NCBI GenBank assembly: GCA_017936785.1
Contig: JAGBEV010000013.1
Span: 62,001 to 126,000, forward strand
Length of the DNA stretch: 64,000 bases
From: Lachnospiraceae bacterium
GTDB taxonomy: Bacteria; Bacillota; Clostridia; Lachnospirales; Lachnospiraceae
Reading direction: 5' to 3'
In this document: positions 1-64,000 of the stretch, piece after piece
How the letters are laid out: each line of letters begins with the position of its first letter
Numbering within the stretch: the stretch's first letter is position 1
Position numbers and translations under genes: made by a program
The notes under the pieces: generated by a model
What the model was told of the DNA's origin: nothing
Seen by the model: only the letters and a program-made list of their open reading frames with translations
Databases searched by the model: none

Positions 1-2
1 CA

Positions 3-173
3 CAAGAAGGGCTGCAATTTGTCCAACAGCATATTGACAGTATGTATCATTTGGAAGAACGGGTGTGGAAAGAAATGGAAAAAGAAGAAAAGGAATTGTT
101 AATAGAAATTTCTCAAAAATATAACCGTTTATTAAAGTCAGAATTAGAGAAATATTTAAAAAGAGGAGATTAA
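3..173 (+). CDS. MarR-type transcriptional regulator, C-terminal fragment (5' end outside window)
   Basis: The frame open from the window edge to the TAA at 171-173 encodes about 56 residues, mostly charged and amphipathic helix, ending in LEKYLKRGD. The acidic/leucine pattern resembles the C-terminal dimerisation helix of MarR regulators. The MATE gene starts two bases after this stop, the usual regulator-efflux pump arrangement, so this protein probably controls the pump. Only the tail is visible and no DNA-binding part can be checked, so the family call rests on helix character and context. Confidence 0.5.
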   Translation, partial: QEGLQFVQQHIDSMYHLEERVWKEMEKEEKELLIEISQKYNRLLKSELEKYLKRGD

Positions 174-175
174 CA

Positions 176-1507
176 ATGAACATTCAGTTATCAGAACATT
201 TTACTTATGAAAAATTATTGAGATTTGTTTTCCCTTCTATTATCATGATGATCTTTACTTCCGTTTATAGTGTTGTAGATGGCTTATTTGTTTCTAATTA
301 TGTGGGAAAAATACCTTTTGCGGCGGTTAATTTGATCATGCCGCCGTTAATGATTTTGGGAGCTTTGGGGTTTATGATCGGTACAGGAGGGAGCGCTATA
401 GTTGCCAAGACCCTGGGGGAGGGCAAATCAGAAGAAGCGAAGAGATATTTTTCCATGCTCGTCTATGTAACGGTCATAGGAGGAATTGTTCTGACTGTTA
501 TGGGATTGCTCTGCATCCGGTCTGTTTCCATAGCCTTGGGAGCAGAAGGAGAAATGATAGAATATTGTGTTTTGTATGGAAGGATTCTCTTAATCAGTTT
601 AACAGCCTTTATGCTGCAAAATGTATTTCAAAGTTTCTTTGTAACAGCGGAAAAACCGCAGCTTGGTCTTGCAGTGACCGTTGCAGCAGGCATCAGTAAT
701 ATAATTCTGGATTTTGTTTTTATTGCAGTATTTAAATGGGGATTGGCAGGGGCTGCTATTGCAACATCCATCAGCCAGATGATCGGCGGAATCTTTCCTT
801 TTTTGTATTTCCTGAGAAAGAATGAAACGGCATTACAGTTAGTAAAGACCGGATTAGATAAAAGTATATTGTTTAAAACATGCACCAACGGCTCTTCTGA
901 GTTAGCCAGCAATATTTCCATGTCCCTGGTAAATATGTTGTATAACTATCAGCTGATCAAGGCGGCAGGAGAGGATGGAGTTGCAGCATATGGGGTCATC
1001 ATGTATGTAAACTTTATTTTTATAGCAATATTTCTGGGATATTCCATTGGCAGTGCGCCTATTGTCAGCTATCATTACGGAGCCGGAAATCATTCTGAAT
1101 TAAAGAATCTTTTTCAAAAAAGTCTTATTTTTATTGGCGGGAGCAGTCTGGTCATGACCGTTTTTGCAATTTTATCATCGGGGCTGCTCTCCGGGATATT
1201 TGTAGGCTATGACAGGGAGCTTTATACAATGACCCGCCACGGCTTTTGTTTATTTTCCCTATCATTCCTTGTAAGCGGATGGAATATATTTGCTTCAGCA
1301 TTTTTTACTTCTTTAAATAATGGGATGGTTTCGGCGCTGATTTCTTTTTTAAGAGCTTTTGTATTTCAGATCATAATGGTGCTGCTTTTACCTGCAATCT
1401 GGGGAATAAACGGCATCTGGCTTGCTGCTCTGGCAGCGGAGATGCTGGCATTGGTGGTCACAGTCTATTTTCTGGTAATAAAAAGAAAGACGTATCACTA
1501 TATTTAA
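176..1507 (+). CDS. MATE family multidrug/cation efflux transporter
   Basis: This 443-residue protein is almost entirely hydrophobic, with about twelve membrane segments in two halves, the normal size for the MATE family. The N-terminal stretch (IMMIFTSVYSVVDGLFVSN, about residues 23-41) is the typical first helix, and GTGGSAIVAKTLGEGK (about 64-79) is the glycine-rich loop after the second. MATE proteins export drugs or metabolites using Na+ or H+ gradients; the substrate cannot be told from sequence. GAGGAG lies just upstream, inside the end of the preceding regulator gene, so the two genes are tightly coupled. The gene converges on the radical-SAM gene with only two bases between the stops and no obvious terminator. 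Confidence 0.9.
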   Translation: MNIQLSEHFTYEKLLRFVFPSIIMMIFTSVYSVVDGLFVSNYVGKIPFAAVNLIMPPLMILGALGFMIGTGGSAIVAKTLGEGKSEEAKRYFSMLVYVTVIGGIVLTVMGLLCIRSVSIALGAEGEMIEYCVLYGRILLISLTAFMLQNVFQSFFVTAEKPQLGLAVTVAAGISNIILDFVFIAVFKWGLAGAAIATSISQMIGGIFPFLYFLRKNETALQLVKTGLDKSILFKTCTNGSSELASNISMSLVNMLYNYQLIKAAGEDGVAAYGVIMYVNFIFIAIFLGYSIGSAPIVSYHYGAGNHSELKNLFQKSLIFIGGSSLVMTVFAILSSGLLSGIFVGYDRELYTMTRHGFCLFSLSFLVSGWNIFASAFFTSLNNGMVSALISFLRAFVFQIIMVLLLPAIWGINGIWLAALAAEMLALVVTVYFLVIKRKTYHYI

Positions 1508-1509
1508 GC

Positions 1510-2148
1510 CTATTGTTTATTTCGGATGACATAGGGAAAAACCTCTATATTTTCAAAGCCCATACCTTTTAGTTTTTCTAAGGAGGCGTGAATATGTCTG
1601 TCCTCATTGTATTCCGGTATTTTGGGAACCCGGATCAGGATATGCTCTTGTGATATATGTTGGGAGAGCAGATTCAGGTTGTATAAGGTTTTGTCAATGG
1701 ACATTCCTGTGTAAGCTTTATAAATGGATGGATTTAAGTCCTTAATATCCACAATAAAGTCATCTACGGCATCCAGTATTTTTTCAAGTTGTGTCCTTGG
1801 AACATTTAAGGAGGTCTCTACTGTAAGTGTCCAGTCCGGTCCGCAGATCTGACGAAACTGCTGTATAAAGTCTGCGTGTAAAAGTGATTCTCCGCCCCCA
1901 AAGGTAATGCCGCCTTTAGTAGCCAGAAAATACAGTTCATCAATTTTTACCCGCTCATAGAGAGCTTCAGGTGTCATTTCAGTGCATTTTTCCAGAGTTT
2001 TGGGATTCCAGGCATGAGGATTGATGCAGTAATGACATTTAAGAGGACAGCCGTATGAACCTACTAAGGTAGTCACACCTTTGCCGTCTGTTTTTAGCCG
2101 GTGCCTTGATATGGCAAAAACCGGAAGAAGGGGAGATTTTGTATCCAT
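1510..2148 (-). CDS. Radical SAM protein, glycyl-radical-activase-like
   Basis: A 212-residue enzyme with the radical-SAM cluster motif CPLKCHYC (Cys34, Cys38, Cys41; CX3CX2C), which holds a 4Fe-4S cluster and cleaves S-adenosylmethionine. GGITFGGGES (about residues 79-88) matches the SAM-binding GGE motif, and DDFIVDIKDLN (about 141-151) resembles the family's later strand. Length and motifs are close to glycyl-radical enzyme activases, but no glycyl-radical enzyme is nearby and the ferredoxin-like insert of larger activases is absent. Instead it lies 26 bases downstream of a small Cys-rich gene on the same strand, which may be its substrate or partner (inference). Its substrate is unknown. 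Confidence 0.8.
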   Translation of the reverse strand: MDTKSPLLPVFAISRHRLKTDGKGVTTLVGSYGCPLKCHYCINPHAWNPKTLEKCTEMTPEALYERVKIDELYFLATKGGITFGGGESLLHADFIQQFRQICGPDWTLTVETSLNVPRTQLEKILDAVDDFIVDIKDLNPSIYKAYTGMSIDKTLYNLNLLSQHISQEHILIRVPKIPEYNEDRHIHASLEKLKGMGFENIEVFPYVIRNKQ

Positions 2149-2174
2149 ATGATAAACCTTTCCCTGTAAACAGG

Positions 2175-2615
2175 CTACTCTATTGCAATGTCACCCGCAA
2201 GAACATCAGTTTCAGATGATGGCTCTTCCGGTTCTGTGGTTTCTGACTGGTCGGTGTCATAAGGGATGGGGCATTGTTCTGTTTCCACGGGTTCTTCTAT
2301 GTATTCCATGTCTCCGGACAGCTCATCGGTTTCTTCTCCGATCATGTTATTATTAGTATCAATATCCTTTGAAGTGCAGGCAGTAAGTGCGGCACAGGTT
2401 CCCATAGAAATGCCGGCTATAGCAACAACCTTGCCTAAATTCTGTCTAATGGCAAGCTCCCGTTCCAAATATCTGAGCTCAGATTCACACTTGGGACAGG
2501 TTCCCTTGCAGTCTCCTTTATGTGAACATTGAGATACCACATAGGGAATATCATTTTCTTCTGCGATCTGCCTGCGGATTTCTTTTAATATCTTACATTT
2601 TTCTTTTCCCTTCAT
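2175..2615 (-). CDS. Small Cys-rich protein of unknown function, paired with radical SAM enzyme
   Basis: This 146-residue protein opens with a charged helix, then a cysteine cluster at Cys30, Cys36, Cys40 and Cys43 (CX5CX3CX2C, ending CPKC), suited to binding zinc or an Fe-S cluster. A short hydrophobic glycine/alanine segment follows at about residues 61-80 (GKVVAIAGISMGT...ALTAC), ending in a lipobox-like LTAC that lies too deep for a normal lipoprotein signal. The last 60 residues are strongly acidic, rich in Glu, Thr and Pro. A GGAGG site precedes the ATG. The order is this gene, then the radical-SAM gene, in one probable transcript. It could be a peptide substrate, a scaffold or a metal-binding adaptor; I do not recognise a defined function. 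Confidence 0.65.
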   Translation of the reverse strand: MKGKEKCKILKEIRRQIAEENDIPYVVSQCSHKGDCKGTCPKCESELRYLERELAIRQNLGKVVAIAGISMGTCAALTACTSKDIDTNNNMIGEETDELSGDMEYIEEPVETEQCPIPYDTDQSETTEPEEPSSETDVLAGDIAIE

Positions 2616-2693
2616 AAAAATATCCTCCGTTTCTATTATTTTAATATAGATACGAAGGATATAAAATGAATTTATGGTAAAATACAGTAATTT

Positions 2694-3779
2694 TTATTCT
2701 GTGAATTTCTTTGCCTGTTCGTCCAGATAGTCCTGATCATCAAAGTAGTTAATGCGCATGGACTGTTTTACACGGTTTAAGGTTGCAGCAGCTTTTGCTT
2801 CTGCCTTGATGCTGCCCTGTTTCAGTATTTCCAATATGGCAGGAATATCTTTTTCATATTCTTTTCTGCGTTCCCGGATGGGTGTCAGCACATCCTCCAT
2901 TACAGCATACAAGAATTTCTTAACCTTAACATCGCCTAAACCGCCCCGGGTGTAGTGGTCTTTTAAAGCCTGAAGGTTTTCGTATTCCGGCAGGAATTTT
3001 TGGAAATGTTCATCTGTAGCAAAAGCTTCCAGATAAATAAATACAGGATTGCCTTCTACCTGACCGGGATCATCTACCCGTAAATGGTTAGGGTCGGTAA
3101 ACATGCCCATGATCTTCTTGCGGACCTCTTCAGAGGAATCGGACAGGTAAATACAGTTATTTAAGGATTTGCTCATTTTTGCCTTGCCGTCTGTGCCGGG
3201 AAGACGCATACAATATTTGTTTTCCGGCAATAAGATCTGGGGTTCTACCAGAGTATCGCCATAAACATAATTAAATCTGCGCACGATTTCCTTTGCCTGC
3301 TCTAGCATTGGTTCCTGATCTTCCCCTACAGGAACGGTAGTTGCGTCAAAAGCAGTGATATCTGCAGCCTGGCTGATGGGATAAGTAAAGAATCCTACAG
3401 GAATGCTGTTATGGAAATCCCTTAACTGAATTTCAGATTTTACGGTAGGGTTGCGCTGTAATCTTGCAACAGTGACCAGATTCATATAATAAAAGGTAAG
3501 CTCTGTAAGCTGGGGAACCTGGGACTGGATAAATAAAGTGGATTTGGAAGGGTCCAACCCACAGGATAAATAATCCAATGCTACTTCAATAATATTCTGG
3601 CGAACCTTTTCCGGGTTGTCCGCATTATCGGTTAAAGCCTGTGCGTCTGCGATCATGATATAGATCTCATCATAATCACCGCTGTTTTGTAATTCTACAC
3701 GTCTTCTTAAAGAACCAACATAGTGACCAACATGAAGTCTTCCCGTAGGACGGTCACCAGTCAGGATAATTTTTGCCAT
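2694..3779 (-). CDS. trpS: Tryptophanyl-tRNA synthetase
   Basis: This is a class I aminoacyl-tRNA synthetase that charges tRNA-Trp with tryptophan in the cytoplasm. The HIGH-type motif reads HVGH at residues 16-19 after TGDRPTGRL, and the KMSKS loop is intact near residue 203 ([11 protein letters not shown]). At 361 residues it is slightly longer than the common 330-residue form, with a charged C-terminal extension. AAGGAGG lies ahead of the ATG. I saw no T-box in the upstream bases (about 3780-3900), unlike tyrS at the other end of the window. The gene stands alone, divergent from the TetR gene. Confidence 0.96.
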
Positions 3780-3897
3780 AATAAATGCCTCCTTGATTTC
3801 TGTATTCTATTGTATCGGAAATAAAATCATTGGTCAATGTAATTCATAGTCAATATAAAGATTCTGTTAATTCTATATAAAATATGAAGTTTTTTTC

Positions 3898-3926
3898 TTG
3901 ACAAGAAAAAGCAACAAGAACATAAT
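3898..3926 (+). promoter_or_regulatory. Probable sigma-A promoter of the TetR-RND operon
   Basis: TTGACA at 3898-3903 and CATAAT at 3921-3926 are separated by 17 bases. The -10 box abuts and overlaps the palindrome at 3924-3961, so a repressor bound there would block initiation. Confidence 0.7.
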
Positions 3927-3961
3927 GATGACGGGTTGTCACATGACAGCCTGTCATTATT
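3924..3961. promoter_or_regulatory. 38-bp imperfect palindrome, probable TetR operator
   Basis: Fifteen of nineteen positions pair across a dyad centred at 3942/3943. The core arms are TGTCA and TGACA, and outer arms ATGAC and GTCAT repeat the same half-site. It overlaps the -10 box and lies 44 bases upstream of the TetR start codon. The size and the nested half-sites would fit one or two TetR dimers; autoregulation is inferred. Confidence 0.75.
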
Positions 3962-4005
3962 GAACATTTTTATCAATAAGAGTGTTTTGGGAAGGAGGAA
4001 GCAAG

Positions 4006-4632
4006 ATGCCCTCAGAACGTTTTTTAAATTTGCCGGAGGAGAAGAAAAAAAGGATTATCAAAGCATCTTTAAAGGAATTTTCCAGAGTATCCTATGATGA
4101 GATTTCCATTAACCGGATCATTCAGGATGCGGAAATTCCAAGAGGAAGCTTTTATCAATATTTTGAAGATAAAAAGGACTTACAGACCTTTTTACTGGAA
4201 GGATTTCGAGATTGCATGGAATCAAAGATCAAAATTTATCTTGATGAGGAAAAAGGTGATTTATTTTGTTTCTTTAAGGATGCATTGGAAGAAATCGTAA
4301 AGGTTGGTATGAATGAGGAATATAAAGGTGTTTGTAAAAATGTTTTTTCTCATTTAAAATATGCAGGTCCCTGTAATGGAGAGGAAATCTTTGCCGAGGA
4401 CAGCCGGCGACTGTTTGCAGAGATCAAAGAAAAAATAAAAGAAACATATTACAAGAACTATTCTATGGAAGAAATCACTCTGATATGGGAAATATTATTT
4501 CAATTAGTCAAGGAAGCCATTGTCAGGATCTTTTTGCTGGAAGAGCCGGAAGATCAGGTCGTAGAGAAATATCATAAAAAAATAGCAATCATAGAAGCAG
4601 GAATGAAAGTAAAGGAGACAAAAAATGCCTAA
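4006..4632 (+). CDS. TetR/AcrR family transcriptional regulator
   Basis: This 208-residue one-component repressor has an N-terminal helix-turn-helix at about residues 8-55, including ISINRIIQDAEIPRGSFYQYF, the recognition-helix signature of the family. The rest is the usual variable helical ligand-binding and dimerisation domain. I chose the ATG at 4006 because GGAAGGAGG lies seven to ten bases ahead of it; a GTG at 3982 would be in frame but has no site. Its stop overlaps the start of the RND pump by eight bases, so the pair is one operon, and the palindrome upstream is its likely operator. The inducer is unknown. Confidence 0.93.
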   Translation: MPSERFLNLPEEKKKRIIKASLKEFSRVSYDEISINRIIQDAEIPRGSFYQYFEDKKDLQTFLLEGFRDCMESKIKIYLDEEKGDLFCFFKDALEEIVKVGMNEEYKGVCKNVFSHLKYAGPCNGEEIFAEDSRRLFAEIKEKIKETYYKNYSMEEITLIWEILFQLVKEAIVRIFLLEEPEDQVVEKYHKKIAIIEAGMKVKETKNA

Positions 4633-7600
4633 ATTTAGTGTTAAGAAACCTTTTACCGTTTTCGTGGCGATGGTGGCGATCCTGGTGCTGGGAGTGGTAG
4701 CATATACCAGGATGACACCGGATCTGATGCCAAACATGGACTTGCCTTATGTTTTGGTGATCACTACATATCCTGGAGCTACGCCGGAGAAAGTGGAAAC
4801 GACGGTAACAAGACCTTTAGAGCAGTCATTTGCTACATTGGATAAGATCAAATCCATCAATTCCACATCCAATGAAAATTATTCTTTGATCACATTGGAA
4901 TTCAGTGAAGATGTCAATCTGGATACCATATCAGTGGATATTTTGCAAAATGTGGATCAGATTTCCGGCAGCTGGGATGATATGGTGGGAACGCCGTATA
5001 TTCTGAAGATCAATCCCAGTATGCTTCCGGTAGCAGTTACGGCAGTGGGAATGGAAGGAATGGATACCGCAGAGCTTTCCACTTTTATTGATGAAGAGAT
5101 CCTGCCCAAATTGGAAGGTATCGAAGGTGTGGCAAGTATAGATGCTTCGGGGCTGGTGGATACCCGGATCAATGTGGTGATCAATCAGGATAAAATAGAT
5201 GCTGTTAATGAAAAAATTTCTGCCGCTTTAGATGATCAGTTTGCAGAGGCACAAGCGGAACTGGATGACGGACAGGCGGAGATCGCAGACGGAAAAGCCG
5301 GTATTACATCCGGTAAAAGAGAATTGTCTGACGGAAAAGAAACCTTATCTTCGGAAATGGCAGAGGCACAGGCGAAGATTACTTCCGGCAGTACGGAATT
5401 GCTGGAAACAAAATTAAAGCTGGAAGATCAGTTAGAACAGTTAAAAGAAAAAAAGACAGAGCTGGAAAAGAGCAAGGCAACTCTTACAGAGCTGCAAAAC
5501 AGTATTACCCAGGCAGAAACTGCAAAAACACAGCTGGAAACAGGCATCGCAGGACTGCAGCAGGTACAGGGAGCTCTTGCACAGTTGGACAGCGCCCAGG
5601 CAGCGTTTGATGCCCGGATTGCTCAGATCAATGCAGATACCACTTTAACCGAGGAGCAGAAGGCAGCTGCCATTGCGGCTATTACTTCCAGTGAGGAATA
5701 TTTACAGATTCAGGCTTCTTATGCGGCGATTGACGCACAGCTGGCAGCATTGGGTGCATCCAGAGATTCGGTTGCGGCTATGATCGCCGCATATCAGGGA
5801 CAATTGGATCAGATAAATGCCGGCCTTGAGACGATTGATTCCAAATTGGCAGAACAGGGACTTTCCAGAGATGGCGTTGCTTCCTCTATAACGGAGATCG
5901 ATAATGGATTAGTTCAGATCAATGATGGAATTGCCAAGCTGGAAGGCGGACTGGCGCAGATTGCGGCTGGCAGCATTCAGTTAAGCGAAGCCCAAAAAAT
6001 GCTGGATGAGCAGAAAACTCTTGGAATTCTCCAGTTAAGTGAGGCAACCACACAGCTTTTGCTGGGAGAATCCCAGTTAGAATCTGCATCTGCTGCACTG
6101 GATGATGGCGTAGAACAGTTTGAGGATGCCAAAGAGGCGGCTTATAAACAGGCGGATATGAACAATATCATTACCATGGACATGGTTTCCAATATTCTTA
6201 TGGCGCAAAATTTTGCTATGCCCGCCGGATATGTTCAGGAGGAAGGTATTGACTATATGGTAAATGTGGGAGATACCATTACCAGTGAAGAAGAAATTGC
6301 CGGATTATTATTGATGGATATGGGTATAGACGGTGTAGATCCTATTTATTTAACAGATGTTGCCGATGTATTTATTTCCGACAATTCAGCAGATGTATAT
6401 GCTAATATCGATGGGACCAACGGCGTCATGCTTTCCTTTACAAAGCAGTCCACCTATGCTACGGCAACAGTTTCTGACAGCATTCAGGAGAAGCTGGAAG
6501 AGTTATCCGGAGAATATGAGGGCTTCCACTATTCTACCATGATGGATCAGGGTGATTATATTTACATGATCATCAATTCCATTTTGCAAAGTCTTTTGCT
6601 GGGAGCGTTGTTTGCCATTATTATCCTGTTTGTTTTCTTAAAGGATATAAAACCTACCTTTATTACATTGTGCAGTATTCCCATCAGTGTAATTTTTGCC
6701 ATTGTATTGATGTACTTTTCAGGCGTGACCATCAATATGATATCCCTGTCGGGTCTGGCGATCGCAGTAGGTATGCTGGTGGATAACTCAGTTGTAGTAA
6801 TAGAAAATACCTACCGGCTGATCAATAAAGGTGAAAGTGCCCTGAAGGCAGCAGTTGCCGGGGCTTCCCAGGTAGCGGGAGCCATAGCTTCTTCCACATT
6901 AACAACTATTTGTGTATTTATGCCGATCGTATTTGTAGAAGGACTGACAAAACAGCTCTTTACGGATCTGGCGCTGACCATTGCATATTCCCTTATAGCC
7001 AGCCTGATCATTGCATTGACGCTGGTTCCGGCAATGGCATCGGGATTGTTGAAAAATGTAAAAGAAAAACCCCATAAATTTATGGATAAGATGACTGACG
7101 GTTATGTGAAGCTTGTCAGAAAGGCATTGAAACATAAATGGATTACTCTTGGCTTTGCTCTTTTCATGCTGGTATTCAGCACGGTCATTACCTTATCAAG
7201 AGGATTTATCTTCATGCCAAATATGTCCTCCAATCAAATGTCCGCCACCATTGTTATGCCCGAAGATGCTACCTTTGAAGAGCTTCGGGAGGCATCGGAC
7301 AATGTAGTAAATGATGTAAAGGAAATGAACGGTGTTGTCAGCGTGGGAGCCATGGCAGAAAGTGAAAGCAGTGCCAGTGCCATGATGGGCAGCGGTTCCG
7401 AGGGACTGAGTACAACCTTATATGTAATGCTTACGGAAGAGGAAAAAACAGATACAAACCGTCTGGCGGCAGATATTTCCGCATTGGGTGACAAGTACGG
7501 CTGTACTGTGGAAGCTTCCGGTGACGGCGGCATGAGCACAATGATGGCGATGATGGGTGGAGAAGGTGTTACCATTCACCTGTATGGTGAGGATCTGGAA

Positions 7601-8677
7601 GCCATGCAGGAAACCGCTAAAAGTATTGCCAAGGTAGTAGAAGGCGTAGAGGGAACTGCCAATGTTTCCGATGGACTGGATGATACCAGCCCTGCCATTA
7701 AAGTAACAGTTGATAAGGAAAAAGCCATGAAGGAGGGATTGACTGTAGCCCAGATCTATCAGGAGCTGGCAGGAAATCTTTCTACAGAAAAAACGGCAAC
7801 CTCCATTACTATGGAAGGAACCGGTTATGATGTCGTTGTGAAAAAAGGTGAAGATCTGGAAACTTCCCGGAAGGATATTGAAGATTATACCTTTACCATA
7901 ACCGACAGAGAAGGGGAAGAAAAAGAAGTCAGATTAAAGGATATTGCAGAAATTACGGAAACAGAATCCCTGCAGGCAATCAACAGGTCGGACCAGAAGA
8001 GATACATTGATATTACGGCTGAACTGGAGGATGGTTATAATGTTACCCTGGTAACAGATGATGTAAAAAAAGCTCTCAGCCAATATCAGCTTCCTGCGGG
8101 AATGACATTGGAATTTGAAGGACAGAACGAATCCATTATGGAAGCAATGGAGGATCTGGTCATGATGATCCTTCTGGGTATTGTTCTGGTATATCTGGTA
8201 ATGGTTGCCCAGTTCCAGTCCTTAAAATCACCGTTTATTGTCCTCTTTACCATACCATTGGCATTTACAGGCGGTTTCCTGGGATTATTCCTTACGGGAA
8301 TGGAGGTCAGCGTAGTTTCCATGATGGGCTTTGTCATGTTGTGCGGTATCATTGTCAATAATGGTATCGTCCTGGTTGACTTTGTAAATCAGCTTAGGGC
8401 CGAAGGTATGGATAAAACGGAAGCCCTGGTTGAAGCGGGAAGAACGCGTATGCGTCCAATTCTTATGACCACCATTACCACGATCCTGGGATTGTTGATC
8501 ATGGCTTTGGGGCTGGATTCGGGAAGTGAAATGATGCAGCCGGTTGCTATTGTATGTATCGGCGGTCTGACCTATGCAACCCTGATGACCCTGTTTGTAG
8601 TACCTGTTTTATACGATATGCTCAACAGGAAAGAAATGCGTGTAGTAAAAGATGAGGATCTGATCGTAGAAGAATAA
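4625..8677 (+). CDS. RND superfamily efflux transporter with a large coiled-coil insertion
   Basis: A 1350-residue RND (AcrB/HAE1-like) permease. One membrane helix at about residues 13-30 is followed by the first extracytoplasmic domain, then helix clusters at about 655-810 and 1175-1335. The proton-relay region reads GMLVDNSVVVIEN, with Asp720. Ordinary family members have about 1050 residues; the excess is an Ala/Glu/Gln-rich segment at about 200-515, with repeats such as LDDGQAEIADGKAGI, predicted to form long coiled coils. Gram-positive cells have no outer membrane channel, so the insertion may reach through the cell wall instead (inference). It is translationally coupled to the upstream TetR gene and followed by a good terminator. 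Confidence 0.92.
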   Translation: MPKFSVKKPFTVFVAMVAILVLGVVAYTRMTPDLMPNMDLPYVLVITTYPGATPEKVETTVTRPLEQSFATLDKIKSINSTSNENYSLITLEFSEDVNLDTISVDILQNVDQISGSWDDMVGTPYILKINPSMLPVAVTAVGMEGMDTAELSTFIDEEILPKLEGIEGVASIDASGLVDTRINVVINQDKIDAVNEKISAALDDQFAEAQAELDDGQAEIADGKAGITSGKRELSDGKETLSSEMAEAQAKITSGSTELLETKLKLEDQLEQLKEKKTELEKSKATLTELQNSITQAETAKTQLETGIAGLQQVQGALAQLDSAQAAFDARIAQINADTTLTEEQKAAAIAAITSSEEYLQIQASYAAIDAQLAALGASRDSVAAMIAAYQGQLDQINAGLETIDSKLAEQGLSRDGVASSITEIDNGLVQINDGIAKLEGGLAQIAAGSIQLSEAQKMLDEQKTLGILQLSEATTQLLLGESQLESASAALDDGVEQFEDAKEAAYKQADMNNIITMDMVSNILMAQNFAMPAGYVQEEGIDYMVNVGDTITSEEEIAGLLLMDMGIDGVDPIYLTDVADVFISDNSADVYANIDGTNGVMLSFTKQSTYATATVSDSIQEKLEELSGEYEGFHYSTMMDQGDYIYMIINSILQSLLLGALFAIIILFVFLKDIKPTFITLCSIPISVIFAIVLMYFSGVTINMISLSGLAIAVGMLVDNSVVVIENTYRLINKGESALKAAVAGASQVAGAIASSTLTTICVFMPIVFVEGLTKQLFTDLALTIAYSLIASLIIALTLVPAMASGLLKNVKEKPHKFMDKMTDGYVKLVRKALKHKWITLGFALFMLVFSTVITLSRGFIFMPNMSSNQMSATIVMPEDATFEELREASDNVVNDVKEMNGVVSVGAMAESESSASAMMGSGSEGLSTTLYVMLTEEEKTDTNRLAADISALGDKYGCTVEASGDGGMSTMMAMMGGEGVTIHLYGEDLEAMQETAKSIAKVVEGVEGTANVSDGLDDTSPAIKVTVDKEKAMKEGLTVAQIYQELAGNLSTEKTATSITMEGTGYDVVVKKGEDLETSRKDIEDYTFTITDREGEEKEVRLKDIAEITETESLQAINRSDQKRYIDITAELEDGYNVTLVTDDVKKALSQYQLPAGMTLEFEGQNESIMEAMEDLVMMILLGIVLVYLVMVAQFQSLKSPFIVLFTIPLAFTGGFLGLFLTGMEVSVVSMMGFVMLCGIIVNNGIVLVDFVNQLRAEGMDKTEALVEAGRTRMRPILMTTITTILGLLIMALGLDSGSEMMQPVAIVCIGGLTYATLMTLFVVPVLYDMLNRKEMRVVKDEDLIVEE

Positions 8678-8683
8678 ATGATG

Positions 8684-8727
8684 AACCTCCGGTTGTCTTT
8701 TAGAAGATGCCGGGGGTTTGATTTTTT
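8684..8727 (+). terminator. Rho-independent terminator after the RND gene
   Basis: AACCTCCGG at 8684-8692 pairs with CCGGGGGTT at 8710-8718 with one G-U pair, followed by GATTTTTT. It closes the TetR-RND operon. Confidence 0.85.
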
Positions 8728-8794
8728 AAGATGAAGTATTCCATAACTGTAATATTAGTTGTATCTCCATTCAATATCTGTTAAAATTTAAATA

Positions 8795-8945
8795 ATATTT
8801 GACATTATGGAATAGGTATCATTCTCTGCCTTTTTAGTAAGGAACGTGGAATTGGGTGAGATGCCCAGCGAGTCGGTCACTGTGATCTTTTCGATTATGA
8901 AAGGTAAGTCAGATACACGGGAGATGATAGTGTGACTGCCGTAAC
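8795..8945 (+). ncRNA. Cobalamin (adenosylcobalamin-type) riboswitch
   Basis: The region shows the conserved blocks in order: an AATAGGTA start, a GGAACGTGG...GGGTGAGATGCCC hairpin equivalent to the family's GGTGNNANNCC element, GTCGGTCACTGTGA matching the CCGCCACTGT block, and AAGTCAGATAC at 8906-8916, the B12 box. A terminator lies directly downstream and the first gene makes a tetrapyrrole, both as expected. The RNA should switch off hemC and the following genes when cobalamin is plentiful. The exact ends are approximate. Confidence 0.85.
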
Positions 8946-8948
8946 CGG

Positions 8949-9003
8949 AAACACGTTTCATAGTCTTCAAAAAAGAAGGCTTTTATTGAACGTGTTCTTT
9001 TTA
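8949..9003 (+). terminator. Riboswitch-controlled attenuator terminator
   Basis: AACACGTT at 8950-8957 pairs with AACGTGTT at 8989-8996, with a nested AGTCTTC/GAAGGCT hairpin inside the loop, followed by CTTTTT. It lies between the cobalamin riboswitch and hemC and is the likely expression platform. Confidence 0.8.
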
Positions 9004-9090
9004 GGAATACGTTTTTTTAATGCTATGAAACTGGCAGATATGAACATGAATAAACAAGTAAATATGAATACAGATGTAGAAGAGGATCAG

Positions 9091-9975
9091 ATGCTATATA
9101 GGATTGGAACCAGAGGCTCTAAACTTGCTTTAAAACAGGCAGAGTTTGTACAGAAAACATTAACAGAATATTTTCCGGAACATGAATTCCGGCTGGCTGT
9201 TGTAAAAACAGCCGGGGACAAATTTAATAATGTTCCCATGAAAGAGGTTGGGACAAAAGGCATTTTTATAAAGGAAATAGAAGAAAGTCTGCTTGCCGGC
9301 ACTATTGATCTGGCGGTTCATTCCATGAAGGACATGCCAACGGAATTGCCGGAAGGGCTGGTGTTAGCAAAGACCTGGAAAAGAGAAGATCCCAGAGATG
9401 TTTTGGTCCTGAGGGAGAACAGCTCACTTGATGAGCTGCCCCTTCATGCAGTGATCGCTACCGGCAGTCTGCGGCGCAAATACCAGCTTTTAAGGCTTCG
9501 CCCTGATCTGGAGATCGTAGATATCCGCGGTAATGTGGAAACCCGTATCCGCAAAATGGAAGAGCAGAAATTGGATGGGATCGTTCTTGCGGCAGCAGGA
9601 CTAAAACGATTGCAGCTGGAAGAAAAGATCACACATTATTTTGATTATGATGAAATGATTCCCGCGCCCGGTCAGGGAGTACTTGCCATTGAGATGGCGG
9701 AAAAGCGAAAGGATATCAAAGCATTATTGGAACCCTTTAAAGATGAAGAAACCGTGAGAGCAGCTACCGGAGAAAGACACTTTTTATCTCTGATGGGCGG
9801 GGGATGTCATCTGCCTGTAGGAGCTATTGGAGAAATCAGGGGAGAAGATATTTGTTTAAAGGTCATGTACGGAGATGAAGCAGGAAAAAAACTGGTTTTT
9901 GCAGAGGCAATAGGAAAAGATCCCATTCACACTGCAGAAGAGGCTGCAGATAAGCTGCGCGCTCAGTGGCAGTAG
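9091..9975 (+). CDS. hemC: Hydroxymethylbilane synthase (porphobilinogen deaminase)
   Basis: The enzyme joins four porphobilinogen molecules into hydroxymethylbilane, the linear precursor of all tetrapyrroles. The protein starts YRIGTRGSKLALKQAE, the family N-terminus; LAVHSMKDMPTE is the conserved substrate-binding stretch, and GGGCHLPVG contains Cys239, which holds the dipyrromethane cofactor. I chose the ATG at 9091 (294 residues), preceded by AGAGGA. A longer frame back to 8932 would run through the riboswitch terminator and is not credible. It is the first gene of the riboswitch-controlled tetrapyrrole operon. Confidence 0.95.
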   Translation: MLYRIGTRGSKLALKQAEFVQKTLTEYFPEHEFRLAVVKTAGDKFNNVPMKEVGTKGIFIKEIEESLLAGTIDLAVHSMKDMPTELPEGLVLAKTWKREDPRDVLVLRENSSLDELPLHAVIATGSLRRKYQLLRLRPDLEIVDIRGNVETRIRKMEEQKLDGIVLAAAGLKRLQLEEKITHYFDYDEMIPAPGQGVLAIEMAEKRKDIKALLEPFKDEETVRAATGERHFLSLMGGGCHLPVGAIGEIRGEDICLKVMYGDEAGKKLVFAEAIGKDPIHTAEEAADKLRAQWQ

Positions 9976-10010
9976 AAATACAAACGTATACAATTTGACA
10001 GGAGGAGCAG

Positions 10011-10628
10011 ATGATAGAAAACATAAGGGATAAAGAGGCAGCATTAAAACCATATAAGGTACATGCAAAACCTCTGGATCTAACCATATGCGGGTTATTT
10101 GCAGCGCTTATTGCCGTTGGTGCTTTTATAAAAATAGAAATACCCGTAGAGCCTTATGCCATGCATTTTACCCTGCAATGGTTTTTTGTTCTGATGGCAG
10201 GACTGCTTCTTGGGAAAAGAAGAGCTGCCATGAGCGTTTGTATTTATCTGATCATCGGGCTTGTAGGTGTTCCTGTTTTTGCTTCCGGCGGCGGACCGGC
10301 TTATCTGATTCGTCCCACCTTTGGATTTTTATTGGGTTTTGCCTTAGCAGCTTTTATTATGGGACTGATGATGGAAAAAAAGGGAAAGATATCTTTTATG
10401 TGGATGATGCTCACATCCATTGCTGGCTTGATCGCTTATTATGGCGTTGGTATTCTTTATTTTTATTTTATCAGCAATTTTGTGATCCATATGCCCGTAG
10501 GATGGAAATTGGTTTTGATCAACTGTTGTCTTTTGACCATCTTTGAGGATTTTCTGCTTTGCATTCTGGCAGTGGTGGTCTGCAGCAGGTTAAGATTTAT
10601 TTTTCAAAAACTGACAGGCGATAACTAA
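10011..10628 (+). CDS. bioY: BioY-family S-component transporter
   Basis: This 205-residue protein has about six membrane helices and the BioY pattern: ICGLFAALIAVGAFIKIEIP near the N-terminus, QWFFVLMAGLLLGKRRA around residues 62-78, and GGPAYLIRPTFGFLLGF around 98-114. BioY is the substrate-binding membrane subunit of an energy-coupling-factor importer, usually for biotin. No EcfA or EcfT genes are nearby, so it would use a shared module. Its place inside a cobalamin-riboswitch tetrapyrrole operon, between hemC and sirC, is unexpected for a biotin carrier; a different substrate is possible. AGGAGG precedes the ATG. Confidence 0.85.
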   Translation: MIENIRDKEAALKPYKVHAKPLDLTICGLFAALIAVGAFIKIEIPVEPYAMHFTLQWFFVLMAGLLLGKRRAAMSVCIYLIIGLVGVPVFASGGGPAYLIRPTFGFLLGFALAAFIMGLMMEKKGKISFMWMMLTSIAGLIAYYGVGILYFYFISNFVIHMPVGWKLVLINCCLLTIFEDFLLCILAVVVCSRLRFIFQKLTGDN

Positions 10629-10642
10629 GGGAGAGAAAACCG

Positions 10643-11269
10643 ATGGCTTTATTTCCGTTTTTTAAAGAAATAGAAGGCGCAAAGGGATTGATCGTGGGCG
10701 GCGGAAAAGTAGCATTGCGAAAAGCAGAGAAAATGCTGCCTTATGGTCCCAGGCTGACCATCATTGCGCCGGAGATCTTACCTGAATTTTATAATATGGA
10801 CATAACAATCATAAAGAGATCCTTCCATAGCTCAGATATCACAAAGGACCTGGAATTTGTCATTGCAGCCAGCGATAATGGAGAGCAAAATAAACAGATC
10901 TATCTGCTCTGTCAGGAAAAAAATATTCCTGTAAATGTTGTGGATCAGCCAAAATATTGCACCTTTATGTTTCCGGCTCTTATTAAAAGAGGAAATTTAT
11001 CCGTGGGTATATCGACTTCCGGAGCAAGCCCCTCTGCTGCCATCTGGTTAAAGGAAGAAATGGAGCAGATACTTCCTGATGAAATGGAAGAGATTTTGGA
11101 ATGGCTGCAAAAACAGCGGGTTATTGTGAAAGATCAGATTCATGAGGAAGCGGCACGCAGCCATTGTCTCAAGGAGCTTTTTTTACAATGTCTGGAAGAA
11201 AAGGGTCCTTTGAATGACGGAATGCGGGATCAAATATTAAATATGGAGAGAAAAGACCATGAAAAATAA
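10643..11269 (+). CDS. sirC: Precorrin-2 dehydrogenase / sirohydrochlorin-forming protein
   Basis: This 208-residue protein has an N-terminal NAD-binding fold with GLIVGGGKVALRKAEKM (about residues 15-31) and NVVDQPKYCTFMFPAL around 98-113, both typical of the Met8p/SirC family. It oxidises precorrin-2 to sirohydrochlorin, the branch towards siroheme or anaerobic cobalamin synthesis. The ferrochelatase part of larger CysG or Met8p enzymes is not obvious. Its last codons overlap the start of the cobA-hemD gene by eleven bases, so translation is probably coupled. Confidence 0.88.
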   Translation: MALFPFFKEIEGAKGLIVGGGKVALRKAEKMLPYGPRLTIIAPEILPEFYNMDITIIKRSFHSSDITKDLEFVIAASDNGEQNKQIYLLCQEKNIPVNVVDQPKYCTFMFPALIKRGNLSVGISTSGASPSAAIWLKEEMEQILPDEMEEILEWLQKQRVIVKDQIHEEAARSHCLKELFLQCLEEKGPLNDGMRDQILNMERKDHEK

Positions 11270-12743
11270 GGCTGTGGGAACAGGATATGTCAGCCTGGTA
11301 GGCGCAGGCTGCGGAAGCAGGGAATGGATCACGCTGGAAGGACTTACATTATTAAGAGCCTGCGATGCGGTAGTATATGATGATCTTATTGATGCGGATT
11401 TATTAAAGGAAGTTCCTTCTTATGCTGAAAAAATATATGTTGGAAAAAGAAATCATAAGCCCTCTGAGAAACAGGAAACGATCCAAAACATATTGGTAGA
11501 TCTTGCCAGGCAAAATAAGCATGTTGTCAGATTAAAGGGCGGAGACCCTTTTGTTTTTGGCAGAGGCGGCGAGGAAATACAGTTTTTAAACGAAAATCAG
11601 ATCTCCTGGAATGTGGTTCCCGGTATCAGCTCCGCACTGGCAATTCCTGCCGAAGCAGGAATTCCCGTAACCCACCGGGGCGTAAGCAGAAGTATACACA
11701 TTATGACAGCGCATACCAGGGAAGATACGCTGCCCAGGGATATAGAGCAGTTTGCGGGTCTGGAAGGAACTCTTATTTTTCTCATGGGACTGGAAAGCCT
11801 GGAAACAATAGTAAGTATTTTAAAAGAAAAGGGTCGTGATAAAAATACGCCGGCTGCAGTTTTGTCCGGCGGAAATGCCGCACATCCATATAAGGTCATG
11901 GGCAATTTGGAAAATATTGTGGAAAAGGCAAAAAATGCACATGCTGCCACACCGGCAATTATCATTATAGGAGATGTGGTGGCGCTGGATCTTCATAAGG
12001 GTGCAGAGCTTCCCCTTTCTGAGGTAAAGATCGGACTGACAGGAACCGATGATTTTCAGCAGAAGCTTTATGGAAGATTATTGCCTCTTGGTGCAAAGCC
12101 TGTTTCCATGATGGAAGGAAAATGTGAAGAGACAGCCCTTGCCATTCCCTGGGAGCAGATCGCAGACGGCGGGAAAAAGTGGATCATATTTACAAGTGTG
12201 CAGGGAATCCGATTTTTCTTTAGGCAATGCAGAAGGGAAAAAGTAGATAACAGGGGCTTTGGTTTTTGTAAATTTGCAGTAATTGGCGCTGCCACCAGAA
12301 AGGAACTGGAGGAATATGGATTTATTGCAGATCTTTGTCCTAAGGAATATACATCTTCAGCTCTGGCAGAAGAATTGCTTTTGCAGATGGAGAAAGGGGA
12401 CAGGGCTTATTTATTTTGTTCCGGGCAGGGGACAGATCTACTGGAAAAAAGACTGACAGAGAAACAGTTGGAATGCCGGCGGTTCGATATTTATGATACA
12501 CATTTTTCCTGCAGAAAGGAACAAACGGAAAAGCCGGAATACATTTTGTTCGGAAGTGCAGGCGGTGTAAGAGCTTTATATGAATCGGGATATGAGATAG
12601 AGGAAGATGCAAAGGGAATCTGTATAGGACAGATATGTGCAGAGGCTTTTCAAAAATATTTTAAAAAGAAACCAATTGTTTCAGGAGAAGCAACTGTAGA
12701 GGCAATGGTGGAAACTTTGTTAAATGAAGTTGTGAAAATATAA
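11259..12743 (+). CDS. cobA-hemD: Fused uroporphyrinogen-III C-methyltransferase / uroporphyrinogen-III synthase
   Basis: This 494-residue protein is two enzymes joined. Residues about 5-245 are a SUMT methyltransferase: YVSLVGAGCGSREWITLEG, VVRLKGGDPFVFGRGGEE and GISSALAIPAEAGIPVTHRG are all family motifs, and the domain makes precorrin-2 from uroporphyrinogen III using SAM. Residues about 250-494 resemble HemD, which cyclises hydroxymethylbilane to uroporphyrinogen III; this half is divergent, but KWIIFTSVQGIRFFF and FAVIGAATRKELEEYGF fit the family. The fusion is common in Clostridia and, with hemC and sirC, gives a route from porphobilinogen to sirohydrochlorin. Confidence 0.93.
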   Translation: MKNKAVGTGYVSLVGAGCGSREWITLEGLTLLRACDAVVYDDLIDADLLKEVPSYAEKIYVGKRNHKPSEKQETIQNILVDLARQNKHVVRLKGGDPFVFGRGGEEIQFLNENQISWNVVPGISSALAIPAEAGIPVTHRGVSRSIHIMTAHTREDTLPRDIEQFAGLEGTLIFLMGLESLETIVSILKEKGRDKNTPAAVLSGGNAAHPYKVMGNLENIVEKAKNAHAATPAIIIIGDVVALDLHKGAELPLSEVKIGLTGTDDFQQKLYGRLLPLGAKPVSMMEGKCEETALAIPWEQIADGGKKWIIFTSVQGIRFFFRQCRREKVDNRGFGFCKFAVIGAATRKELEEYGFIADLCPKEYTSSALAEELLLQMEKGDRAYLFCSGQGTDLLEKRLTEKQLECRRFDIYDTHFSCRKEQTEKPEYILFGSAGGVRALYESGYEIEEDAKGICIGQICAEAFQKYFKKKPIVSGEATVEAMVETLLNEVVKI

Positions 12744-12775
12744 TCATAAGATTTATAAAAAGAGGATGATAACAA

Positions 12776-13468
12776 ATGGCAGGATTATTATATGGAGTGG
12801 GAGTAGGTCCGGGAGATCCGGAGCTTATGACATTAAAGGCAGTGAGGCTGATCAAGGAAAACGATATTATGGTTCTGCCGGGAGCTGAGCCTAAGGAAAC
12901 TGTTGCATATGAGATTGCCCTTGCAGCAGTTCCGGAGCTTAAGGACAAGCAGTTGATTTCTGTTTATATGCCTATGACGCATGATAAGGAAGAACAGAGA
13001 AGGTGCCATGAAAAAGGTGCAAAGATCGTGGAAGCATATTTAAAAGAAGGGAAAAATGTTGTATACCTCACTCTGGGAGATCCTACAGTCTATTCCACAT
13101 TTACTTATATTCAGCAGATCGTGGAAAAGGACGGATTCAAAACACAGCTTGTAAGCGGTGTTCCATCCTTTTGTGCAGCGGCGGCAAGGGTCAATATGCC
13201 CCTTTCTATCTGGAATGAACAGATTCATGTGTTACCGGCTGTGCATAACCTTACGGAAGCCTTACCGTCTGCGGGAACCTGTGTGCTGATGAAATCAGGA
13301 AGTAAAATGAAACAGGTAAAAGAGATCATAAAGAAAAGCGGACGGGATGCTGTCATGGTGGAAAACTGCGGGACGGAAAAGGAGCAGGTATATTTTCATG
13401 TAGATGATATTCCTGATACGGCGGGATATTATTCCCTGATCATAGCCAAAGAGGAAAATTATGATTGA
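12776..13468 (+). CDS. cbiL: Precorrin-2 / cobalt-factor II C20-methyltransferase
   Basis: This 230-residue SAM-dependent tetrapyrrole methylase adds the C20 methyl group on the corrin path. It begins LYGVGVGPGDPELMTLKAVRLI and contains YLTLGDPTVYSTF (about residues 99-111) and VSGVPSFCAAAARVNMPL, typical of CbiL/CobI. It is the only corrin-specific enzyme here; cobalt chelatase and the remaining cbi genes must lie elsewhere if the pathway is complete. A GAGGATGATAAC stretch serves as binding site. Its stop overlaps the next gene's start by eight bases. Confidence 0.92.
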   Translation: MAGLLYGVGVGPGDPELMTLKAVRLIKENDIMVLPGAEPKETVAYEIALAAVPELKDKQLISVYMPMTHDKEEQRRCHEKGAKIVEAYLKEGKNVVYLTLGDPTVYSTFTYIQQIVEKDGFKTQLVSGVPSFCAAAARVNMPLSIWNEQIHVLPAVHNLTEALPSAGTCVLMKSGSKMKQVKEIIKKSGRDAVMVENCGTEKEQVYFHVDDIPDTAGYYSLIIAKEENYD

Positions 13469-14297
13469 AACAAAGAATCTGACAAAAAAATTTGATCAGT
13501 TCACGGCTGTGGATTCTGTCAATATGACAATTGAAAAAGGAGAATTTTTTGGTCTTCTGGGACCCAATGGGGCAGGAAAGACAACAACCATCGGCATGTT
13601 GTCCACTCTTCTTTTGCCAACCGGAGGTGAAATTTATATTGGCGGAGAACTCCTTACCAGAAACAGAACTGATCTGAAAAGAAAAATCAGTGTGATCACA
13701 CAGGAATATTCCATGCGGCAGGATATGAATATGGATGAGATCATGGAATATCAGGGACGGCTGTATTATATGCCCAAAAAAGAAATCCGGAGAAAGAGTG
13801 AAGAACTGCTGGAGTTTTGTGATCTGATCCATGACCGGAAAAAGACTGTCCGAAAATTATCCGGAGGAATGAAAAGAAAGCTGATGGTGTGCCGCGCTCT
13901 TTTAACAGAGCCGGAGATCATGCTGTTGGATGAGCCTACAGCAGGAATGGATGCTTTGTCCCGGAGACAGATGTGGAATTTGCTGAGAAAGCTCAATGAA
14001 CAGAATTTAACCATTCTGCTGACAACACATTATATGGAAGAAGCCGAAACCTTGTGCGGCAGAGTGGCAATGATGAATCACGGAAAAATAGAAGAGATCA
14101 ATTCTCCTGCAGGATTTATTCAGGGATTGGGAAACTTTGCCGTTGATGAAGCTGTTGCCGGAGAAAGGGTTACCCATTATTTTCATACAAAAAAAGAAGC
14201 TCTGGAATTTGCAGACCGGACAGAAAATAATTTTAAGCTGCGTGATACCACTTTAGAGGATGTATTCGTGGAACGGGCAGGGAAACGATTGGATTAG
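13461..14297 (+). CDS. ABC transporter ATP-binding protein, DrrA/NodI-like
   Basis: This 278-residue nucleotide-binding subunit has Walker A GPNGAGKTT (about residues 35-43), the signature KLSGGMKRK (about 133-141), Walker B IMLLDEPTAGMD (about 153-164) and a switch histidine in LTTHYMEEAE. The family drives two-gene exporters for drugs, lipids or haem-like molecules. It overlaps cbiL at its start and abuts its permease partner, so it is read from the tetrapyrrole operon at least in part. Export of a tetrapyrrole, or supply of a metal or cofactor, is possible from the context but unproven. Confidence 0.93.
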   Translation: MIETKNLTKKFDQFTAVDSVNMTIEKGEFFGLLGPNGAGKTTTIGMLSTLLLPTGGEIYIGGELLTRNRTDLKRKISVITQEYSMRQDMNMDEIMEYQGRLYYMPKKEIRRKSEELLEFCDLIHDRKKTVRKLSGGMKRKLMVCRALLTEPEIMLLDEPTAGMDALSRRQMWNLLRKLNEQNLTILLTTHYMEEAETLCGRVAMMNHGKIEEINSPAGFIQGLGNFAVDEAVAGERVTHYFHTKKEALEFADRTENNFKLRDTTLEDVFVERAGKRLD

Positions 14298-15041
14298 GTG
14301 GATGAAATGGGAATTATTACGATTTTATGGGAAAAATGGGTAGAATTCCGCAGGGACTTTTATAAGATTACGCTGGCGGCAATGATCGCACCGTTAATGT
14401 ATCTTCTGGTATTTGGTCTGGGGATTCAGACCGTATCACACGGAAAGCCTTATCTCCATTATTTAATACCGGGTGTGGTGGCGCTTACCACGATGAATGG
14501 AAGCTTTAATGCCATTGCCCAGAATCTCAATGTTCAAAGATTGTATGAAAAAGCCTTCGACCAGGTGATGATCTCGCCGACGCCCTTGTGGCAGTTTTTA
14601 TTGGGACAGATCATTGCCGGTTCTCTGAGAGGAATTTATGCAGGATGTATCATTCTGGTATTGGTATCGCCTATACACACGGGACTTATTTTTAACGGAT
14701 ATTCTTTTCTGATCCTGTTTTTAAATGGCGCCGTTTTCTCTGCTCTGGGTGTGGTTGTGTCCTTTCTGGCTAAAAATCATACAGATGTACCGAGATTTTC
14801 CAATTATTTTATCATGCCCATGGCTTTTTTGTGCAATACCTTTTTTTCTACGGAAAATATGCCTCATGGAATCAGGGAGCTTATAAGCATTTTGCCTTTG
14901 TCAGAGACAAGCGGCATGGTCCGCCATATTGCTTATGGGGAGGCATGGAATCCCATGGGAATTGTGGTGTTGCTGGCTTATTTGCTGGTTTTGACGGCAA
15001 TGGGGCTGTGGTTTGTCTATAAAAAGCAGAATCTTTCATAA
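14298..15041 (+). CDS. ABC-2 type transporter permease, DrrB/NodJ-like
   Basis: The 247-residue partner of the preceding ATPase has six membrane helices and the ABC-2 signature region ending in FIMPMAFLCNTFFSTENMP, close to the NodJ/DrrB pattern. A GTG at 14298 directly follows the ATPase stop; an ATG at 14307 is an alternative start, and GGATTAGGTGG lies ahead of both. The pair forms a complete half-transporter set that probably assembles as two permeases plus two ATPases in the membrane. Its substrate is not evident. Confidence 0.9.
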   Translation: MDEMGIITILWEKWVEFRRDFYKITLAAMIAPLMYLLVFGLGIQTVSHGKPYLHYLIPGVVALTTMNGSFNAIAQNLNVQRLYEKAFDQVMISPTPLWQFLLGQIIAGSLRGIYAGCIILVLVSPIHTGLIFNGYSFLILFLNGAVFSALGVVVSFLAKNHTDVPRFSNYFIMPMAFLCNTFFSTENMPHGIRELISILPLSETSGMVRHIAYGEAWNPMGIVVLLAYLLVLTAMGLWFVYKKQNLS

Positions 15042-15055
15042 GGATTTTAACAGGG

Positions 15056-15640
15056 ATGTATGAAAAGATGGATAACACATGGAAAAGAAACTTAATAGGC
15101 ATAAGAAAAATAATAAAGAAGGCTATATTTAAAAATTGTAAAAAAGGTTTTGCAGGATGGACTTTATTATTGATCCTGTTTTTACTTTTTCCCATGCCGG
15201 GCGTTTTTGCAATGGAAGACGGGGAATATTGTGTAACTGTGGATATGACCGGGGGCAGCGGCAAAGCGTCCATTACATCTCCCACACTTATGACTGTTGA
15301 GGACGGAACGCCCATGGCACGGATACAATGGAGCAGCGCCAATTATGATTATATGATCGTGGATGGAGTTTACTATGAAAATCAAAGTGAGGAAGGCATG
15401 AACTCTGTATTTGAAATTCCTATTCTGTGCTGGGATGAAGAAATGGAGGTCATCGCAGATACTACTGCTATGGGACATCCTGTGGAAATCAGGTATCAAT
15501 TGATATTCTATCTGGATTCGGTAGGAAATAAAAGCGAAATGCCCCAGGAGGCGGCAAAGAGGGTTCTGTGTGCGGCTTTTGTGATCATCATAGTGGGAGG
15601 GATTTTAAATTATTTTGTGAAAAAGAAAATTTACAGTTAA
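15056..15640 (+). CDS. Membrane-anchored NEAT-like ligand-binding protein
   Basis: This 194-residue protein has a hydrophobic N-terminal segment at about residues 36-52 (WTLLLILFLLFPMPGVFA), an outside domain of about 100 residues, and a C-terminal helix VLCAAFVIIIVGGILNYFV followed by KKK, so it is tethered to the outer face of the membrane. The domain contains MARIQWSSANYDYMIVDG and later IADTTAMGHPVEIRYQL; this pattern resembles NEAT haem-binding domains and similar proteins I recall beside iron transporters in Clostridia. Placed after tetrapyrrole and ABC genes and before ferritin, it may bind haem, a corrinoid or iron. Family assignment is by pattern only. Confidence 0.6.
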   Translation: MYEKMDNTWKRNLIGIRKIIKKAIFKNCKKGFAGWTLLLILFLLFPMPGVFAMEDGEYCVTVDMTGGSGKASITSPTLMTVEDGTPMARIQWSSANYDYMIVDGVYYENQSEEGMNSVFEIPILCWDEEMEVIADTTAMGHPVEIRYQLIFYLDSVGNKSEMPQEAAKRVLCAAFVIIIVGGILNYFVKKKIYS

Positions 15641-15651
15641 TAAATTTTTTA

Positions 15652-15680
15652 TTTACATGTGAAAAAGATAAAGATATAAT
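15652..15680 (+). promoter_or_regulatory. Sigma-A promoter of the ferritin gene
   Basis: TTTACA at 15652-15657 and TATAAT at 15675-15680 are separated by exactly 17 bases and lie about 28 bases ahead of the ferritin ATG. Confidence 0.8.
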
Positions 15681-15707
15681 AAGTCACAAAAAACAGGAGG
15701 TTTTAAA

Positions 15708-16220
15708 ATGTTAGATAAAAAAGTTGTAGAATTATTAAACCAGCAGGTGAACAAAGAATTTTATTCTGCATATTTATACTTGGATTTTTCCAATTTTTAT
15801 TATGACCAGGGGCTGGACGGCTTTGGAAACTGGTATAAGATTCAGGCTCAGGAAGAGCGTGATCATGCAATGCTTTTCGTCCAATATCTGCAGAATAATG
15901 GAGAAAAGGTGGAATTAGAAGCTATTGACAAACCGGGTATTGTCCTGGAAAGCGCAAAAGCGGTACTTGGAGAAGGACTGAAGCATGAGCAGTATGTGAC
16001 AAGCCTGATCCATAATATTTATGATGCAGCTTATTCCATAAAGGATTTCCGTACCATGCAGTTCCTTGACTGGTTTGTAAAAGAGCAGGGCGAAGAGGAA
16101 ACCAATGCAGAGAATCTTGTAAAGAAATTTGAATTGTTCGGTGATGATCCAAAGAGCCTGTATATGCTTGACAGCGAGCTTGGAGCAAGAGTATATTCCG
16201 CACCGTCCCTGACATTATAA
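15708..16220 (+). CDS. ftnA: Ferritin, iron-storage protein
   Basis: This 170-residue bacterial ferritin subunit forms a cage that oxidises Fe(II) and stores it as mineral. Ferroxidase residues are visible in NKEFYSAYLYLDF (Glu17), EERDHAM (Glu and His near residues 49-53) and KEQGEEETNAE (near 125-135). Length and four-helix pattern are normal for FtnA. It has its own promoter and a strong GGAGG site, and is followed after two bases by a BFD-like protein, which in other bacteria helps release iron from storage. Confidence 0.95.
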   Translation: MLDKKVVELLNQQVNKEFYSAYLYLDFSNFYYDQGLDGFGNWYKIQAQEERDHAMLFVQYLQNNGEKVELEAIDKPGIVLESAKAVLGEGLKHEQYVTSLIHNIYDAAYSIKDFRTMQFLDWFVKEQGEEETNAENLVKKFELFGDDPKSLYMLDSELGARVYSAPSLTL

Positions 16221-16222
16221 TC

Positions 16223-16408
16223 ATGAACAGGGATAAAGTGATCTGTCCGTGTTACCATGTTACAAAAGGTGATGTGGCGGATGCAGTAAAAAATGGGGCT
16301 TCTTCTTTTAAAGAGGTAAAAAAAGGTACCAAAGCCTGTAAAGGATGCGGAAAGTGCAAGAAAAAGGTAAAAAAACTGACAAAAAAATTGCTGGAAAAAG
16401 AAACATAA
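16223..16408 (+). CDS. BFD-like [2Fe-2S]-binding protein
   Basis: This 61-residue protein has the BFD cysteine pattern: CPC at Cys8 and Cys10, then CKGC at Cys39 and Cys42, which ligate a [2Fe-2S] cluster, followed by a lysine-rich helix. Bacterioferritin-associated ferredoxins pass electrons to ferritin cages to mobilise iron. The gene lies directly after ferritin and is closed by a terminator, so the two act together. A third nearby cysteine (Cys45) is unusual but does not break the motif. Confidence 0.85.
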   Translation: MNRDKVICPCYHVTKGDVADAVKNGASSFKEVKKGTKACKGCGKCKKKVKKLTKKLLEKET

Positions 16409-16414
16409 AGATAT

Positions 16415-16446
16415 GGCGCTCTGCTTTATGGCAGGGCGCTTTTCTG
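16415..16446 (+). terminator. Rho-independent terminator of the ferritin operon
   Basis: GCGCTCTGC at 16416-16424 pairs with GCAGGGCGC at 16431-16439 around a short loop, followed by TTTTCT. Confidence 0.85.
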
Positions 16447-16554
16447 TACTTTATGGTGTGAAGTTTTTAATGGGATGGCAGGCACATCATAGTAGAAACA
16501 GTTAATCTTTGATATAATTGGGGAAAGAGAGTTTAAGAAAGGAATAAAGAGAGC

Positions 16555-18597
16555 ATGGTTGAGAAAGAGTATCCGCAAAATCGCCAATGGAAGCAAAAAA
16601 CATATGCAATGCCAAAATTACCTCGGGGAGAAAAAGGGCAAAAAGATTCTTTATATAAAATTCTTTCTGCAGTTAAGCAGGGAGAATCGCCGAATAAAAT
16701 ATTGGAATTTGAAGGAAGTACCAGCAAATCAGATCTTAACCGGTTGTGTGAGTGGCTGCGTCCGGTAGGATTGGTAAATAAAGAAAATGGAACCTGGAAG
16801 CTGACAAACGAGGCGGAGAAGATTTTTTCGCAGCATGATAATATGTACTTAACGGCATTATTTTGCTCTACCATTATCTTTATGGGGGAAATATTATTTT
16901 ACCTGCAGGAACCGAAAAAAATGTCGGAACTATTGGATATTGCAGTGAACGATTATCATATCAACTGGAAAACAAAGTCTGAATTAGGTAATCGGATAAG
17001 CTGGTTTCGGGAGGTAGGTCTCATTGAATATGAAGATTATAAATTACAGTATAGCCTTACTGAAAGGGGAAGAGATTTTTTAAAAAACATTGTTATTGTT
17101 AAACCCCAGGAACTGGTAACTGAGATTGATAAAACCATAAATGAAGAACAAGTACCTATAGCGGAGTGGGCTGTAGAGCAATGTCATATAACAGATAATG
17201 AAACTATGCGAAAAATGTCGATTGGTTATATTCCGGGGAAAACCAGTGATGTTGTTTCTACAATCCAGGGATATTTACAGCTGATCGGCCAGGTTGCATC
17301 CGTTGAAGAAATTCGGCAATACTCTGCCAGCTTATATAAGATTGCAGTTTCTTCATCAAATATGTTTACTACATTTTTAGAAAGAATCAATTTTATTGAA
17401 CGTATAAGTAAAACAGACTATTGTTTATCAGAACTTGGAAGAGAATGGATGGAAGAACCAACAGAAATAAATTTGCTTGCATGTATTCACCGGAATTATT
17501 TATTTGTTTTTGAAATCTTAACTGAATTAAGGAAGGGAAGCAAGGATGCAAAGACCCTATCTACAATTGCTAAGGTTTCATACGGATTTCACAGAGAAAG
17601 TATCGATGAAATCCGCAAACGGATTATATTATTGAAAGCTGCCCAGATGATCATGGATGATGGACCGGAAAAGTACTGCCTGACAAAGAGAGGAAGTAAC
17701 TTATTAAATATTATTTCAATGGATGAAGCCATTGATACACAGGTTGATTTAGTGGATCATTCATTATCAAAGGCGGACGATGAACCTAAAGCAGCAAATG
17801 TTGAAAATATCATTACCGAATTAAGGATTGCTTCAAAGGATTCATCGAATCCCGATAGATTTGAACAGGCAATCAAGGCTGCATTTGAGTATATGGGATT
17901 TAAATCGACATGGCTGGGTGGCTCCGGCAAAACAGATGTTTTGCTGCAGGCGCAGACATCACCAAAATTTACATATACAGTTGCGGTAGATGCGAAATCT
18001 ACAGCTTCCGGAAGTGTTCCTGACGGACAGATCAGTTTTGACACCTTAGAAGAACACAGAAAAATGCATCAGACAAACTATATGGCTGTTGTAGGATGTA
18101 AATTTGAAAATGAAAGGCTAATTAAGCGTGCCCAGAAGCATCAGGTTGTATTGGTTGATGTTGATGATATGGAATACATGATCAGAACACACTATAAAAC
18201 ACCTTTGGCAAGTGAAGATTATAGAGCAGTCTTTTCGCAGTCCGGCAAAGTGGATGTATCAGTACTGGATAGTGCGATCAGTAAAATCAGCAGATATGGA
18301 TTGCTTGTAGATGCGATTATGTCGTGCCTTGTTAAAGAAAGCACGGATGAAGTGACTGAAGGAATTCTGACAGTAAAAGAGATATATCGTTCTGTACGGG
18401 ATGATGTCCGATTTAGTGAAAAACCTGAATTGACGGAGCTGGAAAATGTTATCGGATTGCTTTCTTCTCCTTTGATCTGTTGTATCGGAACAACCAAAGA
18501 AGGATATTATGCCATTGGTTCTTTGGCAGAAGCAAGTAATAAATTCAACTTTTATGCGAAGGCATGTAAGAATCGGTTACAGCTTACATCTATTTGA
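16555..18597 (+). CDS. PD-(D/E)XK restriction-like nuclease with winged-helix repeats
   Basis: In this 680-residue protein, residues about 1-400 hold several helix-turn-helix/winged-helix units, each ending in a phrase like LTERGRDFL, LSELGREWM or LTKRGSNLL. Residues about 435-570 form a nuclease fold: a helix with FEQAIKAAFEYMGF, then WLGGSGKTDVLL (Asp461) and a strand AVDAKS (Asp479, Lys481), the D...(D/E)XK arrangement, followed by EEHRKMH. It resembles solitary restriction or Mrr-like endonucleases. No methyltransferase partner is adjacent. It is the first accessory gene after the ferritin operon; cleavage of foreign or modified DNA is the likely role (inference). Confidence 0.75.
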   Translation: MVEKEYPQNRQWKQKTYAMPKLPRGEKGQKDSLYKILSAVKQGESPNKILEFEGSTSKSDLNRLCEWLRPVGLVNKENGTWKLTNEAEKIFSQHDNMYLTALFCSTIIFMGEILFYLQEPKKMSELLDIAVNDYHINWKTKSELGNRISWFREVGLIEYEDYKLQYSLTERGRDFLKNIVIVKPQELVTEIDKTINEEQVPIAEWAVEQCHITDNETMRKMSIGYIPGKTSDVVSTIQGYLQLIGQVASVEEIRQYSASLYKIAVSSSNMFTTFLERINFIERISKTDYCLSELGREWMEEPTEINLLACIHRNYLFVFEILTELRKGSKDAKTLSTIAKVSYGFHRESIDEIRKRIILLKAAQMIMDDGPEKYCLTKRGSNLLNIISMDEAIDTQVDLVDHSLSKADDEPKAANVENIITELRIASKDSSNPDRFEQAIKAAFEYMGFKSTWLGGSGKTDVLLQAQTSPKFTYTVAVDAKSTASGSVPDGQISFDTLEEHRKMHQTNYMAVVGCKFENERLIKRAQKHQVVLVDVDDMEYMIRTHYKTPLASEDYRAVFSQSGKVDVSVLDSAISKISRYGLLVDAIMSCLVKESTDEVTEGILTVKEIYRSVRDDVRFSEKPELTELENVIGLLSSPLICCIGTTKEGYYAIGSLAEASNKFNFYAKACKNRLQLTSI

Positions 18598-18602
18598 TTT
18601 TA

Positions 18603-18734
18603 GAGGGATCTTTAAAACTGCATACACTAAAGCAGCAGGTTAATAATAATCTGATGAAATATTTTTCGAGTGAAGAGGTTAGTGTCATATATCAAAGGCT
18701 ACAGCCTTTAATGAAGGACATGCTGGAGAAATAG
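18603..18734 (+). pseudogene. Possible 3' fragment of a MarR-type regulator
   Basis: The open frame ending at TAG 18732-18734 encodes a peptide finishing VNNNLMKYFSSEEVSVIYQ and then LQPLMKDMLEK, which resembles the closing helices of MarR regulators. It has no start codon or binding site and no complete gene upstream, so I treat it as a remnant. Confidence is low because the piece is short. Confidence 0.3.
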
Positions 18735-18769
18735 TCTGAGTCTGATAAGATATTTAATTTGATGGGTCA

Positions 18770-18882
18770 CTCATCTATTCCTTGTTCGAAGAGAATGGTT
18801 ATTTGTATAATGATTTTAGAGTGTGTGACATTTTAAAAATAGGTAAAAAGAAAGATATTGTAATTACAAGGGATAAATAGAG
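18770..18882 (+). pseudogene. Short coding remnant of unknown origin
   Basis: A frame ending at about 18880 reads EENGYLYNDFRVCDILKIG and continues KKKDIVITRDK before its stop. It has coding-like composition but no start. It looks like the tail of a lost gene; the parent is not recognised. The rest of the gap from 18598 to 18957 holds only AT-rich sequence and the GAGGAGGTG site of the next gene. Confidence 0.25.
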
Positions 18883-18957
18883 CATAAAGTGGCTTTTTAG
18901 GACAATATGTTATATATTATAAATAGTGTAGTGTGACAATCCTGAGGAGGTGTTTAA

Positions 18958-20439
18958 TTGTCTAAGAGGGTAATTAATTTGTTGAATAAATATGGTCCCA
19001 TGCTTTCCGGTAAATTGGCGCATATTTTTGAGAAAGAGTACGGGGTGTCCAATATGGCGGCAAGACAAGCATTGTCGCGGGCAAAAAATCCGGTAAATAA
19101 AATTTGTACACTTTCTTTTGAGAAAAACCAAAAATTTTTTTATCTGGAAAGCCAATATATGTCACAAGGGTATATAGAAGGACTATTAACTGCTATTAAA
19201 GAGAATTCACAGGTTAATTGGATTTACATTTGTGCATTCCGGTCACAACATGGATATGTTTCAAAAGATATTCTTCCGGCACTTGTTGCTTCTCCCATTA
19301 AGAATGTAAAAGGGCATAAACTGCATCAAAGAGTAATTGAGGATCTGTTGAACTGTCGTATTATTGAGGAATTTGATGAAACGCGCTGGAAATTATGCGA
19401 TTGGGTGCCGGTTTCCGGTCAGAATCTGGCTCGTGCAACCGGAGTGGAAGTTGTAAAAAAGCAAATTGTCAACGATTTTGCAAAATGGGCGAGAAATATA
19501 AATTTTATTGGATATGATTCATCGAAAACTCTTGTTGAGTCAGCAGAATTTGCAAACTTTCAATGGGCATTTACGGCTCCATCCTATGTTCAACCCTTAT
19601 ATGATATGGCATTACAAAAAAATGGATTTATAGTAGGGGACATTTTTTATGGACAGGCTGCAACAGTGGAAGATGTGCGTTTCTTTATTGATAAGCTTTC
19701 CATCATTCGGAATTTTAAAAAACTTCCGGCTTTTCTCCCTATACTATTAGTAGAAAGTGTTACTCCTGATGCTTTAAAACTTCTAAAGGAAAATAAAGTA
19801 GTTGTTGCATTTATCAAGAACCTTTTTGATGAAAGATATACAGAGCTGCTTGCTGAGATTGTAAATGTCTTTACAAATGCCAGTGCGATTATAGCAAAAA
19901 ATCCGGGAAAGATCGAGGAGCTTTTTCTGGAATTGTCAAAAGCAGAGGGGCGTTATAATGACATTGTGGGCGATATGTTCGAGTTGATGGTGGGATATTA
20001 CTATCAACATATTGGATGCAGATACATATCCATTGGAAGGACTATTCAAATTCCTGATTCCGGTAAAATGAATGAACTGGATGTGTTAGTAGAGCGGGAT
20101 GGTAAAATAATAGTTGTAGAATGTAAAGCAACCCGATCAGCAATTAGTGAAGTTTTTGTAAAAAAATGGCTGAATATTAACATACCTCAGATACGAAAAT
20201 GGTTAAATGAAAAGTATCCAAATATTAAGAATTTTGAATTTCAGTTGTGGTCCTTAGGTGGATTTACTCAGGAAGCATTAGAATTATTAAAAAAGGATGC
20301 TGAAAAGGCAAAAAAATATGAAATTTCTTTTTTTAATAAGAAACAAATTATAGAAATGGCTAAACAGCATAATGTGCAACCTATCATAGATATCCTGCAT
20401 CAACATCTTAAGCCGCCGCTTGAAAAAATTGTTTCATAA
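18958..20439 (+). CDS. Helix-turn-helix protein with C-terminal PD-(D/E)XK nuclease domain
   Basis: This 493-residue protein starts with TTG, chosen because GAGGAGGTG lies in the right place; no upstream ATG exists. Residues about 1-70 look like a winged helix (LLNKYGPMLSGKLAHIF, then NMAARQALSRAK). The middle is unassigned. Residues about 335-420 form a restriction-like fold: GDMFELMVGYYYQ, MNELDVLVERDGK (Asp375) and IIVVECKATRS (Glu388, Lys390), a clean D-ExK site. As with the nuclease upstream, no methylase or helicase partner is nearby. Sequence-directed cleavage of foreign DNA is the best guess. Codon use is AT-rich like the rest of the island. Confidence 0.7.
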   Translation: MSKRVINLLNKYGPMLSGKLAHIFEKEYGVSNMAARQALSRAKNPVNKICTLSFEKNQKFFYLESQYMSQGYIEGLLTAIKENSQVNWIYICAFRSQHGYVSKDILPALVASPIKNVKGHKLHQRVIEDLLNCRIIEEFDETRWKLCDWVPVSGQNLARATGVEVVKKQIVNDFAKWARNINFIGYDSSKTLVESAEFANFQWAFTAPSYVQPLYDMALQKNGFIVGDIFYGQAATVEDVRFFIDKLSIIRNFKKLPAFLPILLVESVTPDALKLLKENKVVVAFIKNLFDERYTELLAEIVNVFTNASAIIAKNPGKIEELFLELSKAEGRYNDIVGDMFELMVGYYYQHIGCRYISIGRTIQIPDSGKMNELDVLVERDGKIIVVECKATRSAISEVFVKKWLNINIPQIRKWLNEKYPNIKNFEFQLWSLGGFTQEALELLKKDAEKAKKYEISFFNKKQIIEMAKQHNVQPIIDILHQHLKPPLEKIVS

Positions 20440-20567
20440 ATGATCAAAAAAGGAAATTAAATGTTTTAATCCTATAACGTAAGATGATAGTACAATAATT
20501 AAAATAGCAGACTTTAATAAAATGTTAAAATATTGTGGAATAGAAAATTCCTTAGAGGTGTCCTCTT

Positions 20568-20900
20568 ATGCAGCGAACCATTGACTATTATAATGAAAAT
20601 GCACAGATTTTTGCAGATGGAACAGCAGATGTTGATTTTGCACAGATTCAGGATCAGTTTTTGGAATTGTTGCCTAAAAAAGCATATATTTTGGATTTTG
20701 GCTGCGGATCTGGAAGAGACACTAAATACTTTTTGGAACGAGGGTTTCAGGTAGAAGCAATTGACGGGTCTGAAAAGATTTGTAAATTGGCAAGTGAGTA
20801 TACGGGTATTTATGTAAGAAAAATGCTGTTTCATAAGTTGGATGAAATAGAAAAATATGATGGGATATGGGCATGTGCATCTCAGTGGAATGTGGGCTGA
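20568..20900 (+). pseudogene. Truncated class I SAM-dependent methyltransferase
   Basis: The N-terminal 105 residues are a normal small methyltransferase: IDYYNENAQIFADGT at the start, then the SAM-binding YILDFGCGSGRDTKYFLERG (motif I) and VEAIDGSEKICKLAS (motif II). The conserved DGIWACAS of this family should lead into a leucine-rich segment and another 80 residues, but homology stops at about 20884 and the frame ends in a few foreign codons. The break is exactly where the HNH nuclease sequence starts in another frame, so a deletion or recombination joined two genes. Probably non-functional. Confidence 0.8.
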
Positions 20901-21822
20901 CGGAGGAATCAGGGACAGCCTTGAAAAGGCTGTTTTAAAGCTTCATGAGTTAAGCGGATTGCAGAACAATGCTTCCAAAGTGGAGATCAAAAATAAGATT
21001 AAGGAATTTGATCAGGAATTACATAAGGAAAAAATGATCTTAACCCGGAATGTACCTTATAAGGCTTTATCCGGATTTGCAAACAGAGGATCAGAACGAA
21101 TTGATCTAAATAACAGTGCAGGAATCATGATGGCTTATTATAATCAGATTAGTGCGACACAAAAGCCACTTCCATATATATTTGGCGATCAAAAAGGCTT
21201 AGAACGGAAAATTACATTTCAGGATTCATGGATTCAAATGATTCAGGACAATACAGTTTCCATATTAGGATGGATACAATACGAAAAAGTATGCTGACTC
21301 CAAAACAATAATCCGGAAGTTCCCGGACTTGTATATAAATTAGCTCCATTGGATGAAAAAATGCGTAAGCTGGGGCATGTTCGTAAATTGTGGGAAGGGA
21401 TATTAGATATTACAAATATTATGGATGTATTTAAAGATGAACCCATCAGAAAAGAGGCTTATGATGTGGACCATTTTATTCCGAGATCATTTGTCATGAA
21501 TGATGAATTGTGGAATTTGATGCCAATGGATTCTTCTTTGAACTCCACCAAAAGTAATAAATTACCTCAGTGGGAGAAATTCTTTACAAGGTTTGCCAAT
21601 AATCAATATATAATGTACGAATTGGTATATGAAAAACCGGGAATAAGAAAGTTATATGAATCGTGTTACAGGGATAATCTGCATTCTATCTGGGCGATTC
21701 GGGAACTGTATCGAAAAGGGAATTCCAAGGAAGAGTTTTTTGGTATATTGAAGAAAAATATGCGTCCTGTGTATGATTCGGCGAGAAGGCAGGAGTATGA
21801 GATGTGGGTGTCCAATATTTGA
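20885..21822 (+). pseudogene. HNH endonuclease, 5'-truncated and interrupted by a stop codon
   Basis: One frame runs from the junction at about 20885 to 21822, broken only by TGA at 21295-21297. Before it the protein reads IQYEKVC and after it LQNNNPEVPGLVYKLAPLD, so the stop most simply replaces a TGG tryptophan codon. The C-terminal part holds the HNH site: DVDHFIPRSF, then NLMPMDSSLNSTKSNKLP. The true N-terminus is missing. The protein resembles stand-alone HNH nucleases of accessory regions. An ATG at 21349 could start a short product of 157 residues that would keep the whole catalytic motif, so residual activity cannot be excluded. Confidence 0.75.
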
Positions 21823-21983
21823 ATGTAGATGGAGCTGGGTTATATCAATAAGAGATATTTTAAAAAGTGTAATTAAGTTTATAAAAATGAAATAAAAGGA
21901 ATATTCATTTGCAAAAGGAGAAAATGCAACATTGAATATGATAAGTGTAAGAAATGGATATATTTTGTGGAAGGATAGAAATA

Positions 21984-22246
21984 ATGGGAACAAACATTAA
22001 ACCAATAGTTAAAAAATAGAGGATAACGTTCAGGGATTAAGGGATTTTCAAGAATTATTGTATATGGGAGTTTCTGAAAAAGAAGGAAATATTTTATTGA
22101 GATTTCCAATTGTTTATATCCATAATTGGAAAAATCATGATCAGTATGAGATTTATATTGGAGAATCCATCCATTTTATTAAAAGAACAAAGCAACATTA
22201 TACTAAAGGAAGAGATGAGGATAACTGGCGGCATCAAATATTGTCA
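21984..22246 (+). pseudogene. GIY-YIG nuclease (DUF2075-type protein), N-terminal remnant
   Basis: An ATG at 21984 after AAGGA begins GTNIKPIVKK, then a run of six A bases shifts the frame; with one more A the protein would continue IEDNVQGLRDFQELLYMG and on through PIVYIHNWKNHDQYEIYIGES, a GIY-YIG type start, to FIKRTKQHY. This matches proteins that carry a GIY-YIG domain ahead of a DUF2075 helicase-like part. After NWRHQILSH, at about 22246, homology ends abruptly and integrase sequence begins. The helicase part is missing. Confidence 0.65.
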
Positions 22247-22660
22247 CACAAAGACAAACGCCGGAACGAGGAAGCTGCCCAAGATGGAGAATGTGTTCCG
22301 GTACTTTCAGGCGATTATTGAGGACAGGGAAAAACTGAGATTTGAAAATATGATGGACAGTCACACCGGATTCCTTTTCACAGATAAAGGTGGGCTACCG
22401 TTGGTAGCAATGCATTGGGAATACTGATCCAACCATATGGTCAAACGACACAATGACATCTACCAGGTGCAGATTATGAATATCACCCCCACGTCTGCTG
22501 CCATACCTGCTGCTGTAACATGGCGTAGTCCGGCATGGAACCAAAGACGCTCAAATACCTGATGGGACATTCGGATATTGGCGTAAAACTGAACACTTAC
22601 ACGCATCTTGGGCTGGAGGATGGCACTGCGTTTTTTGCACTTAAGAAAATTGAAATGTGA
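22247..22660 (+). pseudogene. Tyrosine recombinase (Tn916/Tn1549-type integrase) fragment 1
   Basis: The sequence encodes the C-terminal half of a conjugative-transposon integrase: TNAGTRKLPKMENVFRYFQ, then HTGFLFTDKGGLPLVAMHW, NHMVKRHNDIYQVQ, and finally KTLKYLMGHSDIG with NTYTHLGLEDG. It is dead: TGA at 22425-22427, frame shifts near 22478 and 22525, and the catalytic HxxR box has become HVCCHT, so the arginine is lost. There is no start or N-terminal half. It records a past mobile element. Confidence 0.8.
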
Positions 22661-22721
22661 TATCGAAGGGTCATATGCTATAATGAGCATGACAAATTAG
22701 GGGTTAGAGGAGGAAAAACAA

Positions 22722-23336
22722 ATGATTATTTTTGATGTAAATAACTTGCAATGGACAAGGGAACCACAGGATTTTCATGTAGAAGATGGGAAGATTGAGA
22801 TAACAACAAAACCGCACACGGACCTATGGCAGAGAACCTATTATCATTTTCGAAATGATAATGCACCTGTGTTACAGATGGAAACAGATGAAAAGTTCTT
22901 TTCTTTTATTGTAAAAACGGATTTTACAAAAAGTCATCATCGATTTGACCAGTGCGGTATTGTAATGTATCTGGATAGTGAGAACTGGCTAAAAGGTTCG
23001 GTGGAATTTGAAAATGAACATTTCCAACATCTTGGGTCTGTTGTGACCAATGATGGTTATTCAGACTGGGCAACAACTGCGATTCCTGCAGATGTGAAAA
23101 TCATGTGGTATCGGTTCAGTCGCAGAGAAGATGATTATTGTATCGAATGCTCTCTTGATGGTGAGAATTTCAATCAGATGCGTGTGTGTCATATGTTGAA
23201 AGGTGCTGAGAAGATTAAATTTGGCATTTATGCCTGCAGTCCGGAGGAATCATCTTTCACAGCGGTGTTTTCTGATATGAAGATAGTAGAATGTGCATGG
23301 AAAGCACATGAAGGTCAGATGCCAGATGAAGTGTAG
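22722..23336 (+). CDS. DUF1349 family protein
   Basis: This 204-residue soluble protein has the pattern of DUF1349, a concanavalin/laminin-like beta-sandwich: WTREPQDFHVEDGKIEI at the start, LWQRTYYHF, FDQCGIVMYLDSENWLKGSVE in the middle and VKFGIYACSPEES-like sequence (here IKFGIYACSPEES) near the end. Such proteins bind or modify carbohydrates in some cases, but no catalytic role is established. AGAGGAGG precedes the ATG. It stands alone between two integrase remnants, so it probably came in with a mobile element. It seems intact. Confidence 0.85.
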   Translation: MIIFDVNNLQWTREPQDFHVEDGKIEITTKPHTDLWQRTYYHFRNDNAPVLQMETDEKFFSFIVKTDFTKSHHRFDQCGIVMYLDSENWLKGSVEFENEHFQHLGSVVTNDGYSDWATTAIPADVKIMWYRFSRREDDYCIECSLDGENFNQMRVCHMLKGAEKIKFGIYACSPEESSFTAVFSDMKIVECAWKAHEGQMPDEV

Positions 23337-23401
23337 TGAAAATTCAGTTTATTGAATTCATGAGGCGGCGTTTTAGGAAACCAAAATCAGAAGTGTGAAA
23401 T

Positions 23402-23441
23402 AATAGTCCGGGAGACAGAAACTCGAATCTTCCGGACTATT
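23402..23441. terminator. 10-bp perfect hairpin downstream of the DUF1349 gene
   Basis: AATAGTCCGG at 23402-23411 pairs perfectly with CCGGACTATT at 23432-23441 over a 20-base loop. It lacks a real U tract (GTATTGTT follows), so it may be a weak terminator or other structure. Confidence 0.4.
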
Positions 23442-23559
23442 GTATTGTTCCGATAAGCGGGAAGTATTATTCCAATAGCATTGATATTATTCCGATATTG
23501 GAACTTTAGTAGAAGAAGATTTTATATATTTTTAGAGAAAACGGATGGTGTGATTATCT

Positions 23560-23735
23560 TGCTTACTAGAATAGGGAAGATTCCTATAACAGAGGATGTG
23601 GCACAGATGTTTCAAGCAATCATTGAGGACAGGAAGCCGCCGAAGATAGAGAAGGTAATTGACGGCTACACAGGATTTCTTTTCTACGATGATGACGGCA
23701 ATCCCCTTGTAGCAATGCTACACGGCAGAGAGGCT
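23560..23735 (+). pseudogene. Tyrosine recombinase (Tn916/Tn1549-type integrase) fragment 2
   Basis: About 55 codons encode GKIPITEDVAQMFQAIIED, then VIDGYTGFLFYDDDGNPLV and AML, the same internal stretch found in integrase fragment 1 but clearly different in sequence. Homology stops at about 23722 where HW should follow. No other part of the gene is present. It shows a second, separate integrase from the same family. Confidence 0.7.
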
Positions 23736-23756
23736 CCTGTTATACTGGGGCCTTTT

Positions 23757-23826
23757 CTGATTTATATTATATTTCAGAAAAAATACATTGACAATTAATT
23801 AGACTCTGAAATATAATATAAATCAG
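23757..23826. repeat. Perfect 22-bp inverted repeat flanking a promoter
   Basis: The arm at 23757-23778 (CTGATTTATATTATATTTCAGA) is repeated exactly in reverse complement at 23805-23826, with 26 bases between. Each arm is itself a partial dyad (CTGA...TCAG with a TATA core). The right arm covers the -10 box of the promoter described next. Two identical operators bound by one regulator is the simplest reading. Confidence 0.8.
23788..23817 (+). promoter_or_regulatory. Sigma-A promoter of the three-gene cassette
   Basis: Consensus TTGACA at 23788-23793 and TATAAT at 23812-23817 with an 18-base spacer. The -10 box lies within the right arm of the 22-bp inverted repeat. It should drive the DUF1413 gene at 23857 and those after it. 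Confidence 0.8.
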
Positions 23827-23856
23827 AGAGAGTGTAATGAGAACGGAGGCTTGGAT

Positions 23857-24204
23857 ATGGATAAAATCAATGTGCAAATTTTATTTACAAAAACTGAATT
23901 TGAACAGTTAAAAGTGGAGGCTGACAAGTTGGGATTGACAGTTCCGCTTTATATTAAGGGGGAAGTTCTGAAAGATGATATTTTTGGAAAGCATTATCAA
24001 GAACTAATTGAAAAAGTAAATGCCTTACCTAGTGGAACCAAGTTTAATATTAAGGCTCTTTTTGGTGTAGAATGGACGATGGAGAAAGGCATTAAACTAA
24101 ACTTAGGAAAGACTTTTTTTGGAAGAGTAGACAGTGGGATTGTTGATAATGTGCGTTGCATTGGAAAAGACAGTTCAAATGTAATGTGGTACGAGAAGAA
24201 GTAG
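23857..24204 (+). CDS. DUF1413 domain protein
   Basis: This 115-residue protein starts at ATG 23857, seven bases after GGAGG; a TTG at 23851 is too close to that site. The N-terminus looks like a ribbon-helix-helix fold (INVQILFTKTEFEQLKVEA, then LGLTVPLYIKGEVL) and the second half carries the DUF1413 pattern: GTKFNIKALFGVEW, LNLGKTFFGRV and DSSNVMWYEKK. The N-terminal fold could bind DNA, so it may be the regulator of the palindromic promoter just upstream (inference). It is the first gene of a compact three-gene set. Confidence 0.75.
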   Translation: MDKINVQILFTKTEFEQLKVEADKLGLTVPLYIKGEVLKDDIFGKHYQELIEKVNALPSGTKFNIKALFGVEWTMEKGIKLNLGKTFFGRVDSGIVDNVRCIGKDSSNVMWYEKK

Positions 24205-24215
24205 GAGGTATGGAG

Positions 24216-24500
24216 ATGACAAAGGAACAGGAACTGATGAAATTTTTACATGAAAAAGTTTTTGATCCGATTTTAAATTCAAAAGATGCTCCAGCAAATA
24301 TTAAGAGTGGAGTGAATCTTACAATAGGTAGAATGAATAAATTGAGTGCTAAAAAAATGGTTCATTATTTCTGGTCTGCATTAGCCACAGATAATGCGAT
24401 TACTTTTTCTAAAAAAATGAAAGAAGAGGGACTTTCAAGATTTGAAGATGTATTTGAGGAGTTTAGAGATAAGTTCAATGATGAATGGTTGAGACAGTAG
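24216..24500 (+). CDS. Small protein of unknown function (second gene of cassette)
   Basis: This 94-residue protein is predicted all-helical, highly charged and without membrane segments or cysteines. It begins TKEQELMKFLHEKVFDPIL and ends FEEFRDKFNDEWLRQ. The ATG at 24216 is chosen because AGGAGG lies seven bases upstream; the ATG at 24210 is too close. It follows the DUF1413 gene by eleven bases and precedes the next gene by twelve, so all three share a transcript. I do not recognise a family; it could be an adaptor or antitoxin-like partner. Confidence 0.7.
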   Translation: MTKEQELMKFLHEKVFDPILNSKDAPANIKSGVNLTIGRMNKLSAKKMVHYFWSALATDNAITFSKKMKEEGLSRFEDVFEEFRDKFNDEWLRQ

Positions 24501-24512
24501 CTATGGGGTTCT

Positions 24513-25532
24513 ATGGAGAAAATAAAATTATTGGAACTCCACAAATGTTGTGGGCAATATAAAATCACTGTCAACAACATATTGTCGTATAAAGGCGTAT
24601 GCGGAGTATGGGTAATGTATGATAATCATAATCGATTGCTGGAGGTTGCGCAAACTTCCAATGTTTTTGAAGAATTAGAGTACGATTTGTTATGGCTGAT
24701 GAAAGACTATTCAAATGAGTTGAATCTGAAAAAAAGATACACAGCAAGGAGATTATTTGATTTTAATAAAAAATTTAATGTTCTCGCATGTGACAAGAAT
24801 AGAACAACTGCTAAATATAGAAATATAGCAGAAAATTCAGAAACTATAGTAGTGTATTTGATTATAGAGGAAAGAGCCATAAATAAAGAAAAAACTGTTC
24901 GTGAAGAAATTGAATTAGAAATAGCAATAGATAATCAGGCATTATATTGGAATGCTTATGGTAGCCAACGTAAATTAGCAAAAAACTATTATAAACAAAA
25001 ATGTAAATTGCATAAGGAGGACAATATGGCACAAAATTTAGTATCAGAAGAGCAAGTAAAAGAGGCATTACAGATTAGCAATTTTCGTGAAATATCTAAA
25101 GATAAGATTATGGAGTTTGTATCGCTTATACCGAATATGGATAAAGAGGTGGCTATTGCAATTATTAATCAGTTTCCGGCATATGCAGATTCAGCCAATA
25201 ATATGGTTGCGCAGTTAAATGTTATGTGCGACAACGTTATAAAGGATAATAATTCGAGTCAGAAGGATGCTGTAGAAGCATATAAAATGATTCTTCAAGA
25301 TTTAAGTGAACTTTTGAAAAAAGAGGATATTTCTAAAGAAGAACGTGATGAAATTACAGAGAAAATGATATTGGTAGCTGATAAAATCTCTGCGAAAGAT
25401 ACTGAAAATAAAGATTTTTTAAATGGAATTATTAGGTATGGTGCACCTATTGTTGGTGGTGCATTATTATTAGGTGCAGCAATACTTGGAGTGAATGTGA
25501 AAGGGACAAAACTTCCAACTATTAAAAAGTAG
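24513..25532 (+). CDS. Two-part protein: GIY-YIG-like N-terminal domain and helical C-terminal domain with membrane anchor
   Basis: This 339-residue frame has two distinct halves. Residues 1-171 contain GVWVMYDNHNRLLEVAQTS and later YLIIEERAIN plus ALYWNAYG, a layout like GIY-YIG nucleases but with key Gly/Tyr residues changed; this is weak. Residues 172-339 are a helical domain ending in one membrane helix, APIVGGALLLGAAILGVNV, and a short lysine tail. Met172 (ATG at 25026) is preceded by a near-perfect AAGGAGG, so the C-terminal half may be made separately or may once have been a separate gene. A membrane-attached effector is a reasonable guess given the cassette context; no function is known to me. 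Confidence 0.65.
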   Translation: MEKIKLLELHKCCGQYKITVNNILSYKGVCGVWVMYDNHNRLLEVAQTSNVFEELEYDLLWLMKDYSNELNLKKRYTARRLFDFNKKFNVLACDKNRTTAKYRNIAENSETIVVYLIIEERAINKEKTVREEIELEIAIDNQALYWNAYGSQRKLAKNYYKQKCKLHKEDNMAQNLVSEEQVKEALQISNFREISKDKIMEFVSLIPNMDKEVAIAIINQFPAYADSANNMVAQLNVMCDNVIKDNNSSQKDAVEAYKMILQDLSELLKKEDISKEERDEITEKMILVADKISAKDTENKDFLNGIIRYGAPIVGGALLLGAAILGVNVKGTKLPTIKK

Positions 25533-25716
25533 TTGCGAAAATCCTTAGTAGTAGGGATTCCTGTTTTACTAATATTTCTATTACTAACAGGTAGTCACGA
25601 CTTGCTAAATTATGCTATAATTTGCCTAGTTGACATATGAAAAAGAAATTATAACAAAAAGCCGGAATATCTTGCGAAATGGGGTATTTCTCGGCATTTT
25701 AAGGAGTTTGATAACA
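25533..25716. other. Intergenic region with hairpins ahead of the phosphatase stub
   Basis: AATCC(N9)GGATT-type and CCTGTT...AACAGG hairpins lie just after the cassette (about 25550-25610) and may stop transcription, though U tracts are poor. A third hairpin, GCCGGAATA...TATTTCTCGGC (about 25662-25696), is followed by TTTTAAGGAG, the binding site for the truncated phosphatase reading frame. Confidence 0.4.
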
Positions 25717-25770
25717 ATGATAAAAATACTTTTCATCTGCCACGGCAAACCGATCGGCAAATATTCATAG
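25717..25770 (+). pseudogene. 5' stub of a low-molecular-weight phosphatase gene (left boundary of element)
   Basis: ATG at 25717 follows AAGGAG and encodes MIKILFICHGKPIGKYS before TAG at 25768. The first ten residues are the N-terminus of low-molecular-weight protein tyrosine phosphatases (compare KIKILMVCHGNICRSPM in the complete gene at 30948). Agreement ends right after the shared bases TGCCACGGCAA at 25738-25748. I interpret this as the original gene start, cut by insertion of the 5.2-kb segment to its right. Confidence 0.6.
25738..25748. other. Putative left attachment-site core
   Basis: TGCCACGGCAA occurs here and at 30978-30988, each time at the same codon position of a phosphatase gene start. 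The complete right copy (TTGCCACGGCAA) is a short dyad, TTGCC/GGCAA around two bases, which suits the core site of a tyrosine recombinase. Confidence 0.55.
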
Positions 25771-25888
25771 CCAACGCAAATCGTGTCAAAACGGTGCAAA
25801 TCGCGGCAGCGGAAATGGCGTTTACACCGTTTTTACTACGATTCAACTACATCCTATACTATGGCAGAGTGTCGTTGGGGGCAAATTG
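25757..25888. repeat. GCAAAT repeats next to the left boundary
   Basis: GCAAAT occurs at 25757, 25776, 25796 and 25881; three copies extend to GCAAAT(C/T)G, and the first three are spaced 19 and 20 bases apart on one face of the helix. They may be arm-type integrase sites (inference). The rest of 25771-26085 shows no convincing gene. Confidence 0.4.
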
Positions 25889-26080
25889 CGGCAAAACGTG
25901 GCATTTAAGGGATAATAATTATGAATGTAAAAAATAATGTTTGTTTGCTATGCGGGTATCTTCAGTTTTTGTATGGAGGATTGTAGTGGGATAAGTTTAC
26001 AAAGTAGGTGTTGATACTGGTGTCAGGTTTTAAGTATTGCAGTTTTGGGTTGGAATGATCTTTTGAAGGATTCTACTGCA

Positions 26081-26110
26081 TGAAAATGCGATAACTCGCA
26101 AAAATTTTCA
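26081..26110. promoter_or_regulatory. Operator-like palindrome 1 upstream of the AAA/DUF4143 gene
   Basis: TGAAAA-TGCGA-TAAC-TCGCA-AAAA-TTTTCA: inner arms TGCGA/TCGCA and outer arms TGAAAA/TTTTCA. Bases 26087-26110 match the second copy at 26162-26185 in 23 of 24 positions. Confidence 0.7.
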
Positions 26111-26117
26111 TTAGGAG

Positions 26118-26146
26118 TTGTAAAACCAATCCTGACGGGGTATAAT
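26118..26146 (+). promoter_or_regulatory. Promoter between the twin palindromes
   Basis: TTGTAA at 26118-26123 and TATAAT at 26141-26146 are 17 bases apart. The promoter lies between the two palindromes and points at the ATPase gene. Confidence 0.65.
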
Positions 26147-26149
26147 GCT

Positions 26150-26191
26150 ACTGAATAATTTTGCGATAACTCGCAAAAACTTTCAGTAGAA
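26150..26191. promoter_or_regulatory. Operator-like palindrome 2 upstream of the AAA/DUF4143 gene
   Basis: Outer arms CTACTGAA and TTCAGTAG enclose the same core TTTGCGA-TAAC-TCGCAAA as palindrome 1. The two cores are 75 bases apart, about seven helical turns, so they face the same side. Confidence 0.7.
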
Positions 26192-26205
26192 AGAAGGATC
26201 ATGAT

Positions 26206-27459
26206 ATGGAAATTAAGAGAGACATCTATTTGAATAAGCTCATCAATAAAAAGCATAATGGACTTATCAAGGTGGTAACTGGCATCCGTCGCTGCGGAAA
26301 GTCTTACTTGTTGTTTAATCTGTTCAAGGATCATTTGCTGGCAGAAGGAGTGGATGAACAGCACGTTATAGAAATTGCGTTTGACTCCTTTGAGAATAAG
26401 CGTTTTCGGCATCCAGAAGTTTTATATCCCTATCTCAAGGAGCAGATTAAAGATGATGGAATGTATTATGTACTGATGGATGAGGTGCAGCTTTTGGGAG
26501 AATTTGAATCCGTATTAAACAGCCTGATCCGTATGAAAAATGTGGATGTATATGTGACAGGAAGCAATGCCCGTTTTTTGTCCAAGGATGTGATTACCGA
26601 ATTTCGGGGACGGGGAGATGAAGTTCATATGCATCCTCTCAGTTTTGCTGAATTTATGTCTGTCTATTCGGGGACGAAACAGGACGGCTGGAATGAATAT
26701 ATGCTTTACGGCGGACTGCCGCCTATCATGAACATTTCAAGTCCGGAGGAAAAGATTAATTTCCTCAAGTCGCTGTTTGAGGAGACCTATATTTCGGATA
26801 TTGTAGGCAGACATAATGTACGCAACCGGGCAGAATTAGAGGAACTTCTGAACATTCTCTCATCTGCTATCGGCTCGCTTACAAACCCGACAAAGTTGTC
26901 GGCTACTTTCAAAAGTGTTAAGCAGAAAACTATCAGCAACACAACCATCAAAAGGTATATCGACTATCTTTGTGATTCCTTTCTGATCGACAGTGCTGTC
27001 CGATATGATATTAAGGGTAAGAGGTATATCGACACACCGGTTAAATATTACTTTACCGATTTGGGATTGCGCAATGCCCGTCTCAATTTCCGTCAACTGG
27101 AGGAAACTCATACTATGGAGAATATCATCTTCAATGAACTGAAGATACGCGGCTTCAATGTGGATGTGGGCGTTATCACTCTGAATAAAACCAATGAAAA
27201 AGGTCATGGAATTCGAAAACAGTTGGAAATTGATTTTGTTTGCAATAAAGGATCCAAGCGTTATTATATCCAGTCAGCCTATGCGATTCCGGATCAGGCA
27301 AAGATGGAACAGGAGCAGCGCTCCCTGATGTTGACTGGCGATTTCTTTAAGAAGATCATCATCACGAAAGAAGCACCTGCACCGTATTACAATGACGATG
27401 GGGTGCTGGTTATGAGTGTCTATGATTTCTTGCTGAATGAGGGCAGTCTGGATAATTGA
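26206..27459 (+). CDS. AAA ATPase with DUF4143 domain
   Basis: In this 417-residue protein, residues about 20-160 are an AAA_14 P-loop domain with Walker A TGIRRCGKSYLLF, Walker B YYVLMDEVQLL and the sensor stretch VYVTGSNARFLS; residues about 195-370 match DUF4143, a domain with a restriction-like core (here LEIDFVCNKGSKRYYIQ). The family is abundant in gut Firmicutes and its function is poorly known; some members are linked to defence or mobile elements. GAAGGATC precedes the ATG. The gene is controlled by the twin-palindrome promoter and lies inside the putative 5.2-kb element, just upstream of the TIR-like gene, with which it may share a transcript. Confidence 0.9.
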   Translation: MEIKRDIYLNKLINKKHNGLIKVVTGIRRCGKSYLLFNLFKDHLLAEGVDEQHVIEIAFDSFENKRFRHPEVLYPYLKEQIKDDGMYYVLMDEVQLLGEFESVLNSLIRMKNVDVYVTGSNARFLSKDVITEFRGRGDEVHMHPLSFAEFMSVYSGTKQDGWNEYMLYGGLPPIMNISSPEEKINFLKSLFEETYISDIVGRHNVRNRAELEELLNILSSAIGSLTNPTKLSATFKSVKQKTISNTTIKRYIDYLCDSFLIDSAVRYDIKGKRYIDTPVKYYFTDLGLRNARLNFRQLEETHTMENIIFNELKIRGFNVDVGVITLNKTNEKGHGIRKQLEIDFVCNKGSKRYYIQSAYAIPDQAKMEQEQRSLMLTGDFFKKIIITKEAPAPYYNDDGVLVMSVYDFLLNEGSLDN

Positions 27460-27490
27460 TTGATGGAAAAGTTTTTTGATGGTGATAATG

Positions 27491-28876
27491 ATGAATAAAA
27501 AATGTACGATTTTCTATTCATGGCAGTCAGACATAAAAGTGAGCAGAAACTTTATTTCTGATTGCTTGGATAAATTACGAAAAAAGATAAAAGACATTAT
27601 ACTTTGTGATATTGATCGAGATACACAGGGGTTAGCGGGGGCACCGGATATAGGAGATTCAATATATGAGAAAATAGATAGTGCTGATATTTTTATCGCA
27701 GATGTGACTATTATAAATGGAGATTATGCTGGACGTAAAACTCCGAATCCTAATGTTATGATTGAACTGGGGTATGCAATTAAATCATTGGGTTGGGATC
27801 GAATTATATTATTATATGATAAAGATTTTGGTGAAATTGAAGAGCTTCCTTTTGATATTAATCATCGAAGAATTACCTCTTTTACCTTAGAGAGTTGTGA
27901 AGAAAAGGCAAGGATGCGTGATTATGTATTGTCTTGTATAACGGCAACAATCCAGATATTAGAGCAAGAACATCGACTCTATGGTGGTTCTGCGGAAACC
28001 GTTAAAGCACAGTCGGCTCTTGGACAATTAATTCGGACAGGGCTCGATCGTATATGGGCGGCATATGTGGAGCATAAAAGAGTAGATGAGTTTGACCGCT
28101 ACGATAAGATACCTCCTATTAATGAAGCACAGCTTGTGTTAGTGGAAAAAGCACATGATTTGCTTACAGATGAACAGTATCAGTTAGCGAATATGATCCT
28201 GTTTCATATGAAAATGTCACGGCTTGGTAATGATGAAATGGCTGGCTGGGAATTTGCGGATCAGTTGATTCCAGAATGTTTTGAACCTCTTTGTATAGAG
28301 TTTGCAGATAATATATGTAGACTTCCAATTGAACGTATTTTGAGGAAGCCTGTAATAGATCTTCTTAATGCGTTATCTTTTGACAATCATATTGATTATG
28401 AAGAAAAGAGATTGTGTGATGAAAAAATAGTGTTTTCCACGGCATCTAATGAATTGTATGTTTGTGATACACAAGGAAAAACTTTGTGTAAAGGTAGAAT
28501 GGAAAAAGGGTGTTTCACTGGTTATAAATCTACTTATGACTACAAGGGAGAATATGTGGCAGGTAAAAGGCATGGTAGAGGAATAGAATATTGTTTGTCT
28601 ATTTATGATGTAGATTCTCATTTTTTAGTACGAGAAGGTATATGGGAAAATGATCAATTTATTGAAGGAAGAATTAATGGAGTTTTGGCGGAAATTGTGA
28701 ACGGTATCGTTGAATTTGTTAAAGGGTCTGAAGGGGGAATCATAACAAAGCAGGATTGGGAATTTAGGGTATGTCTCCAGTCCGAAGAACAGGATTATCA
28801 ATATGTAGATGTAAATTTAAAAGATGGTAATTATACAATCATTGAAGGAAGCATGAGAGGTGTTCCAAAAGGATAA
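27491..28876 (+). CDS. TIR-like nucleotide-binding domain protein with a MORN repeat
   Basis: This 461-residue protein begins with a TIR-like domain (about residues 1-150): CTIFYSWQSDIKVSRNFI, IDSADIFIADVTII, then NPNVMIELGYAIKSLGW with the conserved glutamate expected for NAD+ cleavage, and LPFDINHRRIT. The pattern is that of CAP12/Pycsar-type TIR-like effectors, which degrade NAD+ or bind nucleotides in phage defence. The middle (about 165-330) is an unassigned helical domain. The C-terminal part has a MORN motif, YKGEYVAGKRHGRGIEY. No cyclase gene is adjacent. The start is uncertain among ATGs at 27479, 27488 and 27491; none has a strong binding site. Confidence 0.75.
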   Translation: MNKKCTIFYSWQSDIKVSRNFISDCLDKLRKKIKDIILCDIDRDTQGLAGAPDIGDSIYEKIDSADIFIADVTIINGDYAGRKTPNPNVMIELGYAIKSLGWDRIILLYDKDFGEIEELPFDINHRRITSFTLESCEEKARMRDYVLSCITATIQILEQEHRLYGGSAETVKAQSALGQLIRTGLDRIWAAYVEHKRVDEFDRYDKIPPINEAQLVLVEKAHDLLTDEQYQLANMILFHMKMSRLGNDEMAGWEFADQLIPECFEPLCIEFADNICRLPIERILRKPVIDLLNALSFDNHIDYEEKRLCDEKIVFSTASNELYVCDTQGKTLCKGRMEKGCFTGYKSTYDYKGEYVAGKRHGRGIEYCLSIYDVDSHFLVREGIWENDQFIEGRINGVLAEIVNGIVEFVKGSEGGIITKQDWEFRVCLQSEEQDYQYVDVNLKDGNYTIIEGSMRGVPKG

Positions 28877-29055
28877 AGTTATAATTTTGATGACAAAGAC
28901 CGGATAGATCCAATATGCAAGGTAATATATGCAATTGGAGGATTATGCGGAGTTTTTGGGGAGGTGATAGGACAAATTGCAAAGGCTTATGGGGTAGTAT
29001 AGAAGAACAGTTGGCTGAAATAATGCCAGAATAGTTATGTTTAATTGTAGAAAGG
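28877..29055 (+). other. Gap with an open frame continuing the TIR-MORN gene
   Basis: After the TAA at 28874-28876 the same frame stays open for about 43 codons and encodes IDPICKVIYAIGGLCGVFG, then a hydrophobic stretch, up to TAG near 29001. It may be a former C-terminal tail cut off by a stop mutation. No start or binding site is seen. Confidence 0.35.
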
Positions 29056-29064
29056 GTGTTTAAT

Positions 29065-29862
29065 ATGGAATACAGAGGAATTGGACAAGAAGTGAATATA
29101 CCATTATTTAAATATTATGGTAATGTCGATTACGCAAGAGATGCAATTGAAAATAGTAGAATTCATTTAGAGCTCCCTTCTGCATATAATGATATATATG
29201 ATAGTAGTCAAAGGATTGGTGCAGAAGATTTATATCGTATTCATTTTGGAAGTTTTCTTGACGTTGCTATTATAAGGAAGTATTGTGATTTTTTGAATAA
29301 TAATGAGATTGAAGCAATAAAAAAGAAAGACCTTTCAGTAGGAGAAGTAATAGATTATTTATATAGTATAAACAAAGATATAGATAGAGATAAATTTATA
29401 CAAGAGAGTTGTAGGTTTTTTACACATGGAAAGTATATTTTTCAAGCAGATAACAATAAAATATCTTGTTTCTCTGAAGTAAATGATTCGTTGTTAATGT
29501 GGGCGTATTATGCTAATAATTATGCGGGAATTTGTGTGCGTTTTAATGCACCAAAAGATGCGATTTTGTCAAAGCATTGTAGAAAAGTGCAATATACAAA
29601 TCATTACATTTCAGATTATAGTTTTGGAAATTATTTTAGAAAGAGTATTCAATGGGTGCATGAGCAAGAGTGGCGTATTGTTTGTGATATGGAAGAAGAA
29701 TATATACCAATTAATTCCATAGATGCACTTTATACTGGAATTAGAATGGATGAAACTGTTGAGCGACAAGTGCTAGCACTGGGGAGAAAATATAACTTAG
29801 AAGTATATAAAATGAGAGTTTCAGATATAAGATATGAAATACTCTTCGACAGGGTATTATAG
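29065..29862 (+). CDS. DUF2971 family protein
   Basis: This 265-residue protein shows the DUF2971 pattern: LFKYYGNVDYARDAI and IHLELPSAYNDIYDSS near the start, the hallmark ISCFSEVNDSLLMWAYYANN in the middle, AGICVRFN, and WVHEQEWRIV towards the end. DUF2971 proteins often occur in phage-defence islands and beside abortive-infection genes, but have no proven activity. The ATG at 29065 follows AAAGGGTG; an in-frame GTG at 29056 lies inside that site. Composition is very AT-rich. It is the last intact gene of the putative 5.2-kb element. Confidence 0.85.
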   Translation: MEYRGIGQEVNIPLFKYYGNVDYARDAIENSRIHLELPSAYNDIYDSSQRIGAEDLYRIHFGSFLDVAIIRKYCDFLNNNEIEAIKKKDLSVGEVIDYLYSINKDIDRDKFIQESCRFFTHGKYIFQADNNKISCFSEVNDSLLMWAYYANNYAGICVRFNAPKDAILSKHCRKVQYTNHYISDYSFGNYFRKSIQWVHEQEWRIVCDMEEEYIPINSIDALYTGIRMDETVERQVLALGRKYNLEVYKMRVSDIRYEILFDRVL

Positions 29863-29899
29863 ATATGAATTAGACTGGTTACCTGTAGTGGTAGTTGGT

Positions 29900-30760
29900 C
29901 TTTTTTTATGTGTGCCAGAGTGTGTATAAGGGCGGACGCAGTTATTCATCTATACACAGTATCTGGGATGTTGTAAGACCTGCCTTTGCAATGGCGGTAG
30001 AAGATGACCTCATCCGTAAGAATCCCTTTGACTTTGAACTTGCAAAAGTACTGATAAACGATTCTGTCAAGCGTGACGTTCTGACACCAAAACAAGAGTG
30101 GGATTTCTTGAAACTTATTAAGGAAGATAAACATTTCAGCCAATTTTATGATGGTATGCTTATTTAACACAGGGATTCGTATTAGTGAGTTGTGCGGCTT
30201 AAAAATTCTTGACATAGATTTGCAGGAGCGAACAATAAACGTGCATAAGCAGTTACAATATACTAGTGGGAAAAAGCATATATCGAGTTGACTAAGATGG
30301 ACGCAGGGACAAGAGTACTCCAATGAGTGACGAAGTATACAAAGCGTTCAAGCGTGTCATTCTGGTAAAAAAAGCTAAAGGTGGAGCAGAATGATTGACG
30401 GTGTGAGCAGCTTTTTGTTTCTGGACGATAAGGTAAAGCCGATGGTTGCCTACCATTGGGAAAAGAAATTTCAGCGTTCCGTTGAGAAATATAATAAAAT
30501 TTATAAAGTGGAATTGCCAAAGATTATACCCCATGTATGCAGGCATACCTATTGTACGAATATGGCGAAGTCGGGAATATCAGTAAAGACGTTACAGTAT
30601 TTAATGGGGCATAGTGATATAAGTGTGACAATGAATGTATACACACATCTTGAACTGGCAGATGCCAAGGACGAATTTGGAAAAACTAAAAGTGAGAGAG
30701 CAGGTAAAAAAGGAAAAGGCATTGTTAGATATGGAATATGTCAAGCGAGAATTAAAGAAA
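29900..30760 (+). pseudogene. Tyrosine recombinase (Tn916/Tn1549-type integrase) fragment 3
   Basis: Three frames together encode most of an integrase: SYSSIHSIWDVVRPAFAMA and IRKNPFDFELAKVLINDS, then TGIRISELCGLKILDIDL with the first catalytic arginine, then LPKIIPHVCRHTYCTNMAK (HxxR box) and LMGHSDISVTMNVYTHLEL with the tyrosine. Frame shifts fall near 30160, 30290 and 30390, and the N-terminal DNA-binding domain is missing. It lies at the right end of the 5.2-kb segment, next to the phosphatase gene, exactly where an element's own integrase is expected. It is inactive as a single protein. Confidence 0.8.
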
Positions 30761-30947
30761 GTGAGTCCGGTATGAATTACGATGGTAAAAAAAGGATAGC
30801 TGTACGAGTGGTAAAATTTACTGCCATTTGTACAGCTTTTACCTACCAAGATAGGGTAAAATATGATAAGATATATCATGACAGGGGTTTAAAGGGAAAC
30901 GCCAAGCCCCCTAGTAAAATCAAGGAAATTCGAGGTTATACTAAGAT

Positions 30948-31412
30948 ATGCGAGATAAAATAAAAATCCTCATGGTTTGCCACGGCAACATCTGCCGTTC
31001 CCCCATGGCAGAATTTATTTTCAAAAACCTAATAACCACCCGCGGCATCGCCGATCAGTTCTATGTCGCCTCCGCTGCCACCAGCTCAGAAGAAATCGGC
31101 AACCCCGTTTATCCCCCTGCCAGAAGAAAACTAAATGAACATGGCATCAACTGTGACGGAAAGCGGGCTGTCCGCATGAAAAAAGAAGATTATGACAAAT
31201 ACGACCTTCTGATAGGAACAGAACAGATCAATGTGCGCAACATGGAAAGAATTGCAGGCGGCGACCCTCAAAATAAAATGCACCGGCTTCTGGACTACAG
31301 CAAACACCCCCGGGATATTTCCGACCCCTGGTACACAGGCGATTTCGACAAGGCATATGAAGACATCCTGGAAGGTTGTGAAGCTTTATTAGAATATCTG
31401 CTGGCAAAATAA
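30948..31412 (+). CDS. Low-molecular-weight protein tyrosine phosphatase
   Basis: This 154-residue enzyme has the active-site loop VCHGNICRSPMAE (nucleophile Cys11, Arg17; CX5R) and the acid DPWYTGDFD near residue 124. It removes phosphate from tyrosine or, in some bacteria, arginine or sugar phosphates. The sequence changes from AT-rich to GC-rich at about 30965, within the first codons, which fits an element boundary there. The ATG at 30948 has only a distant GAGG, so expression may have changed since the insertion. The core TGCCACGGCAA lies at codons 11-14. Confidence 0.92.
   Translation: MRDKIKILMVCHGNICRSPMAEFIFKNLITTRGIADQFYVASAATSSEEIGNPVYPPARRKLNEHGINCDGKRAVRMKKEDYDKYDLLIGTEQINVRNMERIAGGDPQNKMHRLLDYSKHPRDISDPWYTGDFDKAYEDILEGCEALLEYLLAK
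30978..30988. other. Putative right attachment-site core
   Basis: TGCCACGGCAA, identical to 25738-25748 and at the equivalent codons for CHG(N/K) of the phosphatase. With one base to the left it forms the TTGCC/GGCAA dyad. Confidence 0.55.
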
Positions 31413-31477
31413 TGTCATGCAGATATTTTTTCTGCCAGGCATCCGGGAAAACTGCCGACGACAAGCCATATAGGCAT

Positions 31478-31522
31478 AAAAAAACACCATCCCCAAGGCA
31501 ATAGCCTTAAAAACAGTGTTTT
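31478..31522 (-). terminator. Terminator of the tRNA-Lys gene
   Basis: On the minus strand AAAACACTGTTTTTAAGGC pairs with GCCTTGGGGATGGTGTTTT around TATT, followed by a T run. It lies four bases after the tRNA end. Confidence 0.85.
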
Positions 31523-31525
31523 GCG

Positions 31526-31598
31526 TGCACCATCAGGGACTCGAACCCTGGACAAATAGATTAAGAGTCTACTGCTCTACCAACTGAGCTAATGGTGC
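31526..31598 (-). tRNA. tRNA-Lys(CTT)
   Basis: The minus strand folds as a full cloverleaf: acceptor GCACCAT/ATGGTGC, D-arm GCTCAGTTGGTAGAGC, anticodon stem GTAGA/TCTAT with loop CTCTTAA (anticodon CTT), and T-arm CAGGGTTCGAGTCCCTG. The discriminator base is A and CCA is not encoded. Its promoter and terminator flank it, so it is transcribed alone. No partial copy of its 3' end was found elsewhere in the window, so it is not the attachment site of the island. Confidence 0.97.
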
Positions 31599-31621
31599 GC
31601 ATTGCTTGCGACGCAAGCATT

Positions 31622-31650
31622 ATTATAGTATAATAAATCCCGGTTGGCAA
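31622..31650 (-). promoter_or_regulatory. Promoter of tRNA-Lys
   Basis: Read on the minus strand: TTGCCA (31650-31645) and TATAAT (31627-31622) with a 17-base spacer. Confidence 0.75.
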
Positions 31651-31718
31651 GAGTTTTTTTAAAAAATTTTGCCAAGTTATTTTTCATTAGAAACGAAAAC
31701 CGGGAAAGGAAAATTTAA

Positions 31719-32489
31719 ATGATCATCGATACCCATGCCCATTATGATGATGAGGCATTTGAGCAGGATAGAAATGAAGTATTAAAGGAATTATCTCACA
31801 AAGGAGTGGAAAAGGTTATTAACGCTGCGGCTTCCATGGACGGCTGCAGGCGTACCTTAAAACTTTCCGGTGAATACGATTTTGTCTATGGCATGTTAGG
31901 CGTACACCCTGATGATGTGGGAGATCTTACAGAAAAGGATATGGATTTTATCAGGGAGAATGCGGGAAATCCCAAGATTGTGGCAATCGGGGAGATCGGG
32001 TTGGATTATCATTGGGATGTAGCGCCCAGAGAAGTGCAGAAGCATTGGTTTTTGCGGCAGATCCAAATAGCAAAGGAAACAGGGCTTCCCATTTGTGTCC
32101 ATTCCAGGGATGCTGTAGCGGATACTTTAGCTGTTTTGAAGGAAGGAAAAGCCCAGGAAGCAGGAGGTGTCATTCATTGCTATTCCTATAGTGCGGAGCT
32201 TGCAAAGGAATATCTTGCTATGGGCTTTTATTTTGGTATTGGAGGAGTTGTTACTTTCAAAAACGGCAGAAAATGCAAAGAAGTTGTAGAAATGCTACCT
32301 ATGGATAAAATTCTTCTGGAGACTGATGCTCCCTACCTTGCGCCGGAGCCCTTTCGGGGTAAAAGAAATGAATCCTCTTATTTATCTTATGTGGCAAAGG
32401 AAATTGCTTCTATTAAAAATATTTCTGAGGAAGAGGTCATTTCCCGGACAACAGAAAATGCCCATAGATTATATTTTAAGTTAAAATAA
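31719..32489 (+). CDS. tatD: TatD family metal-dependent hydrolase (DNase)
   Basis: This 256-residue TIM-barrel hydrolase has the metal-binding IDTHAHYDD at the start, IGEIGLDYHWD (about residues 90-100), VHSRDA (about 127-132) and ILLETDAPYLAP (about 200-211), the full set of family metal ligands. TatD proteins are 3'-5' DNases or related hydrolases active on DNA or small substrates. It comes before ksgA, an arrangement common in Firmicutes, in a conserved block after tRNA-Lys. Confidence 0.95.
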   Translation: MIIDTHAHYDDEAFEQDRNEVLKELSHKGVEKVINAAASMDGCRRTLKLSGEYDFVYGMLGVHPDDVGDLTEKDMDFIRENAGNPKIVAIGEIGLDYHWDVAPREVQKHWFLRQIQIAKETGLPICVHSRDAVADTLAVLKEGKAQEAGGVIHCYSYSAELAKEYLAMGFYFGIGGVVTFKNGRKCKEVVEMLPMDKILLETDAPYLAPEPFRGKRNESSYLSYVAKEIASIKNISEEEVISRTTENAHRLYFKLK

Positions 32490-32583
32490 AAGACTACTAT
32501 ATAAAAACTTTTATGAAAAATAACAGTCGACAAATCCTGTAGTGAAAACTTGCCGGTAAATTCCGGAAATGAAAAGGAGTATC

Positions 32584-33441
32584 ATGGCAACATTAGGAAT
32601 TCCATCAAATACCATTGCTGTATTGCAAAAATACGGTTTCAATTTTCAAAAGAAATACGGACAGAATTTTCTCATTGATCCCCATGTATTGGAAAAGATT
32701 ATCCATGCATCGGAAATCGGAGAAGATGATTGTGTTCTGGAAATCGGACCGGGAATCGGGACTATGACCCAATATCTGGCAGAAAATGCCAAAAAGGTCA
32801 TTGCAGTGGAAATAGACGATCATCTGATTCCCATTCTAAAGGATACCTTGTCCGCATATGATAATATAACAGTAATTCATGATGACATATTAAAGGTGGA
32901 TGTGCAGAAACTTTGCGATACTTATAATGAAGGAAACCCCATTAAAGTAGTGGCAAATCTTCCCTATTATATTACCACACCTATTATCATGGGGCTTTTT
33001 GAAAGCCACGTTCCACTTTCTTCCATTACGATCATGGTGCAGAAAGAAGTTGCTGACAGAATGCAGGTGGGACCGGGGACCAAGGATTATGGTGCGCTGT
33101 CTCTGGCAGTACAGTATTATGCAAAGCCGGAGATCGTAGCTAATGTGCCGCCTAATTGTTTTATTCCCAGACCCAATGTGGGAAGCGCTGTGATTCGGCT
33201 GACCCGTTATGAAAAGCCACCTGTGGAAACGGAAGACGAAAAAAGAATGTTCGGGATCATTCGGGCAGCGTTTAATCAGAGAAGAAAGACTCTGGTAAAT
33301 GCCTTGTCCAATGCAGGGATATATAACATTACAAAAGAAAAGACCGTTCAGGCATTAAATGAAATGGGGCTTTCTCCTGCTATTCGGGGGGAGGCGCTGA
33401 CTCTGGAGCAATTTGCAGAGCTTTCAGACCGGTTAGGATAA
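32584..33441 (+). CDS. rsmA: 16S rRNA dimethyladenosine transferase
   Basis: Also called KsgA, this 285-residue enzyme dimethylates two adjacent adenines near the 3' end of 16S rRNA during 30S assembly. Motifs: KKYGQNFLIDPHVL, VLEIGPGIGTMTQYLA (SAM binding), VANLPYYITTPIIM (the NLPY active-site motif) and PRPNVGSAVIRL. ATG 32584 is chosen because AAAGGAG lies just ahead; a further in-frame ATG at 32569 would place that site inside the gene. It ends before a strong terminator. Confidence 0.96.
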   Translation: MATLGIPSNTIAVLQKYGFNFQKKYGQNFLIDPHVLEKIIHASEIGEDDCVLEIGPGIGTMTQYLAENAKKVIAVEIDDHLIPILKDTLSAYDNITVIHDDILKVDVQKLCDTYNEGNPIKVVANLPYYITTPIIMGLFESHVPLSSITIMVQKEVADRMQVGPGTKDYGALSLAVQYYAKPEIVANVPPNCFIPRPNVGSAVIRLTRYEKPPVETEDEKRMFGIIRAAFNQRRKTLVNALSNAGIYNITKEKTVQALNEMGLSPAIRGEALTLEQFAELSDRLG

Positions 33442-33467
33442 CATTTTGTTTGGACAGGTTAAAGAAG

Positions 33468-33506
33468 GAATACGCATAAATTTCTATATTTATGCGTTAT
33501 TCTTTT
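33468..33506 (+). terminator. Terminator after rsmA
   Basis: GAATACGCATAAAT pairs with ATTTATGCGTTATTC (one bulge) around TTCTAT-type loop, followed by TTTT. The next promoter's -35 box starts at its last bases. Confidence 0.85.
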
Positions 33507-33533
33507 GACATCAAAATACACCTATGATACACT
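33505..33533 (+). promoter_or_regulatory. Promoter of the TPR/acidic protein gene
   Basis: TTGACA at 33505-33510, 17 bases, then TACACT at 33528-33533. Transcripts would start near 33540, which rules out longer upstream starts for the gene. Confidence 0.65.
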
Positions 33534-33609
33534 GATATTTAGTAAGAAAATAGGGGTATTGTGTAAAAAAATACCATATCATGTATGCAAGCAGTTTGAG
33601 GTGAGTCAC

Positions 33610-36600
33610 TTGGATAAGTATGAATACCGGGTTCGCGCTGAGGAGATCAATGCGCTGATCGAAAAGAGAGAATATGCTGAGGCAGTAAAAATAGCGGATA
33701 CCATTGACTGGAGAAGAGTAAAGAGTGTCACCATGCTCTGTAAGGTCAGTGAATTATATAAAATGAACCGCCGTTATGAGGACAGTAAGGAGATTTTGTT
33801 GCTGGCTTATGACCGTCAGCCCGGCTCCAGAAAGATCGTATATTCCTTATGCGAATTATGTATCAAACTGGAGGAGCTGGTTCAGGCGATAGAATATTAC
33901 AAGGAATTTGTACAGATTGCGCCCAGAGATACAGGACGTTTCATTTTGCAATACAGATTGTATGAGGCACAGGATGTAAGCCTTGAGGAGCGCATTGCCG
34001 TTCTTGAGGAATACAAAAAACGGGATTACAGGGAGAAATGGGCTTATGAGCTGGCTTATCTTTATCACAGGATAGGACTTGCTACCAGATGTGTAGAAGA
34101 ATGTGATGAATTGATCCTCTGGTTTGGAGAAGGAAAATATGTTATCAAGGCAATGGAATTAAAAATGCTCCATGTGCCTTTAACTCCCACCCAGCAGGAA
34201 AAATATGACAAGAGATTCCAGACCAGTGCAAATGCGTACGTGGTAAATACAACGGAAACAGAACAGCCCCAGAAAGAGGAAAAAGCCGGAGAGTCATCAG
34301 ATGCAAAAGAACAGGGACAGACAGTAACTACGGATACTATTCCCTCCATGCCGATTCAGATCAAGTCGGTGGAGGTTTCCAATGCGCCTACAATGCGGAT
34401 TCCTTCCAAGGATGTAAATGAGGAAGTGGAAGCTGCAGAGGATCAGGACGGACAGGCTGCAGATGCGGAATCCGTTACCATCGATATGCCGGAAATCCCT
34501 CTTGCAGAAACTCCCGATGATCTGGATATCCATGTAAAAACATTGGATATGGGAGAATATAATACCATCAATCTTCAAAAAGAGCTGGCAAAAAACCTTG
34601 CCAAGATCATGGAACAGGAAGATATGGAAGCTACAGATGCCACAAAGGCATTGCCAATAGATTCTATTAACGATCTGGCTCAACAGGAGGCTGTTGAAGA
34701 GGAACAGCCGGAGGAAGCTGTAAAAGAGGATATGCCCAAATCTTCCATGGATCTGGCAGTTACAAAAGAGGTTGTCAGTCAGGTGGTAAAAGCCTTGGGA
34801 ACCGAAGAGCAGGAGCCCATTACAGAAGAAGATTTGTTAAATTCCCTAAGCGGACAAAATGAACCGGAGATTTTGCCGGAAGAAGAAATTACTTCAGAAG
34901 AAACATCGGAAGAGGAAGAACCTGTTGAAGAAATTCAGCAGGCAGGAGTTGAAGTAACAGAGATAGAAGAAGCTGTCAGAGATGAAGAAATAACAGAAGA
35001 GGAAACAGCAGAAGAAGAAATTGTAGAAGAAACTGCAATAGAGGAAAATATAATAGAGGAAAATGCTGTAGAAGAGGAAGCCCAGGAAGTTTCCCCGGAG
35101 CCTGCTGTGGAAGAATTAAGTGCTGCAGAAGCTGTGGAAGAGGAAATGGTGGATGAGCAGATTACCGGACAGCTCAGCTTTGAAGACATTATGGCTGAAT
35201 GGGAAGAAACCAAAAAAGCCAATGAAGCAAAGCATTTGGAAGAAATGAGACGTAAGGTGTTGGAGCAGACTGGTCCTATGTTCAAGGATTTTGACGCAGC
35301 CGCAAAAGCCAGCGTACAGGCTGATCTGGATCTGATCGCACCTACTTTAGATGTATTTCCCGGTCAGACTGATCTGGAGGAAGAACCTGCTATTGCTGAA
35401 CTGCCTGAAGATGATCTTACAGAAGAGTCCGCAGAAGGTTTTGAAGAGGAACTTCCCTTACATGAAGAATTTGCAGTTGAACCGGAAGAAGAGTCCGTTG
35501 TAGAAAACAGTGATGAAGCAGAAGAATTAGAAGATATAGAAGATATAGGAGAAACTTCCGTGGAACCTGTGCCAGAAGAAGTTACAGAAGTTCCGGCTGC
35601 AGAATCTCAGGAGCCGGAGTTTAATCCTACTATATTTAATACTGCTGAAATCAATGGCTTGGAAGAAAAGTTAGTTTCTTCTTTATTTGAAGAGGAAGAA
35701 AATGCCCAAGAGGAATTCGTTGATGAAGTGGAAGAGCTGGAGGAAATTGAAGATATTTCCGCTGTGGAAATTCAGCAGCCGGAACAATCTTTTGAGGAAA
35801 ATCCTGTGGCAGAAGAAGTTCAGAAGCCGGGTTCCCATACAGAAGAATTTGACAAGTCTCTTGAAAAGCTTGTACTGGAAGCATTAGCGGATACGGAAAA
35901 AAGAGAAATCAATGTGCCTAAGGGAGATACAGGATTCATTATTACTGATTTGACCGAAGTAGAAAAAGAAACACCTCAGGTACAGATTCCTGTTGAAAAG
36001 GAGCCAGTATCACAAGCAAAGCCTATTCCTGTCAGAAGAACTCTTACCAGGGATGAAAAGGAAATGTTCGGCTCCATTGCCCAGACAAAACAGGTACAGG
36101 AAGAAGTGGCAAATGCCATTGATAATATCAGTTTAAATCCCTGTATCGGAAATGTTCTGGTAACAGGAGAAAAAGGAACAGGGACCTTAACAGTGGCAAA
36201 GAACCTCATAAAAGTTCTTTCTGTAAATGATGATGCTTTTTCCGGAAAGGTTGCCAAGATTACAGGCGAGTTGTTAAATAATAAGAGCATAGATGAGACA
36301 TTGAACAGTCTTGATAATGGAGCTCTGATCGTAGAGCAGGCAGGCAGACTTGATGACATGGCATTGCTCGCTTTAAGTGAATATTTAAAGAAAAAGAAAG
36401 ACAATGGTATTCTGATCATCCTGGAGGATACGAAAAAGGAACTGGACAATTTATTGACCAAAGGAAATATGCCTAAACAGTTCTTTGATCTTCGAATCGA
36501 TATAGCCGCATTGGACAACGACGGATTGGTAAATTACGGAAAAGAATATGCCAATGAACAGGAATATTCCATTGATGACATGGGTGTACTTGCCTTATAT

Positions 36601-36786
36601 ACAAGAATTTCCGAGATGCAGACCAATGAACATGCAGTAACTGTAGATGAGGTAAAAGAGCTTGTGGACGAAGCTATCCGCAATGCAGAAAAGAAGAACA
36701 TTTCTCATTTTATGGATGTATTGTTTGCAAAGAGATATGATGACGAAGATATGATTGTGTTAAGGGAAAAAGATTTTTTAAAATAA
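33610..36786 (+). CDS. Large acidic protein with N-terminal TPR-like region and C-terminal AAA-like domain
   Basis: I place the start at TTG 33610, after GAGGTG, giving 1058 residues. Residues about 1-210 are helical TPR-like repeats (INALIEKREYAEAVKIAD, LYKMNRRYEDSKEILLLAY). About 220-770 is a very acidic, low-complexity linker of Glu/Ala/Val/Thr. About 800-1058 resembles CbbX-type AAA+ ATPases (KEMFGSIAQTKQVQEEVANAI, NVLVTGEKGTGTLTVAKNL, NGALIVEQAGRL), but the Walker A is GEKGTGT with no GK(S/T), and the Walker B acid is shifted, so ATP hydrolysis is doubtful. A scaffold role is likely; the family is not one with known function. It has its own promoter and is followed by glgB. Confidence 0.7.
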   Translation: MDKYEYRVRAEEINALIEKREYAEAVKIADTIDWRRVKSVTMLCKVSELYKMNRRYEDSKEILLLAYDRQPGSRKIVYSLCELCIKLEELVQAIEYYKEFVQIAPRDTGRFILQYRLYEAQDVSLEERIAVLEEYKKRDYREKWAYELAYLYHRIGLATRCVEECDELILWFGEGKYVIKAMELKMLHVPLTPTQQEKYDKRFQTSANAYVVNTTETEQPQKEEKAGESSDAKEQGQTVTTDTIPSMPIQIKSVEVSNAPTMRIPSKDVNEEVEAAEDQDGQAADAESVTIDMPEIPLAETPDDLDIHVKTLDMGEYNTINLQKELAKNLAKIMEQEDMEATDATKALPIDSINDLAQQEAVEEEQPEEAVKEDMPKSSMDLAVTKEVVSQVVKALGTEEQEPITEEDLLNSLSGQNEPEILPEEEITSEETSEEEEPVEEIQQAGVEVTEIEEAVRDEEITEEETAEEEIVEETAIEENIIEENAVEEEAQEVSPEPAVEELSAAEAVEEEMVDEQITGQLSFEDIMAEWEETKKANEAKHLEEMRRKVLEQTGPMFKDFDAAAKASVQADLDLIAPTLDVFPGQTDLEEEPAIAELPEDDLTEESAEGFEEELPLHEEFAVEPEEESVVENSDEAEELEDIEDIGETSVEPVPEEVTEVPAAESQEPEFNPTIFNTAEINGLEEKLVSSLFEEEENAQEEFVDEVEELEEIEDISAVEIQQPEQSFEENPVAEEVQKPGSHTEEFDKSLEKLVLEALADTEKREINVPKGDTGFIITDLTEVEKETPQVQIPVEKEPVSQAKPIPVRRTLTRDEKEMFGSIAQTKQVQEEVANAIDNISLNPCIGNVLVTGEKGTGTLTVAKNLIKVLSVNDDAFSGKVAKITGELLNNKSIDETLNSLDNGALIVEQAGRLDDMALLALSEYLKKKKDNGILIILEDTKKELDNLLTKGNMPKQFFDLRIDIAALDNDGLVNYGKEYANEQEYSIDDMGVLALYTRISEMQTNEHAVTVDEVKELVDEAIRNAEKKNISHFMDVLFAKRYDDEDMIVLREKDFLK

Positions 36787-36806
36787 AAGAGGGAAGGGAT
36801 TAAATA

Positions 36807-38720
36807 ATGGTAAAAAACAATGAGATAAATCCGCTTTTTATTACAGAAGCTGATCAGTATGTATTTGCCCAGGGTTCTCATTATGAGATTTTTAACAAAA
36901 TGGGAGCGCATAAAACAGTTGTAGATGGTGTGGAAGGTGTTTATTTTGCAGTGTGGGCACCTAATGCACAGTATGTAAATGTGGCAGGCTCCTTTAATGA
37001 CTGGGACATTTATGAATATAATATGGGGCGTCTTGGAGAAGGCGGGATTTTTGCTCTCTTCGTACCGGGAGTAAAAGAAGATGATATGTATAAATTTGTT
37101 ATTACCACGCCTTCAGGCGAGAAGATCTATAAGGCAGATCCCTATGGCAATTATATGGAGCTGCGTCCCGGCAATGCATCCAAGGTCACGGATCTGACAG
37201 GATTTAAATGGACTGACAGTGTCTGGATGGATGCAAAGAGTACAAAAGACTGGCAGAAAGAGCCTATTGCTATTTATGAATGTCATATCGGTTCCTGGAT
37301 GAGACATCCGGAGGAAGATGCAAAGGGCTTTTACAATTACCGGGAATTTGCAGACCGGATCGTAGAATATCTGAAAGAGATGAAATATACCCATGTGGAG
37401 CTGATGGGAATTGCAGAACATCCTTTTGATGGCTCCTGGGGATATCAGGTCACAGGCTATTATGCACCTACCTCCCGTTATGGAACACCCAAGGATTTTA
37501 TGTATCTGGTAAATACCCTTCATAAAAATAAAATCGGTGTTATTTTGGACTGGGTACCTGCCCATTTTCCGAGAGATGCCTTTGGCCTTGCGGAGTTTGA
37601 CGGCACATGCCTTTATGAACATCCCGATCCCAGAAGGGGCGAGCATCCCGACTGGGGAACTAAAATTTTTAATTATGCAAAAAATGAAGTGCGCAATTTC
37701 CTCATTGCCAATGCCATGTTCTGGATTGATAAGTTTCATGTAGATGGTCTGAGGGTTGACGCAGTTGCTTCCATGCTCTATTTAGACTATGGGAAAAAGG
37801 ATGGAGAGTGGCTTCCCAATGAATACGGCAATAACAAAAATCTGGATGCCATTGAATTTTTCCGCCATTTGAACAGCGCAATGCAGAAACGTTTTCCGGG
37901 AACCATGATGATCGCCGAGGAATCCACGGCATGGCCTATGGTAACAGGCGATGTAAAGGAAGGCGGTCTGGGCTTTACTTTTAAATGGAATATGGGATGG
38001 ATGCATGATTTCTGTGAATATATGAAGTTAGATCCCCTGTTCCGCAAGGACAACCATTACAAGATGACCTTTGCCATGAGCTATAACAACAGCGAAAATT
38101 ATATTCTGCCTTTATCTCATGATGAGGTAGTGCATTTAAAATGCTCCATGCTGAAAAAGATGCCGGGCTTTTATGTGGATAAATTTGCCAATCTGAGAGT
38201 GGGTTATACTTATATGTTTACCCATTCAGGCAAAAAGCTGTTATTTATGGGACAGGAATTTGCTCAGGATAATGAATGGAATGAGGAAAAGGAACTGGAT
38301 TGGAGCCTGTTATCCGATGATCTTCACAGCTCCATGAAATATTATGTTTCCAAATTGCTGGAACTCTACCGCAAATATCCCTGCCTGTATGAAATCGATA
38401 ATGACTGGGGCGGCTTTGAGTGGATGAATGCCGATGATACGGAAAACAGCACCTACAGCTATGTGAGAAAGGCATCTAACGGCAGGAACAATCTGTTGGT
38501 AGTATTAAATATGACACCCATGGAAAGAAAAGGTTTTACTGTTGGTGTTCCTAAAAAGAAAAAATATAAATTATTGTTAAATTCCGATGATACCTGCTTT
38601 GGTGGAAACGGAGGAGAAATCCCCAAAGAAATTACGGCAAAAGTTAAGGAAACAGATGGAAAGCCATATTCTCTTACTTTTGACCTTCCTCCATACGGAG
38701 CAGCGGTCTTCCAGTTCTGA
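36807..38720 (+). CDS. glgB: 1,4-alpha-glucan branching enzyme
   Basis: This 637-residue enzyme makes alpha-1,6 branches in glycogen. An N-terminal CBM48 domain (VYFAVWAPNAQYVNVAGSFNDW) precedes the GH13 barrel: VILDWVPAHFPRDAFGLAEF, DGLRVDAVASML with the nucleophile Asp, MMIAEESTAWPMVTG with the acid Glu, and LPLSHDEVVHLK. A C-terminal beta domain closes the protein. Length is normal. No other glycogen genes are adjacent; it lies between the TPR/acidic gene and the flagellar group. Confidence 0.95.
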   Translation: MVKNNEINPLFITEADQYVFAQGSHYEIFNKMGAHKTVVDGVEGVYFAVWAPNAQYVNVAGSFNDWDIYEYNMGRLGEGGIFALFVPGVKEDDMYKFVITTPSGEKIYKADPYGNYMELRPGNASKVTDLTGFKWTDSVWMDAKSTKDWQKEPIAIYECHIGSWMRHPEEDAKGFYNYREFADRIVEYLKEMKYTHVELMGIAEHPFDGSWGYQVTGYYAPTSRYGTPKDFMYLVNTLHKNKIGVILDWVPAHFPRDAFGLAEFDGTCLYEHPDPRRGEHPDWGTKIFNYAKNEVRNFLIANAMFWIDKFHVDGLRVDAVASMLYLDYGKKDGEWLPNEYGNNKNLDAIEFFRHLNSAMQKRFPGTMMIAEESTAWPMVTGDVKEGGLGFTFKWNMGWMHDFCEYMKLDPLFRKDNHYKMTFAMSYNNSENYILPLSHDEVVHLKCSMLKKMPGFYVDKFANLRVGYTYMFTHSGKKLLFMGQEFAQDNEWNEEKELDWSLLSDDLHSSMKYYVSKLLELYRKYPCLYEIDNDWGGFEWMNADDTENSTYSYVRKASNGRNNLLVVLNMTPMERKGFTVGVPKKKKYKLLLNSDDTCFGGNGGEIPKEITAKVKETDGKPYSLTFDLPPYGAAVFQF

Positions 38721-38729
38721 TAAAAAGGT

Positions 38730-38756
38730 TAATGGAAACTTTAAAAATGCCGAAAT
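38730..38756 (+). promoter_or_regulatory. Sigma-28 (SigD/FliA)-type flagellar promoter
   Basis: TAAT at 38730-38733, 15 bases, GCCGAAAT at 38749-38756, close to the flagellar consensus TAAA-N15-GCCGATAT. It lies 70 bases ahead of the DUF6240 gene, which is followed by flagellin and fliS. Confidence 0.75.
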
Positions 38757-38825
38757 ATAGGGTGAATGCATTTTGCATTTGCCCTTTTTGTATAAACAAT
38801 TTGCTTGATTGCGGAGGATGTAAAT

Positions 38826-41825
38826 ATGAGCATAACAGTAAATCAGGTTGAACAATATAAAGAAAATGCCGGGATAAAGGGAAATTACGAAAGCCATGGC
38901 GGAAATCATAAGAATGTAAAGGATTCTGCTTCTGTCTCAGCCGGTTTTCTTTGGGATAATTCTTCTTCGGTTGTAGGAAATCAGGCATATCGGGAAAACA
39001 AAGGCAAGTCAGGAAATCTTTTAGATGAAGTTTCTGCTTATGATGCCAAAAACAGCAAAAATTATATGGTTGTCATGTCCAATACCCTTTCTGATGAGGA
39101 TTACAAAAAGCTTCAGGAAAATGGGGGAAATCCCGGAGATTATGAACCGGGAGAAATGGTAACTGTTATTGATGAGATCAAGGTGACCCTTGCACAGGCA
39201 GGAGTACATATTGCAGGATATACAGATGATCTGGATACGGATGCGGTTAAGGAAATGACAGGAAGCGATGCTTATGCTGTTGCCATTGCCCATGCCCTGG
39301 AATCCAAAAATCTGCCTTTTACGGAAAAGAATATAAAGGATTGTTATCAGGAGATGGAAAAAGCCGCTCATCTGACAGAGCTTTCCGACGGAGCAAAAAA
39401 GTATTTGTTGGAAAACGGATTAGAACCCACCATCGATTCCATGTATAAAGCCTCTTATGCAGGAGCGAAAGATCCCGGGGCGCAGCCGGCAGGTTATTTC
39501 GGAGCCGGAACAGAAGGCTATCTGGCGAAAAAAGGCACCGCAGAAGATCTGTCGGCTATGGAAGAACAGATAAAAAAGGTGATCATCAATGGTGGATTGG
39601 AAGCCGATGAAACAAACATGTCCAATGCCCGCTGGCTTTTGGAAAAAGGACTGCCTCTGACGGAAGAAAATCTGTTCCGCCTGCAGCAGATCAACGATCT
39701 TTCTTTTCCCATGGAGCCGGAAGCAGCTGCATTAGCAGCCGCAGATGCCATATCCGTAGGACTTTCCGCAAAAGAAGCCAATCCTTCCATGGGAGATGGC
39801 TATCAAAATGAAAATAAAGGTTATATTCAAAAAGCCCGGGAGATCAGTGATAAAACAAAGACTTTAACAGAAAAAGATCTGGCAGATGCTGTCAGAAACG
39901 GAAAATCCCTGACACTGTTTCAATTATTCCAAATCAGCAACAGGGGAGCATCCACAGAAGAAAATCACGATCAAAAGATTCCCGGGGATATACAGCAGGA
40001 TACCCGGTGGATCAGTGCTAAAAGGCAGCTGTTGGAAATTCAGCTTCATATGAGTGCCCAGGCAAACCTAAAGCTGATGAAGCAGGGAATACATATTGAG
40101 CTGGAGCCTTTTGACAGATTATTAAAGATGTTGGAACAGGAAGAAAGTATTTTCCATTCCACTGAACTTGCCCGGGTAAATGAGCGAGCAGAAGAGATCA
40201 AATCCATGCCTGCTGCCACTATAGGCATTTCCGTACAGGAAGCCTGGATGGCAAGGGGAATCTTTACACTTGATAAAGTTTACGAAACGGGAAATTCTCT
40301 TGCAAGGACCTATGCCAGAGCAGGGGAGAGCTATGAAGCCCTGATGACTGCGCCCAGAGCAGATCTGGGTGATTCCATCAAAGAAGCTTTCCGCAATATT
40401 GATGAGCTTTTGGAAGAAGCCTCTATGGAAGTGACCGAAGATAACAGAAGAGCTGTACGTATTCTTGGCTATAACCATATGGAGATCACCAAAGAAAACA
40501 TGGATGCCGTTAAGGAAGCAGATGCTATGTTAAACAGAGTGCTTTCCAGGCTGACTCCGGAAAAAACATTACAGATGATCCGTGAAGGTGTTAATCCCAT
40601 GGAAATGAATCTGGATGCTTTAGCCGATTATTTGTCCGAAGATATGCGGGGAACGGCAGAAATTGAAAAATACAGCAGATATCTGTATCGTCTGGAACAA
40701 AATAAAGAGATCACTTCAGAGGAGAAAGAGGCTTATATCGGAATTTACCGCCTTTTAAGACAGATAGAAAAAGGCGATGGAGCGGCTATCGGAACCGTGG
40801 TTTCCAATAAGCAGGAACTAAATCTGGAAAATCTTTTAAGCGCTGTCAGAACCCGCAAAAAGGGCTATGTAGATGCTAAGGTTGATGATGCTTTCGGTTT
40901 GTTAGCGGATATGGAAAAGAACGGAACATCCATTTCGGATCAGATTTTAAATTATTATCAGCAAAAGGCAGGAAAACTGGCAGATGATCTGGGAAGCAGT
41001 GCAGAGGAGCCGGACAGATCCTTTGTCTATGATGAAATAGAGCAGTTGCGCAGTATGGGAGCGGTTTCTGAGGAGCATTTCAGTGCGCTTTTGGAAGATG
41101 GCATTCCTGTTACGGCAAATAATATACTGGCACAGGAAGCGCTGGTCTCCCAGGGAAATTTATTTGCAGATCTGGTTAAGATGGCAAAAGCGGAAGGCAG
41201 GGAAGACAGCTTTTCCTGCAGGCTGGAAAAAATAAAGGATGCCATGGATGAAGGAGAAGAAGCAGTAAAAGAGGCATATGAGGATATGACCAAAGAAGCC
41301 GCAGAAACTGTAAAAAGACAGGCGGGAGAAAGCGGCAGCTATATCGATGTGAGATCCATGGCAGTTTATGCCAGACAGATCGGGCTTTTAAGCAGCCATG
41401 CCAAAGAGGAAAATTATTATGTGCCTATGCAGTTATCTGATGACTGGACGATAGTTCATGTGCAGATCCTCAGCGGAAGCGGTCAGGGGAAGGTTTCTGT
41501 GGAATATCGGGGAAATGCAGAAGGTGAGGGCAAAGCAGGAGCTACATTTGTAGTAAAAGAAGACCGCATAGAGGGTCTTATCGGAGCAGCCCGGGAAGAA
41601 GATGTGGATAAATATTCGGAAATTGCCGGAAAATGTGCAGAAGAAATACTTGTGAAAACCGGAAAAGAAGCCGATATAACTTGTATACATAGTGAAACAA
41701 TGAATCTGGATGCTTTTATGGCAGCAGGTGCAAAGGAAAAACATGCCTCTGCCAAAATGCTGTATCAGGTGGCAAAAGCATTTATTCATATAATGGAACA
41801 GGAGGTTACAACAAATGAGAGTTAA
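38826..41825 (+). CDS. DUF6240-type protein, flagellum-associated
   Basis: This 999-residue soluble protein, starting at ATG 38826 after GGAGG, is mostly helical with repeated phrases such as LTEENLFRLQQINDLSFP, GIPVTANNILAQEAL and GLEPTIDSMYKAS, which look like tandem units of about 50-60 residues built around 'L...G.p.t..N'. This pattern matches large proteins annotated DUF6240 in Clostridia. The C-terminal 150 residues are a different domain (IVHVQILSGSGQGKVSVEY). It lacks a signal peptide. A sigma-28-type promoter drives it and its end overlaps flagellin, so a role in flagellar assembly or export is likely, but none is established. Confidence 0.75.
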   Translation: MSITVNQVEQYKENAGIKGNYESHGGNHKNVKDSASVSAGFLWDNSSSVVGNQAYRENKGKSGNLLDEVSAYDAKNSKNYMVVMSNTLSDEDYKKLQENGGNPGDYEPGEMVTVIDEIKVTLAQAGVHIAGYTDDLDTDAVKEMTGSDAYAVAIAHALESKNLPFTEKNIKDCYQEMEKAAHLTELSDGAKKYLLENGLEPTIDSMYKASYAGAKDPGAQPAGYFGAGTEGYLAKKGTAEDLSAMEEQIKKVIINGGLEADETNMSNARWLLEKGLPLTEENLFRLQQINDLSFPMEPEAAALAAADAISVGLSAKEANPSMGDGYQNENKGYIQKAREISDKTKTLTEKDLADAVRNGKSLTLFQLFQISNRGASTEENHDQKIPGDIQQDTRWISAKRQLLEIQLHMSAQANLKLMKQGIHIELEPFDRLLKMLEQEESIFHSTELARVNERAEEIKSMPAATIGISVQEAWMARGIFTLDKVYETGNSLARTYARAGESYEALMTAPRADLGDSIKEAFRNIDELLEEASMEVTEDNRRAVRILGYNHMEITKENMDAVKEADAMLNRVLSRLTPEKTLQMIREGVNPMEMNLDALADYLSEDMRGTAEIEKYSRYLYRLEQNKEITSEEKEAYIGIYRLLRQIEKGDGAAIGTVVSNKQELNLENLLSAVRTRKKGYVDAKVDDAFGLLADMEKNGTSISDQILNYYQQKAGKLADDLGSSAEEPDRSFVYDEIEQLRSMGAVSEEHFSALLEDGIPVTANNILAQEALVSQGNLFADLVKMAKAEGREDSFSCRLEKIKDAMDEGEEAVKEAYEDMTKEAAETVKRQAGESGSYIDVRSMAVYARQIGLLSSHAKEENYYVPMQLSDDWTIVHVQILSGSGQGKVSVEYRGNAEGEGKAGATFVVKEDRIEGLIGAAREEDVDKYSEIAGKCAEEILVKTGKEADITCIHSETMNLDAFMAAGAKEKHASAKMLYQVAKAFIHIMEQEVTTNES

Positions 41826-42906
41826 TTATAATGTTTCCGCATTATTGGCAAATAAGGCATTGAACCAGAATGACAGCAAATTAACCACTGCGTCGGAAAG
41901 ATTATCTACAGGTTACAAGATCAATCATGCCAAGGATAATCCTTCAGGTCTGGCGATCGCAAAAAGAATGAATTTACAGCTCAGAGGATTGAGCAATGCG
42001 TCCCAGAACGCATCTGACGGAGTTTCCATTGTACAGACTGCAGAAGGTGCTTTACAGGAAATGCAGTCCATGGTCCAGCGTATTAACGAACTGGCAATAC
42101 AGGCTACAAACGGGACCAATTCCGATAAAGAACGGGAAATGATCCAGATGGAAGTAGACCAGTTAAAGGAAGAAATTGAGAGGATCGCCAAGGATACGGA
42201 ATTTAACGGACAAAAACTGTTAAACGGGGATTGTGATTTGAAAGGATTTTCTGACACACCGGGAGTTAAGGTAACCTATTATTCTGATGAAGTTCCCTTA
42301 GGAAAATATGTGATTTCATCAATTAACCCCAGATATGATGCAGACGGGAATCTGCAGGATGGCTCCGTTTCGGTTAATTCTCCTGCTGATGCAAAAATTT
42401 CTTATAGGGGCGATCAGGTAACGGTAACAGGCAGCAACAGTTTTGAAATCACTTTTTCAATAGAGAAAAATGCAACCTTTACCGGAGCTGTTACTTTGGA
42501 TTTAACAGGCATTGGAGCTATGAGAATGCAGATCGGCGCCAATGAAGGAGAGGTAATGGAAATCCGTATTCCTACGGTTTCCCTGAAAACGCTGGGATTG
42601 GATAAAGCAGACCTTTCCACCAAGGATGGTTCCAGAAAAGCGATTACCCTGGCAACAGATGCGATTTCAAAGATTTCTACGATCCGTGCCCGTTTAGGCG
42701 CATACCAGAACCGTCTGGAGCATACAGCTGACAGTCTGGATGTCACCCATGAAAATGTTACCGGAGCATATTCCCGTATGATGGATACGGATATGGCAGA
42801 GGAAATGACGGAGTATACCAACCTTCAGGTACTGACTCAGGCAGGAACATCCATGTTAGCTCAGGCAAACGAAAGACCTCAGCAGGTTTTACAGTTATTA
42901 CAGTAG
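41815..42906 (+). CDS. Flagellin
   Basis: This 363-residue filament protein has conserved D0/D1 ends: VNYNVSALLANKALNQND at the start, then RLSTGYKINHAKDNPSGLA and GVSIVQTAEGAL, and at the end RLGAYQNRLEHTADSL and LVQ-type closing residues (QVLQLLQ). The middle 130-270 is the variable, surface-exposed part. It overlaps the DUF6240 gene by eleven bases, with AGGAGG inside that gene, so the two are translationally coupled, and fliS follows after ten bases. No basal-body genes are in the window. Confidence 0.95.
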   Translation: MRVNYNVSALLANKALNQNDSKLTTASERLSTGYKINHAKDNPSGLAIAKRMNLQLRGLSNASQNASDGVSIVQTAEGALQEMQSMVQRINELAIQATNGTNSDKEREMIQMEVDQLKEEIERIAKDTEFNGQKLLNGDCDLKGFSDTPGVKVTYYSDEVPLGKYVISSINPRYDADGNLQDGSVSVNSPADAKISYRGDQVTVTGSNSFEITFSIEKNATFTGAVTLDLTGIGAMRMQIGANEGEVMEIRIPTVSLKTLGLDKADLSTKDGSRKAITLATDAISKISTIRARLGAYQNRLEHTADSLDVTHENVTGAYSRMMDTDMAEEMTEYTNLQVLTQAGTSMLAQANERPQQVLQLLQ

Positions 42907-42915
42907 GTATAGAAT

Positions 42916-43392
42916 ATGAAGAATGAGTTAAAACAGCAATTTGCCCTCAGGATCACCCAGGCAAATAAAACAGAGCTGGTGGTCATTTTATATGAAATGT
43001 TTTTGACATATATCAGAGATGCAAAAGCTGATCTGAAGGAACAGGACACAAAAACCTTTCGCTTGAATATCCAGCGTGCAAGGGGATGTCTCAAAGAGCT
43101 CATGGGCTCCTTAAATTATGATTATGAGCCTGCCCCTTCTTTATTAAAGCTGTATATTTATGTGAGTAAGCTGTTGGTAACCGCAGACCTGCACAGTGAG
43201 GAAAAGGCACTTGATGAAGCGGAAAAGATCATGGAGAAGCTTCATGACGCATATGAAACCATCAGTAAAGAGGATCACAGCAGTCCGGTCATGGGGAATA
43301 CACAGACCCTTTATGCAGGGCTGACCTATTCCAAAAATGATCTCACAGTCAATTTAGATGAAGGAAGAGGAAGCAGGGGCTTCTTCGCATAA
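42916..43392 (+). CDS. fliS: Flagellar export chaperone FliS
   Basis: This 158-residue helical chaperone binds the flagellin C-terminus in the cytoplasm and stops premature polymerisation. ANKTELVVILYEMFLTYIRDA near the start and LMGSLNYDYEPAPSLLKLYIY in the middle are the usual FliS signatures. It directly follows flagellin, its client. Its last 39 bases overlap the convergent DUF2508 gene, inside which its terminator lies. Confidence 0.93.
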   Translation: MKNELKQQFALRITQANKTELVVILYEMFLTYIRDAKADLKEQDTKTFRLNIQRARGCLKELMGSLNYDYEPAPSLLKLYIYVSKLLVTADLHSEEKALDEAEKIMEKLHDAYETISKEDHSSPVMGNTQTLYAGLTYSKNDLTVNLDEGRGSRGFFA

Positions 43393-43662
43393 AGACTCAG
43401 CTATTTCAGGAGCAGGCGGTAAATCTAATTTATCTGCCTGCTCTTTTAAATATTTATAACGCTTTAAAACAGCATTCACTTCATAAATGTAGCAATCGAT
43501 CAGGTCAGGATCGGTCACATTATCAAAATTGGAATATGCTGCCTCCATAGCCTGTTTTGTTTTCTCCATATCCTGCATCAGGCGCTGGCGCTGCATTTCA
43601 CGATAGACCGATTCATCAGGTTCTTTTTTGGCTGCCCGGAAGGGTTTGATAAAAAGTTTCAT
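43354..43662 (-). CDS. DUF2508 (YaaL-like) family protein
   Basis: This 102-residue charged helical protein is read from ATG 43662 after GGAGGT. Its centre, KTKQAMEAAYSNFDNVTDPDLIDCYIYEVNAVLKRY, matches the DUF2508 family (YaaL of Bacillus). A longer frame starting at 43779 has no binding site. In Bacillus yaaL sits next to bofA; here the bofA-like gene is next to it but divergent. Function is unknown. The convergent overlap with fliS is unusual. Confidence 0.85.
   Translation of the reverse strand: MKLFIKPFRAAKKEPDESVYREMQRQRLMQDMEKTKQAMEAAYSNFDNVTDPDLIDCYIYEVNAVLKRYKYLKEQADKLDLPPAPEIAESLCEEAPASSSFI
43410..43447 (+). terminator. Terminator of the flagellin-fliS operon, inside the DUF2508 coding end
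   Basis: GAGCAGGC at 43410-43417 pairs with GCCTGCTC at 43436-43443, with GGTAAAT/ATTTATC extending the stem inward, then TTTT. It lies 18 bases after the fliS stop and within the reverse-strand DUF2508 gene. Confidence 0.8.
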
Positions 43663-43815
43663 TGGCACCTCCATAATCATATAATCCAGTATTCCCGAAA
43701 GAAAATGAAAAAATACATCCGCATATATTATTGTATGTTTTCGGAATGAAATAATGCAGGTACACATATAATTTAGCAAGAGAAATCAGTAAAACTGCCG
43801 GGGAATAAAAAGACC

Positions 43816-44124
43816 ATGAATGAGATAAAATTGTGGATCATGCAGAATTTCGGAATGGGAGAAGGAGAGATCATGGGAGCCATCATTATCATGGTGGTCT
43901 GTATCCTGGTCTGCCTGATCAGTTATATGAAAAGAAAAATGGCATTTTTAACAGGGTGTCTGATCCGTATGGGAGCCGGGGCAGGACTGATCTGTCTTGC
44001 AAATTATGTATTACAGGCAAACGGAATTTCCCTTTGTGTGGGGGTAGGTCCCATCAGTCTATTGACAAGCGCAATCCTGGGAATTCCGGGGGTTTGCATG
44101 CTTTATGGCATCCTTTTGATCTAA
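43816..44124 (+). CDS. BofA-family membrane protein (pro-sigma-K processing inhibitor type)
   Basis: This 102-residue protein has two or three membrane helices (IMGAIIIMVVCILVCLISY, then a C-terminal SLLTSAILGIPGVCMLYGILLI). GPISLLTSAILGIPGVCMLYG is the BofA C-terminal signature. In sporulating Bacillus BofA holds back the SpoIVFB protease; many Clostridia carry homologs even without a clear sporulation role. Its divergent neighbour is the YaaL-like gene, supporting the identity by conserved pairing. Confidence 0.88.
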   Translation: MNEIKLWIMQNFGMGEGEIMGAIIIMVVCILVCLISYMKRKMAFLTGCLIRMGAGAGLICLANYVLQANGISLCVGVGPISLLTSAILGIPGVCMLYGILLI

Positions 44125-44170
44125 AAAAATATACAAGTTTCACAAAAAAATTTTTTTGAAGAAAAAAGTA

Positions 44171-44199
44171 TTTACAGGTCAAAAATCCTGTACTATAAT
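44171..44199 (+). promoter_or_regulatory. Sigma-A promoter of the Tad pilus locus
   Basis: TTTACA at 44171-44176 and TATAAT at 44194-44199 with a 17-base spacer, 80 bases ahead of the first Tad gene. Confidence 0.8.
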
Positions 44200-44208
44200 C
44201 CATTTTAC

Positions 44209-44252
44209 AAACAAATCTTAAGTCCGGGTCGGACAGGTTTTCCAATTTGTTT
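44209..44252 (+). other. Structured 5' leader of the Tad transcript
   Basis: AAACAAAT at 44209-44216 can pair with ATTTGTTT at 44245-44252, enclosing a GTCCG-GGT-CGGAC hairpin at 44222-44234. There is no U tract. It matches no riboswitch class that I recognise. Confidence 0.4.
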
Positions 44253-44280
44253 CAAAACTTAATAGGAGAGTTTAAGAAGT

Positions 44281-44721
44281 ATGTTATTTTTGTATGGCAT
44301 ACTGGCAGCAGCCCTTTTTATGGACTTTTATAGGTGTCGTATTCCCAATGGGCTTATCTTAGCGGGATATCTGACAGGATTTGCCTATTGTCTCTATACC
44401 GGAGCTTTGTGGCATATTTCTCTTTTGGATAGTCTTTTCATTTTCATTCTGTTATGCCCGCTGTATATGATAGGTGCCTTTGGAGGCGGCGATGTCAAGC
44501 TGTTTATGGTCATGGCGGTATTTCTGGGGCTTGAAAATACCGTAAATATCATGATCACATCCATTATGGCAGGAGCTGTCTGTTCGGTATTCAAAATTAT
44601 TTTTATGTTTTTTCAAAAGAAAAAGCAATCTTTATCACATCTTTATATTCATTTTTCTTTACCAATAGTCATTGGAACAATTCTCGTACAACATGGAGGA
44701 ATTATATGGATCACATTTTAG
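44281..44721 (+). CDS. tadV: Prepilin peptidase (TadV/CpaA type)
   Basis: This 146-residue A24 aspartic protease of the membrane cleaves the Flp prepilin leader. The two catalytic aspartates are in MDFYRCRIPNGLI (about residue 15) and IGAFGGGDVKLF (about residue 67). It has four or five helices and the short size of TadV. It is the first gene of the Tad locus and overlaps tadZ by sixteen bases. A second A24-like protein lies at 51656. Confidence 0.92.
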   Translation: MLFLYGILAAALFMDFYRCRIPNGLILAGYLTGFAYCLYTGALWHISLLDSLFIFILLCPLYMIGAFGGGDVKLFMVMAVFLGLENTVNIMITSIMAGAVCSVFKIIFMFFQKKKQSLSHLYIHFSLPIVIGTILVQHGGIIWITF

Positions 44722-45728
44722 CAATTTTTGACTCTGAAAAAAGTTATGTAAAAAAGCTGGCGGCATTTTTGGAAAGCCGCACTCAGATACCCTTTTGTAT
44801 TCTGGCATTTGATAATTTGGAAAAATTGGTTCATTTCTTTTCGGACAGCAGGGCAGCCGTACTTTTAGTCAATGAAAAGGAATGGCAGCCTTCCATTGGG
44901 AATCTGGCAAATCAGGTTATTTTGCTTACAGAAGAGAGAAAGGGAGAAAAGCTGGAATCCGATCTGGGAGAATATGAACTGCCGGCAGTATGCAAATATC
45001 AATCGGCAGAAGCAATTGCCAAAAAGGTACTTGGTATTTGCGCTGTAGTCAGGACACCTATTTTATCCCTGTATCCGGAAGAATGTCCGCAAAAAACAAA
45101 AGCTGAGATCATAGGAGTCTATACTCCCGTAGGGCGCAGCCTGCAGACCTCCTTTGCCATGGTTTACAGCCGCCTCAGGGCAAAAAGAAAGAAAACCCTG
45201 TATTTGAATTTTGAGGTTTTCTCCGGTTTCGGAGCATGGTTTGAAAGAGAGTATGGAACGGATCTGATGGATTTGATGTACTTTTTGGACGGTCCCAGAG
45301 ATAAGTTTTTGCTAAAGCTGGCGGGGATGACTGAAAAATTCGGAGGTTTTGACTATGTACCGCCTGCTATTTCCTATGAAGATTTCATGGTCGTAAAGGC
45401 AGAAGACTGGGTACGGCTGATCAAAACCATCAGGGAAGAAAGCGATTATGAAGTTATTGTTTTGGATCTGGGATCACAGGTCCAGGGATTGTTTGATATC
45501 CTTTCCTTATGCAGTAAGGTCTACACCATTACAAAACCCGATGGCATTGCATTGGCAAAGGTAACTGCCTTTGAGGAGGCGCTGAAAATGTCACAAAAAG
45601 AAGAAATTCTGCATAAAATAGTGAAATGCCGTCTTCCTGTATTTAAAGAGATCCCACAAAAGGCACAGGAGCTGGGTTACAGCCAATTGGCGGATTATAT
45701 GAAAAATAAGCTGGGAGAGGTGTTCTAA
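44706..45728 (+). CDS. tadZ: TadZ/CpaE-like pilus localisation ATPase, degenerate P-loop
   Basis: In this 340-residue protein, an N-terminal receiver-like domain (about 1-120: HILAIFDSEKSYVKKLAAFL) precedes a MinD/ParA-type fold (IIGVYTPVGRSLQTSFAMV, then YEVIVLDLGSQVQGLFDIL and KVYTITKPDGIAL). The position of the Walker A lysine motif reads TPVGRSLQTS, not GGVGKT, so it probably does not hydrolyse ATP normally; atypical P-loops are known in TadZ. It should place the pilus machine at its site in the cell. Confidence 0.85.
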   Translation: MDHILAIFDSEKSYVKKLAAFLESRTQIPFCILAFDNLEKLVHFFSDSRAAVLLVNEKEWQPSIGNLANQVILLTEERKGEKLESDLGEYELPAVCKYQSAEAIAKKVLGICAVVRTPILSLYPEECPQKTKAEIIGVYTPVGRSLQTSFAMVYSRLRAKRKKTLYLNFEVFSGFGAWFEREYGTDLMDLMYFLDGPRDKFLLKLAGMTEKFGGFDYVPPAISYEDFMVVKAEDWVRLIKTIREESDYEVIVLDLGSQVQGLFDILSLCSKVYTITKPDGIALAKVTAFEEALKMSQKEEILHKIVKCRLPVFKEIPQKAQELGYSQLADYMKNKLGEVF

Positions 45729-46955
45729 ATGAAAGACTATGAAGAAATAAGGGCGGAAATCCGCAGGGAATTACTGGAGAGGATCGATTATACCCGGGAT
45801 ATGACAGATGGCGAAATCGTAGAAATGATAGATGAGCAGGTGTTAAGTGCCGGGCGAAAATATTTTTTGACTTTACAGCAAAAGAACAAATTAAAAAAAG
45901 AATTGTTTGCATCCATTCGTCAATTGGATGTTCTGGAGGAATTTCTCTCGGATAACACGGTTACGGAGATCATGGTAAACGGACCGGATTGTATCTTTAT
46001 AGAAAGAGCAGGACGGCTCATGAAAGAAGATGTACATTTTGAATCGGAAGAAAAGCTTTCAGATGTGATCCAGCAGATCGTGGCAAAGGTCAACCGGGTG
46101 GTAAATGAAGCGTCTCCTATTGTAGATGCCCGGTTATCCGGCGGTGCCAGAGTCAATGTGGTGATGCCGCCTATCGCTTTAAACGGGCCGATCCTGACGA
46201 TCCGCCGCTTTCCGGACCGGCCTATGGGAGTGGAGGATTTATATCGATATGATTCTATTTCCAAAGAAGCCATGGAATTTCTTCAAAAGCTTATCAAAGC
46301 CCGCTTTAATATTTTCATCAGTGGAGGCACGGGCAGCGGAAAAACAACATTTCTGAACATATTATCAAACTTCATTCCCAAAGAAGAAAGAATCATTACC
46401 ATTGAGGATAATGCAGAATTGCAGATTCAGAATATTCCCAATCTGGTCCGTCTGGAAACAAGAAATGCAAATGTGGAAGGATGCAAACCTATTGCCATAC
46501 GGGATCTGATCAAGGCAGCCCTTCGCATGAGACCGGACCGGATCATAGTGGGAGAGGTTCGTTCAGAAGAAGCCATAGATCTGCTCATGGCAATGAATAC
46601 AGGACATGACGGGTCCCTGTCAACAGGACATGCAAATAGTGCCAGGGATATGCTCAGCCGTTTGGAAACCATGGTATTGATGGGTATGGAAATGCCTTTA
46701 GATGCCATTAGAAGACAGATTGCATCAGCAGTGGATATCATTGTCCATTTGGGAAGGCTAAGGGATCATAGCAGAAAAGTATTGGAAATTGTGGAGGTGA
46801 CAGGTTATGTGGATGGAGAGATTGTTCTTTCACCTCTGTACGCTTTCATGGAAAACGGCAGTAATGAAAAAGGGCAGGTCCAGGGAAGTCTTGAAAGAAA
46901 GCAGCCTTTAACACATCAGGAAAAATTAAGAAGTGCAGGGATAGAGCTCATATGA
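45729..46955 (+). CDS. tadA: TadA/CpaF secretion ATPase
   Basis: This 408-residue hexameric motor ATPase powers pilus assembly. Markers: FLSDNTVTEIMVNGPDCIFIE in the N-terminal domain, Walker A ISGGTGSGKTTFLN (about residues 195-208), ITIEDNAELQI, RMRPDRIIVGEVR (Walker B, about 271-283) and TGHDGSLSTGHANS. All catalytic motifs are intact. It starts one base after the tadZ stop and overlaps tadB by four bases. Confidence 0.96.
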   Translation: MKDYEEIRAEIRRELLERIDYTRDMTDGEIVEMIDEQVLSAGRKYFLTLQQKNKLKKELFASIRQLDVLEEFLSDNTVTEIMVNGPDCIFIERAGRLMKEDVHFESEEKLSDVIQQIVAKVNRVVNEASPIVDARLSGGARVNVVMPPIALNGPILTIRRFPDRPMGVEDLYRYDSISKEAMEFLQKLIKARFNIFISGGTGSGKTTFLNILSNFIPKEERIITIEDNAELQIQNIPNLVRLETRNANVEGCKPIAIRDLIKAALRMRPDRIIVGEVRSEEAIDLLMAMNTGHDGSLSTGHANSARDMLSRLETMVLMGMEMPLDAIRRQIASAVDIIVHLGRLRDHSRKVLEIVEVTGYVDGEIVLSPLYAFMENGSNEKGQVQGSLERKQPLTHQEKLRSAGIELI

Positions 46956-47692
46956 AAAAAGGAAATGAAATCATTTGCTGTTCCTCAAAAGAAAAGGTCA
47001 GGATTTTTCTGAAAGGAATAGTGCTGTTATCTGCTGTAGGTATTTTATTTTATAATTCCTGGATCAGCATATTGATCGGAAGTCCCATTTTGATTTTATA
47101 TTATAGGTTTGAATACCGGAAGCTGGTAAAGAAAAAAACAGAGGAATTGACTGATCACTTTAAAGAAGCATTATTGAGCATACTTTCTGCGCTGAAAGCC
47201 GGATATTCAGTGGAAAATGCTTTTGTAGAAGCATACCGGGACCTGGAATACCGGTTTGGAGCTGAAAAGGTAATGGTAAAGGAACTTCTGTTTATCAACA
47301 GACAGGTTAAAAATAATATTCCCATAGAAAGACTCATAGAAGATTTTGGACAGAAAAGCGGTTCTGCCGATATTAAAGATTTTGCACATATTTTTAGAAT
47401 TGCCAAAAAGAGCGGAGGGGATATGGGCAAAATTATGGATAGGACCATTTCTATTATTTCCAGAAGGATGGAAATGCAGGAGGAAATCCGTATGATGGTG
47501 ACAGCCAAGAAATATGAGCAGCAGATCATGAACTTTGTTCCCCTGGGAATTATCCTTTATATCCGGGTCACCAATCAGGGATATTTTGATCCGTTGTATC
47601 ATAATCCTGCCGGAATCGTGATTGTAACAGCTGCCCTGGCTGTTTATCTGGGAGCATATTATCTGTCGGAAAGAATTCTGGAAATTGCATAA
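46952..47692 (+). CDS. tadB: TadB pilus assembly platform protein
   Basis: This 246-residue membrane protein has two helices at the start, a central type II secretion F domain (ALLSILSALKAGYSVENAF, then DFAHIFRIAKKSGGDM and TISIISRRMEMQEEI) and two C-terminal helices. It forms the inner-membrane platform with TadC, on which TadA acts. The ATGA overlap with tadA supports a single operon. Confidence 0.92.
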   Translation: MKKGNEIICCSSKEKVRIFLKGIVLLSAVGILFYNSWISILIGSPILILYYRFEYRKLVKKKTEELTDHFKEALLSILSALKAGYSVENAFVEAYRDLEYRFGAEKVMVKELLFINRQVKNNIPIERLIEDFGQKSGSADIKDFAHIFRIAKKSGGDMGKIMDRTISIISRRMEMQEEIRMMVTAKKYEQQIMNFVPLGIILYIRVTNQGYFDPLYHNPAGIVIVTAALAVYLGAYYLSERILEIA

Positions 47693-47723
47693 AAAGCTGT
47701 GCAAAAAGAGAAGGGAGGCATTT

Positions 47724-49016
47724 ATGAATCAAATCGTAAATCCTGTTATAAGGGACCGATTAAAGCGGCTCAATCCGGGCAGAGACGAAGAGCAATTGGT
47801 GCGGTCTTTTTATCAAAAAAAATTTAAGATTGCAGGTCTTGCCATAGGGGCTGGGATTATTTTAGGAGGTTTATTATTTGCTTCCGATCGTATAAACGGA
47901 AAAATATCCCAAGAGGGAGAAATTTTAAGAGAAGGCTATGAGGGTTCTGCAATGGAAATCCCTGCAACAGTTCATAGCAGCCGGTACGGGGAAGTAGATG
48001 TGGACATTGTTGTGGATCACCGCACTTATACCGGAGAAGAAATAGATAAGATTTTTGACCGGGCGGAAATATGGCTGGATCAGGTACTGCCCGGAGATAA
48101 TGAGAATATAGCATCTGTCAGAGATGATCTGGTGTTTCCGGCGTTCTATGAAGACACTGATATTGCAATCCAATATACCAGCAGTAACTATGGATTGATC
48201 AATGGAAACGGCGAAGTAAGAAATGAAGAATTGGATAAAGAAGAACAGGTTGTTATAAAAGTAGAATTTTCCTATGGAGATGCCATAAGGGAACGGGAAT
48301 ATGAAATAACGGTTTTTCCGCCCCTTCTGACCCAGACGGAAATGTTTAAAAAAACACTTATGGAAACTCTTTCCCATGAAAATATCCGTCAGAAAGAAAA
48401 TGAAGTATTTTTACTGCCGGATCAGGTTGGAGAGGAAAATATCGTTTTTCAGGAAAAAAGGGATAAGAGGTTTTTGTATGTGATTTGTTTAGGCATACTA
48501 TGCGCTGCGTTTCTTTATAAAGGCATGGATAGAGATCTGGACAAGCTTTATGAAAAGCGAAAACAGCGGCTGTTATTTTGTTATCCGGAATTTGTCAGCA
48601 AGCTGGCGCTGCTTACAGGAGCAGGCATGAGCGTTACCGGTGCAGTCAGACGCATTTATATGGATAAAAAAGATCAAAAAGAAGAGCCTTTGTATGAAGA
48701 GTTGGGAATCTTTATCAGGGAATTGGATAATGGGATATTGGAGGAGCGAGCTTTGGAAAATCTGGGAAAGAGAAGCGGTTTAATTCAGTACCGCAAGTTT
48801 TGTTCCCTGCTTTCCGCAAATATGAAAAAAGGTTCTGTCAATTTAAAAAATCTGTTGGAAGGGGAAGCGGAGGAAGCTTTTACGGATCATCAGATACAGA
48901 TCAGAAAACTGGGGGAAGAGGCAGGAACAAAGCTGCTGATTCCTATGGTAATGATGCTGGCAGTTGTTATGGTCATCATTATGGTGCCTGCATTTATGAC
49001 ATATCAGATATCTTAG
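47724..49016 (+). CDS. tadC: TadC-like pilus platform protein with an extracytoplasmic insert
   Basis: This 430-residue protein is read from ATG 47724 after AAGGGAGG. One helix at about residues 36-55 (IAGLAIGAGIILGGLLFAS) is followed by an outside domain of about 180 residues not found in ordinary TadC, then a helix near 250-270 and a secretion-F-like part (FVSKLALLTGAGMSVTGAVRRIY, then LGKRSGLIQYRKF) with a final helix LLIPMVMMLAVVMVIIMVPAF. The insert sequence (VHSSRYGEVDVDIVVDHRTY) has no family that I know. Confidence 0.82.
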   Translation: MNQIVNPVIRDRLKRLNPGRDEEQLVRSFYQKKFKIAGLAIGAGIILGGLLFASDRINGKISQEGEILREGYEGSAMEIPATVHSSRYGEVDVDIVVDHRTYTGEEIDKIFDRAEIWLDQVLPGDNENIASVRDDLVFPAFYEDTDIAIQYTSSNYGLINGNGEVRNEELDKEEQVVIKVEFSYGDAIREREYEITVFPPLLTQTEMFKKTLMETLSHENIRQKENEVFLLPDQVGEENIVFQEKRDKRFLYVICLGILCAAFLYKGMDRDLDKLYEKRKQRLLFCYPEFVSKLALLTGAGMSVTGAVRRIYMDKKDQKEEPLYEELGIFIRELDNGILEERALENLGKRSGLIQYRKFCSLLSANMKKGSVNLKNLLEGEAEEAFTDHQIQIRKLGEEAGTKLLIPMVMMLAVVMVIIMVPAFMTYQIS

Positions 49017-49033
49017 GAAAGGAGGAGAAGCTT

Positions 49034-49201
49034 ATGAAGTCAATAAAAAAATTTATTAAAGATGAAAGAGGCATCGGAACTGTAGAAATGATATTGATTC
49101 TGGTTGTCTTAATTGCTCTGGTCTTAATCTTTAAAGAACAAATGACAGATCTGGTAAACAGTATCTTTGAAAAGATCAGCAAGCAAAGCAGTAAAGTCTG
49201 A
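49034..49201 (+). CDS. flp: Flp-type prepilin
   Basis: This 55-residue major pilin is read from ATG 49034 after AGGAGAAG. The leader KSIKKFIKDERG ends with Gly13; cleavage before Ile14 leaves mature IGTVEM with Glu at position 5, the prepilin rule. The hydrophobic helix ILILVVLIALVLIF follows. It lies between the platform genes and the TadE/G-like genes, the usual position. It is short and easily missed. Confidence 0.88.
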   Translation: MKSIKKFIKDERGIGTVEMILILVVLIALVLIFKEQMTDLVNSIFEKISKQSSKV

Positions 49202-49239
49202 ACATGTTGGACATAAGCAGGTTCAACAAAGGAGGTATC

Positions 49240-50673
49240 ATGAAAGGATCAAAACAGGCTGAAGCATCCATCAGCATATATCTGGCATTGGTTTTTACTA
49301 TTATTTTGTCATTTATCCTGCTGATCATTGAAGGAGCAAGAGAAAATGCAATACGGATGAAAGCAGAGTGTGCCATGGACCTTTCCATGAGTTCTGTTTT
49401 TGCGGAGTATAACAGACAATTGCTGGAACAATATGATTTGTTTTTTATTGATACCTCCTATGGACAGCCGGGAGCTTCCCCGGAACGCATAGGAGAGCAT
49501 TTAAAAGCTTATCTGGAGGACAATTTTCAGACAGGAGAAGAAATGGGGATCATAAAGGATTTGTTGTCCCTGCAGGCAGAAGAGGTTAATATAATGGATT
49601 ATTCTTTGGCAAGCGATCAGGGAGGCGTTTTAATAAAACGGCAGGCGGTATCTTATATGAAGGATTTGTATGGGATTACTTATTTGGAGGAATTGCAGAG
49701 ACAACTGAATACCATTGAATCTGACAGCCTGTTTACAAGGGATATCACAGGAGAACGACTTGCCAATCAAAGTGCCATAGATAATTTTGAGATTCCGCCC
49801 AGACAGGTAGGGGAAGATCAGTGGGAGGAGGTTGAATTGAACAATCCCGCAGATGGGGTAAATGCGGCAAGGGGAGTTTTAGCCCTGGTCATTGATGGAG
49901 AAAGTCAATTGTCCACATCGGGAGTCAATTTGTCAAATTATATTTCCGCAAGAACATGTAACCAGGGAAACGGACTGGCGGGAAGGGACAAATTGGGCGT
50001 AGCTGATGAATTGATCTTTAATGAATATCTGATCCATAAATGCGGAAGCTACACAAATCCAAAGGAAACGGGAGCATTACAGTATCAATTAGAGTATATC
50101 CTGATAGGCGGGGATAAGGATGCGGAGAATTTAAAGGCTGTTGTGAACAGGCTGCTTTTATTAAGGGAAACGGCAAATGTGGTTTATCTGTTTTCAGACA
50201 GCGCTAAAGTAGCAGAAGCGGAGGCACTGGCATTAGCTGTTACTTCGGCAATAGCATTGCCGGAATTAGCGGAGCTGGTAAAGATTTCCCTGATCTTTGC
50301 CTGGGCATATGCGGAAAGTGTCTATGATGTAAGAATGCTTTTGCAGGGAGGAAAAATTCCTTTAATGAAGAATAATGAAACATGGCACTATAGTATTTCG
50401 GGAATGCTGGATTTTGCATCGGATACATCAGTTGATACGGAAAACAGCACAGGAATTTCCTATGAAGAATATTTGCGGGTTTTTCTTGCCATAGAAAATG
50501 TAGAAAATAAAACAAACCGTGCCATGGATATTATGGAAATGGATGTGCGCAAATGTCCGGGAAATACATATTTCCGGCTGGATACCTGTGTGGATTATAT
50601 ACAAGCAGAAGTGCTGACATCCAGCGGCTATGGATATAATCACAGCATTACAAGGTCTTATTACTATTATTGA
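49240..50673 (+). CDS. DUF5702/TadG-like pilus-associated protein
   Basis: This 477-residue protein is read from ATG 49240 after AGGAGG. It has a single N-terminal helix (ISIYLALVFTIILSFILLII), preceded by ASIS in the place of a prepilin-like start, then a large outside domain beginning ARENAIRMKAECAMDLSMSS and continuing FAEYNRQLLEQYDLFFIDTSYG, typical of the DUF5702 family of Gram-positive Tad loci. It may act as a minor pseudopilin or tip protein. Position and start pattern agree with the Tad operon. Confidence 0.85.
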   Translation: MKGSKQAEASISIYLALVFTIILSFILLIIEGARENAIRMKAECAMDLSMSSVFAEYNRQLLEQYDLFFIDTSYGQPGASPERIGEHLKAYLEDNFQTGEEMGIIKDLLSLQAEEVNIMDYSLASDQGGVLIKRQAVSYMKDLYGITYLEELQRQLNTIESDSLFTRDITGERLANQSAIDNFEIPPRQVGEDQWEEVELNNPADGVNAARGVLALVIDGESQLSTSGVNLSNYISARTCNQGNGLAGRDKLGVADELIFNEYLIHKCGSYTNPKETGALQYQLEYILIGGDKDAENLKAVVNRLLLLRETANVVYLFSDSAKVAEAEALALAVTSAIALPELAELVKISLIFAWAYAESVYDVRMLLQGGKIPLMKNNETWHYSISGMLDFASDTSVDTENSTGISYEEYLRVFLAIENVENKTNRAMDIMEMDVRKCPGNTYFRLDTCVDYIQAEVLTSSGYGYNHSITRSYYYY

Positions 50674-50694
50674 GCATAAAGGAGGTGACAGAAG

Positions 50695-51654
50695 ATGTCC
50701 TTTTTGGAAAGAAATAACAAATTGATTCAAAGTGCATTATCTCTCCAGACACATTTCAAAAAACACACTGACAAATATCATTTGATTTTCCCCAAGGTCA
50801 AAAATAAACTAAGTAACTACTTTTCAAAAAGGATATCTTCTGTCATCTCATTTACCTCAGAGGGCAGCCTGTCAATAGAGGCTGCTCTCATTATTCCAAT
50901 CTTTTTGTTTGCCGTTATGGCAGTATTGTCTTTTGCTGAAATGCTCCGCCTTCAGATGAAAATAGACAGTTCCATGCAGCAGTGCGCAAAGGAACTGGCA
51001 GTATATGGATATGCAGCAAAACAATCAGGCGGGGAAAATGTGGATGATCTGCCTTTTGGAGCTGAAACCTTATTTTCGGAAATTTATGTCAGAAACCGGA
51101 TCATTTCGGAAACCGGGGAGGAATATCTAAAAGGATCTCCTATGGAAAATACAAATGCTTTACATCTTACGGGAAGCCGGATCATGGAAAATGACAGAAT
51201 AGAGCTTCGGTGTACCTACTATGTAATGCCATTTTTTTCTTTATCTCCCAAGACGGGATTTCTTATGGAATCAACGGCGGTAGCAAGAGCTTTTACCGGT
51301 TATGATAATCTGGCTGGGGCTTCTTTGGAAGAGAATGAAGAATATGTCTATGTAACTGAAAACGGAACAGCATACCACAGGGACAGAGGCTGCCATTATC
51401 TGGATTTATCCATAGAGAAGGTTTTTACCGGGGATCTGGCATTTTTGAGAAATGCAGATGGAAGTATTTACGGAGCATGTCCAATCTGTGGGGATGGAAA
51501 CAGCGGATCTATAGCTTTTATTACCAAATATGGAAATAGATATCATAGTGATATTTTGTGCAGTGGATTGAGAAGAACCATTAAAACCATTCCCATTTCA
51601 GAGGTGGGAGACAGAAGCCCTTGTGTAAAGTGTGGATATAAAGGGAGTGAATAA
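50695..51654 (+). CDS. TadE-like pseudopilin with a Cys-rich C-terminal domain
   Basis: In this 319-residue protein, an N-terminal cytoplasmic stretch of about 60 residues leads to the TadE helix GSLSIEAALIIPIFLFAVMAV. The outside domain runs to about 215. The last 100 residues hold two related units, YVTENGTAYHRDRGCHYLDL with CPICGDG, and FITKYGNRYHSDILCSGLR with CVKCG: paired cysteines and histidines that should bind a metal. GGAGGTGA precedes the ATG. Such a tail on a TadE protein is unusual; a role at the pilus base or tip is a guess. Confidence 0.8.
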   Translation: MSFLERNNKLIQSALSLQTHFKKHTDKYHLIFPKVKNKLSNYFSKRISSVISFTSEGSLSIEAALIIPIFLFAVMAVLSFAEMLRLQMKIDSSMQQCAKELAVYGYAAKQSGGENVDDLPFGAETLFSEIYVRNRIISETGEEYLKGSPMENTNALHLTGSRIMENDRIELRCTYYVMPFFSLSPKTGFLMESTAVARAFTGYDNLAGASLEENEEYVYVTENGTAYHRDRGCHYLDLSIEKVFTGDLAFLRNADGSIYGACPICGDGNSGSIAFITKYGNRYHSDILCSGLRRTIKTIPISEVGDRSPCVKCGYKGSE

Positions 51655-51655
51655 A

Positions 51656-52090
51656 TTGGGGATTATAGAAATTCCATTAGGAGTATTGCTTGCAGCATTG
51701 GCAGCGGAAGATCTGAAATCCAAAAGGATTAAAATCTTTCCGGTAACAGCAGCATTTATATTGGGAATCATAAATTTTATCGTTTATCATCAGCCGGATG
51801 CAAAAAGCCTTTTGGGAGGTGTGGCTTTGGGCGGGGGGATATGCCTGTTATGGTGGATAACAGGAAAAAATATTGGTCTGGGTGATGGTCTGGTCATTGC
51901 CCTGATCGGAATTTACAGGGGATTGAAATTTACGGTTATCTGTCTGTGTGCCGCTTTCTTTTTAGCTGCCCCTGCCGCTTTGATCCTGTGTTGTCTGAAA
52001 AAGGGAAAGAAAAAGGGAAAAATGCCTTTTATTCCTTTTTTGTTTTTAGGATATGGACTGGTGTCCTTTATAAAGGGAGGTTTAAGATGA
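51656..52090 (+). CDS. Second A24-type prepilin peptidase-like protein
   Basis: This 144-residue protein is read from TTG 51656, nine bases after AAGGGA; it overlaps nothing at that start, while longer frames would begin inside the previous gene without a site. It has five helices. Asp residues lie where A24 proteases need them: LAAEDLKSKRIKIFPV near the start and IGLGDGLVIALIG in the middle. It may process the TadE-like proteins while tadV processes Flp, or it may be a relic. It ends with an overlap into the next gene. Confidence 0.75.
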   Translation: MGIIEIPLGVLLAALAAEDLKSKRIKIFPVTAAFILGIINFIVYHQPDAKSLLGGVALGGGICLLWWITGKNIGLGDGLVIALIGIYRGLKFTVICLCAAFFLAAPAALILCCLKKGKKKGKMPFIPFLFLGYGLVSFIKGGLR

Positions 52091-52509
52091 AAGGCTGTTT
52101 AAAAGATAATAATGGAAGCTTTACCATAGAAGCAGCAATTATCATACCTTTCATTGTGATAGTGCTTACAGCAGTTATCTTCCTTTCTTTCTTTTTATAT
52201 GACAAATGCTCTCTGGAAAGGGCAGCGGCAATGGCGGCATTAAGAGGAAGTCAGGAGGTATGGGAAGATAATAACATTCGGTATCAGAAAGCGGATGAAG
52301 GAATTAAAGCTGTTTTGGAAGCTAATCTTTTAGGAACAAATTGTGTGGAAAGGCATGTGGAAGTAAAGGGGAACCAGGTATGTGTTTTATTGAAAATGCA
52401 GTATAAATGGTGGGATTTTTCTGCCAAAGCAGAAAAAAAGGCTGTTAATCCCATAACCTTTATCAGAAACTGCAGAAAAGCGGAAGGAGTCATAGAAAAG
52501 CAAAAATGA
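52087..52509 (+). CDS. TadE-like pilus assembly protein
   Basis: This 140-residue minor pseudopilin has the start DNNGSFTIEAAIIIPFIVIV: a prepilin-like helix with Glu after the short leader, characteristic of TadE. The outside part is small and basic. ATG 52087 overlaps the stop of the preceding gene by four bases, with AGGGAGG upstream inside it, and its own end overlaps the FHA gene by four bases. It is thus firmly within the Tad operon. Confidence 0.85.
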   Translation: MKGCLKDNNGSFTIEAAIIIPFIVIVLTAVIFLSFFLYDKCSLERAAAMAALRGSQEVWEDNNIRYQKADEGIKAVLEANLLGTNCVERHVEVKGNQVCVLLKMQYKWWDFSAKAEKKAVNPITFIRNCRKAEGVIEKQK

Positions 52510-53879
52510 ATGTAGAATATAAAAGAGAAAATCATAAAAGTTATCTTGTGTTAAAGGACCGGAATATAGAAAAACAAATGGAGAAAGAGGATAAGGAAGG
52601 TTATTATGGAGTGAAAATGCTCTGTGACAATCCCATAAAAGGTCTGCTTCCCCTGTCTCTGCACGTTTTTAACGGAGAAAAAGAATTATATTATGATATC
52701 AGTACCAGGCAACCTTTAAATGTTTTATATGAAAAAAAGGAAATGAAAAAAGAAGACTTGGAAAGACTGTTTTCCGGAATGAAAGAAGCTCTGAGAAATT
52801 TGGAGGAATACTTACTGGATACAGAACGTCTGGTTATAAAACCGGAGTACATATATATACATTCAGCAGATGAAAGCATAAATTTATTATTTGATCCTTG
52901 TGAAAGGGAGGAATTTGAAAAGGAAGTATATGATTTTGCAGAATATATACTGGATAGGATCAACAACGAAGATGAACAGGCAGTTGTGTATGCATATGGT
53001 TTTTACCGTTATATCAAGGAAGAGCAGGGAGACTTGTCGGAAGCCCTGGAAAGATTATTGGGTGAAAAAGAAATCATACAGGATGAGGCTGCAACGGAAA
53101 GCCCAGGGGAGGAATCAAGGGACTTTGGTGATAAATGGAATGATCTGGACTTTTATGCAGATGAAGAGGACGCACCAGTAACCCGGGAACCGGAAAAAGG
53201 AGATGAAAAAAAGAAATATGACCAGATAATGAGAATGACTTTCTTTATGGTTCTGGGCTTGGGAGGAATTGGAATATTGGCTTATAGTGTGTGGAAATAT
53301 CATTTAAACTGGGAAAATTTATTTTCACAAAGGGAATCCATTGTGGGAGCCGGTATTTTTGCAGTATCGGCAGCAGGAACGGCATTATTTCATTTAATGG
53401 ATCTTTTGCAGAAAAAACAACTGGAAAAAGCAATGGAAACCCCTGACCAAAAAGAGGAGGAAGTATTTATAGAAAAAGCTCTTGCAGAAGTATCCTATGA
53501 AGAAGTGGCAGAGGAAGTTTTATCAACAAAAGCGGCAGAAGAGAGCTTTTATGAAACTGTTCTTTTACAGGAAAACTGTTATCAGGAGCAGCGGATTCTG
53601 ACAGGACGAATCAGGGGAAAACAAAAACAGATCGATCTGTCTTCTTTTCCATTTATTATCGGTAAAAGTAAAGAGCAGTCGGATTATGTGCTGGAAGACT
53701 CTTCTGTCAGCAGAATACATGCCCGTTTTACATTGAGGGATGACATTGTATATCTGACAGATTTAAACAGCACCAACGGCACCTGTAAAAACGGAATACG
53801 ATTGGAACCAAATGAATTGGTCATGCTGGAAGCAGATGATGAAATAACCTTTGGAAGACTTACCTTTACCTATCATTGA
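52506..53879 (+). CDS. FHA domain protein with DUF6382-like N-terminal region
   Basis: In this 457-residue protein, residues about 1-180 (YKRENHKSYLVLKDRN, then LLPLSLHVFNGEKELYYDIS and INLLFDPCEREEF) match the DUF6382 region found with FHA domains in Firmicutes. Two membrane helices lie near 240-300. Residues about 375-457 are an FHA domain (IIGKSKEQSDYVLEDSSVS, then RIHARFTLRDD and DLNSTNGTCKNG) that binds phosphothreonine. It is the last gene of the Tad operon and probably links pilus output to a Ser/Thr kinase elsewhere (inference). Confidence 0.88.
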   Translation: MNVEYKRENHKSYLVLKDRNIEKQMEKEDKEGYYGVKMLCDNPIKGLLPLSLHVFNGEKELYYDISTRQPLNVLYEKKEMKKEDLERLFSGMKEALRNLEEYLLDTERLVIKPEYIYIHSADESINLLFDPCEREEFEKEVYDFAEYILDRINNEDEQAVVYAYGFYRYIKEEQGDLSEALERLLGEKEIIQDEAATESPGEESRDFGDKWNDLDFYADEEDAPVTREPEKGDEKKKYDQIMRMTFFMVLGLGGIGILAYSVWKYHLNWENLFSQRESIVGAGIFAVSAAGTALFHLMDLLQKKQLEKAMETPDQKEEEVFIEKALAEVSYEEVAEEVLSTKAAEESFYETVLLQENCYQEQRILTGRIRGKQKQIDLSSFPFIIGKSKEQSDYVLEDSSVSRIHARFTLRDDIVYLTDLNSTNGTCKNGIRLEPNELVMLEADDEITFGRLTFTYH

Positions 53880-53935
53880 CATGGATTTTGGAAAATGATA
53901 CCCTTTTGAATAGAATGAGAAAAGAGTAAAGAATT

Positions 53936-54997
53936 ATGGAAAAAAGAATTTCTTATTATCTCGGACAAAACGGGTATCTGAAAATGCTTACCAATTTATC
54001 AGAGTTTACTATTTTCTTTAAAAAGGAAAATGGTTTTGTCAGTATGATTGAATTGGTAAATATGGATGAAAATCCTTACATTACAGAAGATACGGTTCAC
54101 AATGTTACTCAGAAAGCCCAATGGAGGTTTATAGACCAGGGCTATGAAGAAGTTCATTACCTGATTTTGGTAATTTCCAGGGACCCGGAGCGTGCCATTA
54201 TGCTGGGTGAGAGGGAAAATTTTTTCTGGATCATTGACAGTAACTGTAATTCTCTTTGTATTCCGGATGGGAAAGCAGAGGATTTTTATGGCTTTAAAAA
54301 ACTGGTAGAAGACTGGCTTACGGCGGATTTTAATCGTGTGGAGCAAGGGCAGCAGGCATTATATCAGGCAAATGGCAGACAGATCAAAAGCATCAAAGAC
54401 CAGCCTCTGGTAAATCAAGGCATATTTTTAATCAATCTATTGGTATTTACTTTCTGTACATTGTCGGGAGATGTGTTGTATAATTATGGAAGACTGAGTC
54501 TTGAAGAAACAATGAACGGTCAGTGGTATCGTATATTTACTGCAATGTTTCTTCACGGAGATATGCCACATTTGGCAGGCAATATGATCACGCTTTTTTT
54601 CATTGGAAATATTGTTGAAAAAGAGCTCGGACATATAAAATATTTTATTTTGTATTTTGGCTCGGGTATTATGGGAGCAATGGCATCATTATGGATGCAA
54701 TGGGTTAAGATGGCTGGAGGAGAGCCGATTTTGGGTTCTATCGGGGCAAGCGGAGCCATTTTCGGTATGCTGGGCGGTTTGCTGTGGATTTTGATTCGAA
54801 ACAAAGGGAAGCTGGCGGAAATGACCTTTATAAGGGTATTGTTCTTTATCTGCTATGCTTTTTATGGGGGTCTGATAAGCTCCAATGTGGATAATGCTGC
54901 CCATTTCGGAGGATTAATAGCCGGATTTTTAATTTCCATTTTATTATATAGAAAAAAGGGAAACCCAAAGAAAGGAAAGAAAGCCGATGAAGATTAA
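53936..54997 (+). CDS. Rhomboid-family intramembrane serine protease
   Basis: In this 353-residue protein, a soluble N-terminal domain of about 150 residues precedes six or seven helices. HGDMPHLAGNMITLFFIGN is the rhomboid second-helix motif, SIGASGAIFGMLGG holds the catalytic serine in GASG, and NVDNAAHFGGLIAGF the catalytic histidine. Rhomboids cut membrane proteins within the bilayer. It follows the Tad locus by 57 bases and could act on its pseudopilins, but this is unproven. Its end overlaps the next gene by eleven bases. Confidence 0.92.
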   Translation: MEKRISYYLGQNGYLKMLTNLSEFTIFFKKENGFVSMIELVNMDENPYITEDTVHNVTQKAQWRFIDQGYEEVHYLILVISRDPERAIMLGERENFFWIIDSNCNSLCIPDGKAEDFYGFKKLVEDWLTADFNRVEQGQQALYQANGRQIKSIKDQPLVNQGIFLINLLVFTFCTLSGDVLYNYGRLSLEETMNGQWYRIFTAMFLHGDMPHLAGNMITLFFIGNIVEKELGHIKYFILYFGSGIMGAMASLWMQWVKMAGGEPILGSIGASGAIFGMLGGLLWILIRNKGKLAEMTFIRVLFFICYAFYGGLISSNVDNAAHFGGLIAGFLISILLYRKKGNPKKGKKADED

Positions 54998-55985
54998 CAT
55001 TTATTACGGCGGCCGGGGATTAATGGATGATCCTTCGTTGTTTGTGATCAACAAAATGCAGGAAGTACTGGAAGAACTGAATGTAACCGTTGAACGCTTT
55101 ATGCTGGGGGAAATGAAAAACAATATTACCACCTTGCCCCAGACATTAAAAAGTGCGGATGGAATTATTCTGGCTACGACTGTGGAATGGTATGGAATCG
55201 GCGGATATCTGCAGACATTCCTGGATGCGTGCTGGCTTTACGGAGATAAAGAAAAAATCAGCAATATTTATATGTGTCCCATAGTTATGAGTACCACTTA
55301 CGGAGAAAGGGATGCAAAGCTGGATCTGGCAGTGGCATGGGAAATATTGGGAGGAAAGCCCTGCAGCGGTATTTGCGGATATATTCCCGATACAGCTATG
55401 TTAGAGAACAATAAGAGCTATATCGGGATTATAGAGAAAAAAGCAGAAAACATGTATCGCACCATTAACCAAAAAGTTCCCAGCTTTCCGGCAAGTAATC
55501 AGGCAGTAAATAAAACTGTTGCCATAAATAAAAATATTAACCTGACGCCGCAGGAATCCGAACAGTTGTCTCAATATGCGGCGGATGAATCCTATGTTCA
55601 AACACAAAAGGAAGATATCAGAGAACTGGCAAGTTATTTTAAGGGAATGTTAGACCGGGATGAGAATGAGGATGAAAAGCTGGCAGAGGCTTTTCGGGCA
55701 CATTTTAAACCGCAGCCGGGAAGTAAGGTTTCCTATAAGATCATGATAGAAGGGAAAAAGACTCCTTTATGTATCAATATCAATCAAAAAGAATTGGAAT
55801 GTGACTTTAGGGATCAGGAAGAGGGAGAAGTGCTGATCAGTACGGATATGGATACATTGATGGAAATCACCCAGGGAAGAATGACTTTCCAAAGAGCCTT
55901 TATGAGTGCAGGAAATATGAAGGTCAAAGGGGATTTTAAATTACTGCGTATGCTGGATCAATTATTTGTTTTTATGGAGGAATAG
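54987..55985 (+). CDS. Flavodoxin-like / SCP2 sterol-carrier fusion protein
   Basis: In this 332-residue protein, residues about 1-150 form a flavodoxin-like fold of the NADPH-dependent FMN reductase kind (INIYYGGRGLMDDPSLF, then GIILATTVEWYGIGGYLQTFLDACW). Residues about 225-332 match an SCP2 domain (YKIMIEGKKTPLCININ, then ISTDMDTLMEITQGRMTFQRAF, GNMKVKGD), which binds lipids in a hydrophobic pocket. The combination suggests redox chemistry on a lipid-like or quinone substrate, but nothing is known for certain. It is translationally coupled to the rhomboid gene. Confidence 0.82.
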   Translation: MKINIYYGGRGLMDDPSLFVINKMQEVLEELNVTVERFMLGEMKNNITTLPQTLKSADGIILATTVEWYGIGGYLQTFLDACWLYGDKEKISNIYMCPIVMSTTYGERDAKLDLAVAWEILGGKPCSGICGYIPDTAMLENNKSYIGIIEKKAENMYRTINQKVPSFPASNQAVNKTVAINKNINLTPQESEQLSQYAADESYVQTQKEDIRELASYFKGMLDRDENEDEKLAEAFRAHFKPQPGSKVSYKIMIEGKKTPLCININQKELECDFRDQEEGEVLISTDMDTLMEITQGRMTFQRAFMSAGNMKVKGDFKLLRMLDQLFVFMEE

Positions 55986-55988
55986 ACA

Positions 55989-56399
55989 ATGAGAGATGAA
56001 AATTGCATTTTTTGTAAAATAGCCAATGGAGAGATTCCATCGAAAGCAATTTATGAGGATGAAGATTTTAAGGTGATCCTGGATTTAGGTCCTGCAACAA
56101 AAGGTCATGCATTGATTTTGCCAAAAGCACATGCAGCAAATTTGTTTGAGCTGCCGGAGGAAACAGCGGCAAAGGCTATGGTTTTGGCTAAAAAGCTGGG
56201 AAAACAGATGACAGAGAATCTGAAAGCCGATGGATTAAATCTGGTTCAGAATAATGGAGAGGCAGCAGGTCAGACAGTTCATCATTTTCATTTACATCTG
56301 ATTCCCCGTTATGAAAATGACGGTCAGCATATTTTGTGGAATCCGGGAGAAGTATCCCAGGAAGAACTGGAAGAGATCAAAAACACCATTATTGGTTAA
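55989..56399 (+). CDS. HIT family nucleotide-binding protein
   Basis: This 136-residue protein has the histidine triad QTVHHFHLHLIPR near the end and the N-terminal zinc-type start CIFCKIANGEIPSKAIYED. HIT proteins hydrolyse nucleoside phosphoramidates and related dinucleotides. Length is normal. It follows the previous gene by three bases, so it belongs to the same transcript. Confidence 0.93.
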   Translation: MRDENCIFCKIANGEIPSKAIYEDEDFKVILDLGPATKGHALILPKAHAANLFELPEETAAKAMVLAKKLGKQMTENLKADGLNLVQNNGEAAGQTVHHFHLHLIPRYENDGQHILWNPGEVSQEELEEIKNTIIG

Positions 56400-56462
56400 G
56401 TCCTGTAATCAAAAATAATTTTTAAATTGTTCTTCGAATGCTTCGGATGAGAAAAAGAATAT

Positions 56463-56491
56463 TTGACAAATTGGTTAGCAAACGCTAACAT
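56463..56491 (+). promoter_or_regulatory. Promoter and operator of the DtxR-type regulator
   Basis: TTGACA at 56463-56468 and TAACAT at 56486-56491 with 17 bases between. A perfect dyad GTTAGC-AAAC-GCTAAC at 56474-56489 fills the spacer, resembling the DtxR/IdeR-type operator, so the gene probably represses itself when metal is present. Confidence 0.75.
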
Positions 56492-56534
56492 AATGGTAGA
56501 AACTATACATTGCAGACGAAGAGGAGAGATACAT

Positions 56535-56912
56535 ATGCACGAGTCAGGAGAAAACTATTTAGAGACAATATATTTATTGCAAAAAGAAGGTAAAGCTGTA
56601 CATTCTGTTGATGTGGCAAAGGCTTTGGGGTTTTCCAAACCCAGTGTCAGCAGGGCAATGGGCTTATTAAAGAATGCAGAGTACATAGAAATCGCAAAAA
56701 ACGGAGAGATTTCCTTAACGAAGTCCGGATTGAAAAAGGCAAAGGACCTTTCACAAAAGCATGAGGCAATCACCCGTTTTCTGATGATGACGGCAGATGT
56801 TTCCCAGGAAACAGCCGAAAAGGATGCTTGTAAAATGGAGCATTTTATCCAGGATGAGACTTTTAAAGGAATTTTAAATTTTATGAAACAGGTAGACGAA
56901 TACGAAGCATAG
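56535..56912 (+). CDS. DtxR/MntR-family metal-dependent regulator
   Basis: This 125-residue protein is read from ATG 56535 after GAGGAGAG. The N-terminal winged helix reads HESGENYLETIYLLQKEGK, then VDVAKALGFSKPSVSRAMGLL; the dimer part contains TADVSQETAEKDACKMEHFI, whose Glu, Cys/Met and His residues match the metal ligands. It is the short single-lobe form without SH3 domain. It would sense Fe2+ or Mn2+ and repress uptake genes. The operator dyad just upstream supports this. A longer reading frame from 56463 would overlap the promoter and is rejected. Confidence 0.9.
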   Translation: MHESGENYLETIYLLQKEGKAVHSVDVAKALGFSKPSVSRAMGLLKNAEYIEIAKNGEISLTKSGLKKAKDLSQKHEAITRFLMMTADVSQETAEKDACKMEHFIQDETFKGILNFMKQVDEYEA

Positions 56913-56937
56913 CTGTCTACAGGTGTGGAGTGATAAA

Positions 56938-57507
56938 ATGAATACAAAAACCGATGTTGATAAGCTTTTAATGAACAGCTTTAAAAAGCTTGTCATGACA
57001 ATACCGGTGGAAAAAATCACAATAAAAGAAATAACCGATGAGGCAGGCGTGATCCGGCCCACTTTTTACAATCATTTTCAGGATAAATATGAAGTGATCG
57101 AAAGAATCATCAGTGAAGAAATTTTGCTGCCGGTAAAGCCATTGCTGGATAATGAAATGGTTCAGGAGGCAATATTGCTGGTTTTTACCAACATATTAAA
57201 GGAAAAGGATTTTTATTGTCGGTTATCGGGAATGGAAGGACAGAATTCCTTTGCCTCCATTGTAAAAAGCAGTGTCCGCCAGTGGATTTATACATTTATA
57301 TCAGAAAAAGTGGGAACAAAGAAATTCAAAAGCGCCTGGCTGACTCCAGGCAGGGTAGCAGACTATTATGCCCAGTCCATGAGTTTTGTTGTGCTGGAAT
57401 GGATCGCATCAGGGATGCCCATATCTCCCGGTGAGGTGGCGGAAATCTATCATTATATTCTGACCAGGTCTATGGATGATATTCTGCAAGAGTTGGAGGA
57501 AGCCTGA
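56938..57507 (+). CDS. TetR/AcrR family transcriptional regulator
   Basis: This 189-residue protein is read from ATG 56938; a GTG at 56923 is in frame but has no better site. The helix-turn-helix is ITIKEITDEAGVIRPTFYNHF (about residues 24-44), followed by DKYEVIERII. The C-terminal domain is typical of small regulators and ends ITRSMDDILQEL-like (here ILTRSMDDILQELEEA). It probably controls the MMPL transport genes downstream, repeating the TetR-RND layout at 4-8.7 kb. It follows the DtxR-type gene by 25 bases. Confidence 0.88.
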   Translation: MNTKTDVDKLLMNSFKKLVMTIPVEKITIKEITDEAGVIRPTFYNHFQDKYEVIERIISEEILLPVKPLLDNEMVQEAILLVFTNILKEKDFYCRLSGMEGQNSFASIVKSSVRQWIYTFISEKVGTKKFKSAWLTPGRVADYYAQSMSFVVLEWIASGMPISPGEVAEIYHYILTRSMDDILQELEEA

Positions 57508-57537
57508 TCAAATATAATTTTTTAAAATTGTTTAAGT

Positions 57538-57570
57538 AAAAAATACAAATCACTTAATTTGTATTTTTTC
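57538..57570 (+). terminator. Terminator after the TetR gene
   Basis: AAAAAATACAAAT pairs perfectly over 13 bp with ATTTGTATTTTTT around CACTTA, giving a bidirectional-type terminator. Confidence 0.8.
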
Positions 57571-57581
57571 AATTGACATGG

Positions 57582-57622
57582 AAAAGAGATTGGATATTCA
57601 AATATCCGGTCTCTTTTTTTAT
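57582..57622 (+). terminator. Second hairpin with T run ahead of the MMPL gene
   Basis: AAGAGATTGGATAT pairs with ATATCCGGTCTCTT around a short loop, then a run of seven T. Lying just 11 bases after the first terminator and 85 bases ahead of the MMPL start, it could be a backup or an attenuator. Confidence 0.7.
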
Positions 57623-57706
57623 ACTGCATTACAACAAGAAAATTTAAAAGGCAGAGCATACAAGTGCAAAATGCTGCTGCCGGCAAAAAGAAAAGAGTTG
57701 AGGAAT

Positions 57707-59797
57707 ATGAAAAAATTTGGAGAATGGGTTGTAAAGTACAGAGTGCTGATTTTTATTGCATCACTTTTACTTTTAATTCCTTCTGCAATGGGGTACTTCA
57801 ATACCCGTGTCAATTATGACATTTTGTCCTATCTTCCCAGTGATATTGAGACAATGGAAGGACAGGATATTCTGGAAAAAGAGTTTGGAACAGGAGCCTT
57901 TTCCATGGTGGTGGTAGAGGGGATGCCTTATAGAGATGTGGCTGCCCTGAAAGAAAAAATGGAAGGGGTGGAGCATGTAAAATCTGTGATCTGGTATGAC
58001 TCCGTTGCTGATTTATCCGTTCCCGTCGAATTGCTTCCTGATGAGATTTCGGAAGTATTTAATCATGAAGATGCAACTATGATGGCAGTCCTGTTTGACA
58101 CAACCATGTCGGCGGATGAAACAATGGATGCGATCGAAGAGCTTCGTGATATTACCGGGGAAAGTTGTTTTATCAGCGGCATGTCTGCAGTAGTAACGGA
58201 TACAAAAAATCTTTCCAACAGAGAAACGCCTATTTATGTACTAATCGCCGTTGTCTTATCGGTAATTGTATTATCTCTTACCATGGATTCCTACATTATA
58301 CCGCTGTTCTTTTTGTTAAGTATCGGAATGGCAATTGTATACAATTTGGGAACCAATATTTTCTTAGGAGAGATATCTTACGTAACACAGGCTTTGGCAG
58401 CGGTATTGCAGTTAGGTGTTACCATGGACTATTCCATTTTCCTGTGGCATAGCTACCAGGAAAATAAGCAAATTTGTGAAAACAAAAATGAAGCCATGGC
58501 AGAAGCCATTTCCGCAACTTTTTCATCAGTTGTAGGAAGCTCCATCACAACAGTAGCCGGCTTTATTGCCCTTTGCTTCATGAGCTTTACCTTAGGTCTT
58601 GATCTGGGAATCGTTATGGCAAAAGGTGTTGTATTTGGTGTTATCGGGTGTATTACCATTTTGCCGGCAATGATCATGATTTTTGATAAGGCAATTGAAA
58701 AAACAAAACATAAACCTATTATACCGCAATTAAGAATTTCAAAATTCGTAGTTAAGCATTATGTAATCATCCTGGTCATTTTTGCAGTATTGTGGATACC
58801 CGCAGTGATCGGGTATAAGGGAACGGATGTTTATTATAATCTGGATTCAACCCTTCCAGAGGATCTGCCCAGCATTATGGCAAATAATAAGTTAAATGAT
58901 AATTTCAATATGAATACCACTCACATTGTATTAGTTGACAGCCAGTTAAGCGCTAAAGAGACAAAGGCTTTGGTAGATGAAATACAGGCGGTGGACGGCG
59001 TAAAAGCAGTTTTAGGAAAATCTTCCATATTAGGACCGGCATTTCCGGAGGATATGATACCGGAGGAATATCTGGAAGAGATTCAAAATGAAAACTGGCA
59101 GATGATGATGATCACTTCGGAGTATAAGGTCGCATCGGATGAAGTAAACAACCAGTGTGACCAGTTAAATGCCATCATAAAAAAATATGATTCAGAAGGG
59201 ATGCTTATTGGTGAAGCACCTTGTACGAAAGATCTGATCACCATAACCAATAAGGACTTTAATGTTGTAAGCGCTGTTTCTATCGGAGTCATTTTTGTAA
59301 TCATCCTGTTTGTGTTTAAGTCAATTTCATTACCGGTTTTGCTGGTAGCCACCATTGAATTTGCTATTTTTGTGAATATGGGAATTCCTTATTATACAGG
59401 AACAGTTATTCCGTTTATTGCTTCTATTGTAATCGGAACCATTCAGTTAGGCTCCACAGTTGATTACGCTATTCTGATGACGACCCGTTATCAAAGAGAG
59501 CGGGCGGCGGGAGCAGATAAAAAAGATGCAGTATTTACAGCTCATCAAGCCAGCGTTCAATCCATTATAGTCAGTGCCCTCAGTTTCTTTGCAGCAACCT
59601 TCGGCGTAGGAATGTATTCAGACATCGATATGATCAGTTCCCTTTGCAATCTGATGGCGCGGGGTGCATTGATCAGTATGGTTACGGTTCTGCTGGTACT
59701 GCCTGCACTGTTTATGGTATTTGACAAAGTAATCTGTGTAACAAGCTATCATTTTCTGGGAAAGAAAAAGGTAAAATTAGAGGAGGAATTAGCATGA
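57707..59797 (+). CDS. MMPL/RND-family lipid or small-molecule transporter
   Basis: This 696-residue protein is read from ATG 57707 after GAGGA. It has eleven or twelve helices in two blocks (about 165-350 and 525-690), each after an outside domain. It begins FGEWVVKYRVLIFIASLLLL and has TMDYSIFLWHSYQENK and STVDYAILMTTRYQRER, the two copies of the MMPL Asp-Tyr relay motif. MMPL proteins export lipids or peptides by proton flow. It overlaps the heptad-repeat gene by four bases (ATGA). The longer frame from 57578 lies across the second terminator and is rejected. Confidence 0.92.
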   Translation: MKKFGEWVVKYRVLIFIASLLLLIPSAMGYFNTRVNYDILSYLPSDIETMEGQDILEKEFGTGAFSMVVVEGMPYRDVAALKEKMEGVEHVKSVIWYDSVADLSVPVELLPDEISEVFNHEDATMMAVLFDTTMSADETMDAIEELRDITGESCFISGMSAVVTDTKNLSNRETPIYVLIAVVLSVIVLSLTMDSYIIPLFFLLSIGMAIVYNLGTNIFLGEISYVTQALAAVLQLGVTMDYSIFLWHSYQENKQICENKNEAMAEAISATFSSVVGSSITTVAGFIALCFMSFTLGLDLGIVMAKGVVFGVIGCITILPAMIMIFDKAIEKTKHKPIIPQLRISKFVVKHYVIILVIFAVLWIPAVIGYKGTDVYYNLDSTLPEDLPSIMANNKLNDNFNMNTTHIVLVDSQLSAKETKALVDEIQAVDGVKAVLGKSSILGPAFPEDMIPEEYLEEIQNENWQMMMITSEYKVASDEVNNQCDQLNAIIKKYDSEGMLIGEAPCTKDLITITNKDFNVVSAVSIGVIFVIILFVFKSISLPVLLVATIEFAIFVNMGIPYYTGTVIPFIASIVIGTIQLGSTVDYAILMTTRYQRERAAGADKKDAVFTAHQASVQSIIVSALSFFAATFGVGMYSDIDMISSLCNLMARGALISMVTVLLVLPALFMVFDKVICVTSYHFLGKKKVKLEEELA

Positions 59798-61803
59798 AAA
59801 AACCTGAATTTATTAAAGTGATCAAAGAAAACAGAGTCAAAAAAGGCGAAAAGATTCTAAACGGTAAAAATATAAGAAGAGCAGCATGTCTGGGCATGGC
59901 ATTGGCGGTTTTTGTAGTAACAGCAAATACCCATACAGTCATGGCTACAGCAGAAAAAGAATATGAGGAATCAGAAGAAAACCTACTGACAGAAGTTGTT
60001 ATGAATGAGACAGGTGAAAGCGGTAAAAATGCAGATAAGGAAGAAACAGTTTACCTGATCACTGATGCATCCGGCAATACCCAGGAAACCATTGTCAGTG
60101 ACTGGTTAAAAAATAAAGACGGTTCTTCGGAAATGAAAGATGCCACAAATCTTTCCGGCATAGAAAATGTAAAAGGTGATGAGACCTTTACACAGGGGGA
60201 AGACGGAAATATTACATGGAATGCCGCAGGCTCGGATATTTATTATCAAGGGGTAACAACCCAGGCGGCTCCCATTGATGTAAATATCACCTACTATCTG
60301 GACGGACAGGAAATTTCTCCTGAAAATCTGGCTGGAAAGAGCGGAAAAGTTACCATCCGGCTGGATTATCAAAATAATGCAAAGGAAAAAGTAACCATAA
60401 ACGGCGAAGAAGAAGAAATATATGTGCCCTTTACAGTAGTCAGTGGAATGATCCTTCCTGTAGACACTTTCTCCAATATTGAAGTAACCAATGGTAAAAT
60501 GGTATCTGATGGAAACAGGAATATCGTTGTAGGTGTTGCAATGCCCGGTTTAAAGGAAAGCATTGATCCTGATGGAAACCTTGAAGATGAAGAAGCAAAT
60601 TTAGAAATCCCTGAATATGTGGAAGTTACGGCAGACGTAGAAGATTTTGCATTGGATATGACATTATCTGTTGCAATGCCGGACATTTTATCAGATTTTA
60701 AATTTTCCGATACCATCGACCTGACTGAATTGGAAGATTCCATGGATGAATTAAATGATGCGTCTACAAAGCTGGTAGATGGAACCGGAACCCTAAAAGA
60801 CGGAACTGATACGTTGGAAAAAGGAACAGGAGATCTGAAGAGCGGAATGAGTACCCTGGACAGTGGAATTTCACAATATACAGCCGGCGTTTCCGAATTG
60901 ACAGGAGGTTTAAATCAGTTAAAGAACGGTTCCTCTACTTTAGCCGGAGGGGCAGCACAGGTTAGTGAAGGCGTTAACACCCTTGCAACAGGATTAAACG
61001 GTCTGACCAGTGCTTTAGATGCAAACATTCAGACACAGACGGCAAATCAGGCAGCCTGCCAGGCAGCAGTGGAGGCAGATAAAGCTGCGGTAGCAAATGA
61101 GTTAACGGCTTATACCGGAAACGTAGCAAATGCGGCAGCTAATGCAGCGGCAAATGCAACGGCACAGGTAGTGATGCAGGAAGTTACAACGGCAATAAGC
61201 CAGGGACAACAGCCTGATCAGGCGGCTATTATGGCGGCAGTTCAGACAGCAGTGGCTAATTCTGTACCGGGAGCAGTAGCAACAGTTTCCTCCGAAGGTG
61301 TTCAAAATGCCATAGGAACACTTGCAACAGACAGCGGGAATCTGGGCGGAGCAACAGGCGCTTTAACAACATTGAATACCATTAACGATCAGGCTGATCT
61401 ATCCAAACTTCCTGAACTGGTTCAAGGTGCACAGGCTGTAGCAAACGGTGCGGCAACATTGGATGCAGGTATTCAGTCTGCGTTAGACGGAGCAAATAAA
61501 CTGAACGGATCATCTCAAACCTTAAAGGACGGCAGCAGTCAGCTGGTAACCGGAGCCGGCAAACTGGCAGATGGGGTAACTGCATTATCTCAGGGTGCAG
61601 GAGAATTGAATGATGGAATGATCCAATTTGATGAAGAAGGAATCCAAAAGCTGACAGGAGCTTTGGACGGAGATGTTTCATCTGTAGTAGATAGGATCGA
61701 TGCAGTTTTTGCAGCAGGAGATAATTATTCCACATTTACCAAATTAGCAGAGGGACAAAAAGGACGGGTTAAATTTATTATCCGTACCGGCAGTGTGAAG
61801 TAG
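59794..61803 (+). CDS. Secreted or surface heptad-repeat partner of the MMPL transporter
   Basis: In this 669-residue protein, a basic N-terminus and helix ACLGMALAVFVVTANTHTVMA (about residues 31-51) form a signal peptide. After a beta-rich part (about 130-290: NITYYLDGQEISPENLAGK) comes a region of LxxGxxx heptads such as LVDGTGTLKDGTDTLEKG and LADGVTALSQGAGELNDG, known from YhgE/Pip and MMPL-linked proteins, split by an Ala/Asn-rich segment at about 400-500. No C-terminal anchor is visible. It probably forms a long coiled stalk that works with the MMPL pump, as the coiled insert of the RND pump at 4.6 kb might. Confidence 0.8.
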   Translation: MKKPEFIKVIKENRVKKGEKILNGKNIRRAACLGMALAVFVVTANTHTVMATAEKEYEESEENLLTEVVMNETGESGKNADKEETVYLITDASGNTQETIVSDWLKNKDGSSEMKDATNLSGIENVKGDETFTQGEDGNITWNAAGSDIYYQGVTTQAAPIDVNITYYLDGQEISPENLAGKSGKVTIRLDYQNNAKEKVTINGEEEEIYVPFTVVSGMILPVDTFSNIEVTNGKMVSDGNRNIVVGVAMPGLKESIDPDGNLEDEEANLEIPEYVEVTADVEDFALDMTLSVAMPDILSDFKFSDTIDLTELEDSMDELNDASTKLVDGTGTLKDGTDTLEKGTGDLKSGMSTLDSGISQYTAGVSELTGGLNQLKNGSSTLAGGAAQVSEGVNTLATGLNGLTSALDANIQTQTANQAACQAAVEADKAAVANELTAYTGNVANAAANAAANATAQVVMQEVTTAISQGQQPDQAAIMAAVQTAVANSVPGAVATVSSEGVQNAIGTLATDSGNLGGATGALTTLNTINDQADLSKLPELVQGAQAVANGAATLDAGIQSALDGANKLNGSSQTLKDGSSQLVTGAGKLADGVTALSQGAGELNDGMIQFDEEGIQKLTGALDGDVSSVVDRIDAVFAAGDNYSTFTKLAEGQKGRVKFIIRTGSVK

Positions 61804-61811
61804 GTGAGCTT

Positions 61812-62384
61812 ATGGTGCTTTTCATGATTGGCCTTGGTCTTGCAATATATTTATATGGATTAGCAGTATGTAAAGGTGCATTGCTGGCTGATATGGACAA
61901 AAAGCAGATCGTCTTTTCTCTGGGAGTTCCTGCAATTTGGCAGATTGCGGTGCTGGCAATAGGAAATTTTGTTGCAGCAGAACTGCATATACTGAAAATT
62001 ACAAAAAGTGATTATCCCATCAATGCTTTTGCCTGTCTGATGATTTTTGGAATTATGGCTGTGCGTATGTTAATAAATGCAGTGAAAAATGCGCCCATAG
62101 AAGAAAAAAGAATTGATAAAAAGGATTTTTATAAATCCATAATAGGGCTTTGTATTGCAATAGGATTTTACATCTTTTTGACCGGTTTGGCATTTGGATT
62201 GTTGCAGACGGCTATCTGGAAGGAACTGCTGGTTTTGGTCAGCCTTTCCCTGATTGGATTCTTAGGAGGTCTGTATGCGGGCTACCGATTCGGATACGGA
62301 CAAAGAAATGGAGCTTATATTTGCGGCAGTATTTTTTTGATCATCGGAGACGCACTTTTGTTTTTACAGTATTTTATCTCTTGA
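61812..62384 (+). CDS. MntP-like six-helix membrane protein
   Basis: This 190-residue protein has six helices: MIGLGLAIYLYGLAVCKGAL at the start, a middle charged loop (KNAPIEEKRIDKKDF), and FLGGLYAGYRFGYGQRNGAY with SIFLIIGDALLFLQYF at the end. Topology, length and the G-x-G patterns resemble the MntP/DUF204 manganese exporters, but the usual acidic residues of the first and fourth helices are not all present. It starts eight bases after the heptad-repeat gene, so it belongs to the MMPL operon. The similarity is distant; a different small-molecule carrier is possible. Confidence 0.55.
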   Translation: MVLFMIGLGLAIYLYGLAVCKGALLADMDKKQIVFSLGVPAIWQIAVLAIGNFVAAELHILKITKSDYPINAFACLMIFGIMAVRMLINAVKNAPIEEKRIDKKDFYKSIIGLCIAIGFYIFLTGLAFGLLQTAIWKELLVLVSLSLIGFLGGLYAGYRFGYGQRNGAYICGSIFLIIGDALLFLQYFIS

Positions 62385-62464
62385 CAAAGAGAAAGATATT
62401 ATATACAATTTCTTTGATTTCAAACAAATATCATGTAAATAAAGGCAATGACCGGAACAAGTAA

Positions 62465-62725
62465 GATATAAGGAAACGCACAGAAAGCAGCCGGCTGATG
62501 AGAGGCGCGCGGGAAGTTATATCCGAATACATCCGACAGCTGCACACTGAAAATTTTCCGAAAAATGGAAAATGAGTAGGCTGTGACGGAGGATAACCGT
62601 TAGAGTATCAGCGTATTCTGTTAAAGTGTACGTAATGAGGCAGGAAGTGTGAGCTTTCTGTAAAGACAGGTGGTAACACGGGATTTTACCCGTCCTTTCA
62701 GTAATGAAGGGGCGGGTTTTTTGTT
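62465..62725 (+). ncRNA. T-box leader (tyrosyl type) upstream of tyrS
   Basis: The T-box sequence AGGTGGTAACACGGG lies at about 62669-62683, in an antiterminator that competes with a terminator formed by CCCGTCCTTTCA and TGAAGGGGCGGG followed by TTTTTT (about 62689-62722). Upstream, GCAGC...GCTGC closes a stem I with GATGAG; GAATACATC gives a likely specifier codon TAC at 62528-62530, matching tyrosine. Uncharged tRNA-Tyr should bind and allow transcription of tyrS. Confidence 0.88.
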
Positions 62726-62847
62726 GCCGGGCATCCGGAAGGAGCTGCCGGTGGCAGGTCCTGCAGGTATGAGCAATGAGCCGGATAACAGGCAAACAGG
62801 CTTGCGGATGTTGCAGTCTTTAAAAGAAGAGAAAAGGAGAAATAAAA

Positions 62848-64000
62848 ATGACAGTATTTGATGAGTTAAAAGCGAGGGGACTTCTTGCACAATTGACCGA
62901 TGAAGAAGAGATCAAGGAATTGATCAACAACGGTAAAGCCGTATTTTATATTGGTTTTGACCCTACTGCAGACAGCCTTCACGTAGGACATTTCATGGCA
63001 CTTTGCCTGATGAAGAGACTGCAGATGGCAGGCAATAAACCCATCGCCCTGATCGGAGGCGGTACAGCCATGATCGGAGATCCTTCGGGAAGAACCGATA
63101 TGCGTAATATGATGACTACCGAGACGATCGATCACAACTGTGAATGCTTTAAAAAGCAGATGAGTAAATTTATTGACTTTTCCGATGGAAAGGCTTTGAT
63201 GGTAAATAATGCAGAATGGCTTCGTGATCTGAATTATATTGAATTTATCCGTGATATCGGAGCACATTTTTCCGTAAACAGAATGCTGACTGCAGAGTGT
63301 TACAAACAGAGAATGGAAAAAGGATTAAGTTTCCTGGAATTTAACTATATGATCATGCAGAGCTACGATTTCCTTTCCCTTTATGAAAGATATGGATGTA
63401 ATATGCAATTCGGCGGAGATGACCAGTGGAGCAATATGCTGGGCGGAACTGAACTGATCCGTCGTAAATTAGGTAAAGATGCCTATGCAATGACCATTAC
63501 GCTGTTATTAAATTCCGAAGGTAAGAAAATGGGTAAAACCCAGAAGGGCGCTGTATGGCTTGATCCTGACAAAACTTCTCCTTTTGAATTTTATCAGTAC
63601 TGGAGAAATGTAGCCGATGCGGACGTATTGAAATGTATCCGTATGCTTACATTCTTGCCTATGGAAGAAATTAAAAAAATGGATTCCTGGGAAGGCAGCC
63701 AGTTGAATACGGCAAAAGAAATCCTTGCATTTGAATTGACAAAGATGGTTCACGGAGAAGAGGAAGCTGTTAAAGCACAGGAATCTGCAAGAGCATTATT
63801 TACAAGCGGGAATGCAGCAGATATGCCTACTGCTGTTTTAGCAGAAGAGGATTTTAAAGAAGATGCTGTTGATATTTTAACTATTTTGGTAAAATCCGGT
63901 CTGGTTCCTACCAGAAATGAAGGAAGAAGAGCTGTTGAACAGGGCGGAGTCAGCGTTGATGGAGAAAAAGTAACTGATATAAAAGCTGTATTTACCAAAG
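62848..64000 (+). CDS. tyrS: Tyrosyl-tRNA synthetase (3' end outside window)
   Basis: A class I synthetase that charges tRNA-Tyr; the first 384 residues are present. HIGH-type motif LHVGHFMAL at about residues 45-53, [16 protein letters not shown] around 70-85, [14 protein letters not shown] in the active site, and [11 protein letters not shown] as the KMSKS loop. The C-terminal part has entered the S4 RNA-binding domain ([16 protein letters not shown]) when the window ends. AAAGGAG precedes the ATG. Regulated by the T-box leader just upstream. Confidence 0.96.

Follow-up and report, generated by a model that had tools for sequence, protein, structure and literature searches.

SXT/R391 is a large conjugative element of Gammaproteobacteria that supplies a replacement promoter and codons to prfC. 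Excerpts of PMC3715440 place its integration at the 5′ end of prfC and describe Tn916 as inserting at many AT-rich sites, while excerpts of PMC4482086 describe dusA-associated islands and prophages whose integrase lies at the 5′ end of a conserved gene, the islands, typically 30-60 kb, replacing the target 5′ end with their own sequence and upstream promoter-like sites. Replacement of a 5′ end is therefore already known from SXT/prfC and the dusA islands, and defence islands at integration hotspots have also been described (for example PMC10121019). Among the open-access literature matches listed there is no report of an integration site in the low-molecular-weight phosphatase gene, and the excerpts of PMC12884075, PMC5704250 and PMC10763512 do not name the phosphatase gene as one.

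The locus analysed here lies in a 64-kb stretch of Lachnospiraceae DNA, referred to as the window. It resembles the dusA islands in that an integrase adjoins the start of a conserved gene and the 5′ end of that gene is replaced by element sequence, and SXT/R391 in having a fixed coding-sequence target at a gene start. Unlike the dusA islands, the target is the catalytic loop of a low-molecular-weight phosphatase (LMWPc, PF01451) and the integrase is probably of Tn916 type; the stretches between stub and gene are also smaller, at 2.2-14.1 kb for the 14 listed (L008, L142 and L158, unlisted, are under 1.3 kb), than the typical size in the excerpts on dusA. Unlike the conjugative SXT/R391, no conjugation gene was found in the window's element B, no such family occurring among its proteins scanned with Pfam. 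As in Tn916 integrases, a PF00589 catalytic domain and a PF02920 Tn916 DNA-binding domain are present in both relatives tested (L120 and L166), whereas the phosphatase-site clade, unlike Tn916, uses one conserved coding core. As in hotspot defence islands, variable defence candidates occupy one chromosomal spot, but here the spot is set by one integrase clade and the gene start appears to be rebuilt by each element. It is very probable that this clade inserts at the phosphatase core, rebuilds the 5′ end and stacks its elements, and that the window holds two of them, A and B, in tandem.

The core repeat and element B

The core, TGCCACGGCAA, occurs in two exact copies on the forward strand, 25738-25748 (left) and 30978-30988 (right, attR), 5,240 bp apart and in the same codon register, its codons specifying the C-H-G-N of the phosphatase catalytic loop. 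The left copy lies in a 17-codon reading frame (25717-25770, +) that translates to MIKILFICHGKPIGKYS* and is a phosphatase stub, the attL of element B. The right copy lies in a complete gene (30948-31412, +; MRDKIKILMVCHGNICRSP...) that is chimeric at the core and encodes a low-molecular-weight protein tyrosine phosphatase by its matches to Pfam LMWPc (5.9e-30) and PDB yfkJ (1.7e-27); both this identity and the shared core of stub and gene agree with a sequence-only reading of the same DNA. Similarity between stub and gene ends at the core, and a longer repeat around both cores agrees at 23/29 positions. There is no third exact copy in the window; with one mismatch there are three matches against a shuffle mean of 0.84, and the 11-mer is weak by itself. 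The genome holds seven exact copies, the other five without stub context. A weight matrix from 61 sites scores the window's two sites at 54.8 and 42.1, values inflated because both are among the 61, and nothing else in the window above 5.1. The tRNA-Lys gene to the right (31525-31598, −), which takes the same right-hand position in same-genus loci, was rejected as attachment site because both cores are inside the phosphatase gene. GC content is 0.35-0.39 in the 500-bp bins of 29500-30999 and 0.474 in the bin from 31000, a rise that fits the composition switch read earlier, although bins of this size are too coarse to place it within the first codons.

Element B (25749-30988, +; 5,240 bp counting one core copy), delimited by the cores and by flank comparison, has direct-repeat att cores at both ends. 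Its cargo comprises an AAA_14/DUF4143 ATPase (26206-27459, +; PADLOC candidate PDC-S01, E 2.7e-117), of which a 57% identical protein sits in a phosphatase-site element of another genome (G052, L162); a TIR-like protein and candidate effector (27476-28876, +), weakly matched (Pfam CAP12-PCTIR_TIR, E 2.9e-4, below the curated cutoff) and found in one other of 150 family genomes; and a DUF2971 protein (29056-29862, +; PADLOC candidate PDC-S31, E 3.3e-31). Pfam and PADLOC thus recover the cargo named from sequence, the TIR-like protein weakly, but not MORN, for which there was no Pfam match. Two of the three proteins match PADLOC families at E<=1e-8, which are candidate families only, and the proposed defence function of the cargo is putative at that level. 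B can be described as a small defence carrier, but not all members can, since genes for mobilisation and replication as well as phage genes are also present in relatives at the phosphatase site.

The right end of B carries, as had been read, a decayed tyrosine integrase, here probably of Tn916 type (29949-30700, +), the first third of the protein being unmatched and the rest interrupted by two TGA and one TAA codons within profile positions 218-401. One of the window's two integrase pieces has PF00589 and neither has PF02920. Given this decay, and since the window's genome yielded no intact integrase of the clade, B looks immobile and the stack is probably frozen. The right arm (30701-30977, +), comprising the replacement upstream region and first codons, is matched up to the core in L034 (84% over 205 bp), L078 (80% over 271 bp) and L065 (72% over 1063 bp). 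The phosphatase may be expressed from the element; a promoter scan of the right arm gave one site against a shuffle average of 1.4, and thus no promoter evidence, and around the stub three sites against 0.8 in shuffles, one on the + strand.

Recurrence across phosphatase loci

Of 127 phosphatase loci gathered, two (L163 and L176) gave no match to the catalytic-loop pattern and were set aside, leaving 125, and a further 18 with less than 1 kb upstream were dropped from the occupancy count, leaving 107; some species may be present in both genome sets (upstream identity of L013 and L160 is 97.7%). An integrase or remnant (>=30 bits) on the same strand ends within 4 kb of the phosphatase in 33/107 loci and, by the same criterion, one on the opposite strand in 0/107; the arrangement thus recurs. 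A stub is present upstream in 17/107. In 991,709 bp upstream of the 125 phosphatases there are 19 stub motifs on the coding strand, one of which (L044) looks like chance, and none on the reverse strand; 759,887 bp downstream hold two on both strands together. Of the other 18 stub-gene pairs, eight agree throughout 10 or more bases of the core, among them L041 and L143 with CWG in both gene and stub; seven differ at third codon positions and three in an amino acid (L008 CHG/CLG, L158 CWG/CHG, L171 CYG/CHG); drift or stacking may account for the imperfect identity. No recognisable integrase was found upstream of the gene at stub loci L008, L022, L064, L142 and L143.

The integrase clade

A full-length integrase is present in 25 relatives, and the 21 full-length integrases placed against the gene all read towards it and stop 166-409 bases short of the loop. 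In 60 genomes, all 13 integrase matches above 590 bits are at the phosphatase site, 12 adjoining the gene and one an older stub, and the next seven (490-510 bits) are elsewhere; the profile, and most of the tree, were built from phosphatase-site integrases, which accounts in part for the high scores at that site. A midpoint-rooted tree of 113 integrases, which left out the divergent one of L174 (312 bits), contains one clade of 78 (support 0.98) with all 25 included phosphatase-site integrases and all 21 viral-contig integrases that have the motif downstream; the other 35 include none of either. The clade may include other targets as well, since some members lack a downstream motif: none was found in 8.9-10 kb for L250, L253, L267, L279, L281 and L297, or in 3.5-6.7 kb for L236, L246, L251 and L263.

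Identity breaks at or close to the core

Pairs of loci that share an integrase lose their similarity in the phosphatase body. In L010/L079 the integrases are 99%, the 36 bases before the core 100% and the phosphatase bodies 48% identical; the corresponding values are 97%, 83% and 48% for L166/L178 and 93%, 81% and 59% for L171/L175. Identity of the DNA up to the core is 96%, 95% and 89% respectively, though in the last 25 bases before it identity is already down to 0.80 in L166/L178 and 0.76 in L171/L175. Over 21 loci, Mantel comparison of the upstream region gave 0.295 with the integrase (0/2000 permutations) and 0.009 with the phosphatase body (864/2000). A further pair, metagenomic contigs L227 and L228, is identical in seven sampled 50-bp bins from −1000 to the core and has 99.9% identity across 3,894 bp; counted from the start of the core, the two first differ at +11, and agreement runs through the last core base, beyond which one contig continues as an intact gene and the other as a truncated stub followed by another element. 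These breaks in pair identity, together with the flank matches, indicate that the target 5′ end is replaced by element sequence, and with stubs in 17 loci and breakpoints at or just before the core they uphold the earlier proposal of insertion at a gene start with a replacement 5′ end. Joined ends in L226/L227 could be an attP or a tandem neighbour; terminal repeats of a circular form were not found in 79 viral loci, many of which end at the flank limit.

The region left of the stub

The right end of element A (25538-25748, +), defined by flank identity, consists of an upstream region, a start codon and the first phosphatase codons. It matches DNA directly 5′ of an intact phosphatase in genomes G008 (77%), G003 (72%) and G036 (69%), at loci L121, L120 and L148, and stub flanks in L174 and L175. 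The sequence-only reading took the stub for the interrupted chromosomal gene start; since in three other genomes its left flank (about 200 bp) stands immediately in front of an uninterrupted copy of the gene, that flank is instead probably the right end of another element, so that elements stack, and the stub is probably not the native start. Whereas B ends at its cores, as had been read, the disturbed region thus extends left of 25717. Between 23851 and 25532 (+) are three open reading frames, probable cargo of A, one of which (339 aa) has no Pfam or PADLOC match. To their left are integrase remnant (b) (23569-23718, +; 83% aa identity to the L120 integrase) and remnant (a) (22244-22657, +), a C-terminal half in more than one frame with profile matches and 60-71% aa identity to the same protein; as (b) overlaps (a) in protein, it is a further copy. 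A weight-matrix search for the left stub of A gave a best score of 4.0 at 21910 and a reverse-strand best of 1.8, and nothing stands out.

Mrr-like, PD-(D/E)XK-like, methyltransferase-fragment and HNH genes (16555-21822, +), between ferritin and the first integrase remnant, may belong to an older element; no left stub was found for this region, and, compared at DNA level within the genus, 8900-22000 had scattered matches only. The ferritin gene (15708-16220, +) is a weak candidate for what adjoined the phosphatase on its left prior to the insertions, on the basis of L058, where a 73% identical ferritin ends a few bases before the phosphatase ATG, the only such adjacency beyond the window among 125 loci. 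The uninterrupted ferritin-to-phosphatase arrangement looked for in relatives thus appears in L058; the eight same-genus genomes gave no ferritin match. Same-genus synteny with ferritin was therefore rejected, and as none of the 29 relatives that do have a ferritin match carries it close to the phosphatase, L058 is the one argument left. No same-species empty site was found for the window, the G002 contig starting 108 bp before the matched gene.

Discussion

It could be argued that the stub, which does encode phosphatase residues, is a truncated pseudogene left by an ordinary partial duplication, the intervening genes being unrelated. This is very improbable: the similarity within the window stops at the core, the left flank of the stub is an element right end, stubs recur upstream of the gene and never on the reverse strand, and L227 and L228 differ by an element exactly at the core. 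A low-specificity Tn916-like integrase that landed here by chance would agree with the PF02920 domain of the relatives tested, yet it is scarcely credible given that every top-scoring integrase in the 60 genomes is at this site, that the full-length ones share one orientation and a narrow distance from the loop, and that the same clade, strand and core recur in unrelated hosts.

That the window contains a single element, with the stub as the original chromosomal gene start, is unlikely but deserves more weight: B alone explains two cores, no left stub is seen for an older element, and a native promoter region common to several genomes could account for the 211 bp to the left of the stub. However, at L120, L121 and L148, where these 211 bp precede the gene, there is in each case an integrase or remnant about 2 kb upstream; the same DNA flanks stubs in L174 and L175; three of the five matching loci belong to other genera, whereas the region is missing from G006 and G004 of the same genus; and two further integrase remnants lie upstream in the window.

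Insertion of stacked elements by one clade, the preferred reading, joins the observed cores, stubs, breakpoints, right-end homology and integrase clade as follows. The C-H-G-N codons would serve as attachment core, and in the mobile form this core would follow an upstream region, a start codon and about 10 first codons of the element's own. Strand exchange at the core would leave the old 5′ end as the left stub, while on the right the gene body would acquire the 5′ end of the element and the gene remain complete. Stacks could then grow and collect defence cargo, because both junctions again hold the core at which later elements can insert. In the window, element A (of G003/G008 type) and element B would stand in tandem; their order of arrival can be suggested only tentatively, as the map would be the same whether insertion took place at the core next to the gene or at that of a stub already present.

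In Clostridia the site marks a hotspot of integration with a left boundary that is readable from a short stub, so that small, hard-to-delimit defence elements are easy to extract, and it is a record of successive insertions and a test case for the tolerance of an integration target at enzyme active-site codons. A broader and more speculative possibility is an assembly line for defence islands, in which one clade, common to mobilisable and phage-satellite-like elements, reopens the catalytic-loop core so that unrelated vehicles stack cargo, perhaps with the newest beside the gene; each arrival would take over the transcription and N-terminus of a signalling phosphatase, its expression being set by the element that adjoins the gene.

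A PADLOC match at E<=1e-8 was obtained for 12/20 non-window cargo proteins, in a comparison that was not blinded and covered 20 of 62 listed reading frames, mostly the larger ones; those of L041 (WYL) and L175 (mad3) are probably generic. Ten downstream control proteins scanned of 20 listed gave two matches, one a generic ATPase and one a strong JetA. The stub-bounded stretches hold Lamassu-like, PARIS AriA-like and PD-Lambda-2-like genes and several PADLOC candidate genes, and one cargo protein matches Tn916-Xis.

A fixed integration core in the phosphatase gene

The 17-codon stub (25717-25770) and the complete phosphatase gene (30948-31412) have in common an 11-base core (25738-25748 and 30978-30988), read in the same codon register in both and repeated at a distance of 5,240 bp, as the sequence-only reading had claimed. 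The gene encodes a low-molecular-weight protein tyrosine phosphatase (Pfam PF01451) whose closest solved structure is yfkJ, and the core comprises codons C-H-G-N, the start of the CHGNICRSP stretch, the catalytic loop of the enzyme. From core to core, element B (25749-30988) contains an AAA_14/DUF4143 ATPase (PADLOC PDC-S01), a TIR-like protein, a DUF2971 protein (PADLOC PDC-S31) and a broken integrase; Pfam, PADLOC and the interrupted integrase frame agree with the ATPase, DUF2971 protein and decayed integrase first read there, and of the proposed TIR-like/MORN protein the TIR-like part stands with weak support. Directly 5' of the ATPase gene (26070-26189) a 45-bp sequence occurs in two related copies, 75 bp apart and 82% alike, with TGCGATAACTCGCA in each; it may serve to regulate the cargo.

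The 11-mer, of which the genome has five further exact copies in unrelated contexts, would on its own be weak evidence; the recurrence of the arrangement across loci is not. Phosphatase loci were collected from named genomes (80) and relatives (46), making 127 with the window. Across the 125 with a recognisable loop, 991,709 bp of upstream DNA held 19 stub motifs on the coding strand, one of which (L044) is probably a chance match, and none on the reverse strand; 759,887 bp of downstream DNA, scanned on both strands, held two. With the count limited to the 107 loci that have 1 kb or more upstream, an integrase or remnant (counted at ≥30 bits) on the same strand ended within 4 kb of the gene in 33, which bears on the proposed search for other genomes with an integrase directly 5' of the phosphatase. 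A stub was present in 17, either feature in 38, and an opposite-strand integrase within 4 kb upstream in none. Within 4 kb downstream, sequence present in 62 named loci, one relative and the window, an integrase was found at two loci. Residual stubs at L174 and L158 lie just 104 and 156 bp 5' of the gene and may mark elements that deletion has reduced to their ends.

Core identity extends over 10 bases or more in 8/18 stub-gene pairs (L041 and L143, among these, have CWG in both copies); seven pairs differ at third codon positions only, and three carry an amino-acid difference (L008, L158, L171). In three host pairs with closely related elements (L010/L079, L166/L178, L171/L175), DNA identity between -150 and -25 is 88-100% in each 25-base bin, is 1.00, 0.80 and 0.76 respectively over the last 25 bases before the core, and is at most 0.68 per 50-base bin beyond it. 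Over 21 loci, the upstream region follows the integrase (r 0.295, 0/2000 permutations) and is not predicted by the phosphatase body (r 0.009, 864/2000). Two viral-collection contigs, L227 and L228, agree through the last core base, after which L228 runs on into an intact phosphatase and, in L227, a stop codon and then another element follow; they differ by one element exactly at the core, and gain or loss both fit. Judged from these alignments, the core is very probably the recombination point, and the identity break in the host pairs and the L227/L228 difference bear out the suggested integration into a gene start with a replacement 5' end.

Islands in dusA likewise give their target gene a new 5' end (PMC4482086), and SXT likewise targets a gene start, the 5' end of prfC (PMC3715440). 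No published account of the phosphatase site was found in the literature searched; the kind of element is known, and what appears new, within the reach of that literature, is the target, the integrase clade and the stacking.

An integrase clade tied to the site

All these integrases belong to the Tn916 type (both of the two tested have PF02920 and PF00589), and 25 full-length phosphatase-site proteins were aligned. A profile search of 60 genomes gave 13 matches above 590 bits, all at the phosphatase site, 12 adjoining the gene and one an older stub (G016); the next seven, at 490-510 bits, lie elsewhere, and in three of these no phosphatase motif was seen in the 310 bases after the integrase. 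Because the profile was built from phosphatase-site proteins, the evidence is the score gap and not the ranking. A midpoint-rooted tree of 113 integrases, made without the divergent L174 protein (312 bits), contains one clade of 78 (support 0.98) with all 25 phosphatase-site integrases and all 21 viral-contig integrases followed by the motif; none of the other 35 is of either kind. The motif lies downstream in 22/79 viral loci, four extending into NICRS, and was not seen in the 3.5-10 kb downstream of ten clade members, six of which cover 8.9-10 kb. After the sister integrases L201, L202 and L203 (490-510 bits) come a nearly common stretch, GGCTATACCGGCAT (GACAT in L203), and TACTAC-rich repeats, which may mark a second fixed site, used by a related clade.

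The N-terminal part of the element B integrase is missing and the rest is interrupted, and the sole other match in the genome at E≤1e-40 (contig C21, 289 bits; L208) falls outside the phosphatase-site clade. Element B is probably stranded today.

Stacked elements and their cargo

The DNA up to and including the left core (25538-25748) matches that directly 5' of the intact phosphatase in three other genomes (G008 77%, G003 72%, G036 69%); in L174 and L175 it matches the DNA to the left of stubs. In both G003 and G008 a full-length integrase is encoded about 2 kb from the gene and two more ORFs separate the two; G003 also shows a stub, 14.1 kb upstream. Given this resemblance, an element of the G003/G008 type, element A, lies left of B, and the stub at 25717 is probably second-hand, the right end of element A and not a native gene start. 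Of the single-element layout first proposed, the bounding of B by two cores holds, and the stub as a plain chromosomal gene start probably does not. The two further integrase remnants (22244-22657 and 23569-23718) cover overlapping parts of the protein, which implies at least three integrase copies at the site, that of B included; comparable stacks occur in L166, L174 and L175. Since a new element could enter either the gene-proximal core or an existing stub core, arrival of A first and of B first both fit the map. In one genome (L058) a few bases separate a ferritin gene from the phosphatase that follows it, and on that basis the window ferritin at 15708 may be the original left neighbour, in which case about 14.6 kb of the window would be stack.

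A perfect 23-bp inverted repeat (23756-23827, 26 bp between arms), between the second remnant and the probable element A cargo, may be an operator or mark where a small repeat element ends. A 493-aa protein (18958-20439) has weak CARF/PD-(D/E)XK similarity in PADLOC (best 2.8e-7) and no Pfam match.

Fourteen stub-to-gene stretches span 2.2-14.1 kb, some with more than one element. Of 62 cargo proteins listed, 20 were scanned, picked by size and not blinded; 12 matched PADLOC families at E≤1e-8 (including AriA-like, Lamassu-like, PD-Lambda-2-like, PDC-S01 and PDC-S02), at least two of them probably generic, as against 2/10 controls downstream of the gene. At the same site G052 (L162) carries a relative of the window ATPase (57% identical). 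Pfam found MobA/MobL, Rep_trans, Tn916-Xis and phage capsid among 59 cargo proteins, one protein each, and a primase-like protein and a small terminase are encoded in the G003 element; with Mob-, Rep- and phage-type proteins among the cargo, different vehicles have the integrase in common. A Hungatella MAG (L064) has a strong Wadjet JetA match (1.8e-229, 12289-13671) some 5 kb downstream of its phosphatase and a phosphatase stub 7.2 kb upstream.
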